In this document: positions 1-64,000 of the stretch, piece after piece
How the letters are laid out: the number at the start of each line of letters is the position of its first letter
How positions within the stretch are numbered: the stretch's first letter is position 1
Assembly (NCBI RefSeq): GCF_005239225.2
Contig: NC_133301.1
Coordinates: forward strand, 7,341,157 to 7,405,156
Source of the DNA: Populus alba
Taxonomy: Eukaryota > Streptophyta > Magnoliopsida > Malpighiales > Salicaceae
Direction: 5' to 3'
Length of the DNA: 64,000 bases
Made by a program: the position numbers and the translations under genes
Notes under the pieces: model-generated
Told to the model about the DNA's origin: nothing
Seen by the model: only the letters and a program-made list of their open reading frames with translations
The model's database searches: none

Positions 1-410
1 AACTAATTCAATCGTTTCAGTTCTGAAAGTCCCAATAGCATTTACTTATTTTCCTACTGCCAACCAGAATATTAAATGATATGGTGACCACATTCCCTTT
101 CGGTGCAGCTTTGTAATATAATAAACTAGTTATTTGTCTCGATTTTTTGTTTTTATCATGTGTCCAATAATTTTATTAATAAAAAACATAATATATAAAC
201 TTTTCAAATATATTTTTATAATAAATTTTTTAATTATAAATTAAAATATTATCTAATTAAATAAATTAAGATTTATCTATTTAAAAATCAAATATTTAAA
301 AAATTTATATTAAGAAATTATAATAAAAATATTAAATTCCATAGACCTTTTTCTTTTGAAAACACTTTATATTTTATATTTTTTATTTTTTAAGATTATG
401 ATTTTAGTTG
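1..410 (+). repeat. Locally duplicated non-coding module, copy 1 (cut by window edge)
   Basis: Bases 1-135 closely match 2325-2460 and, less well, 17030-17100 (shared phrases such as ATTCAATCGTTTCA, CCTACTGCCA, CCCTTTCGGT). Bases 320-410 match 18250-18340. There is no coding content. All copies have the same orientation and lie upstream of the GDSL gene copies, so they look like pieces of an old tandem segmental duplication rather than a transposon. The left limit is unknown because the window starts inside the copy. Confidence 0.6.
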
Positions 411-2224
411 TGATTGTAGTGATAGTATATACAATTAATACTTAGTGATTTTTTTCCTTTTTGTTTTTTTATCTTAGTTAATATTTATAATTAGTAATTA
501 ATGAAGCTTTAAAGCTGTATTAGCATGACTGATTTGAACTGATGAAATTATTTTGACCATGTCTTATAATAAGATATTTTTTGATAATTGAGAAAAAAAA
601 ATTTGATTTTTTTTACAGTATAAAAAACTCAGTATTACTAGACAAGAGATCTGCTGGTTAATATATTGATATTTATATAAATTAGTTAATACCAAATTAC
701 TAATTATGAATACATAATATAATCAAGAAATATTTATAATATCTTGAAAGAATAAAAAATCAATTTTCTAGCGTCATCATTTGTAATGGCATTTTGTGGT
801 CACCATGTATGCAAACCATTTTATCACATTATTAAATGGACTAAAGAGAGTTTCAATTATATCTCTTAAAAACAATTTTTTTAAAAAATCATGTTTTTAC
901 CTATTTCTTTTATTTCCTCAAAAGAACATTAAGTTTTGGAAGATGAATTTTATAAAAAAAATGATTTTCAAGAAAATAAATTTCTTTCTTGTATTTAATA
1001 TTTCATAAAAAATAAATTGAAAATAATTTTTCAAATTGGGTAATGAAAATAAGCAAGAAAATAGAAGTTTTAGTTATGAAGTTTTTTTTTTAAATAGTAA
1101 TTATTTTTGTTGTTAACTTTATTTTAGCTACTATTTATTCATGGAAAATATATTATTTTTTGGTTAAGTAATGAAAAAATTAGTTAAAAAAACTATTTTT
1201 TAATGTTTTGCAGCTTTCACTACATATTCACTACCATAAAAATATCAAAACACAGACGGAATATTCCATTGGTGTCTAAAGCCTGATTCCATCAAAACTA
1301 TAATTATTGATAGAATAATATACAGGACATCCAAATTATGGCATATGAGATTAGTTTTTTAATAAGAAAGCTTCAAAAAAAATGTTTTGCTTTATCTAAT
1401 TATCGGTCACAACAAAACCAGGAAACTTGTTCTTACCATAATAAAAACCAAATACAATGCTCTCGTATTGTGAGACCATATCATACAATTCTTCACCCGA
1501 TGGTACTGGTGAAACAACATCCCTTTCAACTCTACCTACAAACGATCCTTTTTTTATTTTATTTTATTTTTAGAGTATTTTGGTCATTTTAGATATTATA
1601 TTGAAAGTTTCAAATACTGTAGGGATGATATGATGAAAAGTTTTTTATTGTAGTTGTTTTTTTATGCAAATAATAGGATATTTCCATTGATTTTTGCAAT
1701 TATTGAAGAAAATAATTTTAATTAGAGATTGTATTTTCTTTGTTTACATGTTACTAGTGATTGAACATGTATTTGTATAATATTACATAAACATTTAGCA
1801 ATAAAGAATGGAGTAGAAGAAATTTAGTGTGAACTTATAGGATATCATTGATATTATGCCTAATATTTTATAAATAACTTCAATTAAAATTCAAAGAATC
1901 ATTTAATTATATTTTAAAGGGTGTTTCATGCAATATTATATAGATGTAATAGTAACTATTTAATTATTTCTGCTCTAGTGCAATTAATATTATATAGATG
2001 TAATAGTAACTATTGACTCAAGCAGAGACATTAAGAAAATGACTTGATATTACAGTTCAACAATAAAACATTGATTCAATACCATGACATCAAATATATG
2101 TAACATTTCTAAACCATGGTATTTAAAATATATTATTTCATAATTTTTTTTTACCGTGTTAATTCGTCATTTCTTTCTAATTTGTCTGCCCAATTTATCT
2201 CTTATCTTCAAACGTTGTCAACAC
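411..2224. other. AT-rich non-coding stretch
   Basis: No supported gene. Open frames here are short and of low-complexity composition. The only clear structure is a perfect 29-bp direct repeat at 1932-1960 and 1986-2014, 54 bp apart. Confidence 0.6.
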
Positions 2225-2460
2225 CAATGATGAAATTGAGCACGGCTCTTACCCCGACCAGCAAGTAATTATGGTAAATGAAGAAATAAAAGCGAATTAC
2301 TTCATCATGCGCAAGAATCCAAAATAATTCAATCGTTTCAATTTCAGAAAGTGCCATAATGTAGCATTTATTATTTTTCCTACTGCCAGCCAGAATATTA
2401 AATGATTGTGTGCCCCCATTCCCTTTCGGTTCGGTTTTATAGTATTATAATAAACTAGCT
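2225..2460 (+). repeat. Locally duplicated module, copy 2
   Basis: It matches 16885-17100 from the phrase AATGATGAAATTGAGCAC through AAGAATCCAAAATAATTCAAT, and 1-135 in its second half. Orientation is the same in all copies. No coding potential. Confidence 0.65.
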
Positions 2461-3289
2461 ATTTTACTCCTACTCTACTCATGTTTTTGATACAAATAAT
2501 GGGATATACTTTTTTAGTAAAAAACGTAATATAAAATTTTTTTAAATGTGTTTTTTTATAATAAAAATTTTAATTATAAATCAAAAACTATTTATACCAA
2601 TAAATAAAAATCTTAAAAACATTAATGCTTCTATTCACTTACATATAATAAAATATTAACATTGCTAATAATTTATTTTTAAATGCAACTGAATTAATGT
2701 ATATGTATTATTTACGTGTTTTTTGATAATAGATAAAAAAAATATAATTATCAATAAAAAAATTGATATTTATATAAAATATAATGAAAATTACATACAT
2801 TAATAAAAATATGTAAGATTTCAAGTTCATTTTTAATGTAGTAAAAAAATAGAATAATATTGCAATTTCTACATTGAAAAACAATTTTCTTCTTTGTATA
2901 ATAATTTTTCAAAAGAATGTAACGTAGAAAAAAAGGAAAAACTATAGAAGAATGAAGATAATAATAATAATAAATAGCATAAATAGATAAAGTGTAAAAT
3001 AATAAATATTTCAATTGTAAAGAGTGAACAAAATATTTTTTTTCTAAAAAAAAAAGTGCAAAAAAAATATATATTTAAAAAAGTGAAGATTAAAAAAAAA
3101 ATAATGATAAATATGTCAAGTATAAAATGATAAAAAAAGTTGGAGAAAAAAAAAATAAATTTTTTTTTTTAAATTCAGATTTATCATCATTTCATTACAG
3201 TACCCGCTACTGTGAAAAGCTAAAACAAAATTGAGCTATGTCATTTCTACAGTAAAAACTATTTATTTTTAGTATATGTACTAGTTACA
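2461..3289. other. AT-rich non-coding stretch
   Basis: Very AT-rich with poly-A and poly-T runs. The 87-residue minus-strand open frame at 2751-3014 is Phe/Tyr/Ile-rich low-complexity sequence and is not supported as a gene. Confidence 0.6.
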
Positions 3290-4570
3290 TGCTCCACGCG
3301 ATGCCACGGGTCAATTATTTTTTGCATTTAAAAAAAAGCCAAGATCTAAAAGTGTTAGGTTTTTTTGCAAAGTTATACCCAAAAGTCTTATGTTTGGTTG
3401 CAACGCCTGACCCAAGAGTAATATTTATAATATTAATAATAACATTAAACTTGGGTTAACCCTTAGCATAAAAGTATTTGGACTGCAATACTAGATCCAA
3501 TAGCATTGGACGTGGGTCTGGCTGCAAGGTCGTGTCATAAAGTGTGATAATTAAATAAATTAGTTAAAAAGAAACAAAAACAAAGAAAAAAAAACTAATG
3601 AAGAAAAAGAAAAAAATATATGAATTAATTGGGTTAATCCTTCAAACCAAGTTAACCCGTCATACTTTGAATTCGCATCGTGAAAGTTTGATAATTAAAA
3701 AACAAAAAAAAAAATTATTGGGTTAACCTAGATTTAACTGGGCTAACTCGTCAAAACAGGTTAGCCTGTCAATCCTGGAATTCGTGTCATAAAAATTTGA
3801 TAACTAAATAGAAAAAAATTTAACATTAATAATTGAAAATAAAAAAAAATTAATTAAAAAGAAAAAAAACAAAAGGCATTAGCCTTTTCATTGTGGTCTG
3901 CACTGTGCAATCCATAGTCAAAGGCATAAAAACAAAAAGAAAAACTAAAGGTATCAGCCGAGAACTACTTGGAAAAAAATTTAATATTAATAAACTAAAT
4001 TAATTAAATAAAATTAAGTAAAAATAAAAAAGAAAAAGAAAAAACCTCAAAGAAGAAAAAAAAACTAAATAGAAAGAAATTTAACATTAACAAACCAAAC
4101 TAAACGAAAAAAAATAATTAAAAAGAAAAAAAAAAGCCAAAAAAAATTTCAGGTTAACTCGTCAAACCAAGTTAACCCATTAAACCCGGGATCTGTGTCA
4201 TGAATGTCTGGTAACTAAATAAAAAAAAAAGTGAACATTAACAAACTGAACTAAATAAATAAAATTAATTAAAAAGAAAAAAAATTTCGAGTTAACTCGT
4301 CAAACCATGTTAACCCATTAAACCTAGGATATGTGTCATGAAAGTCTAATAACTAAATAGAAAGAAATTTAACATTAACAAACTAAAATAAACAAAAAAA
4401 TAATAATTAAAAAGAATAAAAAGCAAAAAAAAAATTCTAGGTTAATTTGTCAAACTAGATTAACCCGTTAAATCCAAAAAACATGTCATAAAAGTCTAAT
4501 AACTAAATAAAAAAATTTAACATTAATAAACTAAATTAATAAAAAAAATTTGTTAAAAGAAAAAAAAAAG
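3290..4570. repeat. Diverged repeat block with GTTAACCCGTCAAACC-type units
   Basis: At least five diverged copies of a unit can be read (about 3630, 3720, 4150, 4290 and 4437). Each holds a GTTAACYCGTCAAACC-like phrase, then a GTGTCATGAAAGTCTAATAACTAAA-like phrase (in pieces), then an A-rich tail with TTTAACATTAACAAACTAAA. Spacing in the right half is about 145 bp. No coding frame persists. I do not recognise the repeat family. Confidence 0.6.
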
Positions 4571-5423
4571 AAGAAAAAAGCAAAAAAAATCATACCTACA
4601 ATTATTTTAAAAATATAGTTAAAAAAATAGTTAAAAATTTACAATAGTTAAAAAATACCTACAATCATACGAGCAGTGCTTTCTCTTGCGAATTGAATCA
4701 TTATTCATGCAAATAAAATAAATGCTTTGAAAATCGGTTCTCTATAACCCTCAAATTGAAATTTGAACCATATTTGACCAACCAAGTGTCACTTCACATT
4801 GTTCACCAAAAACAAAATATAGAAGTTTTCATCACTTCTGAAAACCTCTTAATAGGAATCACTTGAATTTCTTCAGAATGAGTTCGCTTTGAATCGATGT
4901 CAAAATGATTTTTGTGTTTGGAATAGCTTTGAAATTCCAAAAATTTCTACATGAAAACAACTCATTCTCAAACATTTCTTCGCAAAGCTTTATGCCCAAA
5001 CCTGATTTGAATACTTGGGGGCATGATTAAGCTAGGGGGCAATAAAAAAAATGCATGATAGGGCTAGCTCCAGGATTCCCTTCCTAAGAAAAGTGTTGGG
5101 CAAAATTGACAACCCTTGAGATCATGGGTGGAGGACAAAGAAGTATGATGACATCAAGTCCGTCCTAAAGGTCAAGATCACACGATATGACTTACGTAAG
5201 TAAGAGGGACAAAACCATCAATGTTTACTATCAACACTTCAACTTTTGAGAAAAAAAAGACACCATAAAGAAATGGGGAACTATATTTCTTAGGTACGTG
5301 TACATGCATATTGATCATAATACATGGTTGTCAACATTGTTAGATCGGTGTTTCATCATCACCTTTTAGGTAGTCTGTTTTCTAACCCTACCTCATTTCG
5401 AGTGCGCCTTTGAGCCCTCACTT
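4571..5423. other. Non-coding stretch, possible 3' part of a Gypsy element
   Basis: No open frame of note. A G-rich run near 5018 (CTTGGGGGCATG) and another near 5033 resemble polypurine-type tracts found before the 3' LTR of Tat/Ogre elements, and an LTR of that type starts at 6068. This reading is inference. Confidence 0.35.
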
Positions 5424-5847
5424 CCTTTGGTTAAAGGGAATCACCAGATGGGATTTTAGGTTGACTGAGCTACACACATTCTTTGGTTTTAGTTAAATGA
5501 GGTCGCCAGATAGGATCTCATGTAGCTTTGGTTAAAGGGAATTGCTAGATGGGATCTCAGGTAGCTTTGGTTAAAGGGAATTGCTGAGCTACACATATTC
5601 TTTGGTTTTTGTTAAAGGAGGTCGCCAAATGGGATCTCGGGTAGCTTTGGTTAAAGGGAATCGCAAGATGAGATTTCAAGTTGACTGAGCTACATATGCT
5701 CTTTTGTTTTAGTTAAAGGAGGTCGCTAGATGGGATCTTAGGTAGCTTTGGTTAAAGGGAATAGCCAGATGGAATTTCAGGTTGACCGAGCTACACACAT
5801 TCTTTGGTTTTGGTTAAAGGAGGTCGCCAGATGGGATTTTAGGTTAA
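5424..5847 (+). repeat. Tandem repeat, about four units of roughly 110 bp
   Basis: Units carry TTTGGTTAAAGGGAATYGC, then AGATGGGATYTYAGGT, then CTGAGCTACACACATTCTTT, then TTAAAGGAGGTCGCCAGAT. Four to five partly scrambled copies are visible. The block lies directly upstream of the LTR at 6068; Tat/Ogre elements often have tandem repeats in this position. Confidence 0.8.
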
Positions 5848-5851
5848 TAAA

Positions 5852-5940
5852 AAAAAGAGAAAAAACAAAGAGAAAGAAAGAAAGAAAGAAAGAAAGAAGA
5901 GGAAGAAAAGAGAAGGAAGAGAGAAAGAAACAAAAAAAAA
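5852..5940 (+). repeat. Purine-rich simple repeat (GAAA/GAAG)n
   Basis: Nearly pure A/G sequence including about seven GAAA units at 5870-5897. The apparent Lys/Arg-rich open frame across it is a composition artefact. Confidence 0.8.
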
Positions 5941-6067
5941 GTAAGGTCTTTAGATGAGTGGCTGTTGAGCAAGTTAGGAAGATAAGAAGACAAGTTTTTC
6001 TTTACAAAGCTTACTATGCAAAACATTGAGGAGTTTTGCTTCGTAAGCATTGTAAAGAGTGGGCATA

Positions 6068-7893
6068 TGTTGTTACCCAAATTTTGACCCACCTTTTTTA
6101 TAAAATTTTTGGAAAATCCAAAAATAGCAAAACAAAAACAACAAAAATCCAAAAAAATATATTTGCATCGTTTTAAGCAATTTCAACGTCGTCTAAAAAA
6201 ATAATTTCTATTTTTTACAAATCTTTCGAACACGTTTGACTTTTCACGCATCATTTTTAAAATCATTAATTTTCCTCTTTGATCGACGTTGATATTGCTT
6301 GTTTTAAAAAAAAATACAAAAAAATAAGAAAAGTCAAATTTATAAAAAATGAAACTTGAGGGACCAATTTTGAGGCCCAAACAATATTTTACCTATATAT
6401 AGTAGCCTTCAACACACACAAAAAGGTGGGAGGGGGCAATTTTGAAAGAAAAAACACATAAAAAAAACACAACCCTAAACTTAAACCTAAACCTATCTCT
6501 AACAAAAGAGCCGCCCCCCATGGTTTTGGTTTTCTCTCCGAATTCGCTACTCATCATCCTCTTCCTCCCACTCTCCATTAGCCTACTACCATCCCTAACC
6601 GTTCCTTCTCCCTCAGCCAACAGGCCGCTCCCCCCTTGCCCAACGATATTTGATCTCCCTCTTAACAGTCATCAACACAAAGCCCTCACCTCCAGCGTCT
6701 TCTCCCAAACATAGCCTCCCATCTCACAAAGCCAACATCCTCTCCTCTCTCAACCTTCCCCCTACAGAGAACCAACCGACCATAGAGGCCGCCTACATCT
6801 TATCCTCCCCTCATTTCCTTGTTGCTCTTCTTTACCACTGAGGACGCCGCCTTCCAGACCACATATCATTGTCTCTTCCCTCACCGTCAACCATAATGGA
6901 TCTTCCCTCATTAGTATAGACTGGCAACCACATCTTAGCTTCCCTGCTCAACAGTTGTTCCCATCTCCGCCACAGCTTCAACAACCATAGACTCGTGGTT
7001 TTCACCTTCAATCGTAACAACGTCGTCTCACTGACCTCTAGAAGCAGTCCAAGCACCACAGCCATAGACGCCTTGACCTTAAAGTCGGCTGCCTAAAATG
7101 GAGAATAAGGCGAAACCAAGAGAGAAGCAGATCTGAAAACAAAGGAAAGAAAAAACTAAAATTAACTTTCATTTGTTGCGTTTTCATGGATTTGTAGGTG
7201 ACTGGGATCCTCACCGCCAATAGGGGAGGGAAAAGAAGAAGAAAGCAGACCAGCCCCCCCTGTTTCCCCTGTCATCTAGCGGCGATGCGTGAGGCCAATG
7301 CACCATCACTATTCCGGTAACTCCAGAAGTCGGCCTAACACTGTTCTGGGTTGTTTTGGGTTATTTTGTAATTTTCAAATTGTTTAATGTAATATTTGTT
7401 TAGTTTTTAGTTTTTATAATTTGTATTTTGTAAATGTGGATGCAAAAAAACAAAAAAAACCAAGAAAAAATATATAGTAAAAGTGAATGTGTGTGTGTTT
7501 TGAATTTTTATTTATTTATCTATGGATTTTTTTTTTTACATGATAAAATTGCAAAGGTGAAAAAAGAATTTAATATTTTGATTTGCTCACGATAAAGAAT
7601 TACGAACTTATACGTAAGTCGTATTTCTAATATTTGATGAAAAATCAAAAATTTTAAAACTTTAATACATCAAAGCCATGAAGCAGCTTACCTCAGGTAG
7701 GGTGCATTAGGGGTGCTATTACCTTCCCTAACTACAACCAGTCCCTTACCCATGAATCTTTGACAAGACTAGCACACTCGGGTTTCTTAGTAGCCCTTAA
7801 TGAAATACCAGGTGATGACTCCCAACGAACGAATCAAGCAAATGCATAACAAAAAAAATCACCGCCGAAGCCGCGCGGGTGACGTGCGATAAT
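6068..7893 (+). mobile_element. Long LTR of a Tat/Ogre-type Gypsy retrotransposon (element D)
   Basis: It begins TGTTGTTACCC and contains a TATATATAG promoter-like box near 6394. Its right end (about 7620-7890) matches in inverted orientation the LTR at 38979-40245, including the CAAAGCCATGAAGCAGC, GGTGCATTAGGGGTGCTA and GACTCCCAACGAACG regions. The short open frames inside are LTR composition artefacts. Immediately to the right, near 7902, is a degraded primer-site-like TGGCTATTGAG. The exact right boundary is uncertain by about 10 bp. Confidence 0.7.
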
Positions 7894-7949
7894 CTTGATA
7901 ATGGCTATTGAGATAGTATGGAAGAGAAGGTAAAAATTATATAGATCAA

Positions 7950-9200
7950 CTAGTTATCACCTATAATCAAGTAGGGATTAAGCTTGTCATTCTTTAAGAA
8001 AATAAGGGCTATAAGTTGGTACATTAAGCTCTTGTAAATAATAACTAGTTTTAATGGAGTACTAGTACAAATGGTGTTAGTTGATAATGGTATAATGCTC
8101 CATATAATTCCATAGTTTTGACATTGATAAAAAATATTAGTCACAATAATATTGTCATATTTCCTTTTAAAGTAGTAATGTTAGATTTTATCGGTAGAGT
8201 AAATGATACTTTATTGGATGATGCAAGTGGATTTAGCAGTTTGGTCCAAGTTCTATATAAAGTTTTTCTAGTCAAAACAAATAGAAGCTATAAAGCCTTA
8301 CTTGGGCAAGATGGGGTACATATTAATATATGTATGTCATCCTTATTAAATCAAACATTGATATATGGGCTACTAAATGGATCCATTAAGATCATCAAAG
8401 CTATTGACAAGTTATTTATGGTGAATTCAATATAGCACACATATAGCTCTACAAGAACAATGTTGGTCTAGTCTAGTTCATAGGCATCTACCATATAGGT
8501 GACTAACAACCAATTTTTTAATGAGTAAGAAAATTTCTGAATAAGGTGACAAACAATCAATTTTTCTACGCCAATTTCTTTACAATTAGAAAATGTTACA
8601 ATTATAATTTGAAACACGAGATTAAATGAGAGACAATGATATATTTACCTATATAAAGGCCTATAACAAGATCAAGTATAGAAACATAATTTGTTTAACA
8701 AAATTAAGCGAAGATGTTCGATCAACTACAATGCCTGATATAACAAATCTTTATTTGGCACCATCAGAGATGGATGATAGAAAGACTAATGTTTAGGATC
8801 CATTAATTAAAGTCAACATAAGAACCAAAGATAACCTTAAACCAACCTATATAAGTAGGAATTTTTTTAATAATCATCATGAATTTATAGTATCATTATT
8901 GCATACTTAAAAGGATTGTTTCACTTAGAACTTTGATGAGATGCCATATCTAGACAAAAAGTTTAGTTAAACATCAATTATTAATCAAGTTTGTATTTAA
9001 ACCATTAGCCTCTAAGAAAAATAACTAAAAAATGATTGATCATGTAATGTAAGAAATCAAATATCTATGTCAACAATCTTTTCTTATAGCAACAATAGTA
9101 TACAATAGCAATGAAAAAGCCTTCATCCCTATCTCTTTTATTAGGTGGTGGTGGACTGCAATATCAATTAGAGAAGAAAAAGAAAGAATCACTTAATCAA
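7950..9200 (+). pseudogene. Decayed Tat/Ogre Gypsy protease and reverse-transcriptase relic
   Basis: Reading across frames, 8040-8440 gives a retropepsin-like core (LVDNG near 8080, then residues resembling YNALLGRDWIH, seen here as YKALLGQDGVHIN). Bases 8795-9000 give DPLIKVN, KPTYISR and FDEMPYLD, the order expected just before the RT of Tat elements. Many stops and frameshifts break it, and gag between the LTR and protease is missing. I infer that it belongs to the LTR at 6068. The 105-residue open frame at 8118-8435 is one surviving piece. Confidence 0.65.
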
Positions 9201-10440
9201 ATCTATTTAACACCTATTTGAGGGCAATCTTAAAGGAAAAACCTTTTATCATATTTTAAACATATTTAACATTGATTTGAGGACTATTTGGTTTGTATGG
9301 TAAATACAATTAATACAACTTATCATAATAATATTATGGTAGTCAGCAAAACCATACAAGTCATAGCCAATAAAATTTAAATGAACTAAGAAAGAGTCAA
9401 TTTGGCACATTGTTTATTTGGTCACCTAAGGTTAAGTCTTAGGATATTCTGCAATAATAAGCACTCCAATAGGAATATTTAAAAATTCTCAAACTCATTT
9501 TGAATATTACATTCCTACACACAAGGCACCACAACAAGCTTAACCCAATTTGGACATAATTACTTATGAAGTATGGCTTACCCTCGAAGCGTACATCGTT
9601 TAAGAATTTTATCTATAGCCACCACAACCTTTAAAAAGGTTGTTTAATCCCCTATAAGCTACATTTCAATAAGGTAAACTCAATAGTCATATAATTAGCC
9701 CAAAACTTAAGATAGATGGGTTTAGAAGTTGGATGCACAACCATACCTTCATATAATCATTTCATATTCTAAATAGATTGATAAGTTGCAACCAATTTAT
9801 AGAAAATCAAGATAATTAATTTTAAATAGTTTTTAAAAAAGCATAACCAACCAACAAGGGAACATATCGCCAAACACACTAATTAGTATGATAATGATGT
9901 TGCTAATCCTTTTGTGAAGCTACCTCTCATTAGTTCCTCTGTACTACCATCTAACTCCATCAATAAGCAGAAAGAGATGGGGGGTTATTTTCACGAACCC
10001 CTTTATAGAACAAAACCATAAGTAACACTAACTATTTTGGCTAGGATAGTCAAAGATCCCAGTGAGTACATAGAAGTTATGACATTCATTTTAAGACTTT
10101 TTAAACAAAATGCACTATAACCATAGCAAAACAAGAAGGTATTAAGTTAATTTTGAAAGTGATATATTTGAACCTTAGAAAAACATTTTTAAAATCAGGT
10201 ATTCAGATATTTACATTATTATAGATGATGTTACCTGATATAAATATATTTTTACAAAATAAACAAAAAAAACCACATAAAGGGATATACCTAGTTGGCT
10301 ATTTGAAGAAAGTGTAATTGCCTATTCAATTACCAATTCTAATTTGAAGAAAAGTTTGAAAAAAAAAAAAAACAATAACTTATATTTTGTCATAGAACTA
10401 AAAAAGGAAAAAATGGTTTGAAATTACTACATTAAGAAAT
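9201..10440. other. Degraded sequence, probably the rest of element D
   Basis: No open frame and no motif I can name. Base composition is like the RT relic to the left, so it may be further decayed pol, but I see no direct proof. Confidence 0.35.
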
Positions 10441-10764
10441 TTAAAAAGAGCTCGTAAGGCTACTATCAAAAGAAGCGAAAATTATTAAAGCAAGGTACAG
10501 AGAATAAAGAGTACTCATTTAATATTAAATAAAGAGATATTTGATCAATTTGAAGGAGAAAGCAAACTCCCAAAAATAAAGGTAAATAAATACTGGCAAG
10601 TGACAAGTCTAAGGAGACATGATAAGTACTATCAGATCTATAAGGTGGGCTTACAAATAGATTGAAAAAAATTATTAAAGCAAGTAAATAATTAGATTGC
10701 AAAAAAAAACAGGTGGCTTGCCGTAGAACAGGTGGCTTACAAGTTGATTGCTAGATCTCCACTC

Positions 10765-10770
10765 TATAAA
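10765..10770 (+). promoter_or_regulatory. TATA box of GDSL copy 1
   Basis: TATAAA lies 100 bp before the ATG. The surrounding CTAGATCTCCACTC context is conserved before copy 2 (19310), which marks the left edge of strong similarity between the two copies. Confidence 0.6.
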
Positions 10771-10869
10771 TTGGCCTGGTTCGTTCTACTTCAAACCACT
10801 CTTCCCTAGCTACGCACTTCTTCTTTCTATATTTATTGTTTCTGTTTCCTTCTTTCATTTTATTTGTCA

Positions 10870-12873
10870 ATGGAAAGTGGGCTTAAGGCATTGTGGGTGC
10901 TGTCCGCGGTGTTGCTGGTGTCAAACTGGCAACACTGGACTTATGGAAAGGCCGTACCTCAAGTTCCTTGCTACTTCGTCTTTGGAGATTCTCTCTTTGA
11001 TAACGGAAACAATAACTACCTTAACACTCCAGCTAAAGTTAATTACCTTCCTTATGGGATAGACTTTGATACTGGGGCTTCAGGAAGGTGCAGCAATGGT
11101 CTCAACATAGCTGACACCATTGGTCTGCAGTTTGCTCTCCTCCCTTGTATTCCAAAATTAAATATAGTGTTTTAGTTTTCTTTAAAAGAAAATATACATG
11201 TTCTCACTAGCTTGTTTTTTGTTTCAGCTGAACAATTAGGTTTCGACAGTTACATTTCGGACTTTGGTATCGGAAGTTGCACCAATTTCCTAGATGGTGT
11301 AAATTATGGATCGAATGGAGCTGGCATCCTTGATTTAACTGGCTATCTTACGGTGATTGCTGATCATATGCCTCTCATAGCTAAAACCTTATACTATTCA
11401 GTACTATGAATCTTGTATGCTTTGGCAACGCTAATTACTATTCATATGATTCTTTTGTGTATGTGAAGGGAGAACTATTTACCATGAATATTCAGTTATA
11501 TAATCACAACATCACGGTTTCACGAGTTGCCAAGATCTTGGGAAGCGAGGAAGTTGCTAGGAAGTACTTGAGCCAATGCATCTATGTTTCTGATATGGGT
11601 CATAACGACTACCTCAACAATTATTTCTTGGACGGCTACAATAGCAGCCAGTTATATACTCACTGAAGAATTTGCTCAACTTCTCATTGAAACTTACGAA
11701 ACTCAGCTGGAGGTTAGCCCTACTTAATGTCTCTTGTAAAACAACAAATAATGTTTGACGCGATTGGAAACTAACAAAGACCCCCACTTCATTCCGTTTT
11801 TTTTTTCTCTTGCTGCCAGAAACTGTATTGCTCAGGAGCAAGAAAGATAGCTGTTCGGACTTATTCGGGTAGGATGTATGCGTCCAACATCATCCAATGA
11901 ACTAGATGCATCTTCATGTGCATACAAGCTCAATTAATGTAGAACAAGTAGCGGAAGCTTACATGCTCAAGAGAGATCACCCGAAATTCAAAGGCAATTG
12001 AATTTCGTCGAAAGTCAATGCCGCGAACTCACCGAGTCAATGCGTTTCGACGTTTGGAGTCAAAGAGCGGCTTTGCCCCTGATGTCCAACCAATTTTGTC
12101 ATCCATCGTTTCGGTCCCATCGTCATTTTGCCATTTTAGGAAAGTTTTGTTTTAGTGATTTTCAAGTCCGAATTGACTTCCGTCAATTCCTACTTGCTCA
12201 GGATTTATAGGCCTTTCATATTCTGCATTTATCTCAAACATGTCGTTTCCTTATCCGTCATGAGTTTAGGTTAGGGTTTTGAGAAACTTACTTAATTATT
12301 ATTGAATAAAACTCTTTGAGTTCCTGAGAGTTTCTCTCGTTTTAGACAAATTTACTTGACGTTGGTCGTATTCCCTCGCCGTTTAGTCATCAATGATGAT
12401 GTTCAAATTTTCAACCACAAGCTTCAAGAACTGCTCAGAAAACTTAATAATAGGCATTCTGATGCTGTGTTTACCTACATAAACTCTTACGAAATTGATT
12501 CTGATAATCAGACAAATACAGGTACGAATCCCCTCCCTCCCTTGCTCTCTTTCTCTCACGGTTGAAGACGACTTTTTTGTGAGACCAAAATTATTTTTTC
12601 TTGCTTGCAGGTTTTACACATACCCGTCAGAGCTGTTGCGACGTAGAACCTGGTTCAGTCCCATTTAAATCTCTCTCCTTCCCATGTAGCAACAGGAGTG
12701 ACTACGTGTACTGGGATGGAGCCCATTTTACTGAAGATAAAGCTTGGGCCTTCGGAAAAAGAGCATATAAACGTCAGTCACCAAAGGACGCCTATCCATA
12801 TGATATCAGCGAACTAGTTAAGCTGAAGTTTGATGATTCTGATGTTTACGATATCAACCATGCCCAGCTCTGA
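10870..12873 (+). pseudogene. GDSL esterase/lipase, copy 1, frameshifted and interrupted
   Basis: Family: plant SGNH hydrolases, secreted Ser-His-Asp esterases/lipases. Exons inferred from GT-AG sites and from copy 2: 10870-11122, 11228-11352, 11469-11712, 11820-12521 (interrupted) and 12611-12873. The start is the ATG at 10870, followed by a hydrophobic signal peptide ending near WTYGKA. Block I reads VFGDSLFDNGNNN (nucleophile Ser), block III GHNDYLNN, and block V WDGAHFTE with the Asp and His kept. Damage: one extra base near 11662 (exon 3, absent in copy 2), two bases missing near 11851 (exon 4), and a 455 bp insert at 11935-12389. The start of intron 2 is less certain than the other junctions. 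The copy still holds all three catalytic residues but cannot make a full protein from this reading. Confidence 0.88.
11935..12389 (+). mobile_element. Solo-LTR-like insertion in exon 4 of GDSL copy 1
   Basis: Copy 2 lacks this block. It is flanked by the 5-bp repeat TCAAT (11930-11934 and 12390-12394), and removing it with one repeat restores the reading K-L-N-D-D-V. It ends in CA and, near 12300, has an LTR-like tail with AATAAAACTCTTTGAG. There is no internal coding region or primer site, so a solo LTR is the best reading. The left terminus (TAATG rather than TG) is imperfect. Confidence 0.65.
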
Positions 12874-12932
12874 TGGAGAAGACGATTGTCTAATAAGCAG
12901 TCAGAGAATAAGATATTGTGCCTGTAAGAACA

Positions 12933-12961
12933 ATTGAAAGACATATTTACTGTCTTTCAAT
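12933..12961 (+). other. Hairpin in the 3' region of GDSL copy 1
   Basis: ATTGAAAGACA and TGTCTTTCAAT form a perfect 11-bp stem around a 7-base loop. An outer arm, ATATTGTGC (from about 12914) with GCACAATAT (from about 12968), extends the structure. Copy 2 keeps a degraded version. Confidence 0.65.
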
Positions 12962-12982
12962 AGCCTTGCACAATATAATTCC

Positions 12983-12988
12983 AATAAA
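12983..12988 (+). terminator. Poly(A) signal of GDSL copy 1
   Basis: AATAAA about 110 bp after the stop codon. The same signal in the same context occurs after copy 2 (25597). Confidence 0.55.
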
Positions 12989-12999
12989 AATTGCATTTA

Positions 13000-13285
13000 C
13001 GCATTCCGAAAGTTGTTATGATTTTAATTAATGAATTCGTAATGATGCCTGCTAGAAGGGAATTCGCCTCAAGAAGACAATAACAATTACTTAATTCCTT
13101 AATCATGTGGATATCAGACATAAAATCCATTCATAGAGAGATTTATTCTTAACGTATGGAAGTCTATTCGGAGATACACTTGCCATTGAAATCAAAAGAA
13201 GGATACATATGTAAGTACATAAACCAAAAGAACTCTACTTTTATATTTGTATCTGTGAAGTCCCATATGTGAACATGATAAGCTT
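13000..13285 (+). repeat. Downstream flank shared by both GDSL copies
   Basis: It matches 25615-25830 with small indels (for example ATTTATTCTTAA and ATTCGGAGATAC) and ends near ACATGATAAGCTTA. It defines the right edge of the visible duplication unit. Confidence 0.75.
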
Positions 13286-14588
13286 ATCTTTCTTTGACTC
13301 ACTTCGGCTTTTCCCCTTTTTTCCTTTGTATTGAACGCAGTGTAGCAAGACGTGGTAGCTCAGATATAAGGATACTATACAGGTTAGGAGAAACTTAAAA
13401 GTGTTGGCCATCATGCTGTGCAAATGACAGTTGGTTCAGCAGTAGCAATGTTATCGATGAATTCTTAAAGTTTTTTTTTTTTTTAATTTAAAAGAAAAAA
13501 TGCCATGCTAGCCTGACCTTCTGAGCCAAGAAATACTTTTGTTTTTATTTAAAAAAATTGCTTTAAATTATTATTTACAATGATATTTAAAAAAATTCTG
13601 ATTATGCCATATTTTTTTTTAAAATAAAATGATAGCTTTTTATAGTTACATTTGTAATAACTTTGTTAATAATTATATATGAGAGTAATATGCACAATAC
13701 TGTAAAAAAATTGTATATGAATATTCAATGAAGACATGAGTTTTTTATTTTTTATTTTTGTTTGAAACTTGCTCTTTAGATTAAAATAAGTTATAATTTT
13801 AAAAAATATGCTCCTAAAACGACATGTTTTTGTAAGAAAAAAACAATAAGGAAATGAAACTTTTTCCCAAGAAATAATTTTTTCCCTTCTTAAAGTATTG
13901 AGATTGTTATGAATATTTATTTTAATTACTTTGACTTTTATTTAAAAAATAATATAATTAATAAAAAGATCTTTTTCATAAAAAAAAAGATTATAAATAA
14001 GGAATGGGGACTTCAATTTAAAAAATATATTTTCTTCTTCAAAATCTAAATCCCTTAAAAAAATACTTTTTAATTACATATAATTAAATAAAAAATTAGT
14101 TTTGGAATTTGTATTGTGAAATAACTATTTTCAATCATGATCCGAGTAATGTATTCAAATCAAGCTGAATTGGTTGCAAATAGAAAAGCTCTTGGTGTTT
14201 TAATGTTGGTTCTCTTTTCATGTATTTTATCAATTTTTTTTTCTACGTGTGCACTGTTTTCATCTTGTTACTGCTGTTCTGGTAACTTGGTGTTTTAATT
14301 TATTTGAATTTATATATGAAAAAAAATCATTTATCCAAGTAGTTAATATAAATTAAATTTGCAATTGTGAATTTTTTTTTATCAATGTAGTTATGTAATT
14401 GTGACTTTTAATTTTTATATAAGAGAGAATTGTTTTTGCCAATATAAAAATATTTTACATATAAAACATTTTATATGGATAGTATTTTCATAATATTTTT
14501 TTTATAAATAATGATGTGACAAAAATATAGTGGTAGTAAAATGATAATGATATATTTAGGTGATAAAATAATGATAGCAATAGTTGTA
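13286..14588. other. AT-rich intergenic DNA
   Basis: No supported gene; poly-A/T runs and short AT palindromes only. Confidence 0.6.
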
Positions 14589-14589
14589 A

Positions 14590-15077
14590 GGGTGCGTTTG
14601 TTTAGTCTTAGTTTTTGTGTTTGCGGAGTAAAAAACATAGTTAGTTGTTTGGTAATACACCAAACTGTATTTTATATTGTGGGGGCCATCAAAAAATTGA
14701 GTTTGAAAACACAATTTTTGTGAAGCATTTTTTACATGTTTTTTTAACTGAGTTTCGTAAAAACTATCTTTTGTTTTTGCGTTTCACAAAACATTTTTTT
14801 TTATCAAAATTTGAAGTTTTTTTTTATTTTTTTCTTTACTTAATTTTTTTTGTATTTTCAGATTATTTTGATGCATTTCCAAGTAAAAAACACTTTTAAA
14901 AAGCAACAACATCCAAACATTTTATACATGTTTTTTTGCTGCACATAAATCTTAACCATAATTTTTACCAAACATGTATCTAAATACAACTAACCACGTC
15001 TAATTACATATATTTTTAAAAAACTTATTTTTTAAAAATCACAACCACAAAAACTATATAAAAAACAAACACACTCG
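14590..15077. mobile_element. MITE, about 490 bp, poplar-type
   Basis: Imperfect terminal inverted repeats: GGGTGCGTTTGTTT at the left, and GAGTGTGTTTGTTT as the reverse complement of the right end. The interior has ATTATTTTGATGCATTTCCAAG (in pieces) and AAAAACACTTTTAAAAAGC, phrases I associate with very common Populus MITEs. No transposase. No convincing target duplication was found, so the superfamily is unassigned (hAT is likely). Confidence 0.6.
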
Positions 15078-15619
15078 TAGCAGCATTGATGGCTAGTGTA
15101 AGGATAAGGGTAAGAGGTTGGTAGAGGTCACAGGATAATAATGGTATTATTAGATGATATTTTAATTGTTATCTATAAAATATTTTAAAAAACCTCATAA
15201 GCTGAAAATATTTACAACATATGAACTAAATTTAAAAGTTAACCATGAAATATTTTATGAAAAATAATTAATTGGAAAACCAGGAAAATATTTTTTTTAT
15301 AAAATATTATGCAAAATAAACACCCTGTAAGAGTGTTCAATTTTATAACAAAGAATAAATACCTATTCATTATTAAGATAACCTAATTCAGAATGCTTGA
15401 ATATGTAAAGTATAATAATAATACTTGAAATGTGGAAAACATGCAGGGAAATAAAATTGATGAATAAAATTTCCTGGATGCTAGTCCTTAGATTTGAATT
15501 TAAAAAATAACTAATTAAAAAAAGAGAACAAACAATTTCTTTAGGATTGTTGACTTTAGAAATTCAAAATTAGGTGGTCAAACCACACCTTAATGAATAA
15601 TTACATTGGTTAATGAGGC
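15078..15619. other. Intergenic DNA without recognised features
   Basis: AT-rich; no gene or repeat could be supported. Confidence 0.5.
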
Positions 15620-15627
15620 GTTAGATG

Positions 15628-16427
15628 CAAGGTAATTGTTAATTTCGTTTCGGTGAGTGTTTCGTTTTTTTAATTAAAATGGAATGTTTCAGTTTCGGAG
15701 TGTTTCGGCATGCCGTTTCGGGGTTGTACTGTTCATATATATATATATATTCAACAAACATAATTCAAATTCAAGATAAATTAATTATAAATTATGCAAT
15801 ACAAGCACAATGTCAAACAAATATAATTTCAAAATTTAAAATATTTCTAAATAGTCAAGATTAAATAGATCTTTAACTTAAAGTAATTTAACTTAAACAA
15901 AATATCAAAATATTATGAAAGTAAAATGTTTTAACAAAAATATTTTTAATATAAAGTTAGGTCAATGTTATCAAGTGGCTAATGAAATCTAAAGCATCCC
16001 TTGTTTTGCTCAAATTCCTACAAAGTATAAACATGAAAAAAAACAACATGAATATAAACCATATACATTTAGTAATAAATCGAATTTTAAAAAATTAATA
16101 TCATTGTTAATGAAAATAGTAATAATAATTTTCAATATTATTATTAATATCATTGATATTGAAAATAGTAATGAAAAAGAGTTTTTTATAATCGGGTGGT
16201 TTAATTAATGAAATTGAGCAAGGTTCAATTTGATTCAATGGCTTTTCAAGAGCGGAACGGAACATGTGGAATGAAACCAGGACGTTTTGGGAGAAATTTA
16301 GCCAAAAAATCCGGAACGGACCGAGATTTAAAATGAGATGAAATTTGTTCCGTTTTGTTCCGTTTTTTAAATTGATATGGAATGTTTCGGTTATTTCAAA
16401 CGGAACGGAACGGAATTGACAACCTTT
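15628..16427. mobile_element. Non-autonomous hAT-like element, 800 bp
   Basis: A perfect 8-bp target duplication, GTTAGATG, flanks it (15620-15627 and 16428-16435). The ends are inverted: CAAGGTAATTGTTAATTTCG at the left, and AAAGGTTGTCAATTCCG as the reverse complement of the right end. Subterminal GTTTCGG/CGGAACGGAAC motifs repeat at both ends. An (AT)n run is at 15737-15750. No transposase frame is present. An 8-bp duplication fits hAT. Confidence 0.75.
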
Positions 16428-16435
16428 GTTAGATG

Positions 16436-16884
16436 TTGTTTAATGACCTCATAAATCTAAACTTCTACTCTAGAAAAGTTGAGGCTTGTGAAATAAAAAG
16501 GGGAGTGGTCTATGCGAATTAAAAATGCATGCCTTTCAAATATTAATTAGAGTGATATCCTTTCATGTTTTTCAGTCATGCTATGCTATGTTTATTAAAC
16601 TTAAACTATTAAGACTGAATTCAATAAATATACTTTATTATATAATAAAAATGACAAAAATTTAATTAATTTTTTTTTATTAAAGCTAAATTATTGATGA
16701 TAAAATTTTAATTAAATTGATATCATGTTTCAAAAATATGATATTATTATATATTATTTTTATCAACAATGATGTTTAAAAATGTGTTATATTATATATA
16801 TAAAAAATTGATGTTATATTAATTCATTATTTTTTATTTAATTTGTATGATAATTGCCTAATTTTTTTCATTTTCTGGAACGTT
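16436..16884. other. AT-rich intergenic DNA
   Basis: No supported gene. Confidence 0.5.
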
Positions 16885-17105
16885 TTTCATACCAATGATC
16901 TGAAATTGAGCACACAAGGTGCTTTTCTTCGAACGGCTCTTACACCTCCACCACATGCCTGCAAGTCCGCAGTAATTATGGTAGCCGAAGATTTAAAACC
17001 GAATTGCTTCATTATGCCCAAGAATCCAAAATAATTCAATCATATACTATTTTTCTTACTGCCAACAGTCCTTTCGGTTCAGCCTTATAGTATATTCAAT
17101 TATCA
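16885..17105 (+). repeat. Locally duplicated module, copy 3
   Basis: It matches 2225-2460 (CCAATGATCTGAAATTGAGC, AGTAATTATGGTA, AAGAATCCAAAATAATTCAAT). It carries a small extra piece and lacks a part near 17040. Confidence 0.6.
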
Positions 17106-19300
17106 AATTAAATTGATCGTCCTTGAAATAATACGATCAGTCCATTCGTATATGATAACAAAACTCAATTTCTAAACCCTTATTTAAATGACATAATCTT
17201 CTAGATTTGGAGTAAAAGGGCTAATTCAGTATCACAAAATAATTTTTTTCCAATAGAAAATAAAAAGTTTCACTACCATGTTTTACAACTACTTCAGAAA
17301 AGCCACCCATCTTTTACATCATAACCCTCGGTAAAATTATTGTCATCTAACATAGTAGTTATCGCCATCACACATTAAATTAATGTCAAACTAGTAAGTT
17401 ATTTGTCTTTAGATCTACATCATTTTAAAAAAAATAAAAACAATGCCTCTTTTATAATTAGGTTTTAACACATATTATTGACATCTAAACTAATTTGTTT
17501 TCAAAAAATTACTTTTTGTTTCTATAAATTTCTTGTGTCAATTATTTAAGATAAAAAAAAACAAAAGAAGTTAAGCATTTAATTTCAAATTTTATGTATA
17601 TAGTATTATTGGCATACTATTTAAAAAAAATGATATGATTTTAGAGATGTATTTAATAGAAAATCGAAACATTTATGAGAAAATTTAAATTAAAATAAGT
17701 TTTTTTTTATTTTTTAGAATTAGTAAACCTATCTCTTAAAATAAAAAAGAAGGGTTAAAAATATGCATTAAATAGTGATAGCAATGATTGAAAAATATGT
17801 GGGGTACAATCAGTGGCGGAGACAGTAGGATTGGCAAGAGCCCCGGTCTTTGCAGGAAAATGTTTTTTTTTCCAACCCCTTCCTTAACAATATTTATAGT
17901 TTTAGTAGTGAAACAACTAAAATCTTAGCCTTTCTAAAATAATTCATCTAATTTGATCCCTTTTAATTTTATTTTCTTGCTCTGTTCTTGGGCACAATAA
18001 TGATTAAATTATTTTAATTATTAATTACACCTCTCTCAACAACTATCTCAAAACATGAGAACTCTAAAAAAAAAAAACCGGAGTTCGACCACCATGCTAT
18101 ATATATTTATGAAAATTTCTTCTTATGTGGCATACTATGCATGTATGGTGTGTTTCATGAGGGCCTTGATGCCTTATAAGTGATTGATAAACACCACTTA
18201 TAATTATGCCCATACAGCTAATGAATAAAGTTTCTCTTAAGAAATAATAACAAAAATATCAAATTCCATGCCCTTTTTCCTCTGTATTGATCGCTTTATA
18301 TTTTATAATTTTTAGTTTTTTTGAATTATGATTTTTGTTGTGATCTTACAAGATATTGTGAAAATTAAGGTTTGTAAAAAGCTAAACGGCATAATACTGC
18401 ACGTGCCCTCTTATTTAGATCCAGTTTCAAAACACAATGCAAATCATATTAACTAAAATTTTAAATATTTTTTTTATTTAAAATAATTTTTTATATGTTT
18501 TTAGATTATTTTGATATAAGTGACAATGTTGGAATTTCTATTACGTTAATTACCATATGAAGAATGAAGATTGCAGAATGAAGTTTCTCTAAGAAATTAT
18601 TTCACAAAAATAATAAAGAATGGCAATCATTATTGAGAATGTCGAGTTACCTCTCATAACGCCTCTCTATCTATTCCTTAATTATGTTCTTACCACTCTC
18701 ACCTTCATAGGATATATTGTCTTGAAGCTAAGACTTGACGAAGTTTATGTTTACATGAAGGGGGGTAAGTTATGGAAAAATATTTTAAAAATGTGGGACA
18801 TCCTCTGTATACCTTGTTTCATAATTTTATTTTATTTTTCATATGAAATCAACTCTGTCCCTTCATTCCTTCTCTCTAATGGTTCGCATATTTTAAGACT
18901 TGAAGGGCTAATGGATTATAGGGTAGTTGAAGGGTTAGTGTGGAAGTTATATTTCAAGTAAATTTAAAGACCTATGTTTCTCTTTAACTCCATGTAATTT
19001 CACCCTCATGATTGACCAAAATTGAAGAGTCATGAGCTCATGCAATGAATTAGCGCAACAAAATACTTCTCTTTTATGGTTCTTTAAAAAATTAAAAAAC
19101 AATTTATTTAAGAACAACTGTCTTCGTGGTGTCATTCTTATACTTCTCGTTCACGAATCAATATTTGTTATGTGTAGGTTTCCGTTTCTAAAAGTACTGG
19201 TGCCTAAGTACAAGTTACTTTGCTTTATGGAAATTAATGTCTTTGTGTGTGGGTTGCGTGACTATGATGTTCGCAACACAAGAAGCACCGGATAACTAGA
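17106..19300. other. Intergenic DNA upstream of GDSL copy 2
   Basis: Mostly AT-rich. Bases 18250-18340 match 320-410. A CAGTGGCGGAG phrase at 17813 resembles the start of a common plant transposon, but I cannot find its other end. The 113-residue open frame at 18620-18961 is hydrophobic, resembles no family I know, and lacks supporting signals. Confidence 0.45.
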
Positions 19301-19309
19301 TCTCCACTC

Positions 19310-19316
19310 TATAAAT
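19310..19316 (+). promoter_or_regulatory. TATA box of GDSL copy 2
   Basis: TATAAAT about 105 bp before the ATG, in the same sequence context as copy 1. Confidence 0.55.
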
Positions 19317-19733
19317 AGACCTGGTTCGTTCTACTTCAAACCACTCTTCCCTGGCTACGCACTTCTTCCTTCTATATTTATTGTATATGTTTCCTTTTTT
19401 CATTTTACTTGTCAATGGAAAGTGGGCTGAAGGCATTGTGGGTGCTGTCCTCGGTGTTGTTGGTGTCAAACTGGCAACACTGGACTTATGGAAAGGTCGT
19501 ACCTCAAGTTCCTTGCTACTTCGTCTTTGGAGATTCTCTCTTTGATAACAAAAACAATAACTACCTTGACAAATCAGCTAAAGTTAATTACCTTCCTTAT
19601 GGGATAGACTTTGACACTGGGGCTTCAGGAAAGTGCATCAATGGTCTCAACATAGCTGACACCATTGGTCTGCTATTTTCTCTCCTATCTTATAATACAA
19701 AATATAGTGTTTTAGTTTTCTTTAACATATAAA

Positions 19734-19913
19734 GTTGAGAATAATGGAATGTGTTGGGTTATGCCTTAACCAACCTTCCTATTTATATAGAGGCGGCAGA
19801 GCACTGTAGTAAATATAATGATTACAACATCCTATATTAATTTTCTATTCTGATAGATACATGATTAACTGTAATGATTATAACATCCTATATTAATTTC
19901 CTATTCTATAATA
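19734..19913 (-). repeat. 3' LTR of Copia element E
   Basis: 180 bp, same length as its partner at 23943-24122. The polypurine tract lies just inside it at 19914-19926. Confidence 0.85.
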
Positions 19914-19925
19914 TGCCCCCTCAAG

Positions 19926-20617
19926 CTAAGTGGGGGATCAACCCGAAGCTTGAACCAAAAAGCAGTAAAGGATGCAACAGGAAGCAGTTTAGTGAAGATA
20001 TCGGCAAGTTGATCCTGAGAGGGAACAAAACAAATCTGAATTTCTTTCTTGCCAACACGGTCACGGACAAAGTGATAATCTGGACGGGTGAAGGTAAGAT
20101 ATTGAAGAGCACCCATGATTTGACGAAATCGTGTAGGATCAGAGAATGAATGATCCGATAATAAAATGACTTTCGAAGGGGAGACTGGAGTATCAACTGG
20201 TTTGCAGGAAATCATATCAGCTCGGGTGAGGATGTCAAGAATATATATATGTTGACACAACATTAAACCTATACTGGTAGACTGAATTTCAATACCCAGA
20301 AAGTAGTGAACAACACCTAAGTCATGAAGCTTGAACTCAGAGCTGAGTAACTGTATAAGGTGATGGAGCATAGCAGAGTTACTACTCGTGAGTAGAATAT
20401 CATCAACATACACTAGGAGATAAAAGATATTAGTACCATCACATAATATAAACAGGAAGGTGTCAACCTTGGAAGCTCGGAAACCGATGGAGAGCAAAAA
20501 ATCACTTAGACTAGTGTACCATACTCTCGGTGCTTGTTTCAAACCATACAATGATTTGTGCAATCTGCACACATGAGATGGAAGAGAAGAGTCAATAAAA
20601 CCTGGAGGTTGTTTCAT
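19926..20617 (-). pseudogene. Copia reverse transcriptase with RNase H largely deleted
   Basis: An open frame on the minus strand carries the Copia RT landmarks LYGLKQAPRVWY, the catalytic YVDDILLT and YFLGIEI, then GALQYLTFTRPD. Immediately after RPDY it jumps to the last RNase H stretch (QDQLADIFTK), so most of RNase H is missing in frame. The N-terminal RT half lies at 20614-21170 in other frames with stops. Confidence 0.8.
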
Positions 20618-21411
20618 GTAGACCTCTTCAGTAAGAACACCATTGAGGAAGGCAATATAAATACCAAACTGACGAATCTTTCAATTTCGCGAAACGGCGA
20701 TACAGAAAACCAATCGGACAGTGGCCTACTTAATAATTGGACTGAAGGTTTCAGAATAATCAATACCTTCCTGCTGGGTAAAACCCCTAGCAACAAGGTG
20801 CGCTTTATAGCACTCAATACTACCATCAACACGACATTTGATCTGATATACCAATCTACTGCCAACAACGTTCATCGAAGGATAAAATGGAACAAGTGCA
20901 ATTTTCGCAAAAAGCGGCGATCTCATCACACATAGCATTATGCCAAACTGCATACCGGCCAGCATCAGAGAATGCAAAAGGCTCAAAAGAGGGAGAATAC
21001 AGTACCCGTGTGGAGGTAGAAGTAGCGGCAGTGGAAGCAACTGCATTAGTTGTCTTCGGCTGCCGCGGTCTAAGAGTCATAGGATGTCTACTGTGTGCTG
21101 GTGGAGACGCAGGGGAAGACGGTTGTAGCGAGGAGACCTGTGGCAGCTGATAAGAAGACAAATCAACCATAAGTTGCAGACCAGCGGGAGAGGATGATAA
21201 AAAAGCTCAGCCTTAAGCACAGGACTGTCAGCAAAGGAGGGGCTGGAAGCAGAGACTAAAGCTGCAAGAGTACTGGCTAGGGAGGGCGAAGCAGAGGAGG
21301 GACTAGAAAGTCCCCCAAGACCATGAGGAGAGAGACAAATTGACGATCTGAACCTGCATCATAAGGGTTAGATAAACAAGCATGGGATGATGGCCAAGGG
21401 ATGGGTGGAGG

Positions 21412-22300
21412 CTATTGTCGGATGGCTGTTTGGACTGGTAGAACGAAGTGTTGTGCGTTGTTTGGGTGGTTGGTGAAAGTGGGTGGCGGTGGGTGGTTTA
21501 GCAAATAAATATGGTGAGATGCAATGTCAAGACATCGATAACCAAGATGCGAGGAACTATATCCAAAAAACACACATGGAGAGGAATGAAAATTCAATTT
21601 ATGATTATTACATGGACGTAAAAAAGAAAAACAGAGACACCCAAAGGTTCGTAAAAAATGATAATCAGGAGACCATTGAAATAAACAATCAAATGGAGAG
21701 AGATGAGCAAGAACAGGAGTAGGCATGCGATTTATAAGATAAACAGAGGTTTCAAAAGCATAATTCCAGAATCGAAAAGGTGTTTTACATTGCCCTAAAA
21801 GTGTAAGACCTGTTTCCACAATATGCCTATGACGACGCTTTACTGTTCCATTTTGTTCATGAGTATGGGGACAAATTAGACGATAATGAATACCAATGGT
21901 TTGAAAAAATATGGATAGTTTTCGGTATTCACCGCCCCAATCGGTTTGAACAGATTTTATTTTTAATGAAAATTGACGTTTGATAACAGTCTGAAATTGA
22001 TGAAAAATAGAGTAAATATCAAACTTGGCAACGAGAGGATAATACCATACATATTTAGTATAAGCATCAACAAATATAACAAAATAACGATAGCCATCTG
22101 AAGAAAAAAGAGGAGCAAGGCCCTATACATCACTAAAAATTAATTAAAATAGAGTAGAAGTTTTGTGACCCGTAGGTCCTAAAGACAAACACTATGATTT
22201 TCCTAAAGGAAAACTTTGACATTGAAAATTAAGACATTTGTTGTTACAAATGATCTTCTTTTTCGAGATTAACAATTGAAAAATACGTGAAGTAAGATGA
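21412..22300 (-). pseudogene. Copia integrase relic
   Basis: The open frame at 21412-21819 has the features of the Copia integrase C-terminal half (FWNYAFETSVYLINRMPTP, FGCLCFSFLRP, CVFFGYSSSHLGYRCLD). The catalytic-core part to the right (21820-22300) is broken by stops. Confidence 0.75.
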
Positions 22301-22670
22301 CCTAGTCGACAATGCCATAAATCGGTAGAGGCAGAAGTGCAAGGAGACCATAGGCTGGAGGAACTGACGTGACGAAAGACTTGGTCAGGGCATAGAGACC
22401 ATCTTTACTTTGACTTGAGAGAAGGACTTCATGGGTGTTGAAATCCTTGACATAAAACACACGAGGGTGAAATTTAAAATAAACATTATTATCAAGACAA
22501 TTTCTAAACAGAGAGCAGAGGTTTCGTGATTGCAGGAACATGAAGAACATTAGATAAGGTGAAAGAACGATGTGGTGTATATATTTTTGTATGACCAAGA
22601 TGAGATATAGGAAGGCCCTTACCATCACCAACATGCAAATTATCATTACTAAGATACGGTTCTGAAGCGA

Positions 22671-23764
22671 TTAAGGTGGCAAGATCAGGTGTGACGTGTT
22701 GATTGGCACCGATATCTGGAAACTAATCAACAGAACTGGTTGAGGAGAGATTGCGCTGCACCAGATTGGCAGTAGGTTGTTGGCCATAACCTCGCTACTG
22801 GAATTGAGGACAATGGGGAGCTGTATGGCCAAAATTATGACACAGTTAGCAGCGTGGATTCTGCCCCCTATTGCATTGCCAAGAGCCCTGCCTATTGTCA
22901 CCAAATAAGGAGTTTTGAAAGCTACGGTGATCAGGTTTGCAGCCAGCAAATCAGTTGCCTCTACTATTGGACTGGTTAGGACACTAGCCACCATTGAAGC
23001 GACCCCTGCTGCGGCCATAATTGCCAAAAGTCTGGCGTTGCGCAACAAGAGCAGAAGATGGAATGCTGGGTGTGGGCAGCAAAGGAGCATGTATGGCAGC
23101 AGAAGATTTGTGAAGAAATTCATGTGTGAGGAGATGGCTGTGAAGATCTGCATATGATAAAGGTTCAACCTTGGTAATAAGACTGGTAACTAAGTCTTTA
23201 AACTCTCCCCGAAGACCACGAAACACATATAAATTGAAATCTTCAAACGAAACTAGCCGACCAGCAGTGATCAATTCATCAAATAAGGCCTTCGCTTTTT
23301 GCATAAATTGAGTTACTAATTCATCACCCTGTCGAAGATCCTGAAGAGAGCCATGAAGTTGCATAATACGAGAGTTGGAGGTGGAAGCGAGAGCTCACTC
23401 AAGAGTGCCCCAAGCCGAACAAGAACTTTAACAGCCAACAACAAGATGCAAAACTTCCATAGATAGGGAGGAAAGAAAAGCACTTAGAATGAGTTGGTCC
23501 TGTTGTTTCCAGGTTTTAAAAAATGGATTTACCTGAAGAGAGATACCATCATAGGCAAGAACATATGTTGGAGCCATCAACAAAATCAAAAACTCCTTGG
23601 CCTAGGAGATAAGGCAACATCTGCATACGCCAATATAAATAATTGGTGTTTGTTAATTTGAGGGAGATGACTTGATGAGTGTGAGAAAGGGAGATAATGC
23701 TTGCAGTAGTAGAGGCAGTAAAGGCAGCAAAAGTGGGCTGCAAGAGGAGGCGTTCACCAGCCAT
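22671..23764 (-). pseudogene. Copia gag relic
   Basis: It starts at MAGERLLLQ (23764). The N-terminal piece contains LTNTNYLYWRMQMLPYLLG, typical of Copia gag. The next piece (22984-23364) carries the UBN2-type region (FMQKAKALFDELITAGR, LYVFRGLRGEFKDLV). A frameshift near 23400-23550 separates them. Confidence 0.75.
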
Positions 23765-23942
23765 GGCAGAGGAGGCGCTACAAGAGAAGAGGGTTGCATT
23801 GCCGGAGAAGAAGAAAGCTAGATTGTTGGTGCTACAGAATTTTAAGATGTATGTAGCGGTTGTTCGACTGAAGAAGAGAGGCTGGGAGGCTGTGAGAAAA
23901 GTAGGTTTAATTTTTTTTAGGGTTTCGTGGCTCTGATACCAA

Positions 23943-24122
23943 ATTAAGAATAATGGAATGTGTTGGGTTGTGCCTTAACCAACCTTCCTATTTACATAGA
24001 GGCAGTAGAACACTGCAGTAACTGTAATGATTACAACATCCTATATTAACTTCCTGTTCTGATAGATACATGAGTAATTGTAATGATTACAACATCCTAT
24101 ATTAATTTCCTATTCTATAATA
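23943..24122 (-). repeat. 5' LTR of Copia element E
   Basis: 180 bp, bordered by the tRNA-iMet primer site at 23929-23941 and the target duplication at 24123-24128. Confidence 0.85.
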
Positions 24123-25289
24123 TATAAAATAAGTATGTTCTAACTAGATAGTTGTGATCGTTTTATTAAATTACAATTAGAAATCTTGCTAAGTCTGGTA
24201 CTAATGTTTTTGTTGCTGAAATTTACATAATTTATTAGAAGAAGGATGATTAGGTTTGTTCTTTTGTTTCTTGTATACCTTGAAACATAAATTTTACGAC
24301 GGTCTGAACATAACCGAGTTTAGTAATGGGGCAGTTATGATCTTAATTATTATTCTTTCGTTTCAGCTGAGCAATTAGGTTTCGACAGTTACATTACGGA
24401 TTTTGGTGTCGGAGGTTGCACTAATTTTCTAGATGGTGTAAATTATGGATCTAATGGAGCTGGCATCCTTGATTCTACTGGCTCTCTTGCGGTGATTACT
24501 GATCATATGCCTCTCATAACTAAAACCTTGTATTATTCCGTATGAATTTTGCGTAATCTTGTTTGCTTCGGCAACGCTAACTATTCATATGTTTCTTTTG
24601 AGTATGTGAAGGGAGAACTATTTACAATGAATGCTCAGTTATTTAATCACAATATCACGGTTTCACGAATTTCCAAGATCTTGGGAAGCGAGGAAGTTGC
24701 TAGGAAGTACTTGAGCCAATGCATCTATGTGTCTGATATGGGCCATAACGACTACCTCAACAATTATTTCTTGGACGACTACAATAGCAGCCAGTTATAT
24801 ACTCCTGAAGAATTTGCTCAACTTCTCATTGAAAATTATGAAACTCAGCTGGAGGTTAGCCCTAATTAATGTCTCTTGTAAAACAACAATTAATGTTTGA
24901 CGTGAATGGAAACAAACAAAGACGTGAGTGGAAACAATAATTAGCCCTACTTAATCTCTACTTAATGTCACTTCATTCCGTTTTTTTTTTACCTTGCTGC
25001 CAGAAATTGTATTGCTCAGGAGCAAGAAAGATAGCTGTGTTCGGACTTATTCGGGTAGGATGTATGCCGCACAAAATACAAAACCATCCCGATGACGTAG
25101 ATGCATCTTCTTCATGTGTAGAAAAGTTCAACAGTGATGTTCACATTTTCAACGACAAGCTAGCTTCCAACACTGCTACATAAACTTAATGAAAAGCATG
25201 CTGATGCTGTGTTTACCTACATAAACTCTTATGAAATTGATTCTGATGATCACCCAAATACAGGTACGAATCCCCTCTCTCCCTCTCCC

Positions 25290-25292
<3 letters not shown>

Positions 25293-25321
<29 letters not shown>
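25293..25321 (+). repeat. (CT)n microsatellite in intron 4 of GDSL copy 2
   Basis: About 14 CT units that copy 1 does not have at this site (it has a short pyrimidine tract). Confidence 0.9.
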
Positions 25322-25324
<3 letters not shown>

Positions 25325-25596
25325 TTAAGACGACTTTTTTGTTACGCCTCTGATACCAATATTACTTTTTCTTGCTTGCAGGTTTTACATATACCCGTGA
25401 GAGCTGTTGTGAGGTAGCATCTGGTTCAGTCCCATGTGCATCTCTCTCCGTCCCATGTAGCAACAGGAGTGACCATGTGTACTGGGATGGAGAAGATGAT
25501 TGTCCAATAAGTTCTTAGAGAATAAAATATTGTGACTGTAAGAACAATGGAAAGACATATCCACTGTCTTTTTATAGCCTTTCACAATATAATTCC

Positions 25597-25602
25597 AATA
25601 AA
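25597..25602 (+). terminator. Poly(A) signal of GDSL copy 2
   Basis: AATAAA in the same context as the signal at 12983. Confidence 0.5.
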
Positions 25603-25614
25603 ATTTGCCTTTAG

Positions 25615-25830
25615 GCATTAGTCCCAAGAAGCAATAATAATGACTTAATCATTTGGATATCATACTTAAACTCCATTCATAGAAGGATTTATTCTTAAAG
25701 TATAGAAGTCGATTCGGAGATACTCTTGCCGTTAAAATTGAAAGAAGGATGCATACGTACTTGCATAAACCAAAACAACTTCATTTTTATATTTATATCT
25801 GTGAAATCTCGTATGTGGACATGATAGGTT
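25615..25830 (+). repeat. Downstream flank shared with GDSL copy 1
   Basis: Counterpart of 13000-13285, same orientation. Confidence 0.75.
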
Positions 25831-26780
25831 TAAAGATCATGGCTTCTACTGCTAGCTTTAATTAATGTCTCTACAAATTCCTATACTGATAACACAAAAT
25901 CAAGGTCTCCAACTTGATGTGAAGTCTATCTCAACAAATTTCTAAACTGATCGTGTGCTGCATGACTTTGATATATTTTAAGCCCTTCTTAACTCCTTTT
26001 CCTCATGATTTTTTTAACAAAAACTATACTTGATTATACAGGGAGTGAGACGAGAGGAATTAAATACCTAACACAAATTAATATCCAAGTGTATATAAAT
26101 TTAAAAACTTTCTTTTTTTATTAATTTAATTTAGAACTCTTTTAGCTTTATTTATGATGTAATATTATTATAATAAACAACCAAACCAAAGAGAGTTGAG
26201 AATATTCAGTATTGATTGAGTAATAAAAAATAAAATTTGTTTTCTTATAGTAAAGAATATTTTATTTTTTTTTATAAAAATTCTATATATATCTATATAT
26301 ATATGATTGCTATATTTTTTTGTGTTTTTTTTTGTTTGCGTCAAATTCTTACCATTATGGGATATAATATATTTTGGAGGCGCAAAATAAAAACCATACC
26401 ATGATAAAACATGAATTTTTAAATAGTAATTTACAAAAAAAAATTAGTCCACTATGATACTATATGTAACGTATCAATTTTTTTTTAACGATTATCTAAT
26501 ATTAATTAATTACTTAATAAAATGGGAAAAATAGCCAGCAAGGAAGTGGCTTAGAATTTCATTTCCCTATTTCCTGTATCGGATTTATTAAGCCATACTT
26601 ATAACAGTAGATTTGCATTAAACTCACTGCATAACCTCCATGGCCGGTTATCTGGATCCCTTTCAAACCAATGAACGTATTTGCTGAATATAACTCCAAA
26701 TATAATCTACTTGCTGAAAGTTTGCGCTAGAGATGCTTATCTCCGAATTAAGTTCTTTCGATTGCAAGAACTTTCACCTT
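25831..26780. other. Intergenic DNA without recognised features
   Basis: No supported gene. A short TATA-type (TATA/TCTA)n run lies near 26284-26304. Confidence 0.5.
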
Positions 26781-27009
26781 ATTTGAGTTGAGGAGTTGAT
26801 AATTAGGAGGCTTAACTTATTGGTTAGTCAATCCTTTCTATTAATATATATAAAGGGCAATATACAATAAGAATGGTGAGAGTTACTATACAAGAGTATG
26901 ACTACAATATTTTCTATATAGGTATATTTTATAATATGCCCCCTCAAGCTGAGGGTGGAGGTTCAACTCGAAACTTGAAACAAAATGTAGTAAACGAGGT
27001 AGTAAGACA
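26781..27009 (-). mobile_element. Copia 3' LTR and polypurine-tract fragment
   Basis: Bases 26935-26955 (ATAATATGCCCCCTCAAGCT) match the polypurine-tract junction of element E (19910-19929), followed by a region like its RNase H end. To the left lies an LTR-like stretch with a TATATATAAAGG box at 26849. Probably a truncated relative cut by the CACTA remains that follow. Confidence 0.5.
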
Positions 27010-28099
27010 CCATTAGAAATTCTCTTAATATCAACAGACTTACCAACGGAAAACTTCTATCAGTAATTTGCGGTCACCATTACTGACGACATTTTGTTCA
27101 TATGTCATTCCGTCATTAAATACCGACCAACCATAGTCTGCCAGTATATACCGATGGAAGACTGATGGAATATTTAGTTTTAAAAGAAAGGGCGTTTGCT
27201 AACGTGAAAGTTGTTGCGGTGATGTTACCAAACAGAATCAACGAGGGATTCAAAACGGCAGCTCCGTACGGTGACGTGACTGATTCATCATTTGAATTGC
27301 TGATGGAATCACCGAGAGATTCAAACTAGAATCTGACGTGACCTATTTACCGTCAGAATGGCCGATGGACTCATCGACGCAAGTATTCCGTCGGTGAAGC
27401 CGTCAGCAAAAGGTAAATATGACCACATCTGCTGACCCTCTCCTCCTTTATATTCTCCTTCTTTTTCCCCATCCCAACTCTCCCTATTACAAACAACCAG
27501 CCCCCCCCCTAAAAAAAAAAAACAATTCTCCTCTATTCTCAACACAAGCAAAAGTTATTTCTTAAAGTTTTATGATCACATCAACATCCGTGTTCTGATT
27601 TACGGAGTCGACGGATTTTATCAAGTTTTTTTTATGTAATTCTCATCTTTCTAAATTTTAACATTTAAATGTCAATTTTATTGTTTTTAGTATATGTAAT
27701 TTTGTTATATATGTACCATTGTTTATATGAATGTTACATAATCATTTATACTTGTTATGGTTTTTTTTAGATTTATAAAATTGTATTTGTTTTAATAATT
27801 ATTGAAATTTTATTGAATTACCGATTACATGTGTTGTTTTGAAAAATAATTAATAATTTATTTAATAGGTCTGTTGTAGTTTTTATCAATGGTATTGCGG
27901 AGTTGTAACTTCTTTAAATTTATATGTATTAATTTGTATGGACCGTTTTGATAATTAATGATAATGAAAATTTAATATTTAATATTGAAGAAGTTGTATT
28001 AGTTTGTTGGATAATCTTCAAGGTAAGCCAATATTTTTGCAAATTTATTTAGCCTAACATATAACATAATGTTGTCAATCATAATTTTATAGAGGTTCA
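27010..28099 (+). mobile_element. CACTA-type terminal and leader region
   Basis: It starts near CACCATTAGAAATTC, CACTA-terminus-like. It is followed by many subterminal CCGACGGA/CCGTCGGT-type motifs (about 27040-27410), then TATA-like and leader sequence before the tnp2 relic. I did not find a matching opposite terminus. Confidence 0.5.
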
Positions 28100-29518
28100 A
28101 TAGAAGTCATGGAAGTATGAGATTCACCACAAGAATTGTGAAGCGATGGATATGTAAACGGGGTTTAAGTGTTTTATTAATTTCGCAATATCTATTCTAG
28201 AAATTTTACTTGAGGTGTATTAAAGTGTCCCATACAAGAAGTGTCAAAATAAAAAGTATATGTATCCATCATGTTGAATGATGATGCATCTCTAACGAAA
28301 GGGTATGAGAGGAGATGGCCGCTGCCGGAAGTTGGTATGCACACAGAGAAGTATTTGTTTGTAATAAGAGAATGGGAGAAAGGGTGGTTAGGTCACTTCT
28401 AGTGCTAGCAACGTGCATGAAGCGGAAAATGACCAATACTAATCACTGCCTTACAGGATAATAGAACTTCATAAGTTTATGGACGTAATGAGAACGAATC
28501 AAGGTAATGTCTCAGCCAATGTCTAAATCATAGAAAAAGAACCTAATGTAGATGCAGCTAGGTATTATTTATTAAAATATGAAAGATTCTAACGAACCAT
28601 TATGGGATGGTTGCACGCATAAACCCACAGTAAATTTTTTAAATCGGTCAATATCACATGTGTTCACCATCAAGTCAGATCACGGGTTGAGTGAGGCCGG
28701 GTATGAAAAAAATTATTGACATGGGCGAGAAGCATTTTACCTGACAAGAAACAGGTTGAAAGACGAACTTTTATGCTGCGAAGTCTATGATGAAACCCCT
28801 CGACTTTAGGATACTAGAAAAATTAACATGTGCCCTAACTTTTTGCCTGAATTTATATTACCTTGAAAATGCTGAGCTGACGAGTACATGACATGTAGGT
28901 GCATTCCCGTTACAAACCTAGAACTGGTAGGGGAAAGACTTTAATGAGGCATTTAAAAAACTTAGATTAATTCTCAATCACACCTAGACTGCAGAGGTTA
29001 TTCATGTCACCAAGGATTGCTGAGCATATGACATGACACTAATCACATGATGTGGTTGATGGAGTAATGGTGCATCCTTTTAACATCGAAGCGTGGAAAC
29101 ACTTTAACAATGTGCATCCTCACTTTTTAGTTGAATCAAGGAACGTGCGTCTTAGGTTGTGTACAGATGGATTTAACCTATTCGAGTCATTTGCTGCTCC
29201 TTATTCTTGTTGGTCGTTCATGGATGTACAGGCGAAGACACTGGTGTGCGAGATGAAGTCTTTGAAGTTAGTAAGTTGGTTGAACCATATCAGTTGCTCC
29301 TTTGATTGACTTAGAAAGAAAATTAAATTTTCGTGTTTTCGATGCAGTCTTGTTGATGTTGACATAGAGGAGTTGAATGTTGTTTTGAAAAGCTCTTAGA
29401 AAGACAAGCAAATGTTGATGAAGATGATGATATCCATATTGAAGATTGTCACAAGATGAGGTGATGATTATTCAATTAACGATGAAGAAGAAGAAAATTC
29501 TGACTAACTATCAAAATG
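28100..29518 (+). pseudogene. CACTA (En/Spm) tnp2 transposase relic
   Basis: Fragments in the right order for plant tnp2 transposases: an N-terminal WICKRGL stretch with a Cys pair; then EPLWDGCT and IKSDHGLSEAGY (about 28590-28700); then KPRTGRGKTL-like and SPRIAEHM (about 28910-29030). The best preserved part is at 29052-29309, with EAWKHFNNVHPHF, RNVRLRLCTDGFN and FAAPYSCW. Stops and frameshifts are frequent, and the catalytic C-terminal half is missing after about 29220. The 3' end is cut by element C at 29524. Confidence 0.82.
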
Positions 29519-30929
29519 AAGCCTGATAGTACTTAAAAGTGTACTTTTATTAAGGTTTTTAATATGCATCATTTTACACTTGAAGTATCAAAGAGAGGGC
29601 CAAACTTAGAAAATAGATGTTGGTGTAGTCCAAACTGTAACACTATTCGGTAATTGGGTCATATCTTGAGTTTTAGATGTTTAAAGGACCTTACTTTTTT
29701 TAACAGATTTGGTAAGACATAGGCCTATAACTTTCATGTGGAGTCCAAGATTTAAAAAGGTCATTTTCAAGTCCAAATTATAGCAACAACGGAGAAGTCC
29801 GAATCTGTCTTGTAGCCCAGACACTGTTCAGTGTTCAGCCCATATCTCGAGGTCTAAAGTCCAAATGACCTCAATTTTTTCCCTAGAAAGCTAAGACAAT
29901 TTCCTATAACTTTCATGCGTACATGTGGTTCCAATTTTGATGCTAGAAATGACGTTTTATTCAGACAAGAAGATAAGGATATTCACCAAGTCAAGAGTTG
30001 GCCACCCACTCAACAATTAGTCATCAAATCAATAGTTCCAAAATTTGACTTTTTAAAATGAGGCATTTGCGCATGCATTTAGGCATCTTGGTTGTTCAGA
30101 TCAAAATCATCTCTTTATTTCTCTCTTTAATATTTTTTTATAATTCTTAAGTTTTGGTTCATTAATATCTTGTTTATGCTTTTCATTTCCTTTCATTTAG
30201 CTTAGTTTAATTGGTATCTTATTTATGTTTCTTATTTTGTTTATTTATATTTCTCTTCTTCATTATTTTTCGCTAAGTTTATTATGTCAAGGTGAAAAGG
30301 TTAACAACTAATTGTGTAAGCAATAAGTATGGTGTAAACGTCAACATAGATCTTATGTTTAATAAATTCATGTCCTTACTTTTATCTTCTACTCTTAATA
30401 CTTACCTTGTTAAATGGGTTTAATCTAGATTTGTGTTGTATAACACTTAGTACAACAAATGCTTGGCACTCTCATAGCCCAACTGTATGGAATTAATCTT
30501 CACCTGTGCTATGAAGGAACTTATTTGTTGTTAACATAAGTTAGCATCATGAATTCTTGACAGTTTTAAAAGTTTGGTATTACTTAAATAAAATATTAAT
30601 ATGATCATTTAACAATTTATAATGTAGCTATTAATGACAATCATCCGACTGGAACCTTTTTTTGTGTGTGGGTTTTCAGTTTGAGTAAGTTAAGAGTTTA
30701 TACTATAACTTGTTTGAAATACATTAGTGGTTCCTAACCTTGACACTTTTTTATTCATTGTTTAATTATCCGATTGATCTTGCATCTCAAATTCTCATCA
30801 AACTTCTTCCTCTTCTCTTCTTCATTAGTTATTATTATTATTATTATACTACTACTACTACTACTATTAATTACTAATTTCGATTAATATGAGAAATAAA
30901 TTGAGAATAATTGGGTTAAACACTTAGAG

Positions 30930-31960
30930 ACTAACATGAATCAAACAAGAAACAATTGCACAATGCATCGTATATTTTTTCTCCTAGATGCATCTATTTT
31001 AATTTAAGCCAAGACATTATTCACTTTTAAATCTTCTTTCCATGGCTTAGATGCTAGAAAATGAATATCTTGCATTAAGAGATTTGGAAGAAGTTTATAA
31101 CACCTATAATGACTTAAATTGTAGCATGAAAATACCTTAGATTAAAGCTTTTTTTCCCTTTTTCTTTTTTTTTTGGATTTGAGGAAACCCCACCCTCTGG
31201 AAAGCGCACTTTGTGGGCTCAGGTGAGCGAGTAAAACCCCGGCTGTCCCAGGCTTTTACAAGAGGTGCACGCGCCTGACTCGAACTTGGACCTGCTATGG
31301 CAGATCTCAAACCCTTTTCATTAAAAGATAAAGTTAAAACATGGCTACAAAATCTTAGGTCAGGATCTATTCATGCTTGGGATGAAATGCAACAACAATT
31401 TTTACAGAAGTTTTTTCCATCTCACAAAACCAACTCTTTCAAAAGACAAATCACCACCACTTTCACTCCAAAAAACCAGGAGAACATTTTTACCAATGTT
31501 GGGTTAGGTATCGAGACTTGCTTAATACTTGCCCTTCATTCATGGTTTTGAAACATGGAGAATGATTTCATAATTTTTATGAAGGGTTAACACCTAAAGA
31601 TAGGCAAATGGTGGAATTAATGTGCAATAGAACTTTTGAAAATAAAGACCCTGATAAAGCAATGAAGTACCTAGACTTACTAGTTGAAAAATGCGCAAAA
31701 TTGGACACTACAGGCACTTATGAGGCACCAAGTAAAACCTTAACCTCATACATCTAGTGGAGGTATGCTATAACCTTAGGGAGAATCATGACCTCTAAGC
31801 CAGTTGCATCTTTTAACTAGAAAAGTCGAGCACTAGAATTGAAAAAAGAGTGGTCAATTAAAATCTGTTTAAGATGTTATGTGTCAATCTATGAAACAAA
31901 AGGAACATGCAACCAATGACTGTCCAACTTTGCCTTCTTTTAAAGAATGCCTCCCATGAC
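30930..31960 (+). pseudogene. Athila gag relic of element C
   Basis: Residues match the gag of elements A and B: LKDKVKTWLQNLRSGSI, WDEMQQQFLQKFFP, then MVELMCNRTFE and a CCHC-region remnant. Interrupted by a SINE at 31165-31311 and by several frameshifts. Confidence 0.8.
31165..31311 (-). mobile_element. tRNA-derived SINE inserted in the gag of element C
   Basis: Read on the minus strand it has a tRNA B-box-like AGTTCGAGTC near its start and ends in an A-rich tail (the T run at 31165-31174 on the plus strand). Near-identical flanks, CCCTTTTTC (31156-31164) and CCCTTTTC (31312-31319), look like its target duplication. Gag similarity resumes directly on both sides. Confidence 0.65.
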
Positions 31961-32360
31961 ACTTGTTTACACTTCTTTTTTTAACAATTTATAATGAGCT
32001 ATTAATGACAAATCATCCGATTTAAACCTTCTTTGTGTGTGGTTTCCAGTTGAGTAATAAGAGTTTTATACTATACTTGTTTGAAATACCATTAGTGGAT
32101 TGTCTAACATTGACACTTGTTTTATCATTGTTTAATTATCACATTGATTTTCTATCTCAAAATTCTCACTTCTCAACTTCTTCCCTCTTCTTCCTCTCCT
32201 CATTACTACTACTACTGACTATTGTTATTATTATTATTGTTATTTATAATTTATACAAATTAACCTTCCCTATGGTTTGACCTCATAGGGTCTTACCGGT
32301 TATTTATTAACTTCGACACTCCTACACTTGGGAGAAGACATCAATCTTTTAGTCATTTCA

Positions 32361-33269
32361 AAGCCTGTGTAAAAACTTTTTTTTCAAATAATATATATTA
32401 GCATGATATCATTTTTGTAAGCCACAAAATATTTATTTATAAGTTTATGTATTGTTTTAAGCACTGTTGACTTATATGTTTTGCAATGAACCAGTTTATC
32501 AGTTTAATGTTGCAGGAAATTAAATAGGCATACCAAAACATATCTCTATACAATTGCATTCATCAGACGTCCATACGACTGACTAACGTCCGTCGGTATT
32601 CATAGAGAGTTAAAAATATTTATTGGAAATCCACAATCACCCAAAAGTTGCGACGGATTACTTCCATGTATTTCACAGAGAGTTGAAAAAGATATTACTA
32701 AAAATGCACAATCATCGACGATTGTGGCAAACCAGATTCCAGTCGTCGATATGTTGTCGTGGGTCAAAATTACCGACAAAATCACGATAGGCCTGTGCAA
32801 ATACACAATGGCTGAGCATTAAATGCATCTCTAACCACATCATTTGCCAATGGATTACTTGACGGCCTGTGAAAAAGTATGGAGGTTTGTTAAATTGATG
32901 GTGCGAATTCCAAAATTCACCGATTGACGTTTTCAAAACATCACCGAACGGAATAATTTAAAATCATAATTTTTTTATACTTTCGGTGAATCGTTGGTAA
33001 AACTTTGCTATAAATTCCCAGCAAATCCCCTTCAGTTCATTTCTTCATACTTCGTTATTCCCTGTCATTTCAATTTTTTTCCCCTCTCATTTCCTTAATA
33101 CTTTTGTTTTGTTTGCTTGTATTCTCTACTGATCTTCATCAATTAAAAGGTATGTGTTTCCTCTATTTCTTTACTTTAAGATTTTTTTCCTTTGTTTAGC
33201 TATTTATTTGTTATGTTCTTGTTTTGATGTGTTATTATAATGTAGATAAATTATTGAAATAACACATTA
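32361..33269 (+). mobile_element. CACTA-type subterminal and promoter region
   Basis: After the second AAGCC the CACTA context continues. Bases 32556-32960 hold CCGTCGG/CGACGGA-type motifs and two diverged direct repeats with ATAGAGAGTT/ACAGAGAGTT. A TATAAATTCCC box at 33010 and a leader precede the repeat array. It could be the start of a second CACTA element or the inter-gene part of the same one. Confidence 0.5.
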
Positions 33270-34815
33270 CTAAGGTAAGCTGATTTCATTTCCTAAAGTC
33301 TATATATTTTTTATTTAGGAAATATTTATTTGTTGTATTGCCATAATAACTTGAATAATTGTTGAATTTGTAATTTAATGTTGAATTTACCTTAGAATTA
33401 GTAATTGAATACTGTTGGAATAATTAGTAATTTTACTCCTATTATTGCATGATTTGTGTTTAATTATTTCCATTAATTTTAATTTGTTATTCTAGATTCT
33501 TTTTTTAAATTGAATATATTTTATTGTTTGTATTTCCATAAATAATTGAATAATTTGTTGTATTCTAATGTTAATGTTTGAATATTACCTTTAGAATTAG
33601 TAATTCAATATGTTTGGAATAATTAGTAATTTTTACTCTATTATTGCATGATTTGTGTTTAATTATTTCCATTAATTTTAACTCTTAGTCTAGAGTTTTT
33701 TTAATTTATTGAAATATTTATTTTTGAATTTCCATAATAATTGAATAATTTTTGTATTTCTAATTGTTAATGTTTGAATTTACCTTAGAATTAGTAATTC
33801 CAATATTGTGGAATAATTAGTAAACTTTTACTCTATTATTGATTGATTTGTGTTTAATTATTTCCATTTAATTTTTAATTGTTAGTCTTGAGTTTTTTTT
33901 TTAATTTATTGAATATATTTTATTGATTGTATTGCATAATAATTTGATTAATTTGTTGAATTGTAATTTGTTTAAGTTGAAATTTACCTTAGAATTAGTA
34001 ATTGAATAATGTCTGGAATAATTATTAATTTTACTCTATTATTGCATTGATTTGTGTCTTTAATTATTTAGCACATTAATTTTAATTGTTATTCTAGAGA
34101 TTTTTTTTTTTAATTATTGAATATATTTTTATTGTTTGTATTTCCATAATAATTGATAATAATTTGTTTGTATTTTCTAATTGTTAAGTGTTGAATTTAC
34201 CTATAGAATTAGTAATTCCACATATGTTGAATAATTAGTAATTTTACTCTATATTGCATGATTTGTGTGTTAATTATTTCCATTAATTTTAACTGTTAGT
34301 CTAGGAGTTTTTTTTTAATCTAGTTGAATATATTTATTGTTTGAATTTCCATAATAATGATTATTTGTTGTATTCTAAATTGTTAATGTTCAATTTACCT
34401 TTAGAATTAGTAATTCAATATGTGGATTAATTACTAATTTTTACTCTATTATTGCATGATTTGTGTTTAATTATTTCATTAAATTTTAATTGTTAGTTCT
34501 TGAGTTTTTTTTTTAATTTATTGAATATATTTTTATGTCTTGAATTTCCATAATAATTGAATAATTTGTTGAATTGTAACTTGTTAATGTGAATTTACCT
34601 TAGAATTAGTAATTGGAATATGTTTGGAATAATTAGTTAATTTTACTCTATATATTGCATGATTTTTTTTTTTTGTGTTTAATTATTCCATCTAATTTTA
34701 ATTGTTAGTGTAGACTTTTTTAATTTATTAACATATATTTTATTGTTTTGTATTTCCATAAATAATTGAAAATTATATTGAATGATTGTTAATGTTTAAT
34801 TTACCTTGTAATTTT
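33270..34815 (+). repeat. AT-rich tandem array, 7-8 units of about 200 bp
   Basis: The phrase TTAGAATTAGTAATT recurs near 33395, 33594, 33789, 33992, 34206, 34405 and 34605. Each is followed by TTACTCTATTATTGCATGATT (in pieces), TTTCCATTAATTTTAA and TTTCCATAATAATTGAATAA. Units differ mainly by 1-2 base indels. The array sits in what looks like the leader or first intron of the Transposase_24 relic. Confidence 0.88.
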
Positions 34816-34867
34816 AGTATGGATGTATATTGTATAAATGTTATGTTATATACAATCGTTAGTATAG

Positions 34868-37800
34868 ATGGGTCAATTGGTTGTGCCTAATTATCAATAT
34901 TTACAGGTTTTGAAAAAAGTTTGGGGTAGTCTCAAATATAGGGGAGGTGTTGTCGCCTCATGTATGGTCGCAACTAGTTCTTCTAGCAGCGATGATGACA
35001 TATCCTTAGATGCCTATCAAGAAGAGGCACCTGCACCGTCAACCGATGCTGTCTCTTCCAGCGCGGTTTCACAATGCAGAGGCGACATGCCTTCGCAGCG
35101 GGAATCAATTCACCTACAAGTACGAGGCCACAGTGAAGGACGATCTTCAATGTAAGTTTGTTAAGGTTTTAATTTTTTTTTTTCAAAAAATTTATAACAT
35201 AATTTATGAAGAACTAATCAATATTTCATTAATAATTTATTTTCAGGTTCACAAAAATTGAGGGTGTTCTCGAGTAATATCATCAGCATTTAAATCATCG
35301 ATGGAGATTCTATTATTTTAATGGAGTTACGTATCCAGACATCCTGAATGGATACCTCAAATCGATGCATGGTTGACAGATTTGATGTTAGGTTAAGTTC
35401 TAATTTCCAGCTTATTTCTAATAAATTATTAATATAATTGTAAATAAATTATTATTTTTATTTAAAATTAATTATTTATACACGGACAAATTTGACTGGA
35501 CAGTGTGCATGACACTATTGTGAGGAGGGTGTGGAAAAAAATCATGCAGCAACTACGGGTAACATAAAAAAGAATACAAGATTTTTTAGAAAAAGAATTT
35601 ATGTTTCAAAATCTAATTTTTTTTTTTTTTGATTCAAATGTAAGGAAGTATATTAAATCAAAAAACGCAAGACAAGCTTGCAATAACAAGTTGGGAATAA
35701 GCTCAAATAAGGAATAAATTTCCCCATAAAAAACAGAAACAAAAAGCCAGCGAAATACAAGCTGAAAAACAGAAAAGGGGGGAAGCTCCCTTGATCCTAT
35801 GAACACAGGAATATATATAACATGAAATCTAGAGGCTATGTTTAAACCAAAAGCCAGCCCAGCCTAGCTGCCAGCCAAGCCAGCACAAGGGAGAACCGAA
35901 GCCAATCATCATTGCCATCAAGCAATGAGAGCTGCCGAAAAGCTAAGAAAGAGTGGACAGCTCCTCAACACCATGCGGAGACATCCCGACAGGAAAGTAA
36001 CCACCCGAGAGCCTTTTCCATAACTCAATATCCTCCTGCACGCAAATCGGAAAGGAGCTCATCACCCATAATGAGCACGAAAAGCCAAAAAGCAACTGAT
36101 AATACATGTGGGAAATGCTCCACCGTGAAAAGGAAAGAACCGGCCAGAAAGCGCAGGAACGGGGTCAACATAGGCTGCCAGCAGCTGGAAGCACCAAGCA
36201 AATAAGGCCACCTGCAAGGGCATGCAGGGCCCTTCCATCATCACATTCAAAGAATGAAGAACAGCCAATCCGAAGCTCCCGCCCATCAAAATTGAATGAG
36301 AGACCATGCATGCTAGGAAGAGAGACCCCAGCACACTGCAGCTCCAGCATGGGACAAACGAAAATGGCCCCATCATCAAAGAGCTACACGAGAGGCAAAA
36401 AATATGGGCCATGCATTCACGTAGTAACAAACTGGAGCTGGCCATGCATTCAGTCATCAAAACTGAAGGAGGACCGTGGCTATATAATTCCAGCCACAAT
36501 TTGTCCCATGCATTCAGTCCGTGGCCATGCATTCAGTCCCAGCAGCATGCAGCGACGAGGCAATGGACAAAAGAAGGTGGCCCCATCAGCAAAGAGTCAT
36601 GTGAGGCCAAGTGCATGAGACATGCATTCACGTAGCAACCAGGAGTGAAACGTGACTAGGATTCCAGCACCTATAAACAAGAGAGAATAGACACCTGAAG
36701 ACAAAGCCGGGGGCCCCAGCAGCTGGGTTTGGCCATGAAGAATTAATTTGCATGAACCATGCACCCACGAAACTCACGAGAATTATGAAGAAGCCAACGC
36801 GCATGACCTGACAATCAACCCATGTTCAGAAGCAAATGATTCTTTTCGTGGAAGTGAAAGACAGTGTAGAAAAGGATTTGAAACCGCCTGAACACCGCAG
36901 CAATCTCCCTAAACCGCCCTTCAAAAGCACGCTTGTTTCTTTCCTCCCAAATAAGATATGTTGTGATACTCAGGGCAGCTCTTTTCATCCGAGCCTCAAA
37001 GCTATTCCTCTGAAAGCGCAACCCACGAATAGCGCTGGCCAGAGTCTGCATGACCCTCTCAATCCGCAACCAAGACTTTATCATTGCCCATAGACGACAT
37101 GTCCATTCGCAGACAAAAAACAAATGACCATGGGACTCTTCCACTCTCCTACAAAACATACAATTGGGACCAGGAGGGATAAACCTCAACCTGTCACGAG
37201 TCCTAAGCTTTCCCAGAACAGCCAGCCAAAGGATGAAACTGTGTTTAGGCAGAGACCACTGTTCCCAAACCACTCGGCCCCATGAGACAGCTGGACCAGT
37301 AGGTCTGAAGAATTCATAAGCGTGGGATAGGAAAGGACCCACACCAGCAGATCAACTATTCAGCAGAGTAATACTCGACGCAGAGTCCCCACAGTGCTGC
37401 AGGAGGAGGTCTCTAACAGAAATAATAGCTTTCCACAATGGAGAAGAAGTGTGATGTGCTTGGATAGACCAAATTGTGCCAGAGCTCAAATAAAAATGGT
37501 GGATCCAATGAATCCAAACTGAATCCGATTTAAGATGGATATTCCATAATTGCTTGCCAAGAAAGCTTCTATTACGAGCCCGAAGATCAAATAAACCAAG
37601 ACCACCCTCTGATTTAGGCAGACAGATTGACTTCCAAGCTACCAAAGCTGAGGTGCTTCTATGGATGTCCCCGGTCCAGAGAAAATTCCTGCAAAATACT
37701 AATAATATTCCTCATCACAACATCGGGGAGGGGGAAGATGTTGAGCCAGAATTGGACTTTCCCAGATAGAACAGATCGGGTGAGTTCCAGGCGCCCAGCA

Positions 37801-38420
37801 TATGTAAGGTGCTTGCCAATCCATCCTTGAACTGAAGATTTCAAATCCTGCAAGAGTGGTGATGAGAATTGACTGGCAAGCAGACGATGGGGACTTAGAG
37901 GTACCCCAAGATTTCAAAATCTAATTTCTTGCTATAGAAGTAGGTTGCGTGATTTTTGGTATGAAGCACATAAAATGAAAAAAAACCGTGAGAGATATGG
38001 TCTCCAAGGCTGGAACGACGTGGCGGTTTATAGAGATTTTTCAAACCGATTATGCATCCTTGGCAGATATATGATCGCCATTATCTTGAGCATGTCATGT
38101 TTAAGCGGTTCACATGAGCTCACAGTTCGTGCTGGCAACCGAATTGACTAATTCATAGCTCTCAGGTGGACAAATGCACACCGGATGGCTCCGTTCTGTT
38201 TGCTGTATTTGCCAAAATGGTTGGTAAGATTAATTTAAATAAAATATATCATTAAATTAATTTTTTTCATTATAGGCTGTCTCTTGGACATGAGCCGAGC
38301 CCAATGGAGTTGTTTGTTGAAACGCATATGTGGAATCAAGATCGCCAAAAAGGGGCACAACATTTCATTGACAGCCGCGCTCAACACTTTGTTGTATGTT
38401 TGTTCAACCATTTTATTTTG
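34868..38420 (+). pseudogene. CACTA-associated Transposase_24-type gene relic, split by a LINE
   Basis: Pieces: 34868-35155 (Ser/Asp-rich N-terminal part), about 35245-35390 (HLNHRWRFYYFNGVTYP), about 35530-35560 (VRRVWKKIMQQL), then after the LINE 37928-38160 (MKKNRERYGLQGW) and 38280-38400. The last piece reads LSLGHEPSPMELFVETH and then QKGAQHFIDSRAQHFV, close to the conserved C-terminus of plant Transposase_24 (PF03004-type) proteins. Frameshifts and the insertion make it non-functional. Confidence 0.75.
35620..37911 (-). mobile_element. 5'-truncated LINE with 16-bp target duplication
   Basis: A perfect 16-bp duplication, TTTCAAAATCTAATTT, flanks it (35604-35619 and 37912-37927). The tail is the T run at 35617-35630 on the plus strand. 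Minus-strand frames from right to left give the end of RT (37659-37853: GWIGKHLTYAGRLEL), a connecting part (37352-37645: PKSEGGLGLFDLRARN) and the zinc-binding RT C-terminus (36815-37342: CMFCRRVEESHGHLFFVC). About 1.2 kb between the last coding part and the poly(A) is long for a LINE 3' region and holds iterated ATGCATTCA phrases. Confidence 0.9.
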
Positions 38421-38479
38421 TATGTTATTATTTTTATTGAATTGAATATGATGATTACTTTTTTCATTTTCTGAGTGAC

Positions 38480-38978
38480 GGCCATTGTGTCACCCACAAG
38501 TCTTGAGTTCAAGATGCTTCAAGAAGGGTTTGTCCTTATGCAAATAACGATAGTACATACATCTTAAGGACAGGTTCTATTCATTATGTGAACATGGGTA
38601 GGTTTTCTATCTGGTCTCAAAAGGGTCTCATATTCACCCTGTGACGTTCTTCGTAAAGACAGTATGGGGGCATTGCAAGGAATAGTTAAGGCACGTATAC
38701 CCACCATTACCAAGCAGGCACTCAGATATGAGTTGGGTGTTTCACACATCTTAACTCTGACCAATAGTCTTAGGGCAGATTGCTAGTTCCCCACCTAACC
38801 TAGAAGCTTGTGTGTGCTTTCAAAAATAAATACAGGTGATGCATGAGACAATTCTATAAAATACATGGAAAAAAATATTAACAAAAAGATAAAAATACAA
38901 AAACTTAAACACATCAAATACACAAAGCTTAGTCCAATAATGTCAAAAACAATACCTTCCCCAGTAGAGTAGCCATTC
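38480..38978 (-). mobile_element. Tat/Ogre 5' internal region with primer site (element G)
   Basis: Minus strand. The primer-site-like TGGCTACTCTACTGGGGA at 38958-38975 resembles the tRNA-Arg type site of Tat/Ogre elements (one to three changes from the usual form as I remember it). The rest (38480-38957) is untranslated leader with no open frame I can support. It is cut off at the CACTA remains on the left. Confidence 0.55.
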
Positions 38979-40245
38979 TGTCGCACGTCGGAAAATACGC
39001 ACGGCATCGGCTGGCGATTTTTCTCGTTACGCGTTGCTTGCTTTGGTTCATTAGGAGTCGCCACCTAGTAATTATTGAGGCTACTAGGAAATCGGATGTA
39101 CTGTCTTGTCAGAGATTCGCAGGTAAGGGACTGGTTGTGGTTAGGGAAGGTATTAGCACCCCTAACGCACCCTACTTGAGGTAAGCTGCTTCGTGGCTTT
39201 GACGTGTTAAAGAAGTTTTAAAATTTTGTCTTTTCATTGGATATTAGAAATACAACTTACATATAAGTTAATAATTCTAGACCGTGATCCAATCAAAATA
39301 TTAAATTCTTCTTTAATCTTTGCAATTTTATCAACAAAAACATTCATAAAAAAAAATACAAATACATTCATTCACTTTTTACTATATATTTTTTTCTTTT
39401 TTCTTTTCTTTTTCTTATTTTTTTTAACATACACAATACAATATACAAATTCAAAACAATTAAACAAAAATTACATTAAAATTACAATAATAGCCCCAAA
39501 ATAATCTGGAATTTACATGGAACACATTATGCACCACCAGAATAGTGTTGGGATCATCTTCTGGGCATCTGAACAGTGTCTGCGCGTTGTTCCACGCGCC
39601 ATTGCCACTGGCAGCTCGTCGATTCATGCGCCACTGCCAGTGATGGTTGCAGAAATTGGTGGATCGGGAACCTCTTTCTCTTCTCAGTCTTCCTACGCCA
39701 GTGGTGACCTAAAAAACAACCAAGACCGCAACAACCAGTTGATTTTAGTTTCTCTCTTTTTTTAGATCTGTTTCTGTTTTTTTTCTTTTTTAGATCTGCA
39801 CCCGTTTCTCTGCCTCCTCTCTTCTCTATCTCAGGTGACCGAATATGAGGTCAGGGCGTCTGTGGCTAGCGGTCGGCAGTTCTGTGGAGGGGGCGGTGGC
39901 ATTGAGATCTCCTCTCCTGGTGGTAGCAGCGGAGGTTCGCTTGTTGCTGGTGTTGACCAGATGAGGGAGGCCGCTGGTTCGGTCTTGTGCGGGCTGTTGT
40001 GTGTTGAGCCTTGTTCATTGGCCGGTTGCTGTTGATACAACAGGGGGAGATGAAAATATGGCGGCTGAAGGTGAAGGTCTGTGTTCAGGGAGGCTGAAGG
40101 GTGAGGCTTGTGTCCGACGGTTGAGGAAGAAGAAAATCAAAAGGGAGGGGTTCAGGGTTGTGTTTAGGCTCTGTTTTACTTTTTGGCAAAGGGAGGGAGA
40201 TGGTGGAACTGGCTGGTGTTTTACTTTTACTTAATTTTTCATGAA
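38979..40245 (-). mobile_element. Truncated Tat/Ogre LTR, inverted relative to 6068-7893
   Basis: Read on the minus strand its right part matches the LTR at 6068-7893 (GGTAAGGGACTGG-type and CACCCCTAACGCACC-type regions, TAATGAACCAAAGC). It ends GTGCGACA beside the primer site. The 5' start of the LTR is missing, replaced near 40245 by Copia sequence. Open frames inside (39835-40303) are LTR artefacts. Confidence 0.65.
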
Positions 40246-42430
40246 ATCGGTGTCTGACCAAAGAACACAAGATAACCACATGTGGATTTTCTATCATCAA
40301 CACTAACTACCCAATCTGCATTTGTAAAACCATGTAAGGCAAAGGAAGGACTATGAGTAATATGGAGGCCCTGTGTTGATGTACCCCTAAGATAACGCAA
40401 GATGCATTTAACGACAACTTAATGAGAATCTATAGGAGTATGCATAAACTAACAAACTCTGTTAATAGCAAAGCAAATATTCGGTCTCATAAAAGTGAGA
40501 TATTGAAGAGCACGTATAATTTGAAGAAAGCGTGTAGCATTAGAAAATAAAGGATTTGGCAATATTGTAGCTTTGGATGTAGAGATAGGAGTATAAACAG
40601 GTTTGCAAGATAACATACCAGCACGAGTGACGATGTGAAGTGTATATTTATGTTGTCAGAGCAGAAGACCCATACCAGTAGACTGAACCTCAATACCCAA
40701 AAAATAGTGAACAGGACCCAGGTTGCGAAGCTTAAATTCTAAGCTCAGTAGCTGGATTAGTGGTTGAAATAGAAGGGAGTTACTACCCGTAAGAAAAATA
40801 TAATCAATATAGACCAGGAGATAACAAATATCAATAATAGTAGAGAAGATAAATAATGAGGTATCCACCTTAGAGGCATGAAAATCGATATATAGCAAGA
40901 AGTCATTTAGACGAGTGTACCATGCCCGCGGAGCCTGTTTTCAAACCATATAGGACTTATTACAATTTGCAGACATGAGATGGGAGAGTTGAGTCAACAA
41001 AAACTGGGGGTTGTTTCATGTAGACCTCTTCATCAAGAATGTCATTGAGAAAGGCAATATGGATATCAAGTTGATGAATTTTCCAATCACACGAAACTGT
41101 AATGGAGAAGACCAATCTGACGGTCGCCTATTTGATAAGAGGACTAAAGGTTTCAGAGTAATCAATACCTTCCTACTAGGTGAAACCTCTAGCAACTAAA
41201 CACACCTTTTACCTTTCAACGCTGCCATCAGCTTTATGTTTAATCCTGTGCACCCACCAGCTACCAACAACATTCATGAAAAGGTGAAATGACACTGAGG
41301 TCTAAGTTTTGTTAACGTGTAAGGCCTGAATTTTCTCTTGCATAGCATGATGCCATGCCTCATACCTGTTAGCATCATTAAAAAAAAGTGGCTCATGAGT
41401 GGAAGGAGAAACTACCCGGATGAAGGAGGCAACAGAGACTGCAGTATTTGCTGTGGATAGTGCTATCTAGGACGGAGGACCATGTGATGTTGACGAGCAA
41501 CTGGGCATGGAGAAGACGAGCTTGTACCTGGAAGTTACTGAAGAGGATATGAGGAGAGGTCTATACAGAGCTGCAGACTAGTTGGAAAATCAGTGGAGGA
41601 ACTGGTCTCCACTGCAGACATTGGTGAAGCTGCGACAGAACCGGGCTGTTCTGCTGCAGCATACCTGAAAACATACACATTAGGTGATGGGGAACTTGTT
41701 CCTATGTAATGATCATTGCAAAGACAAGCATACAGTGATAGTATGGCAATGTTGGATGGTGATGAAGGGGTGATAGAATTTGTGGGTTAATAGGTGGTCT
41801 GTTGGGGTGCGGCAGAGGGCAGAACTAGGTTGTTGTTGGGACTGATTTAGAAAGTAGTAGGGTGAAATAGTGGAGGAGAGTTCAAGGATAGAAGGTGTAT
41901 AGGTTGTGTGGAGAGTATCGGTGAATGTGTTACCTGTTCAAAATTCACAAAAGAAAAGACATTTTCTTAAAACGAACATGATAAGAGATATAAATACGAT
42001 GAGATGCTAAATTAAGACAACGATAACCAAGATGGGATGAGATATATACTAAGAACCCACATGGAGAGGATCGAAAATCTAATTTATGAGCATGATATGG
42101 ATGCAAAAAAAGGAAACAAAGACACCCAAAAGTACACAGAAAGTTATAATCAGGAGTACGATAAAACATACATTCAAATGAAGATTTATTTTGGAGAACA
42201 AGATTAGGCATACGATTAATAAAATATATAGATGGAGAACAAGATTAGGCATGCGATTAATAAAATATACCAATGATTCAAAAACATGGATCCAAAATCG
42301 CAATGGTGCCCTACACCGGGATGTGATTAATAAAATATACCAATGATTCAAAAATATAGTTCAAAAATCACAATGGTGCACTACACTGACCTAAACTTGT
42401 TAGGACAATTTCGATAATATATCGATGACG
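40246..42430 (-). pseudogene. Copia pol relic (element F)
   Basis: Minus strand, from right to left: integrase C-terminal part (41945-42351: FGCLCFLFLHPYHAHKLDF, SSHLGYRCL), RT (about 40656-41280, with LLVYIDYIFLTGSN where YVDD would stand) and RNase H (about 40250-40600), which is absent in element E. The catalytic YVDD has become YIDY. No LTRs found. A local duplication lies at 42180-42390. Confidence 0.78.
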
Positions 42431-42440
42431 ATGTTCGACA

Positions 42441-44087
42441 ATGCCATTTGGAATGAAATTAACCAATGATGAATACAAATGGAATGAAAGTGATCCAGAT
42501 TGGGATCCCTTAGCAAACACCTCCTCTCATATACTTGCAGCATCAGTGTACTCTAAAGGTGGCGAGTTAGTGAGACTTAGAGATGATTCATTGTCCCGTC
42601 AGGTAGATGTGTCCATGCCCAATGTATCAGACAAACAGGGGGGAGATAATATACCCCCACTAGTGGAACTGGTAGTTAGATCAAACCCATTTTTAGATCC
42701 TTTTTTTATGGAACATATAGTAAGAGTTATAGCAGCAGGAATGGCAATGGGAGCATCAAGTATAGCTCCTAAATCAGGGGGAGTAGTCACCATAGTACAA
42801 TGGGTGAAGGGTATGAGAGAGATGGGTTGTATGACTTACCATGGTGAAGAGGATGCTGATGTCGATAGAAATTCGCTGAAGAAAGTGGAAATAGTTATAA
42901 ATCCGATGCAGGTGCTAGAGGAGCTACAGGTGGATTGTGTGACTCAGTTATTGGTTGATAGTGCCCACTCTTGGTGGGAGACCATTAGAGAGAGGAGATC
43001 AGGGGAGGTATTGAGATGGAGGGACTTTTGTGAAGAGTTTGAGGAGAGGTATTATTCTTGGAAGCATAAGAGGGAGAAAGAATAGGAGTTTTTGGATTTG
43101 AGGCAGGGAGATTTGACAATTCTAGAGTATGAGAGGAGATTTCAGGACTTAGCAGCTTTTGCCTCCACCTACCTTCCTACAAAGCGCCATAGGGTGAAGA
43201 GGTTCCGTGCTGGACTAAGGCAGGAACTGAGGATGATATTGATAGCTATGCAGTTTCAATCCGTGAGCGAATTGGTACGAGCTACTCAGGGTATGGAAAG
43301 GGTAATAAGGGATACCCCGAAACTAGTGGTCAAACAGAGTTGGGTAACTGGAGCTAAGAGAAGAGATTTTGAGTTTTTGACTAGGAGACCTCCTCTTCCA
43401 AAGAAAGAGAAGAGCGAGCAATCATCAAGACAATTCCAGAGAAGAGGCGAGAGTTTCACCCCATGAGGGAGCTTAGGAGGATCTAGACGGGTTAGTGGAA
43501 GAGGAGCTTGGGGAGGACAGTTTAGATAGGAAGTCAAAATTGCTGGAGGGTCTATAGAGCAAAAGGGACTAGTATATCCATTTTTTCAGAGGTGTGAGTA
43601 GCGACACCTTGGAGATTGCTCAGCGATGCCAGGGAGATGTTATATTTGTAGAGTGAGGGGTATCGATGGAAAGAGTGCCCACATGTAGGCAGAGGCTATT
43701 ACTATTATGGGGACATGACTCGTAAGAAGAAGGATTGTCCTCGTAGAACTATTGAGGGAGCCCATGGTCAGAGAATTGAGGTTTAAAGCCAGCAGCAATC
43801 GGTGACAATCAATGGTCCTATCAGGCCTACCTAGTCAGGGACGAGTGCTACTCATAGGAGGCCTATAAATTAGGAGGGGAGGACTTAGGATCGGGTATAT
43901 CACATGACCTATGAGGATGTGGGAGTTGTACCTAATATGGTGGCAAGTACTTTACAATTAGATATAATGCAAGTTTATGCTTTAATTGAGCCTGGAGCTA
44001 GTAATTCCTTTGTACCTTATAGAATTGTGAATAACTTGCATGTGTTATCTAGTAACTTGGGTGTAGATACATATTGATGATATTTAT
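42441..44087 (+). pseudogene. Ty3/Gypsy gag-protease relic
   Basis: Gag: 42441-43085 and 43092-43466, with SAHSWWETIRE, FCEEFEERYY, FLDLRQGDLTILEYERRF and RFRAGLRQELR, the Retrotrans_gag pattern of chromovirus-like (Tekay/Del) elements. One in-frame TAG at 43083 separates the parts. Downstream, about 43580-43740, is a Cys-rich knuckle region with stops. At 43890-44060 is a retropepsin start (VYALIEPGASNSFV). The rest is cut by element B at 44088. Confidence 0.8.
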
Positions 44088-44202
44088 TGATTAATACTTA
44101 AAAGTGCATGTTTATCAAGGTTTTATATCATCATTTTGCACTTGAAGTATCAATAACTCCTTAACTAAATCATGTTTTATAATAACAAGTTTGATACTAT
44201 AA
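44088..44202 (+). repeat. Left piece of the 5' LTR of element B
   Basis: It starts TGATTAATACTTAAAAGTGC and matches the first 115 bp of the LTR of A. The continuation is at 53833, after element A and one TATAA repeat. Joining the pieces gives an LTR collinear with that of A. Confidence 0.9.
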
Positions 44203-45951
44203 TGATTAGTACTTAAAAGTGCATGTTTATCAAGGTTTTATATCATCATTTTTGCACTTGAAGTATCAATAACTCCTTAACTAAAGCATGTTTTATAATA
44301 ACAAGTTTAATATTATAAGATACCTTAATTTATGGTAAATGCTCATTTTAAATGCAGAACTATCACATAAATAAAAGGATTGATTGATGAGTTTAAGCAT
44401 TGAAAGTTAAAGGACAAAGAGATGGCCAAACTTAGAAAAGAGATGTCGGTGCAGTCCAAACCGGAACATTGCTCGGTAATTGGATCATATCTGGAGCTCT
44501 AGATTTCGGATTTAGGTCCACTTTATATGGATGGAAAGGTAAGACAAAAGCCTACAACTTTCATGAGGAGCCCAAGATTTGAAAAGGTCATTTTGAAGTC
44601 CAAATTGAAGGAACAACGAAGAAGTCCGAAGCTGTCCTGCAGCCCAAACACTATTTAGTGTTCAGCCCATATCTTGAGTTCTAGAAGTCCAAATGACCTC
44701 ATCTTTTTTTTGTTGGAAAGCTGAGACAATTTCCTAGAACATTCTTGAGGATTCTGGGCAAATTATGATGTTAGCAATGACGTCTTGATCAGACAAGAAG
44801 ATAAGGATTGTTATCTAGTCAAGATGTGGCCACCCACTCATCAATTAGTCAACAAATCAATAGTTCCAAATTTTGGCCTATAAAAGGAGGCACTTACCAT
44901 GTATTGAGGCATCTTGGTTTCCAGATCAAGATCATGCTCTTGCTTTCTCTCTTTGTATTGCTTATGTTTTTCTTTCATTAATATCAAGTTTATGCACTTC
45001 ATTTCCTTCCTTTTACTTAGTTAACTTCTTTCTCATTTATGTTCTTATCTTGTCTATTTATGTTTCTTTCTTTCATTATGTTTAGCTAAGTTAATTATGT
45101 CAAGGTGAAAAGGGTACACTAATGGTATAAGAATAAGTATAATATAAACTTAACATGGACCTTAACGTTGGATACTAACATGTTTTATATTTGTTATCTT
45201 GTTCACTTTTAATACTTTGCTTGTTAAATGGTTAATCTAGATTTATGTTGTATAACACTTGGTACAACAAATACTTGGTACTTTCATAGCCCATACTGTA
45301 TGGTATAACCGACACCTGAGCTATGAAAGGGACTTGATTTGTTGTTAACATAAGTTATAATCATGAATGCCTGCCAACATTTACAAGTATTAGCTTTATT
45401 CGAATAAGATAACTAATGTAATCATGTTAACAATTTATAATCTGATTGGAACCTCCTTTATGTGTGGTTTCCAATTGAGTAATAAGAGTTTATATTATAC
45501 TTGTTTGAAGTACCATTAGTGGATCCTCTAACCTTGACATTCGTTTTTATCATTGTTTAATCCTTACATTAATCTTTTAACTCAAAGTTCTCATTAATTT
45601 CTTCATCTACTTCTATTACTACTACTACTACTACTATTATTTTTATATTGTTGTTGTTGTTATTTACATTCTGTAATATATCCCTTTGATCTTTTCATAA
45701 ACTCAGTATATAGGCTGGAAACCTGTGACCCGACCTTTTGGATCATTCTCAGGTGTAACAACGCCACGTACTGAGTATTATAATTATTGTTATTGTTATT
45801 GTTATTGTTATTGTTGTTGTTGTTGTTGTTGTATTGTTATTTATAATTTATACAATTAACCTCTCTGTGGTTCGACCCCGGTCTTGCCGGGTTATTTATT
45901 ACTTCGACACTCCTGCACTTGGGAAAAGACATCAAGCTTTTGGTCGTGTCA
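44203..45951 (+). repeat. 5' LTR of element A
   Basis: TG...CA termini (TGATTAGTACTT to GGTCGTGTCA). A TATA box is at 44879. Two simple-repeat blocks (CTA/TTG at 45614-45660, ATT/GTT at 45784-45832) and a TCTGTGGTTCGACCCCGG stretch lie near the end. The 70-residue open frame at 44873 is not a gene. Confidence 0.92.
44879..44886 (+). promoter_or_regulatory. TATA box in the LTR of element A
   Basis: TATAAAAG, preceded by GGCC. The same box occurs at 52748 (3' LTR) and 54393 (LTR of B). Expected to drive the genomic RNA of the element. Confidence 0.7.
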
Positions 45952-45957
45952 AGTTTT

Positions 45958-45975
45958 TGGCGCCGTTGCCGGGGA
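45958..45975 (+). other. tRNA-Asp primer binding site, element A
   Basis: TGGCGCCGTTGCCGGGGA lies 6 bases after the LTR end. This is the primer site characteristic of Athila-lineage elements. Confidence 0.92.
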
Positions 45976-46172
45976 GGTAAATTCTTGTATAAATTATAAT
46001 ATTTATTTTATTTTCTCTTTTCACTTTTCATTTTATTTAACTTTGTTTCTTTTGTTTCTTTTTCTTCTCTTTTTCTTTTCTTCCTTTATTCTCTTCTTAC
46101 AAGTGCATGAGAGTTTGGTCACGTACATTAAGTGGTCGACTTTGTAGGCTATCCTCATCATTTTCAGAAAAT

Positions 46173-48320
46173 ATGGCCGAAGAAGATAATCAATCGCTTC
46201 ATAATGAGAATAATGAGAATAACCGTATGAGAACACTTAGAGACCACATGAATCCCACAAGAACAAGTGCACCCTCATGCATAGTTTTCCCTCCTGATGC
46301 ATCTCATTTTAATTTTAAGCCAGGCATTATTCAACTTTTACCATCTTTTCATGGCTTAGACTTAGAAAATCCATACTTGCATTTAAGGGAATTTGAGGAG
46401 GTCTGTAATACCTATAATGACTCAAATTGTAGCATGAACACCATTCGATTAAAGCTTTTTCCTTTTTTCATTAAAAGATAAAGCTAAAACATGGCTACAA
46501 AATTTGAGACCAGGATCCATTCGTGCTTGGGATGATATGCAACAACAATTTTTAAAGAAGTTTTTTCCATCTCATAGAACAAACTCTTTCAAAAGACAAA
46601 TCATCACTTTCACTCAAAAGCCAGGAGAAAACATTTTACCAATGTTGGGATAGGTATCGAGATTTGCTTAATACTTGCCCACATCATGGTTTTGAAACAT
46701 GGAGATTGGTTTCACATTTTTATGAGGGTTTAACACCTAGAGATAGGCAAATGGTTGAATTGATGTGCAATGGAACTTTTGAAGATAAAGACCCTAATGA
46801 AGCAATGGAGTACCTAGACTTGCTAGCTGAAAATGCTCAAAATTGGGACACCACAGGTACTTATGAGGCACCAGGTAAAACTCAACCTCATACATCTAGT
46901 GGGGGTATGCACAACCTTAGGGAAGATCATGACCTCCAAGCCAAGTTTGCATCTTTAGCTAGAAAAGTCGAGGCACTAGAATTAAAAAAGAGTGGTCAAT
47001 TAAAATCTGTTCAAGACATTGTGTGTCAAATCTGTGAAACAAATGAGCATGCAACCAATGATTGTCCAACTTTGCCTTCTTTCAAGGAATGCCTCCATGA
47101 ACAAGCCCATGCTTTAAACAGTTTCCAAAGACCCAACCATAACCCATACTCCCAAACGTACAACCCTGGTTGGAGAAATCACCCAAATTTCAGTTGGAAG
47201 AGTGATAGAAACAATGCACAAACTTCACAGCCACCGTTTCAAGCACATCATAATTTTCAAAATTCTCATGGATATGCACCTCCTTATGCTCCACCTCCTA
47301 GAAGAAATTTTGAGGAAACATTGCATGCATTCATTGAAAAGCAGGAGACAATCAACACTCAACTTGCTCAAAGCATGACAGATTTTAAAGATGCTCTTGC
47401 AAAATTAACATCTGCTCTCAGTTTCCAAGAGAAAGGTAAGTTTCCTTCTCAACCACAGCAAAATCCAAAGGGGCAATACCATGCAAATGCAAGTAGTTCT
47501 GGAAGCCAACACATGGATCAAGTCAAATCAGTCATCACTCTTCGTAGTGGTAAGGTTATTGAAAAACCTATTCTTGAACCTTGTGAGAAAGATGATGAGT
47601 CTATCTCTGAGGGTAAGGAAGGGGTTGAACCTGAACATTGCAAAGAAAAGGCTGATTCCCCGCCAGCACTTCCATTTCCTCATGCCATGACCAAACAAAG
47701 GAAAGTCAATCACAACTCTGAAATCTTTGAAATTTTCAAACAGGTAAGGATCAATATACCTTTGTTGGATGCTATTAAACAGGTTCCTTCCTATGCTAAA
47801 TTTTTGAAAGATCTGTGCACTGTGAAGAGAAAACTGAATGTGAAAAAGAAAGCCTTTTTAGCTGAACAAGTAAGTGCCATTCTTCAAAACAATAATGCTT
47901 TGAAATATAAAGACCCTGGTTGTCCTACAATTTCTTGCTTTATTGGAGAACATAAAATTGAAAGAGCCTTACTTGATCTTGGAGCTAGTGTGAATTTACT
48001 TCCATATTCAGTTTTTCAAAGTCTCAATCTAGGTGAGTTAAAACCAACTTCTGTAACTCTTTTACTCGCCGATAGATCTGTAAAAGTGCCTAGAGGAATA
48101 ATTGAAGATGTGTTGGTACAAGTTGATAAATTCATTATCTTGTGGATTTTGTTGTCTTGGACACGCAACCTGTTGAAGCATGTAATTCATTTCCTATTAT
48201 TTTAGGACGTCCGTTTCTTGCAACTTCTAATGCATTGATTAATTGTAGGAATGGACTCATGAAGTTATCTTTTGGAAACATGACATTGGAGATGAATATT
48301 TTCAACATTTGCAAGCAACC
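46173..48320 (+). pseudogene. Athila gag-protease of element A, frameshifted
   Basis: Gag starts at MAEEDNQ (46173; an upstream in-frame ATG is at 46107). It reads HLREFEEVCNTYN, then breaks with one extra T in a T run near 46463 (6 T here, 5 in element B). It breaks again with one extra A near 46628. From 46664 a 513-codon frame runs through gag (FYEGLTPRDRQMVELM), a CCHC knuckle (CQICETNEHATNDC) and retropepsin (LLDLGASVNLLPYSV; the DLGAS form is usual in Athila). A missing base near 48135 ends it. The protease continues in another frame (LGRPFLATSNALINC) to a TGA at 48322, where B has an Arg codon. Confidence 0.9.
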
Positions 48321-48390
48321 TTGAGATGATAATGATTTACAAGAAGTAGATCTTATTGAAGAATTAGTTCATGATCAACTTGAATCTACT

Positions 48391-49158
48391 TTGAGTAAAA
48401 TTGAGTTGGATGAATCTGAAGATTTGCAAATGATTTATTCTCAGGAAGAAATCACGGATGAAAAAGGCACCAAAAATATTGATGTTGATCTTGTGTCAAA
48501 AGTGACAACAAATTTGACATTTGACATCCCACCAATCGATGATTACTTTCCTGAAGAATCCTTACTTTATCTCAGTTCAATGCCTTGGTTTGCTAAAAAT
48601 ATCAATTTTCTTGCAACAGGAGATTTACCAGCTCACTGGAGTACCGAAGACAAAGGAAAGTTTTTGAACGAAGTGAAGAACTTTTACTTAGATGACCCTT
48701 ACTTATTCAAAAATTGTCCTGATCAAATATTTCAAAAATGCATTCCCGACAATCAGGTAAGTACTGTCATTAAACTTTGTCATTCTGAAGCATGTGGGAG
48801 TCAATTCTCATCAAGAGAGACAACTGCAAAAATCTTACAAAATGGATTTTATTGGCCCACCATGTTCAAGGACACACATGCATTATGCAAAACTTGTGAA
48901 AATTGTCAAAAAGTTGATACTAGTCAAAACGTTTTGCTTTATAATTCTCGACTCCATTTATTTCCTGAAAAAATAAGATCACGATGGAGAGGTCCATTTA
49001 TTTTGAAACATGTGTATCCTTATGGGGCCCTTGATATTGAGAATTCAAAGAATGACAATGTTTTGAAGGTAAATGAACATCGTTTAAAAGCTTACTTTGA
49101 TGAGTTTCCTAGTGAAAATGAATCCATTGGTTTGAATAATCTTATTGATAAAGGTTGA
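48391..49158 (+). pseudogene. Deleted pol of element A: integrase ends only
   Basis: One open frame joins three pieces of pol: the spacer after protease (LQMIYSQE), the integrase zinc domain (HSEACGSQF, ILQNGFYWPTMFKD, CKTCENCQ) and the integrase C-terminal domain ([18 protein letters not shown]). Compared with element B it lacks about 1.6 kb (all of RT and RNase H; junction near 48450). It also lacks about 0.74 kb (integrase catalytic core; junction near 48930 at a TCAAAA microhomology). Both deletions leave the frame open, so a small fusion protein is conceivable, but it can have neither polymerase nor integrase activity. Confidence 0.88.
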
Positions 49159-49366
49159 TTATTTTGTTTTTCTCACATTTTTTTTTGCTTTTTAGTGTGA
49201 CTTTTGTTTTGCTAGTCTCTCACCCCGGTCAAATGGCGGATAACGGTACTCCGTGACTCTTAAGTCGGTTCTTTCAGTTTCCCAAATAACTGATATTTGT
49301 ATATATTTGTACAATTCTCTGCTCTTTCTCCCTTCTTTGAAAATTTTCCCCAATTCTAATTTTAAA

Positions 49367-49915
49367 ATGGACACCACTCTTGAAAAGTTGAAAAGGTATT
49401 TTCCCGCTCTGCCTCAGAATGCGATTACAAAAATTTACCGTGCTAGGTGTGCAAGATTGAGGTTGTTAATGAATCATGGAATTCCTGAAGATATTCGCTG
49501 GCTAATTGAAGCAAAGGTTCGATTATCAGGTGAGTCATCCAATTCTTTCATTTCACACATGCCTGGAACAGGTAAAAGCACTTTTGCAAAGAAACGTCGT
49601 GCAAAACGACTGAAAGTCTGTCACAGATGTGCCAGATGGACTTGTAATGCAAGATGTCGTTCTTTAGGAATGGTATCTGTAAACCGTGAAGATAAGATAC
49701 AATTCATTAAGGATGGCCTGAGTAAGGGGTCTTTAGATAATCTTTTGTTGACCCTTGAGACGCATCCTAGTGGAGATGTACATCGTGTAATTCATGATTT
49801 ATGGCCACAATTCCATAAAGAACATGATCGACTTAGTCTTGGGAATCTGACTAAAAAAGACCCTGTTTGCCAGTTTTTAAGAAAACTGGATGGGAAGCCT
49901 ATCCCCGACCCATAG
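49367..49915 (+). CDS. Basic Cys-cluster protein, carlavirus NABP-like, intact in element A
   Basis: 182 residues. The ATG at 49367 is chosen because the same ATG and following residues are kept in element B (61233). Residues 10-53 are helical-looking with GIPEDIRWLIEAKV. Residues 75-83 are strongly basic (KKRRAKRLK) and run straight into a Cys cluster, C85-x2-C88-x4-C93-x3-C97. Later FIKDG and a conserved C-terminal part follow. A basic run directly before CxxC, with the Arg-Ala-Lys spacing and later FIxxG, is the layout I know from carlavirus Cys-rich nucleic-acid-binding proteins (Viral_NABP family). I see resemblance, not proof. A plausible role is RNA binding or silencing suppression; unproven. 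It lies between pol and the LOG frame. The element B copy has two in-frame stops. Alternative: an Athila-specific accessory protein. Confidence 0.6.
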   Translation: MDTTLEKLKRYFPALPQNAITKIYRARCARLRLLMNHGIPEDIRWLIEAKVRLSGESSNSFISHMPGTGKSTFAKKRRAKRLKVCHRCARWTCNARCRSLGMVSVNREDKIQFIKDGLSKGSLDNLLLTLETHPSGDVHRVIHDLWPQFHKEHDRLSLGNLTKKDPVCQFLRKLDGKPIPDP

Positions 49916-50170
49916 AGGGCGTTTAAGCCGTTCTTGGACGTAAAACCAAGGGAAGATGTGAGCCACAATCACAACTACCTGTACATACACATGCTTTTTC
50001 AAAATAAATAATTAATAAAGAGAGAGAGAGAGAGAGAGTTTGTGAGACTACAGTTGGCCTACATATAGGTGGTATGATTGCATTTTCACTTTTTCATCTA
50101 TAAATTCTTCTCTTCCTTCCCTTCATTTCTACTCATCCCATATATTCATCAAATATAGAAGTGTGTAGAA
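49916..50170 (+). promoter_or_regulatory. Spacer before the LOG frame with (AG)n and TATA box
   Basis: It holds an (AG)n run (about 50019-50038) and TATAAAT at 50099-50105, 66 bp before the LOG ATG, followed by a pyrimidine-rich leader. Element B keeps TATAAAT at the same distance (61948). This could be a promoter captured along with LOG, or chance in AT-rich DNA. Confidence 0.4.
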
Positions 50171-50824
50171 ATGGCAGGTTCCTCAAGTCATCACATAAAA
50201 AATATTTGTGTTTTCGGTGGATCCAGTCCTGGGAAAGAAAAAGAGTTTTTAGAATCAGCAAATCATCTTGGTCGGGTACTAGCTGAGAGAAAGATTCATT
50301 TAGTGTATGGGGGAGGCAGCCTTGGGTTAATGGGAGGTGTTTCAATGGCTGCATTTTTAGGAGGCAGTCAAGTTTTGGGGGTTGTCCCCAAAGCTTTAGC
50401 AACTGGGGACATCATTGGAAAAACAATTGGAGAGGAACTACAGGTCCCAACAATGTCTAACCGACTGAATACCATGTTTAACCATGCTGATGCCTTCATT
50501 GCCTTACCAGGTGGTCTGGGCACATTGGAAGAGATCTTTCATATTTCATCTTGGGCCCAACTGCACATTCACCATAAACCTATAGGTTTGTTAAATGTTA
50601 ATGGTTTTTATGATAAGTTGCTGTCTTTCCTTGATCAAGCTGTGGAACAGGAATTTCTAACATCTTCGGCACGACGAATCATAATCTCTGCTGCTACTGC
50701 TGAACAATTGATTGACCAACTACAATCTTTCATCCCTGTCATTGATCCCTGCATGAGTCGTCTAGATTGGTCAACTAAGGAAAGCCGTAAAAAGCTTAGA
50801 TTAGATTTGAGCCTTCATCTGTGA
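50171..50824 (+). CDS. LONELY GUY-type cytokinin riboside 5'-monophosphate phosphoribohydrolase, in retrotransposon A
   Basis: 217 residues, intronless, open from start to stop. LOG enzymes release active cytokinin bases from their nucleotides in the cytosol. Family marks: VFGGSSPGKEKEF (residues 14-26), VYGGGSLGLMG (45-55), GVVPKAL (70-76), R98 in the MSNRLNTMF stretch (usual family form SMxxRK; here K is L), and ALPGGLGTLEEIF (111-123, usual PGGYGTxxE; here Y is L) with E120/E121. Then come SWAQLHIHHKPIGLLNV and a C-terminus ending KKLRLDLSL. Length is normal for plant LOGs. The L-for-Y form and the C-terminus remind me of the LOGL10-like plant clade. Host LOG genes have several introns, so an mRNA-derived capture is likely. 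It lies between pol and the 3' LTR of a young Athila element. Activity is untested. Confidence 0.9.
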   Translation: MAGSSSHHIKNICVFGGSSPGKEKEFLESANHLGRVLAERKIHLVYGGGSLGLMGGVSMAAFLGGSQVLGVVPKALATGDIIGKTIGEELQVPTMSNRLNTMFNHADAFIALPGGLGTLEEIFHISSWAQLHIHHKPIGLLNVNGFYDKLLSFLDQAVEQEFLTSSARRIIISAATAEQLIDQLQSFIPVIDPCMSRLDWSTKESRKKLRLDLSLHL

Positions 50825-51741
50825 AACCTTGTGTCTTTTGGTTTTATTAATAGCATATTATTTTGTTTTGTTACTTCTTATGTTTGTTCAAGTGTGTTTC
50901 AGGTTTGTCATTGTTCGCTGTTTCAGGTGATGTCTTCTATACTCTATCTTTCTACCTTCGAACATTGAGGACAATGTCTCGTTTTGGTTGGGGGGAGAGG
51001 GTAGTAGTTTAAAAAAAAAAAAATACTAACTTGCTAATTGTTTTTGCTATTATTAAAACCATTTGACAAAATTGTTATTAGGATGGCAGAGTATGGAATC
51101 AATTTTATTGACTCTAGAGACGCATCTTAGTAAGTTTCATTACCAAGGTCTATCATAATACTTCTTGAAATATTCAGGTTTACAAACTCTCACATTGTTA
51201 TCACTTGATTCTGCTCCTATACTCATTTAACAAGTATTATTAAACCTTCATTTTCACACACACACTTTAACATATGATTGTGGGTTGCACATTGGATTAT
51301 TACAGTAATTATGTTCTTTTGTTGAAGGTAACAACTAAGGGTAAAGGATAGTATATAATTTGCAAAAAAAAAAAAAAAAAAAAAAGAAAAAAAAAAGATA
51401 GTATTGATGATAATAAAACGTGGATAAGTTTGGTTTCGTAGCCTCCATAACCTAAGCAATTAAGCTCGAAGGGGTGTTTTTAACACCTAATACCCTAAAG
51501 TCAACTGACTTGGGAGCTATTGGCCCAAAGCTTGTTACATGGGTTAAGGAGAAAAGCTTAAGGGAATCAAACATTGCACTATCTACGTATCAGTATCTGC
51601 AACCCGAGTTGTTAAGCTCGTAGGGGTGTCTCAACACCTAATGCCCTAAGACCAACTGGTCTGGGAGTCATTAGCCTAAAACTCGTTACATGGGTTAAAG
51701 ATACATTGTGTTTTAAGTTGTATGTGTATATAAATAAAAAG

Positions 51742-51774
<33 letters not shown>

Positions 51775-52071
51775 AGAAGAAGAAAATAATCCCAACCCAA
51801 GGAAGTTCACCTTAAACATTTGAACATAATATTGTTTTCTTCTAACAAAAGCCCCATCATCTATGTTTTCATTGAGCACACAAAAAGAAGGTTTATTAAT
51901 ATCTTGTTTACGAAGTATGAAGCAGGAATATAAATTTAATGAGAGTTTGTTTATCTGGATAGATTAATGGAAGTTGAATGATGAATGCCTTGCTTTGTGG
52001 AACTTGCAAATTGTTTCTCTATTTTAACGCTTTAGATTACTAGGGACTAGTAATAAGCTGGTTGGGGGGTG
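50825..52071 (+). other. 3' non-coding region of element A
   Basis: A first G-rich tract (GGTTGGGGGGAGAGGG, 50986-51001) follows a small hairpin, ACATTG-AGGA-CAATGT (50962-50977). An A-rich run is at 51363-51398. A duplicated motif about 160 bp apart (51460-51545 and 51610-51695) reads TTAAGCTCGWAGGGGTGT, CACCTAATRCCCTAA, then TTACATGGGTTAA. The second copy holds the palindrome AGACCAACTGGTCT. The working polypurine tract is probably GGTTGGGGGGTG at 52060-52071, touching the 3' LTR. Open frames on the minus strand here are T-run artefacts. Confidence 0.7.
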
Positions 52072-53827
52072 TGATTAGTACTTAAAAGTGCATGTTTATC
52101 AAGGTTTTATATCATCATTTTTGCACTTGAAGTATCAATAACTCCTTAACTAAAGCATGTTTTATAATAACAAGTTTAATATTATAAGATACCTTAATTT
52201 ATGGTAAATGCTCATTTTAAATGCAGAACTATCACATAAATAAAAGGATTGATTGATGAGTTTAAGCATTGAAAGTTAAAGGACAAAGAGATGGCCAAAC
52301 TTAGAAAAGAGATGTCGGTGCAGTCCAAACCGGAACATTGCTCGGTAATTGGATCATATCTGGAGCTCTAGATTTCGGATTTAGGTCCACTTTATATGGA
52401 TGGAAAGGTAAGACAAAAGCCTACAACTTTCATGAGGAGCCCAAGATTTTAAAAGGTCATTTTGAAGTCCAAATTGAAGGAACAACGAAGAAGTCCGAAG
52501 CTGTCCTGCAGCCCAAACACTATTTAGTGTTCAGCCCATATCTTGAGTTCTAGAAGTCCAAATGACCTCATCTTTTTTTTGTTGGAAAGCTGAGACAATT
52601 TCCTAGAACATTCTTGAGGATTCTGGGCAAATTATGATGTTAGCAATGACGTCTTGATCAGACAAGAAGATAAGGATTGTTATCTAGTCAAGATGTGGCC
52701 ACCCACTCATCAATTAGTCAACAAATCAATAGTTCCAAATTTTGGCCTATAAAAGGAGGCACTTACCATGTATTGAGGCATCTTGGTTTCCAGATCAAGA
52801 TCATGCTCTTGCTTTCTCTCTTTGTATTGCTTATGTTTTTCTTTCATTAATATCAAGTTTATGCACTTCATTTCCTTCCTTTTACTTAGTTAACTTCTTT
52901 CTCATTTTATGTTCTTATCTTGTCTATTTATGTTTCTTTCTTTCATTATGTTTAGCTAAGTTAATTATGTCAAGGTGAAAAGGGTACACTAATGGTATAA
53001 GAATAAGTATAATATAAACTTAACATGGACCTTAACGTTGGATACTAACATGTTTTATATTTGTTATCTTGTTCACTTTTAATACTTTGCTTGTTAAATG
53101 GTTAATCTAGATTTATGTTGTATAACACTTGGTACAACAAATACTTGGTACTTTCATAGCCCATACTGTATGGTATAACCGACACCTGAGCTATGAAAGG
53201 GACTTGATTTGTTGTTAACATAAGTTATAATCATGAATGCCTGCCAACATTTACAAGTATTAGCTTTATTCGAATAAGATAACTAATGTAATCATGTTAA
53301 CAATTTATAATCTGATTGGAACCTCCTTTATGTGTGGTTTCCAATTGAGTAATAAGAGTTTATATTATACTTGTTTGAAGTACCATTAGTGGATCCTCTA
53401 ACCTTGACATTCGTTTTTATCATTGTTTAATCCTTACATTAATCTTTTAACTCAAAGTTCTCATTAATTTCTTCATCTACTTCTATTACTACTACTACTA
53501 CTACTATTATTTTTATATTGTTGTTGTTGTTATTTACATTCTGTAATATATCCCTTTGATCTTTTCATAAACTCAGTATATAGGCTGGAAACCTGTGACC
53601 CGACCTTTTGGATCATTCTCAGGTGTAACAACGCCACGTACTGAGTATTATAATTATTGTTATTGTTATTGTTATTGTTATTGTTGTTGTTGTTGTTGTT
53701 GTTGTTGTATTGTTATTTATAATTTATACAATTAACCTCTCTGTGGTTCGACCCCGGTCTTGCCGGGTTATTTATTACTTCGACACTCCTGCACTTGGGA
53801 AAAGACATCAAGCTTTTGGTCGTGTCA
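52072..53827 (+). repeat. 3' LTR of element A
   Basis: 1,756 bp. It differs from the 5' LTR by G/T near 52450, one extra T near 52907, and two extra TTG units near 53700. The TATA box is at 52748. Confidence 0.92.
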
Positions 53828-53832
53828 TATAA

Positions 53833-55509
53833 GATACCTTAATTTATGGTAAATGTTTATCTTAAATGCAGGCCTATAACATAAATAAAAGGATTGACTG
53901 ATGATTTTAAGTATTGAAAGTGAAAGGACAAAGAGATGGCCAAACTTAGAAAAGAGATGCTAGTGCAGTCCAAACCGGAACATTGCTCGGTAATTGGATC
54001 ATATCTGGAGCTCTAGATCTTGGATTTAGGTCTATTTTATATGGATGGAAAGGTAAGACAAATTTCTACAACTTTCATGAGGAGCCCAAGATTTAAAAAG
54101 GCCGTTTTGAAGTCCAAACTGAAGGAACAACGAAGAAGTCCGAAGCTGTCCTGCAGCCCAGACACTATTTAGTGTTCAGCCCATATCTTGAGTTCTAGAA
54201 GTCCAAATGACCTCATCTTTTTTTTGTTGGAAAGTTGAGACAATTTCCTAGAACATTCTTGAGGATTCTAGGAAAATTATGATGTTAGAAATGACGTCTT
54301 GTTCAGACAAGAAGATAAGGATTGTCACCAAGTCAAGATGTGGCCACCCACTCATCAATTAGTCAACAAATCAATAGTTCCAAATTTTGGCCTATAAAAG
54401 GAGGCACTTACCATGTATTGAGGCATCTTGGTTTCCAGATCAAGATCATGCTCTTGCTTTCTCTCTTTGTATTGCTTATGTTTTGCTTTCATTAATAACA
54501 AGTTTATGCACGTCATTTCCTTTCCTTTACTTAGTTAACTTCTTTCTCATTTATGTTCTTATCTTGTTCATTTATGTTTCTTTCTTTCATTATGTTTAGC
54601 TAAGTTAATTATGTCAAGGTGAAAAGGGTACACTAATGGTGTAAGAATAAGTATAATATAAACTTAACATGGACCTTAACGTTGGATACTAACATGTTTT
54701 ATATTTGTTATCTTGTTCACTTTTAATACTTTGCTTGTTAAATGGTTAATCTAGATTTATGTTGTATAACACTTGGCCCAACAAATACTTGGTACTTTCA
54801 TAGCCCATATTGTATGGTATAACCGACACCTGAGCTATGAAAGGAACTTGATTGGTTGTTAACATAAGTTATAATCATGAATGCCTGCCAACATTTACAA
54901 GTATTAGCTTTATTCGAATAAGATAACTAATGTAATCATGTTAACAATTTATAATCTGATTGGAACCTCCTTTATGTGTGGTTTCCAATTGACTAATAAG
55001 AGTTTATACTATGCTTGTTTGAAGTACCATTAGTGGATCCTCTAACCTTGACATTTATGTTTATCGTTGTTTAATCCTTACATTAATCTTTCATCTCAAA
55101 GTTCTCATTAATTTTCTTCATCTTCTTCTTCTACTACTACTACTACTACTACTACTATTATTATTATTGTTGTTGTTATTATTATTATTATTTACATTCT
55201 GTTTATATTATATAATATATCTCTTTGATCTTTTCATAAACTCAGTATATAGGCTAGAAACCTGTGACTCGATCTTTTAGATCATTCTCAGGTGTAACAA
55301 CGCCACGTACTGAGTATAATTATTATTATTATTATTATTATTATTATTTTTGTTATTATTGTTGTTGTTGTTGTTGTTTTTGTTTTTGTCTTGTTATTTA
55401 TAATTTAATACAATCAACCTCTCTGTAGTTCGACCCCGGTCTTTCCGGGTTATTTATTACTTCGACACTCCTGCACTTGGGAGAAGACATCAAGCTTTTG
55501 GTCGTGTCA
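53833..55509 (+). repeat. Right piece of the 5' LTR of element B
   Basis: It continues the LTR cut at 44202. The TATA box is at 54393; ACT and ATT/GTT simple repeats are near 55131-55190 and 55317-55385. It ends GGTCGTGTCA directly before the primer site. The open frame at 54387 is the LTR artefact also seen in A. Confidence 0.9.
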
Positions 55510-55515
55510 AGTTTT

Positions 55516-55533
55516 TGGCGCCGTTGCCGGGGA
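55516..55533 (+). other. tRNA-Asp primer binding site, element B
   Basis: TGGCGCCGTTGCCGGGGA, identical to that of element A. Confidence 0.92.
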
Positions 55534-55743
55534 GGTCAATTCTTGTATAAATTATAATATTTAATTTATTTTCTCTTTTCACTTTTTATTTTATCTAACT
55601 TTTTGTTTTCTTTGTTTTGTTTTGTTTCTTTTTCTTCTATTTTCTTTTCTTCCTTTAATTCTCTTCTTACAACGTGCATGAGAGTTTGGTCACGTACATT
55701 AAGTGGTCGACTTTGTAGGGTATCCTCATCATTTTCATAAAAT

Positions 55744-58284
55744 ATGGCCGAAGAAGATAATCAATTGCTTCATAATGAGAATAACCGTATGAGAACATTT
55801 AGAGACCACATGAATCCCACAAGAACAAGTGCACCCTCATGCATAGTTTTCCCTCCTGATGCATCTCATTTTAATTTTAAGCCAGGCATTATTCAACTTT
55901 TACCTTCTTTTCATGGTTTAGACCTAGAAAATCCATATTTGCATTTAAGGGAATTTGAGGAGGTCTGTAATACCTATAATGACTCAAATTATAGCATGAA
56001 CACCATTCGATTAAAGCTTTTTCCTTTTTCATTAAAAGATAAAGCTAAAACATGGCTACAAAATTTGAGACCAGGATCCATTCGTGCTTGGGATGAAATG
56101 CAATAACAATTTTTAAAGAAGTTTTTTTCCGTCTCACAGAACAAACTCTTTCAAAAGACAAATCATCACTTTCACTCAAAAACCAAGAGAAACATTTTAC
56201 CAATGTTGGGATAGGTATCGAGATTTGCTTAATACTTGCCCTCATCATGGTTTTGAAACATGGAGATTGGTTTCACATTTTTATGAAGGTTTAACACCTA
56301 GAGATAGGCAAATGGTTGAATTGATGTGCAATGGAACTTTCGAAGATAAAGACCCTAATGAAGCAATGGAGTACCTAGACTTGCTAGCCGAAAATGCTCA
56401 AAATTGGGACACCACAGGTACTTATGAGGCACCAAGTAAAACTCAACCCCATACATCTAGTGGAGGTATGCACAACCTTAGGGAAGATCATGACCTCCAA
56501 GCCAAGTTTGCATCTTTAGCTAGAAAAGTCGAAGCACTTGAATTGAAAAAGAGTGGTCAATTAAAATTTGTTCAAGATATTGTGTGTCAAATCTGTGAAA
56601 CCAAGGAACACTCAACAAATGATTGTCCAACTTCGCCTTCTTTTAGGGAATGCCTCCATGAACAAGCCCATGCTTTAAACAGTTTCCAAAGACCCAACCA
56701 TAACCCATACTCACAAACGTATAACCCTGGTTAGAGAAATCACCCAAATTTCAGTTGGAAGAGTGATAGAAACAATGCACAAACTTCACAGCCACCGTTT
56801 CAAGCACACCATAATTTTCAAAATTCTCATGGATATGCACCTCCTTATGCTCCACCTCCTAGAAGAAATCTTAAGGAAACATTGCATGCATTCATTGAAA
56901 AGCAGGAGACAATCAACACTCAACTTGCTCAAAGCATGACAGATTTTAAAGATGCTCTTGCAAAATTAACATCTGCTCTTAGTTTCCAAGAGAAAGGTAA
57001 GTTTCCATCTTAACCACAACAAAATCCAAAGGGGCAATACAATGCAAATGCAAGTAGTTCCGGAAGCCAACACATGGATCAAGTCAAATCAGTCATCACT
57101 CTTCATAGTGGTAAGGTTATTGAAAAACCCATTCTTGAACCTTGTGAGAAAGATGATGAGTCTATCTCTGAGGGTAAGGAAGGGGTTGAACCTGAACATT
57201 GCAAAGAGAAGGCTGATTCCCCGCCAGCACTTCCATTTCCTCATGCCATGACCAAACAAAGGAAAGTCAATCACAACTCTAAAATCTTTGAAACTTTCAA
57301 ACAGGTAAGGATCAATATACCTTTGTTGGATGCTATTAAACAGGTTCCTTCTTATGCTAAATTTTTGAAAGATCTATGCACTGTGAAGAGAAAACTGAAT
57401 GTGAAAAAGAAAGCCTTTTTAGCCGAACAAGTAAGTGCTATTATTCAAAACAATAATGCTTTGAAATATAAAGACCCTGGTTGTCCTACAATTCTTGCTT
57501 TATTGGAGAACATAAAATTAAAAGAGCCTTACTTGATCTTGGAGCTAGTGTGAATTTACTTCCATATTCAGTCTTTCAAAGTCTCAATCTAGGTGAGTTA
57601 AAACCAACCTCTGTAACTCTTTTACTTGCCGATAGATCTGTAAAAGTGCCTAGAGGAATAATTGAGAATGTGTTAGTACAAGTTGATAAATTCATTTACC
57701 CTGTAGATTTTATTGTCTTGGATACAAAACTTGTTGAAGCATGTAATTCAATTCCTGTCATTTTAGGACGTTCATTTCTCGCCACTTCTAATGCATTGAT
57801 TAATTGTAGGAATGGACTGATGAAGCTATCATTTGGAAACATGACATTGGAGATGAATATTTTCAACATTTACAAGCAACCTAGAGATGATAATGATTTA
57901 CAGGAAGTAGACTTTATTGAAAAATTAGTTCATGATCAATTTCAAACCACTTCCAGTGAAACTGAGATTGATGAATCTGATGATTTACAAATGGTCTACT
58001 TTCAGGAATCAAAGGCATGTAATTGGAGACCACAAATTGAAGAATTGCCACCACGATCAATTGAGCCCATACCTTCAAGTGTTCAACCACCAAAACCTGA
58101 ATTGAAGTCGTTACCATTTAATCTCAAATACTCATTTTTAGGAGAAAATGAAACTTTTCCGGTAATAATCTCTTCCAAACCTAATGCACATCAAGAAGGT
58201 AAGTTATTACAGACTCTGAAAATGCACAAAAATGCATTAGGATGGACCATAGCTGACATAAAAGGAATTAGCCCTTTGATTTGA
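55744..58284 (+). pseudogene. Athila gag-protease of element B
   Basis: Gag starts at MAEEDNQLLH (55744). Breaks seen against element A: CAA to TAA at 56103, one extra T in the run near 56126, TGG to TAG at 56732, and CAA to TAA near 57011. One base is lost near 57491, so the protease (LLDLGASVNLLPYS) lies in the frame opened at 57481. The CCHC knuckle is CQICETKEHSTNDC. The last frame continues through the protease-RT spacer to a TGA at 58282, directly before the RT. Confidence 0.88.
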
Positions 58285-58299
58285 ACACACAGGATTTAT

Positions 58300-59253
58300 T
58301 TGGAGGAAAATGCTAAACCCTCTAGAGAAATGCAACGAAGGCTTAATCCTAATATGAAAGAAGTAGTGAAAAATGAAGTCATTAAGCTTCTAGATAATGG
58401 AATCATTTATCATATTCCTGACAGCAAATGGGTAAGTCTTACCCAAGTTGTACCCAAAAAGTCTGGAGTCACTGTGATAACAAATGAGAAAAATGAGTTA
58501 ATTCCAACTAGGACTGTTACTGGTTGGCGCATGTGCATTGACTATAGGAAACTTAATTCAATGACTAGAAAAGATCATTTCCCTTTACCTTTCATGGATC
58601 AAATCCTAGAAAGAGTTGCAGGTTATGAATTTTATTGTTTCCTAGATGGCTATTCAGGTTACAATCAAATTGAAATTGCATTGGAAGATCAAGAGAAGAC
58701 TACTTTCACATGTCCATTTGGTACTTTTGCATATCGAAGGATGCCTTTTGGATTATGTAATGCACCAGCCACGTTTCAGAGATGCATGCTTAGCATATTC
58801 AGTGATATGGTTGAACGTTTTCTTGAGATTTTTATGGATGATTTTTCTGTTTTTGGTGATTCATTTGATGATTGTTTGACTAACTTAGAAAAGGTTTTGA
58901 GCAGGTGTGAAGAAAAGAATCTTATACTGAATTGGGAAAAATATCACTTTATGGTAACAAATGACATTGTACTTGGTCACATCATTTCATCAAAAGGAAT
59001 TGAGGTTGATAAATCTAAAATCGAGATAATTGCCAACTTACCAACACCAAAATCTGTTAAAGATGTTAGATCATTCTTAGGACATGCTGGTTTTTACAGA
59101 AGGTTCATCAAAGATTTTAGTGTAATATCTAAGCCCTTGAGTAACCTTCTAACAAAGGATAATATTTTTGAATGGACTGAACATTGTGAAGAAGCCTTTG
59201 TTAAACTTAAAAACTTGCTTACTTCTGCTCCTGTCATTCAACCTCCTGATTAG
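58300..59253 (+). pseudogene. Athila reverse transcriptase of element B
   Basis: A 317-codon open stretch with the RT landmarks in order: VVPKKSGVTVI, WRMCIDYRKLNSMTRKDHFP, FLDGYSGYNQI, TCPFGTFAYRRMPFGLCNAPATFQRCM and the catalytic FMDDFSVFG, then GHIISSKGIEVDKSKI and the connection SFLGHAGFYRRFIKDF. The domain itself looks undamaged. It is cut off from gag-protease by TGA (58282) and from RNase H by TAG (59251), where Trp is expected. Confidence 0.9.
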
Positions 59254-59640
59254 TCATTACCTTTTGAAATAATGTGTGACGCTAGTGATTATGCCGTGGG
59301 TGCTGTCTTGGGACAAAAAAAAGATAAGAAACCTTATGTGATTTACTATGCAAGTAAGACTTTAAATAGTGCTCCAATGAATTACACCACCACTGAAAAA
59401 GAATTACTATGCAGTAGTATTTTGCTTGTGATAAATTTCAGGTCTTATCTAATTGGCCTCACCTGTTGTTGTTTTTAGTGATCATGCAACATTGAAATAA
59501 CTTCTTTCTAAGAAAGATTCTAAGGCTAGATTGGTGCGGTGGATTTTGTTACTTCAAGAATTTGATATCACAATCAAAGACAAGAAAGGCACCCGAAAAT
59601 GTTGTTGCAAGATCATTTGTCAAGATTGACAACAGATTCG
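59254..59640 (+). pseudogene. RNase H relic of element B
   Basis: Begins FEIMCDASDYAVGAVLGQ, with YYASKTLNSAPMNYTTTEKELL following. A frameshift occurs near 59420-59470. The later FSDHATLK and [15 protein letters not shown] pieces are in other frames. Confidence 0.82.
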
Positions 59641-59699
59641 AAATCTGACATCACATCAATCGATGACTAACTTTCCAATGAATCTTTACTTTCCGTTTC

Positions 59700-61024
59700 T
59701 ACGATGCCTTGGTTTGCTAATATTGTTAATTTTTCTTGTTTCAGGATAATTGCCAGCTCATTGGAGTACCCAAGACAAAAAGAAGTTCTTGAACGAAGTG
59801 AAGAACTTTTAATTAGGATGACCCTTATTTATTCAAATATTGTCCTGATCAAATATTTTGAAGATGCAATTCCTGACAATGAGAGTAATTAGTGTCATTA
59901 ATTTTGTCATTCTGAGGCATGTGGGGGTCATTTCTCATCAAAGAAGAGACAACTGCCAAAATCTTACAAAGCGGATTTTACTGGCCCACCATGTTCAGTC
60001 GGACTCACATGCATTCTGTAAGACTTTGTGAAAATTGTAAAAATTGGGATCTATTTCAAAACGTCACATGATGCCTTTAAATCATATTCTTGTCATTGAG
60101 ATCTTTTGACTGTTGGGGTATAGATTTCATGGGTCCATTTTCCTCCATCATTTGGTTTCGTATACATATTAGTTGCAGTAGATTATGTTTTCAAATGGAT
60201 AGAGGCAATTCCAAGTCGAAACAGATGATCACAAAACAGTGATAAAGTTTTTTTGAATGACAATATTTTAAGTCGATTTTGGGAATCCTCGAGCCATAAT
60301 AAAGTGATGGGTGGAACACATTTCTACAACAAAGCCATTTGCTTCTTTAATGAAGAAATATGGAATACACACACAAAGTTGCCACCCCTTATCACCCTCA
60401 GACAAGTGGACAAGTAGGAGCTTGTTATAGGGAGATTAAACAAATCTTGGAAGAAAACAGTGAACCCTAATAGGAAAAATTGGTCTTTAAGACTTAATGA
60501 TGCACTTTGGGCTTATCGAACTGCTTATAAAACATCATTAGGTATGTCACCTTATAAACTAGTCTATGGAAAACCTTGTCACTTGCCTGTGGAAATTGAA
60601 CATAAAGCTTATTGGGCTATTAAAGCTTTTCAATTCAAAACCTTTGATGATGCTAGTCAGCTGCGAAAAATTGCAAATAAATAAGCTTGAGGAAATAAGA
60701 AATGATGCATATAACAATTCAAAAATTCATAAAGCAAGAATTAAAGAGTTTCATGACAAGAAAATACTGAGAAAAACATTCAATGTTGGTCAAAAAGTCT
60801 TGCTTTATAATTCTCGACTCCATTTATTTCCTGGAAAACTAAGATCAAGATGGAGCGGTCCTTTTATTGTGAAACATGTGTATCCATATGGGGCCTGTGA
60901 TATCGAGAATCCAAAGAATGACAATGTTTTCAAGGTAAATGGGCATCATTTGAAAGTTTATTTTGACAATTTTTCGGTTGAAAATGACTCTATTGAATTG
61001 AGTGATCCTGTATATAAAGATTGA
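59700..61024 (+). pseudogene. Integrase of element B, heavily frameshifted
   Basis: The zinc domain (about 59890-60050) and catalytic core (about 60110-60440, starting GIDFMGPF) are in changing frames with indels. From 60460 an open stretch gives [23 protein letters not shown] and [18 protein letters not shown]. From about 60690 another frame gives the C-terminal domain ([19 protein letters not shown]) to a stop at 61022. It supplies the parts that element A lacks. Confidence 0.85.
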
Positions 61025-61232
61025 TTCTTTTTCTCACATTGTTTTGTGTTTTATTGTATCTATTGTTTTGCTAGTCTCTCTTTCACCCCGGTCAAATGGC
61101 GGATAACGGTACTCCGTGACTCTTAAGTCGGTTCTTTCAGTTTCCCATGATAACTGATACCTGTGTATATAATTGTGCAATTCTCTGCTCTTTCTTCTTT
61201 CTTTGAATCTCCCATCCAATTCTCATTTGAAA

Positions 61233-61790
61233 ATGGACACCACTCTTGAAAAATTAAAAAAGTATTTTCCCGCTCTGCCTCAGAATGCGATTACAAAAAT
61301 TTACCGTACTAGGTATGAAAGATTGAGGTTGTTAATGAACCATGAAATTCCTGAAGATATTCGTTGGCTGATTGAAGCAAAGGTCTGATTATCAGGTGAG
61401 TCCTCCAATTCTTTCATTTCACACATGCCTAGAATAGGTAAAAGCACTTTTGCAAAAAAACATCGTGCAAAACGACTGAAAGTCTGTCACAGATGTGCCA
61501 GATGGACTTGTAATACGACATGTCGTTCTTTGGAAATGGTATCTGTAAACCGTGAAGATAAAATACAATTCATTAAGGATGGCCTGAGTAAGGGGTCTTT
61601 AGATAATCTTTTGTTGACCCTTGAGACGCATCCTAGTGGAGATGTGCATCGTGTAATTCATGATTTATGGCCACAATTCCATAAAGAACATGGTTGACTT
61701 AGTCTTAGGAATCTGACTAAAAAAAACCCTGTTTGCCAGTTTTTAAGAAAACTGGATGGGAAGCCTATCCCCGACCCATAGAGGGTGTTT
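61233..61790 (+). pseudogene. Carlavirus NABP-like Cys-cluster frame of element B, with two stops
   Basis: Collinear with 49367-49915. In-frame stops are at 61386 (TGA, where A has Arg) and 61695 (TGA, where A has Arg). The basic run and Cys cluster remain (HRAKRLK then CHRCARWTCNTTC), and the spacing of the four Cys is unchanged. Its presence in both elements shows that the frame belongs to the family rather than being a private insertion in A. Confidence 0.6.
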
Positions 61791-62019
61791 AAGTCGTTCT
61801 TGGACGTAAAACCAAGGGAAGATGTAAGCCACAATCACAACTACCTGTACATACATGCTTTGTCAAAATAAATAAATAGAGAGAGAGTGTGTGAGACTAC
61901 AACTGGCCTACATATAGGTGGTATGATTGCATTTTCACTTTTTCATCTATAAATTCTTCACTTCCTTCCATTCATTTCTACTCATCCCATACATTCATCA
62001 AATATAGAAGTGTGTAGAA

Positions 62020-62671
62020 ATGGCAGGTTCCTCAAGTCATCACATAAGAAATATTTGTGTTTTCGGTGGATCCAGCCCTGGGAAAGAAAAAGAGTTTTTA
62101 GAATCAGCAAATCATCTTAGTCAAGTACTAGTTGAGAGAAAGATCATTTAGTGTATGGGGGAGGCAGCCTGGGTTAATAGGAGGTGTTTCAATGGCTGCA
62201 TTTTTAGGAGGCAATCAAGTTTTGGGGGTTGTCCCCAAAGCTTTGACAAATGGGGACATCATTGGAAAAACAATTGGAGAGGAATTACAGGTCCAAACAA
62301 TGTCTGATCGACTGAATGCCATGTTTAGCCATGCTGATGCCTTCATTGCCTTACCAGGTGGTCTGGGCACATTGGAAGAGATCTTTCATATTTCATCTTG
62401 GGCCCAACTACACATTCACCATAAACCTATAGGTTTGTTAAATGTTAATGGTTTTTATGATAAGTTGTTGTCTTTCCTTGATCAAGCTGTGGAACAGGAA
62501 TTTCTAACATCTTCAACACGACAAATCATAATCTCTGCTGCTACTGCTGAACAATTGATTGACCAACTACAATCTTTCATCCTTGTCATTGATCCTTGCA
62601 TGAGTCACCTAGATTGGTCAGCTAAGGAAAGCCGTAAAAAGCTTAGATTAGATTTGAGCCATCATCTATGA
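62020..62671 (+). pseudogene. LOG-like frame of element B, two frameshifts
   Basis: Collinear with the LOG frame of A. One T is missing near 62143 and another near 62170, so the first 40 or so residues are out of frame with the rest. Downstream is open and keeps MSDRLNAMF and LPGGLGTLEEIF. Codons differ from A at many sites, so the capture predates the split of A and B. Conserved TATAAAT at 61948. Confidence 0.85.
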
Positions 62672-63939
62672 AACCTTATGTCTTTTGGTTTTATTAATAG
62701 CATATTATTTTGTTTTGTTACTTCTTATATTTGTTTAAGTGTGTTTCAGGTTTGTCATTGTTCGCTGTTTACAGGTGAATGTCTTCTATACTCTATCTTT
62801 CTACGTAGGACATTAAGGACAATGTTCTTGTTTTGGTTGGGGGGGAGAGGGTAGTAGTTTAAAAAAAAAATAACCAACTAACTGTTTTTGTTTTTAAAAA
62901 ACCATGTTGAAAAAAAAAAAACTGTTATACTAGGATAGGCAAGTAAAGAGGAATTATTCTTGAGACGCATCTTAGTAAAAAATTTTCTAATCGTTTATTT
63001 TGCAATATCATAACAAGGCCTATTAGAATACTTCTTTGAAAATATTTCAGGTTTACAAACTCCGCATTTGTGATCCACTTGATTCTGCTTCATTATATAC
63101 TCATTTAACAAGTATTATTAAAACCTTTATTTTCACAACACAACTTTAACATATGATTGTGGGTTGCACATTGGATTATATACATTATTTATATTCTTTT
63201 GTTGAAGGTAACAAACTAAGTGGGGAAGGGATAGTATTTAAATTTGCAAAAAAAAAATTTATTGATAATATTGATGATAATAAAACGTAGATAAGTTTGG
63301 TTTCGTAGCCTCCCTAACCTAAGCAATTAAGTCTGAAGGGGTGTTTTACCACCTAATACCCTAAAGTCAACTAACTTGAGAGCTATTGGCCTAAAGCTTG
63401 TTACATGGGTTAAGGAGAAAAGCTTAAGGGAATCAAAACATTGCATTATCTACGTATCAGTATCTTGCAACCCGAGTTGTTAAGCTCGTAGAGGTGTCTC
63501 AACACCTAATGCCCTAAAGACCAACTAATCTGGGAGTCATTAGCCTAAAACTCGTTACATGGGTTTAAAGAAAGATACATTGTGTTTTAAGTTGTATGTG
63601 TATATAAATAAAATAAAAAAAAAAAATAAAAAAAAATAATAATAATAATAATCCCAACCCAAGGAAGTTCACCTTAAACATTTGAACATAATATTGTTTT
63701 CTTCCAACAAAAGCCCCATCATCTTATGTTTTCAATATATTGAGCACATAAAAAGAAGGTTTATTAATATCTTGTTTAAGAAGTATGAAGCCAGTAATAT
63801 AAATTTTAATGAGAGTTTGTTTTATCTGGATACATTAAAGGAAGTTGAATGATGAATGTCTTGCTTTGTGAAAACTTAAATTGTTTTCTCTATTTAACGC
63901 TTTAGATTACTAGGGACTAGTAATAAGCTAGTTGGAGTG
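62672..63939 (+). other. 3' non-coding region of element B
   Basis: Same order as in A: G-rich tract (about 62836-62851), A-rich runs, the duplicated TTAAG/CTCGTTACATGGG motif (about 63325-63415 and 63480-63565) and an A/AAT-rich run at 63606-63650. The tract before the 3' LTR has decayed to GTTGGAGTG. Confidence 0.7.
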
Positions 63940-64000
63940 TGATTAGTACTTCAAAGTGCATGTTTATCAAGGTTTTATATCATCATTTTGCACTTGAAGT
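63940..64000 (+). repeat. Start of the 3' LTR of element B
   Basis: TGATTAGTACTTCAAAGTGC onward matches the LTR start of A. Only 61 bp are in the window. Confidence 0.85.

Follow-up and report, generated by a model that had tools for sequence, protein, structure and literature searches.

What would an LTR retrotransposon do with a protein of the LOG family? The question is raised by an open reading frame that follows the pol remnants and precedes the 3' LTR of an element in the window, by which we mean the whole 64,000-nucleotide stretch of Populus alba DNA that was analyzed. The original prediction read this frame as a cytokinin-activating enzyme carried inside a young Athila element. We describe here the anatomy of the element, the recent movement of this copy, the one clade into which its LOG relatives fall, the change in their substrate pocket and the conservation of their C-terminal tail. 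Judging from the sequence, we tentatively prefer to a plain cytokinin enzyme the reading of a nuclear, TOPLESS-binding accessory protein that derives from LOG and whose chemistry is altered.

Elements A and B and the frames after pol

The LOG frame belongs to element A, a complete insertion from 44203 to 53827 (Table 1). Its two LTRs differ by one substitution and two gap events over 1749 columns, and the whole element is nested within the 5' LTR of a second element, B. The near-identical LTRs, the TSD and the nesting in the LTR of B therefore indicate recent movement of a LOG-bearing element, and the claim that the LOG gene is carried inside a young element is borne out. If substitutions accumulate at a few 1e-9 per site per year, the single LTR difference would date the insertion to about a hundred thousand years ago or less.

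The description of A as a young Athila element holds for its age, its LOG gene and its Athila-like character, but it must be amended in that A is an insertion in B and lacks pol stretches that B has. Self-comparison indicates that A is without two stretches that B contains, 58009-59571 and 60065-60788; the breakpoints are A 48447/48450, equivalent to B 58008/59572, and A 48923-48932, which spans B 60064/60789. The first stretch carries reverse transcriptase and RNase H, and the second, for which Pfam gives no report, we take from its motifs to be most of the integrase core. With both stretches absent, A is not autonomous as it stands. It may have moved in trans, or its pol may have been lost after insertion.

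The lineage of A and B is likely Athila. This assignment rests on the extra ORFs after pol and on the putative primer binding site, which presumably resembles the complement of the 3' end of a plant tRNA-Asp. The Athila ORF-1 domain PF03078, which is usually absent and is reported in 16% of Athila elements (PMC6317226), was not matched by the scanned ORFs of the window.

Fragments of a third element related to A and B are found at 29589-32246, where LTR and gag pieces are 77-88% identical. The window also contains a tandem array (33325-34807, 7.4 copies of a roughly 199-base unit) and a Copia-type reverse transcriptase fragment (19901-20617, PF07727), with a diverged match around 40469-41291.

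Table 1. Positions in the window of the main parts of elements A and B.
Feature	Position	Strand	Basis or remark
TSD TATAA, left copy	44198..44202	+	5 bp
Element A 5' LTR (TG...CA)	44203..45951	+	Self-comparison
Putative primer binding site	45958..45974	+	17 bases, shared with element B
Remaining pol ORF of A	48391..49158	+	Integrase zinc-binding domain PF17921
NABP-like ORF	49367..49915	+	182 aa, RRAKR and Cys-rich motif; PF05515, PF01623
LOG-family ORF	50171..50824	+	Intact, ATG to stop, 217 aa; profile, structure-model and fold matches
Tail KKLRLDLSLHL	50789..50821	+	Basic stretch and LxLxL (EAR-type); predicted disordered
Element A 3' LTR	52072..53827	+	Self-comparison
TSD TATAA, right copy	53828..53832	+	5 bp
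Element B 5' LTR, larger part	53828..55509	+	First ~115 bp at 44088-44202, across A
Element B reverse transcriptase stretch	58285..59253	+	PF00078, 3.6e-29
Element B NABP-like ORF	61233..61781	+	Two in-frame stops
Element B LOG copy	62020..62671	+	Frame lost; self-comparison and alignment to A

The LOG frame is preceded by the integrase fragment and the small NABP-like ORF and followed by the 3' LTR. The original prediction supposed that a host mRNA had been captured; this is conjectural, though the frame has no introns. Its protein matches PF03641 at 1.2e-38 and PF18306 at 6.5e-14 in the profile search, and the Arabidopsis protein At2g37210 (2a33) at 4.9e-60. The predicted structure has the LOG fold (mean pLDDT 84.4), and its best match among solved structures is again At2g37210, with a TMt of 0.94 and 52% identity. 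An intact frame of normal length in A and a decayed second copy at the same place in B had both been predicted, and this is what the two elements contain. No other LOG or NABP matches were found by self-comparison in the window outside A and B.

The dN/dS of the A and B LOG copies is 0.47 (18 nonsynonymous and 11 synonymous changes), a weak measure that rests on a single pair and on small numbers and includes the decay of B. The window LOG protein found 7875 clusters; of the 120 listed, 118 are 81-96% identical to it, and the closest listed match from a named organism is a Populus alba protein (96%). Scans of a viral contig collection and a genome contig collection did not find the DNA of the element; the latter yielded 14 bacterial LOG loci.

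The sequence CATCTATAAATTCTTC occurs at 50095-50110 in A and at 61944-61959 in B, with its TATA 72 bases 5' of the LOG start in both, and a GA repeat precedes it in both elements. Together these may form a core promoter of LOG's own. The polypurine-tract-like GGTTGGGGGG lies shortly 3' of LOG (50986-50995 in A and 62835-62844 in B), and a further tract of this kind adjoins the 3' LTR of A (52060).

Two open frames follow pol in A, LOG and the NABP-like ORF, whose name refers to the nucleic-acid-binding proteins (NABPs) of carlaviruses. The NABP-like protein of the window scores 29.3 bits against Viral_NABP PF05515 (cut-off 23) and 24.9 bits against Carla_C4 PF01623 (cut-off 20.9). Its family consists of 610 proteins at E up to 0.001, and the organisms named among the 120 listed relatives are Populus and Xanthoceras. 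In the A2 sample, which comprises the window protein and 31 of these 120 relatives, both profiles are matched by 31 of the 32 members at E up to 0.01, the bit cut-offs being applied to the window protein. The structure model of this protein is of low confidence (mean pLDDT 54.5). The dN/dS of the A and B frames is 0.30 (14 nonsynonymous and 12 synonymous changes, which are small numbers from a pair in which B is decaying).

In the Acer gene model P0255, a relative of the NABP-like ORF continues into a LOG domain. It is identical to the window ORF in 89 of 150 columns, including a 32-column gap where the model is without the Cys-rich part, and Pfam reports the LOG part of the model alone. P0255 is thus a sign that the two genes follow each other in the same way in a different plant order.

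Directly beyond the UAG that ends the NABP-like ORF, the reading frame continues as RAFKPFLDVKPREDVSHNHNY (49916-49990 in A, and at the same place in B). Nearly the same residues are present in Acer P0255, P0140 and P0223, with an amino acid instead of the stop, which hints at stop-codon readthrough or at a recently shortened NABP-like protein. The stretch 49200-49366 is 90% identical overall between A and B, and a 57-base block 5' of the NABP-like ORF (49221-49277 in A, 61084-61140 in B) is identical in the two; it ends in TTCTTTCAG, which is splice-acceptor-like.

Clade, pocket and tail of the element-type LOG proteins

A tree with host LOG genes, suggested along with the original prediction, places the many relatives of element type in a single clade. 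The more careful of two trees has 56 rows, one bacterial LOG locus as outgroup and an incompletely settled bootstrap; here 31 element-type LOG rows group together (100/100), and their stem is 0.95 changes per site long. The other, quickly built from 111 rows, has 47 rows in the element-type group (SH-aLRT 95). The latter tree has three bacterial LOG loci as outgroup, uses 22 of the 119 rows of set A3 (see below), omits P0242, P0097, P0243, P0105, P0244, P0251, P0257, P0305 and P0320 of the 96 rows of set A4, and contains P0255 trimmed to its LOG part; the tail columns were retained in both trees. Both trees have Populus, Xanthoceras, Melia and Reevesia as named members of the clade, and the 111-row tree also has Acer. 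This distribution would fit one capture followed by long retention, or a spread between plants, and we infer that the clade rows other than A and B are also carried by elements.

Two samples recur below. The Populus-type rows (set A3) are 119 rows including P0001, the window protein, and correspond to the 120 listed of the 7875 clusters minus the Xanthoceras models P0097 and P0105. The host sample of 62 rows consists of LOG1/LOG7-like genes, nearest to a Xanthoceras query.

In CgLOG, the enzyme of C. glutamicum, adenine is held by Met96, Lys100 and Glu121, the proposed catalytic pair is Arg99 and Glu122, and the residues thought by its authors to grip the prenyl group are Met96, His97, Lys100, Glu125 and Trp129 (PMC4979012). 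The same five residues are reported there for the enzymes of Arabidopsis, rice and Claviceps. Alanine at "crucial" AMP-site residues nearly abolished the activity, Ser19 excepted, but K100A is not mentioned by name (PMC4979012). A constant offset of one converts CgLOG numbers to those of the window protein, and so the prenyl set is at positions 95, 96, 99, 124 and 128.

The window protein has the phosphate loop PGGxGTxxE, as PGGLGTLEE at 113-121, and keeps both catalytic residues, Arg98 and Glu121. Among the 119 Populus-type rows, the Arg is present in 112, the Glu in 115 and both in 109. At the five prenyl positions all 62 host rows have M, H, K, E and W, whereas the window protein has M, S, L, H and W; three residues are changed, and H96, K99 and E124 are each kept in none of the Populus-type rows. 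Position 96 in these rows is S (93), F (19) or Y (7), position 99 is L (81), M (35), I (2) or H (1), and position 124 is H in 116 and R, Y or Q in one each.

Fourteen clade rows were also chosen by hand; P0001 and P0090 are both Populus-type, and P0330 and P0305 lie outside the set. Eight of the 14 have M, H, (M or I), Q and W, P0314 has M, N, K, Q and W, and the host pattern M, H, K, E and W is retained in P0258 and both Sapindaceae-type rows of the set. These residue counts indicate that the side of the pocket that faces the cytokinin side chain was rebuilt and that the catalytic loop was kept. The pairwise identity of the 14 rows is 58% to 84% (median 63%), and 13 of their 15 active-site columns are invariant versus 56 of the 179 core columns (6e-6), or 13 of 14 with position 99 set aside (1e-6). 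Databases hold open frames, which favors conserved copies, though not the active site by itself.

Residues 202-217 of the LOG model, which include the tail, have a pLDDT under 50. Both LxLxL and DLNxxP are published forms of the EAR motif (PMC6283911). The basic stretch and a motif end all 12 of the rows chosen by hand outside the Sapindaceae-type group (LxLxL in 11, DLNxxP in one); these 12 include P0315 (Melia, Sapindales) and no Sapindaceae-type row. In set A5 the tail motif is present in 23 of the 31 clade rows, and the eight without it are seven Sapindaceae-type rows and P0305, which is kin of P0269; P0330, kin of P0310, has the motif. LxLxL lies within the last ten residues of 107 of the 119 Populus-type rows, and the other 12 have a changed leucine (two) or are cut short or altered earlier (ten). 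Neither LxLxL nor DLNxxP occurs anywhere in the 62 host rows; the chance of the motif in a random 9-mer is 0.008. Mean pairwise identity is 0.684 for residues 211-217 (0.763 without residue 216), 0.368 for the linker 187-206 (0.335 without W200) and 0.68 for the core, and two leucine columns of the tail are at 1.0.

On the 56-row tree the motif state changes twice, which would read as one gain and one loss. Full-length Sapindaceae-type rows (Xanthoceras, Acer and kin) end in, for example, KKRRLA or KRRRLD, and P0258 has the tail together with the old M, H, K, E, W pocket. Because P0258 and the Sapindaceae-type rows combine the two states differently, the changes in tail and pocket are not tied together.

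What the LOG protein may do for the element

The explanation that we tentatively favor would run as follows. An Athila-like Ty3/gypsy lineage would carry a cassette of two genes 3' of pol and ahead of the 3' LTR, encoding a small Cys-rich NABP-like protein and a LOG-fold protein, and the latter would descend from a plant LOG gene, with a single source in our sample. The LOG-fold protein has retained its fold and phosphate loop and, in most rows, both catalytic residues; in most lineages its adenine/prenyl pocket was rebuilt and it bears a basic stretch and an EAR motif. The basic stretch would allow entry into the nucleus and the tail would bind TOPLESS corepressors, a LOG dimer presenting the tail twice. 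The dimer is assumed by analogy with C. glutamicum LOG. Host transcription or silencing would be altered in the favor of the element, any remaining enzyme activity would have an altered substrate, and the carlavirus-like partner might have an RNA-binding or silencing-suppressing role alongside.

That the tail brings the LOG protein to nuclear TOPLESS is what we infer from its motif. Jsi1 is reportedly a plant-pathogen effector with an EAR motif. A closer comparison is the pathogen effector HaRxL21, like the LOG protein a foreign protein with the EAR motif at its C-terminus, which binds TOPLESS and needs the motif for its effect (PMC7446885). The binding was established by experiment in that case, whereas here there is the motif, and its carrier is a retrotransposon. 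In the same study, ten further effectors with LxLxL showed no TOPLESS binding (PMC7446885), and so the LxLxL in the LOG tail is a lead, not a proof.

The same explanation can be put in a bolder form. An effector-like LOG dimer with a rebuilt pocket would capture TOPLESS with its EAR tails beside a carlavirus-like NABP, and the cassette would then be a toolkit in the style of pathogens and viruses, which combines corepressor hijack with RNA-binding counter-defense. We regard this fuller picture as doubtful, although not far-fetched.

It is rather unlikely that the tail is instead a conserved short motif with another role, such as nuclear import, particle assembly or stability, and that the LOG core is a nucleotide enzyme of changed specificity that acts on the replication of the element. 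The basic stretch before the leucines would suit such a role, as would a rebuilt pocket next to a conserved catalytic loop. However, the alternation of LxLxL and DLNxxP is what one would expect of an EAR motif, even if DLNxxP is found in just one row.

Plain cytokinin activation would mean that the protein converts nucleotides to active bases and that the resulting division of host cells leads to more copying or transmission of the element. P0001 has what this would take in the LOG fold, the phosphate loop and Arg98 and Glu121, and most Populus-type rows have both residues. However, the three changed prenyl-group residues are kept in no Populus-type row, Lys100 of CgLOG, which is lost here, also holds adenine (PMC4979012), and the tail would be left unexplained. 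The changed pocket thus lowers the odds of plain activation, which we consider unlikely, and the prediction of an element able to raise active cytokinin is weakened.

A neutral passenger, that is, a LOG gene picked up by chance and copied without benefit, is quite improbable. Broken copies do exist, and the dN/dS between A and B rests on 29 changes that include the decay of B; yet the active site and the tail are conserved among rows with a median identity of 63%, and these rows belong to a single clade whose named members represent several plant families. Finally, it is hardly credible that LTRs came to flank a host LOG gene by accident, or that the copies belong to a host subfamily (LOGL10), as the annotation of some P. 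trichocarpa and P. nigra clade rows would have it, since chance flanking is contradicted for A and B by their shared LOG position and by the near-identical LTRs with a TSD, and neither the 81-96% identity of nearly all of the listed clusters nor the Acer model, where LOG is joined to a relative of the upstream ORF, agrees with a host gene.

Known systems and annotated host genes

The original prediction stated that no such case had been described. However, a YgdH domain has been reported in Gypsy consensus sequences from two Citrus species (C. sinensis and C. clementina) and, when the filter was relaxed, from P. trichocarpa, with remarks on the kinship of YgdH to LONELY GUY and on agreement with Steinbauerova et al. 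2011 (PMC9289625). The LOG gene in the element is therefore known in kind, and a categorically new capture is ruled out. In the open-licence literature searched, PMC9289625 was the one paper found on LOG in elements; PMC7264820 had no match for the terms looked for.

The element described here shares with those Gypsy elements the extra LOG domain in Ty3/gypsy, Populus included. Section 12 of PMC9289625 names the domain and its host family; the tail, the pocket, the clade and the upstream ORF were not found there. The changed pocket, the tail, the one clade and the NABP-like partner likewise did not turn up in the accessible text of the open-licence literature searched. Orchid Gypsy elements with an ALKBH-like m6A demethylase (PMC9289625) offer a parallel in that they, too, have retained the domain of a host enzyme. 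The enzyme is a different one, and its activity was demonstrated in vitro, whereas the LOG protein is described from its sequence.

The window protein has the fold, the PGGxGTxxE loop and the catalytic Arg and Glu in common with host LOG proteins (the At2g37210 and At5g11950 structures), which are cytokinin riboside 5'-monophosphate phosphoribohydrolases. It differs from them in being about 50% identical, in its changed pocket, in its basic and EAR tail and in being borne by a retrotransposon. Its partner matches the carlavirus NABP profiles (PF05515, PF01623) above their cut-offs, but the ORF sits in an LTR retrotransposon and its structure model is of low confidence.

To our knowledge, there is no earlier case of a plant LTR retrotransposon that encodes a corepressor-binding protein, and if the tail binds TOPLESS, this element would be the first known. 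The rebuilt pocket would point to a nucleotide hydrolase that acts on another substrate.

The clade also contains some proteins annotated as host genes. P0090, P0289 and P0104, from Populus trichocarpa and P. nigra, are annotated as LOGL10 and yet lie inside the element-type clade; they are possibly transposon genes, and such LOGL10 annotations may have been counted in host cytokinin families. The LOG-like models of Xanthoceras and Acer are possibly miscounted in the same way. The Xanthoceras models P0097 and P0105 have two LOG stretches in tandem, and P0242 and P0243 are longer models; perhaps the tandem models read across neighboring element copies.
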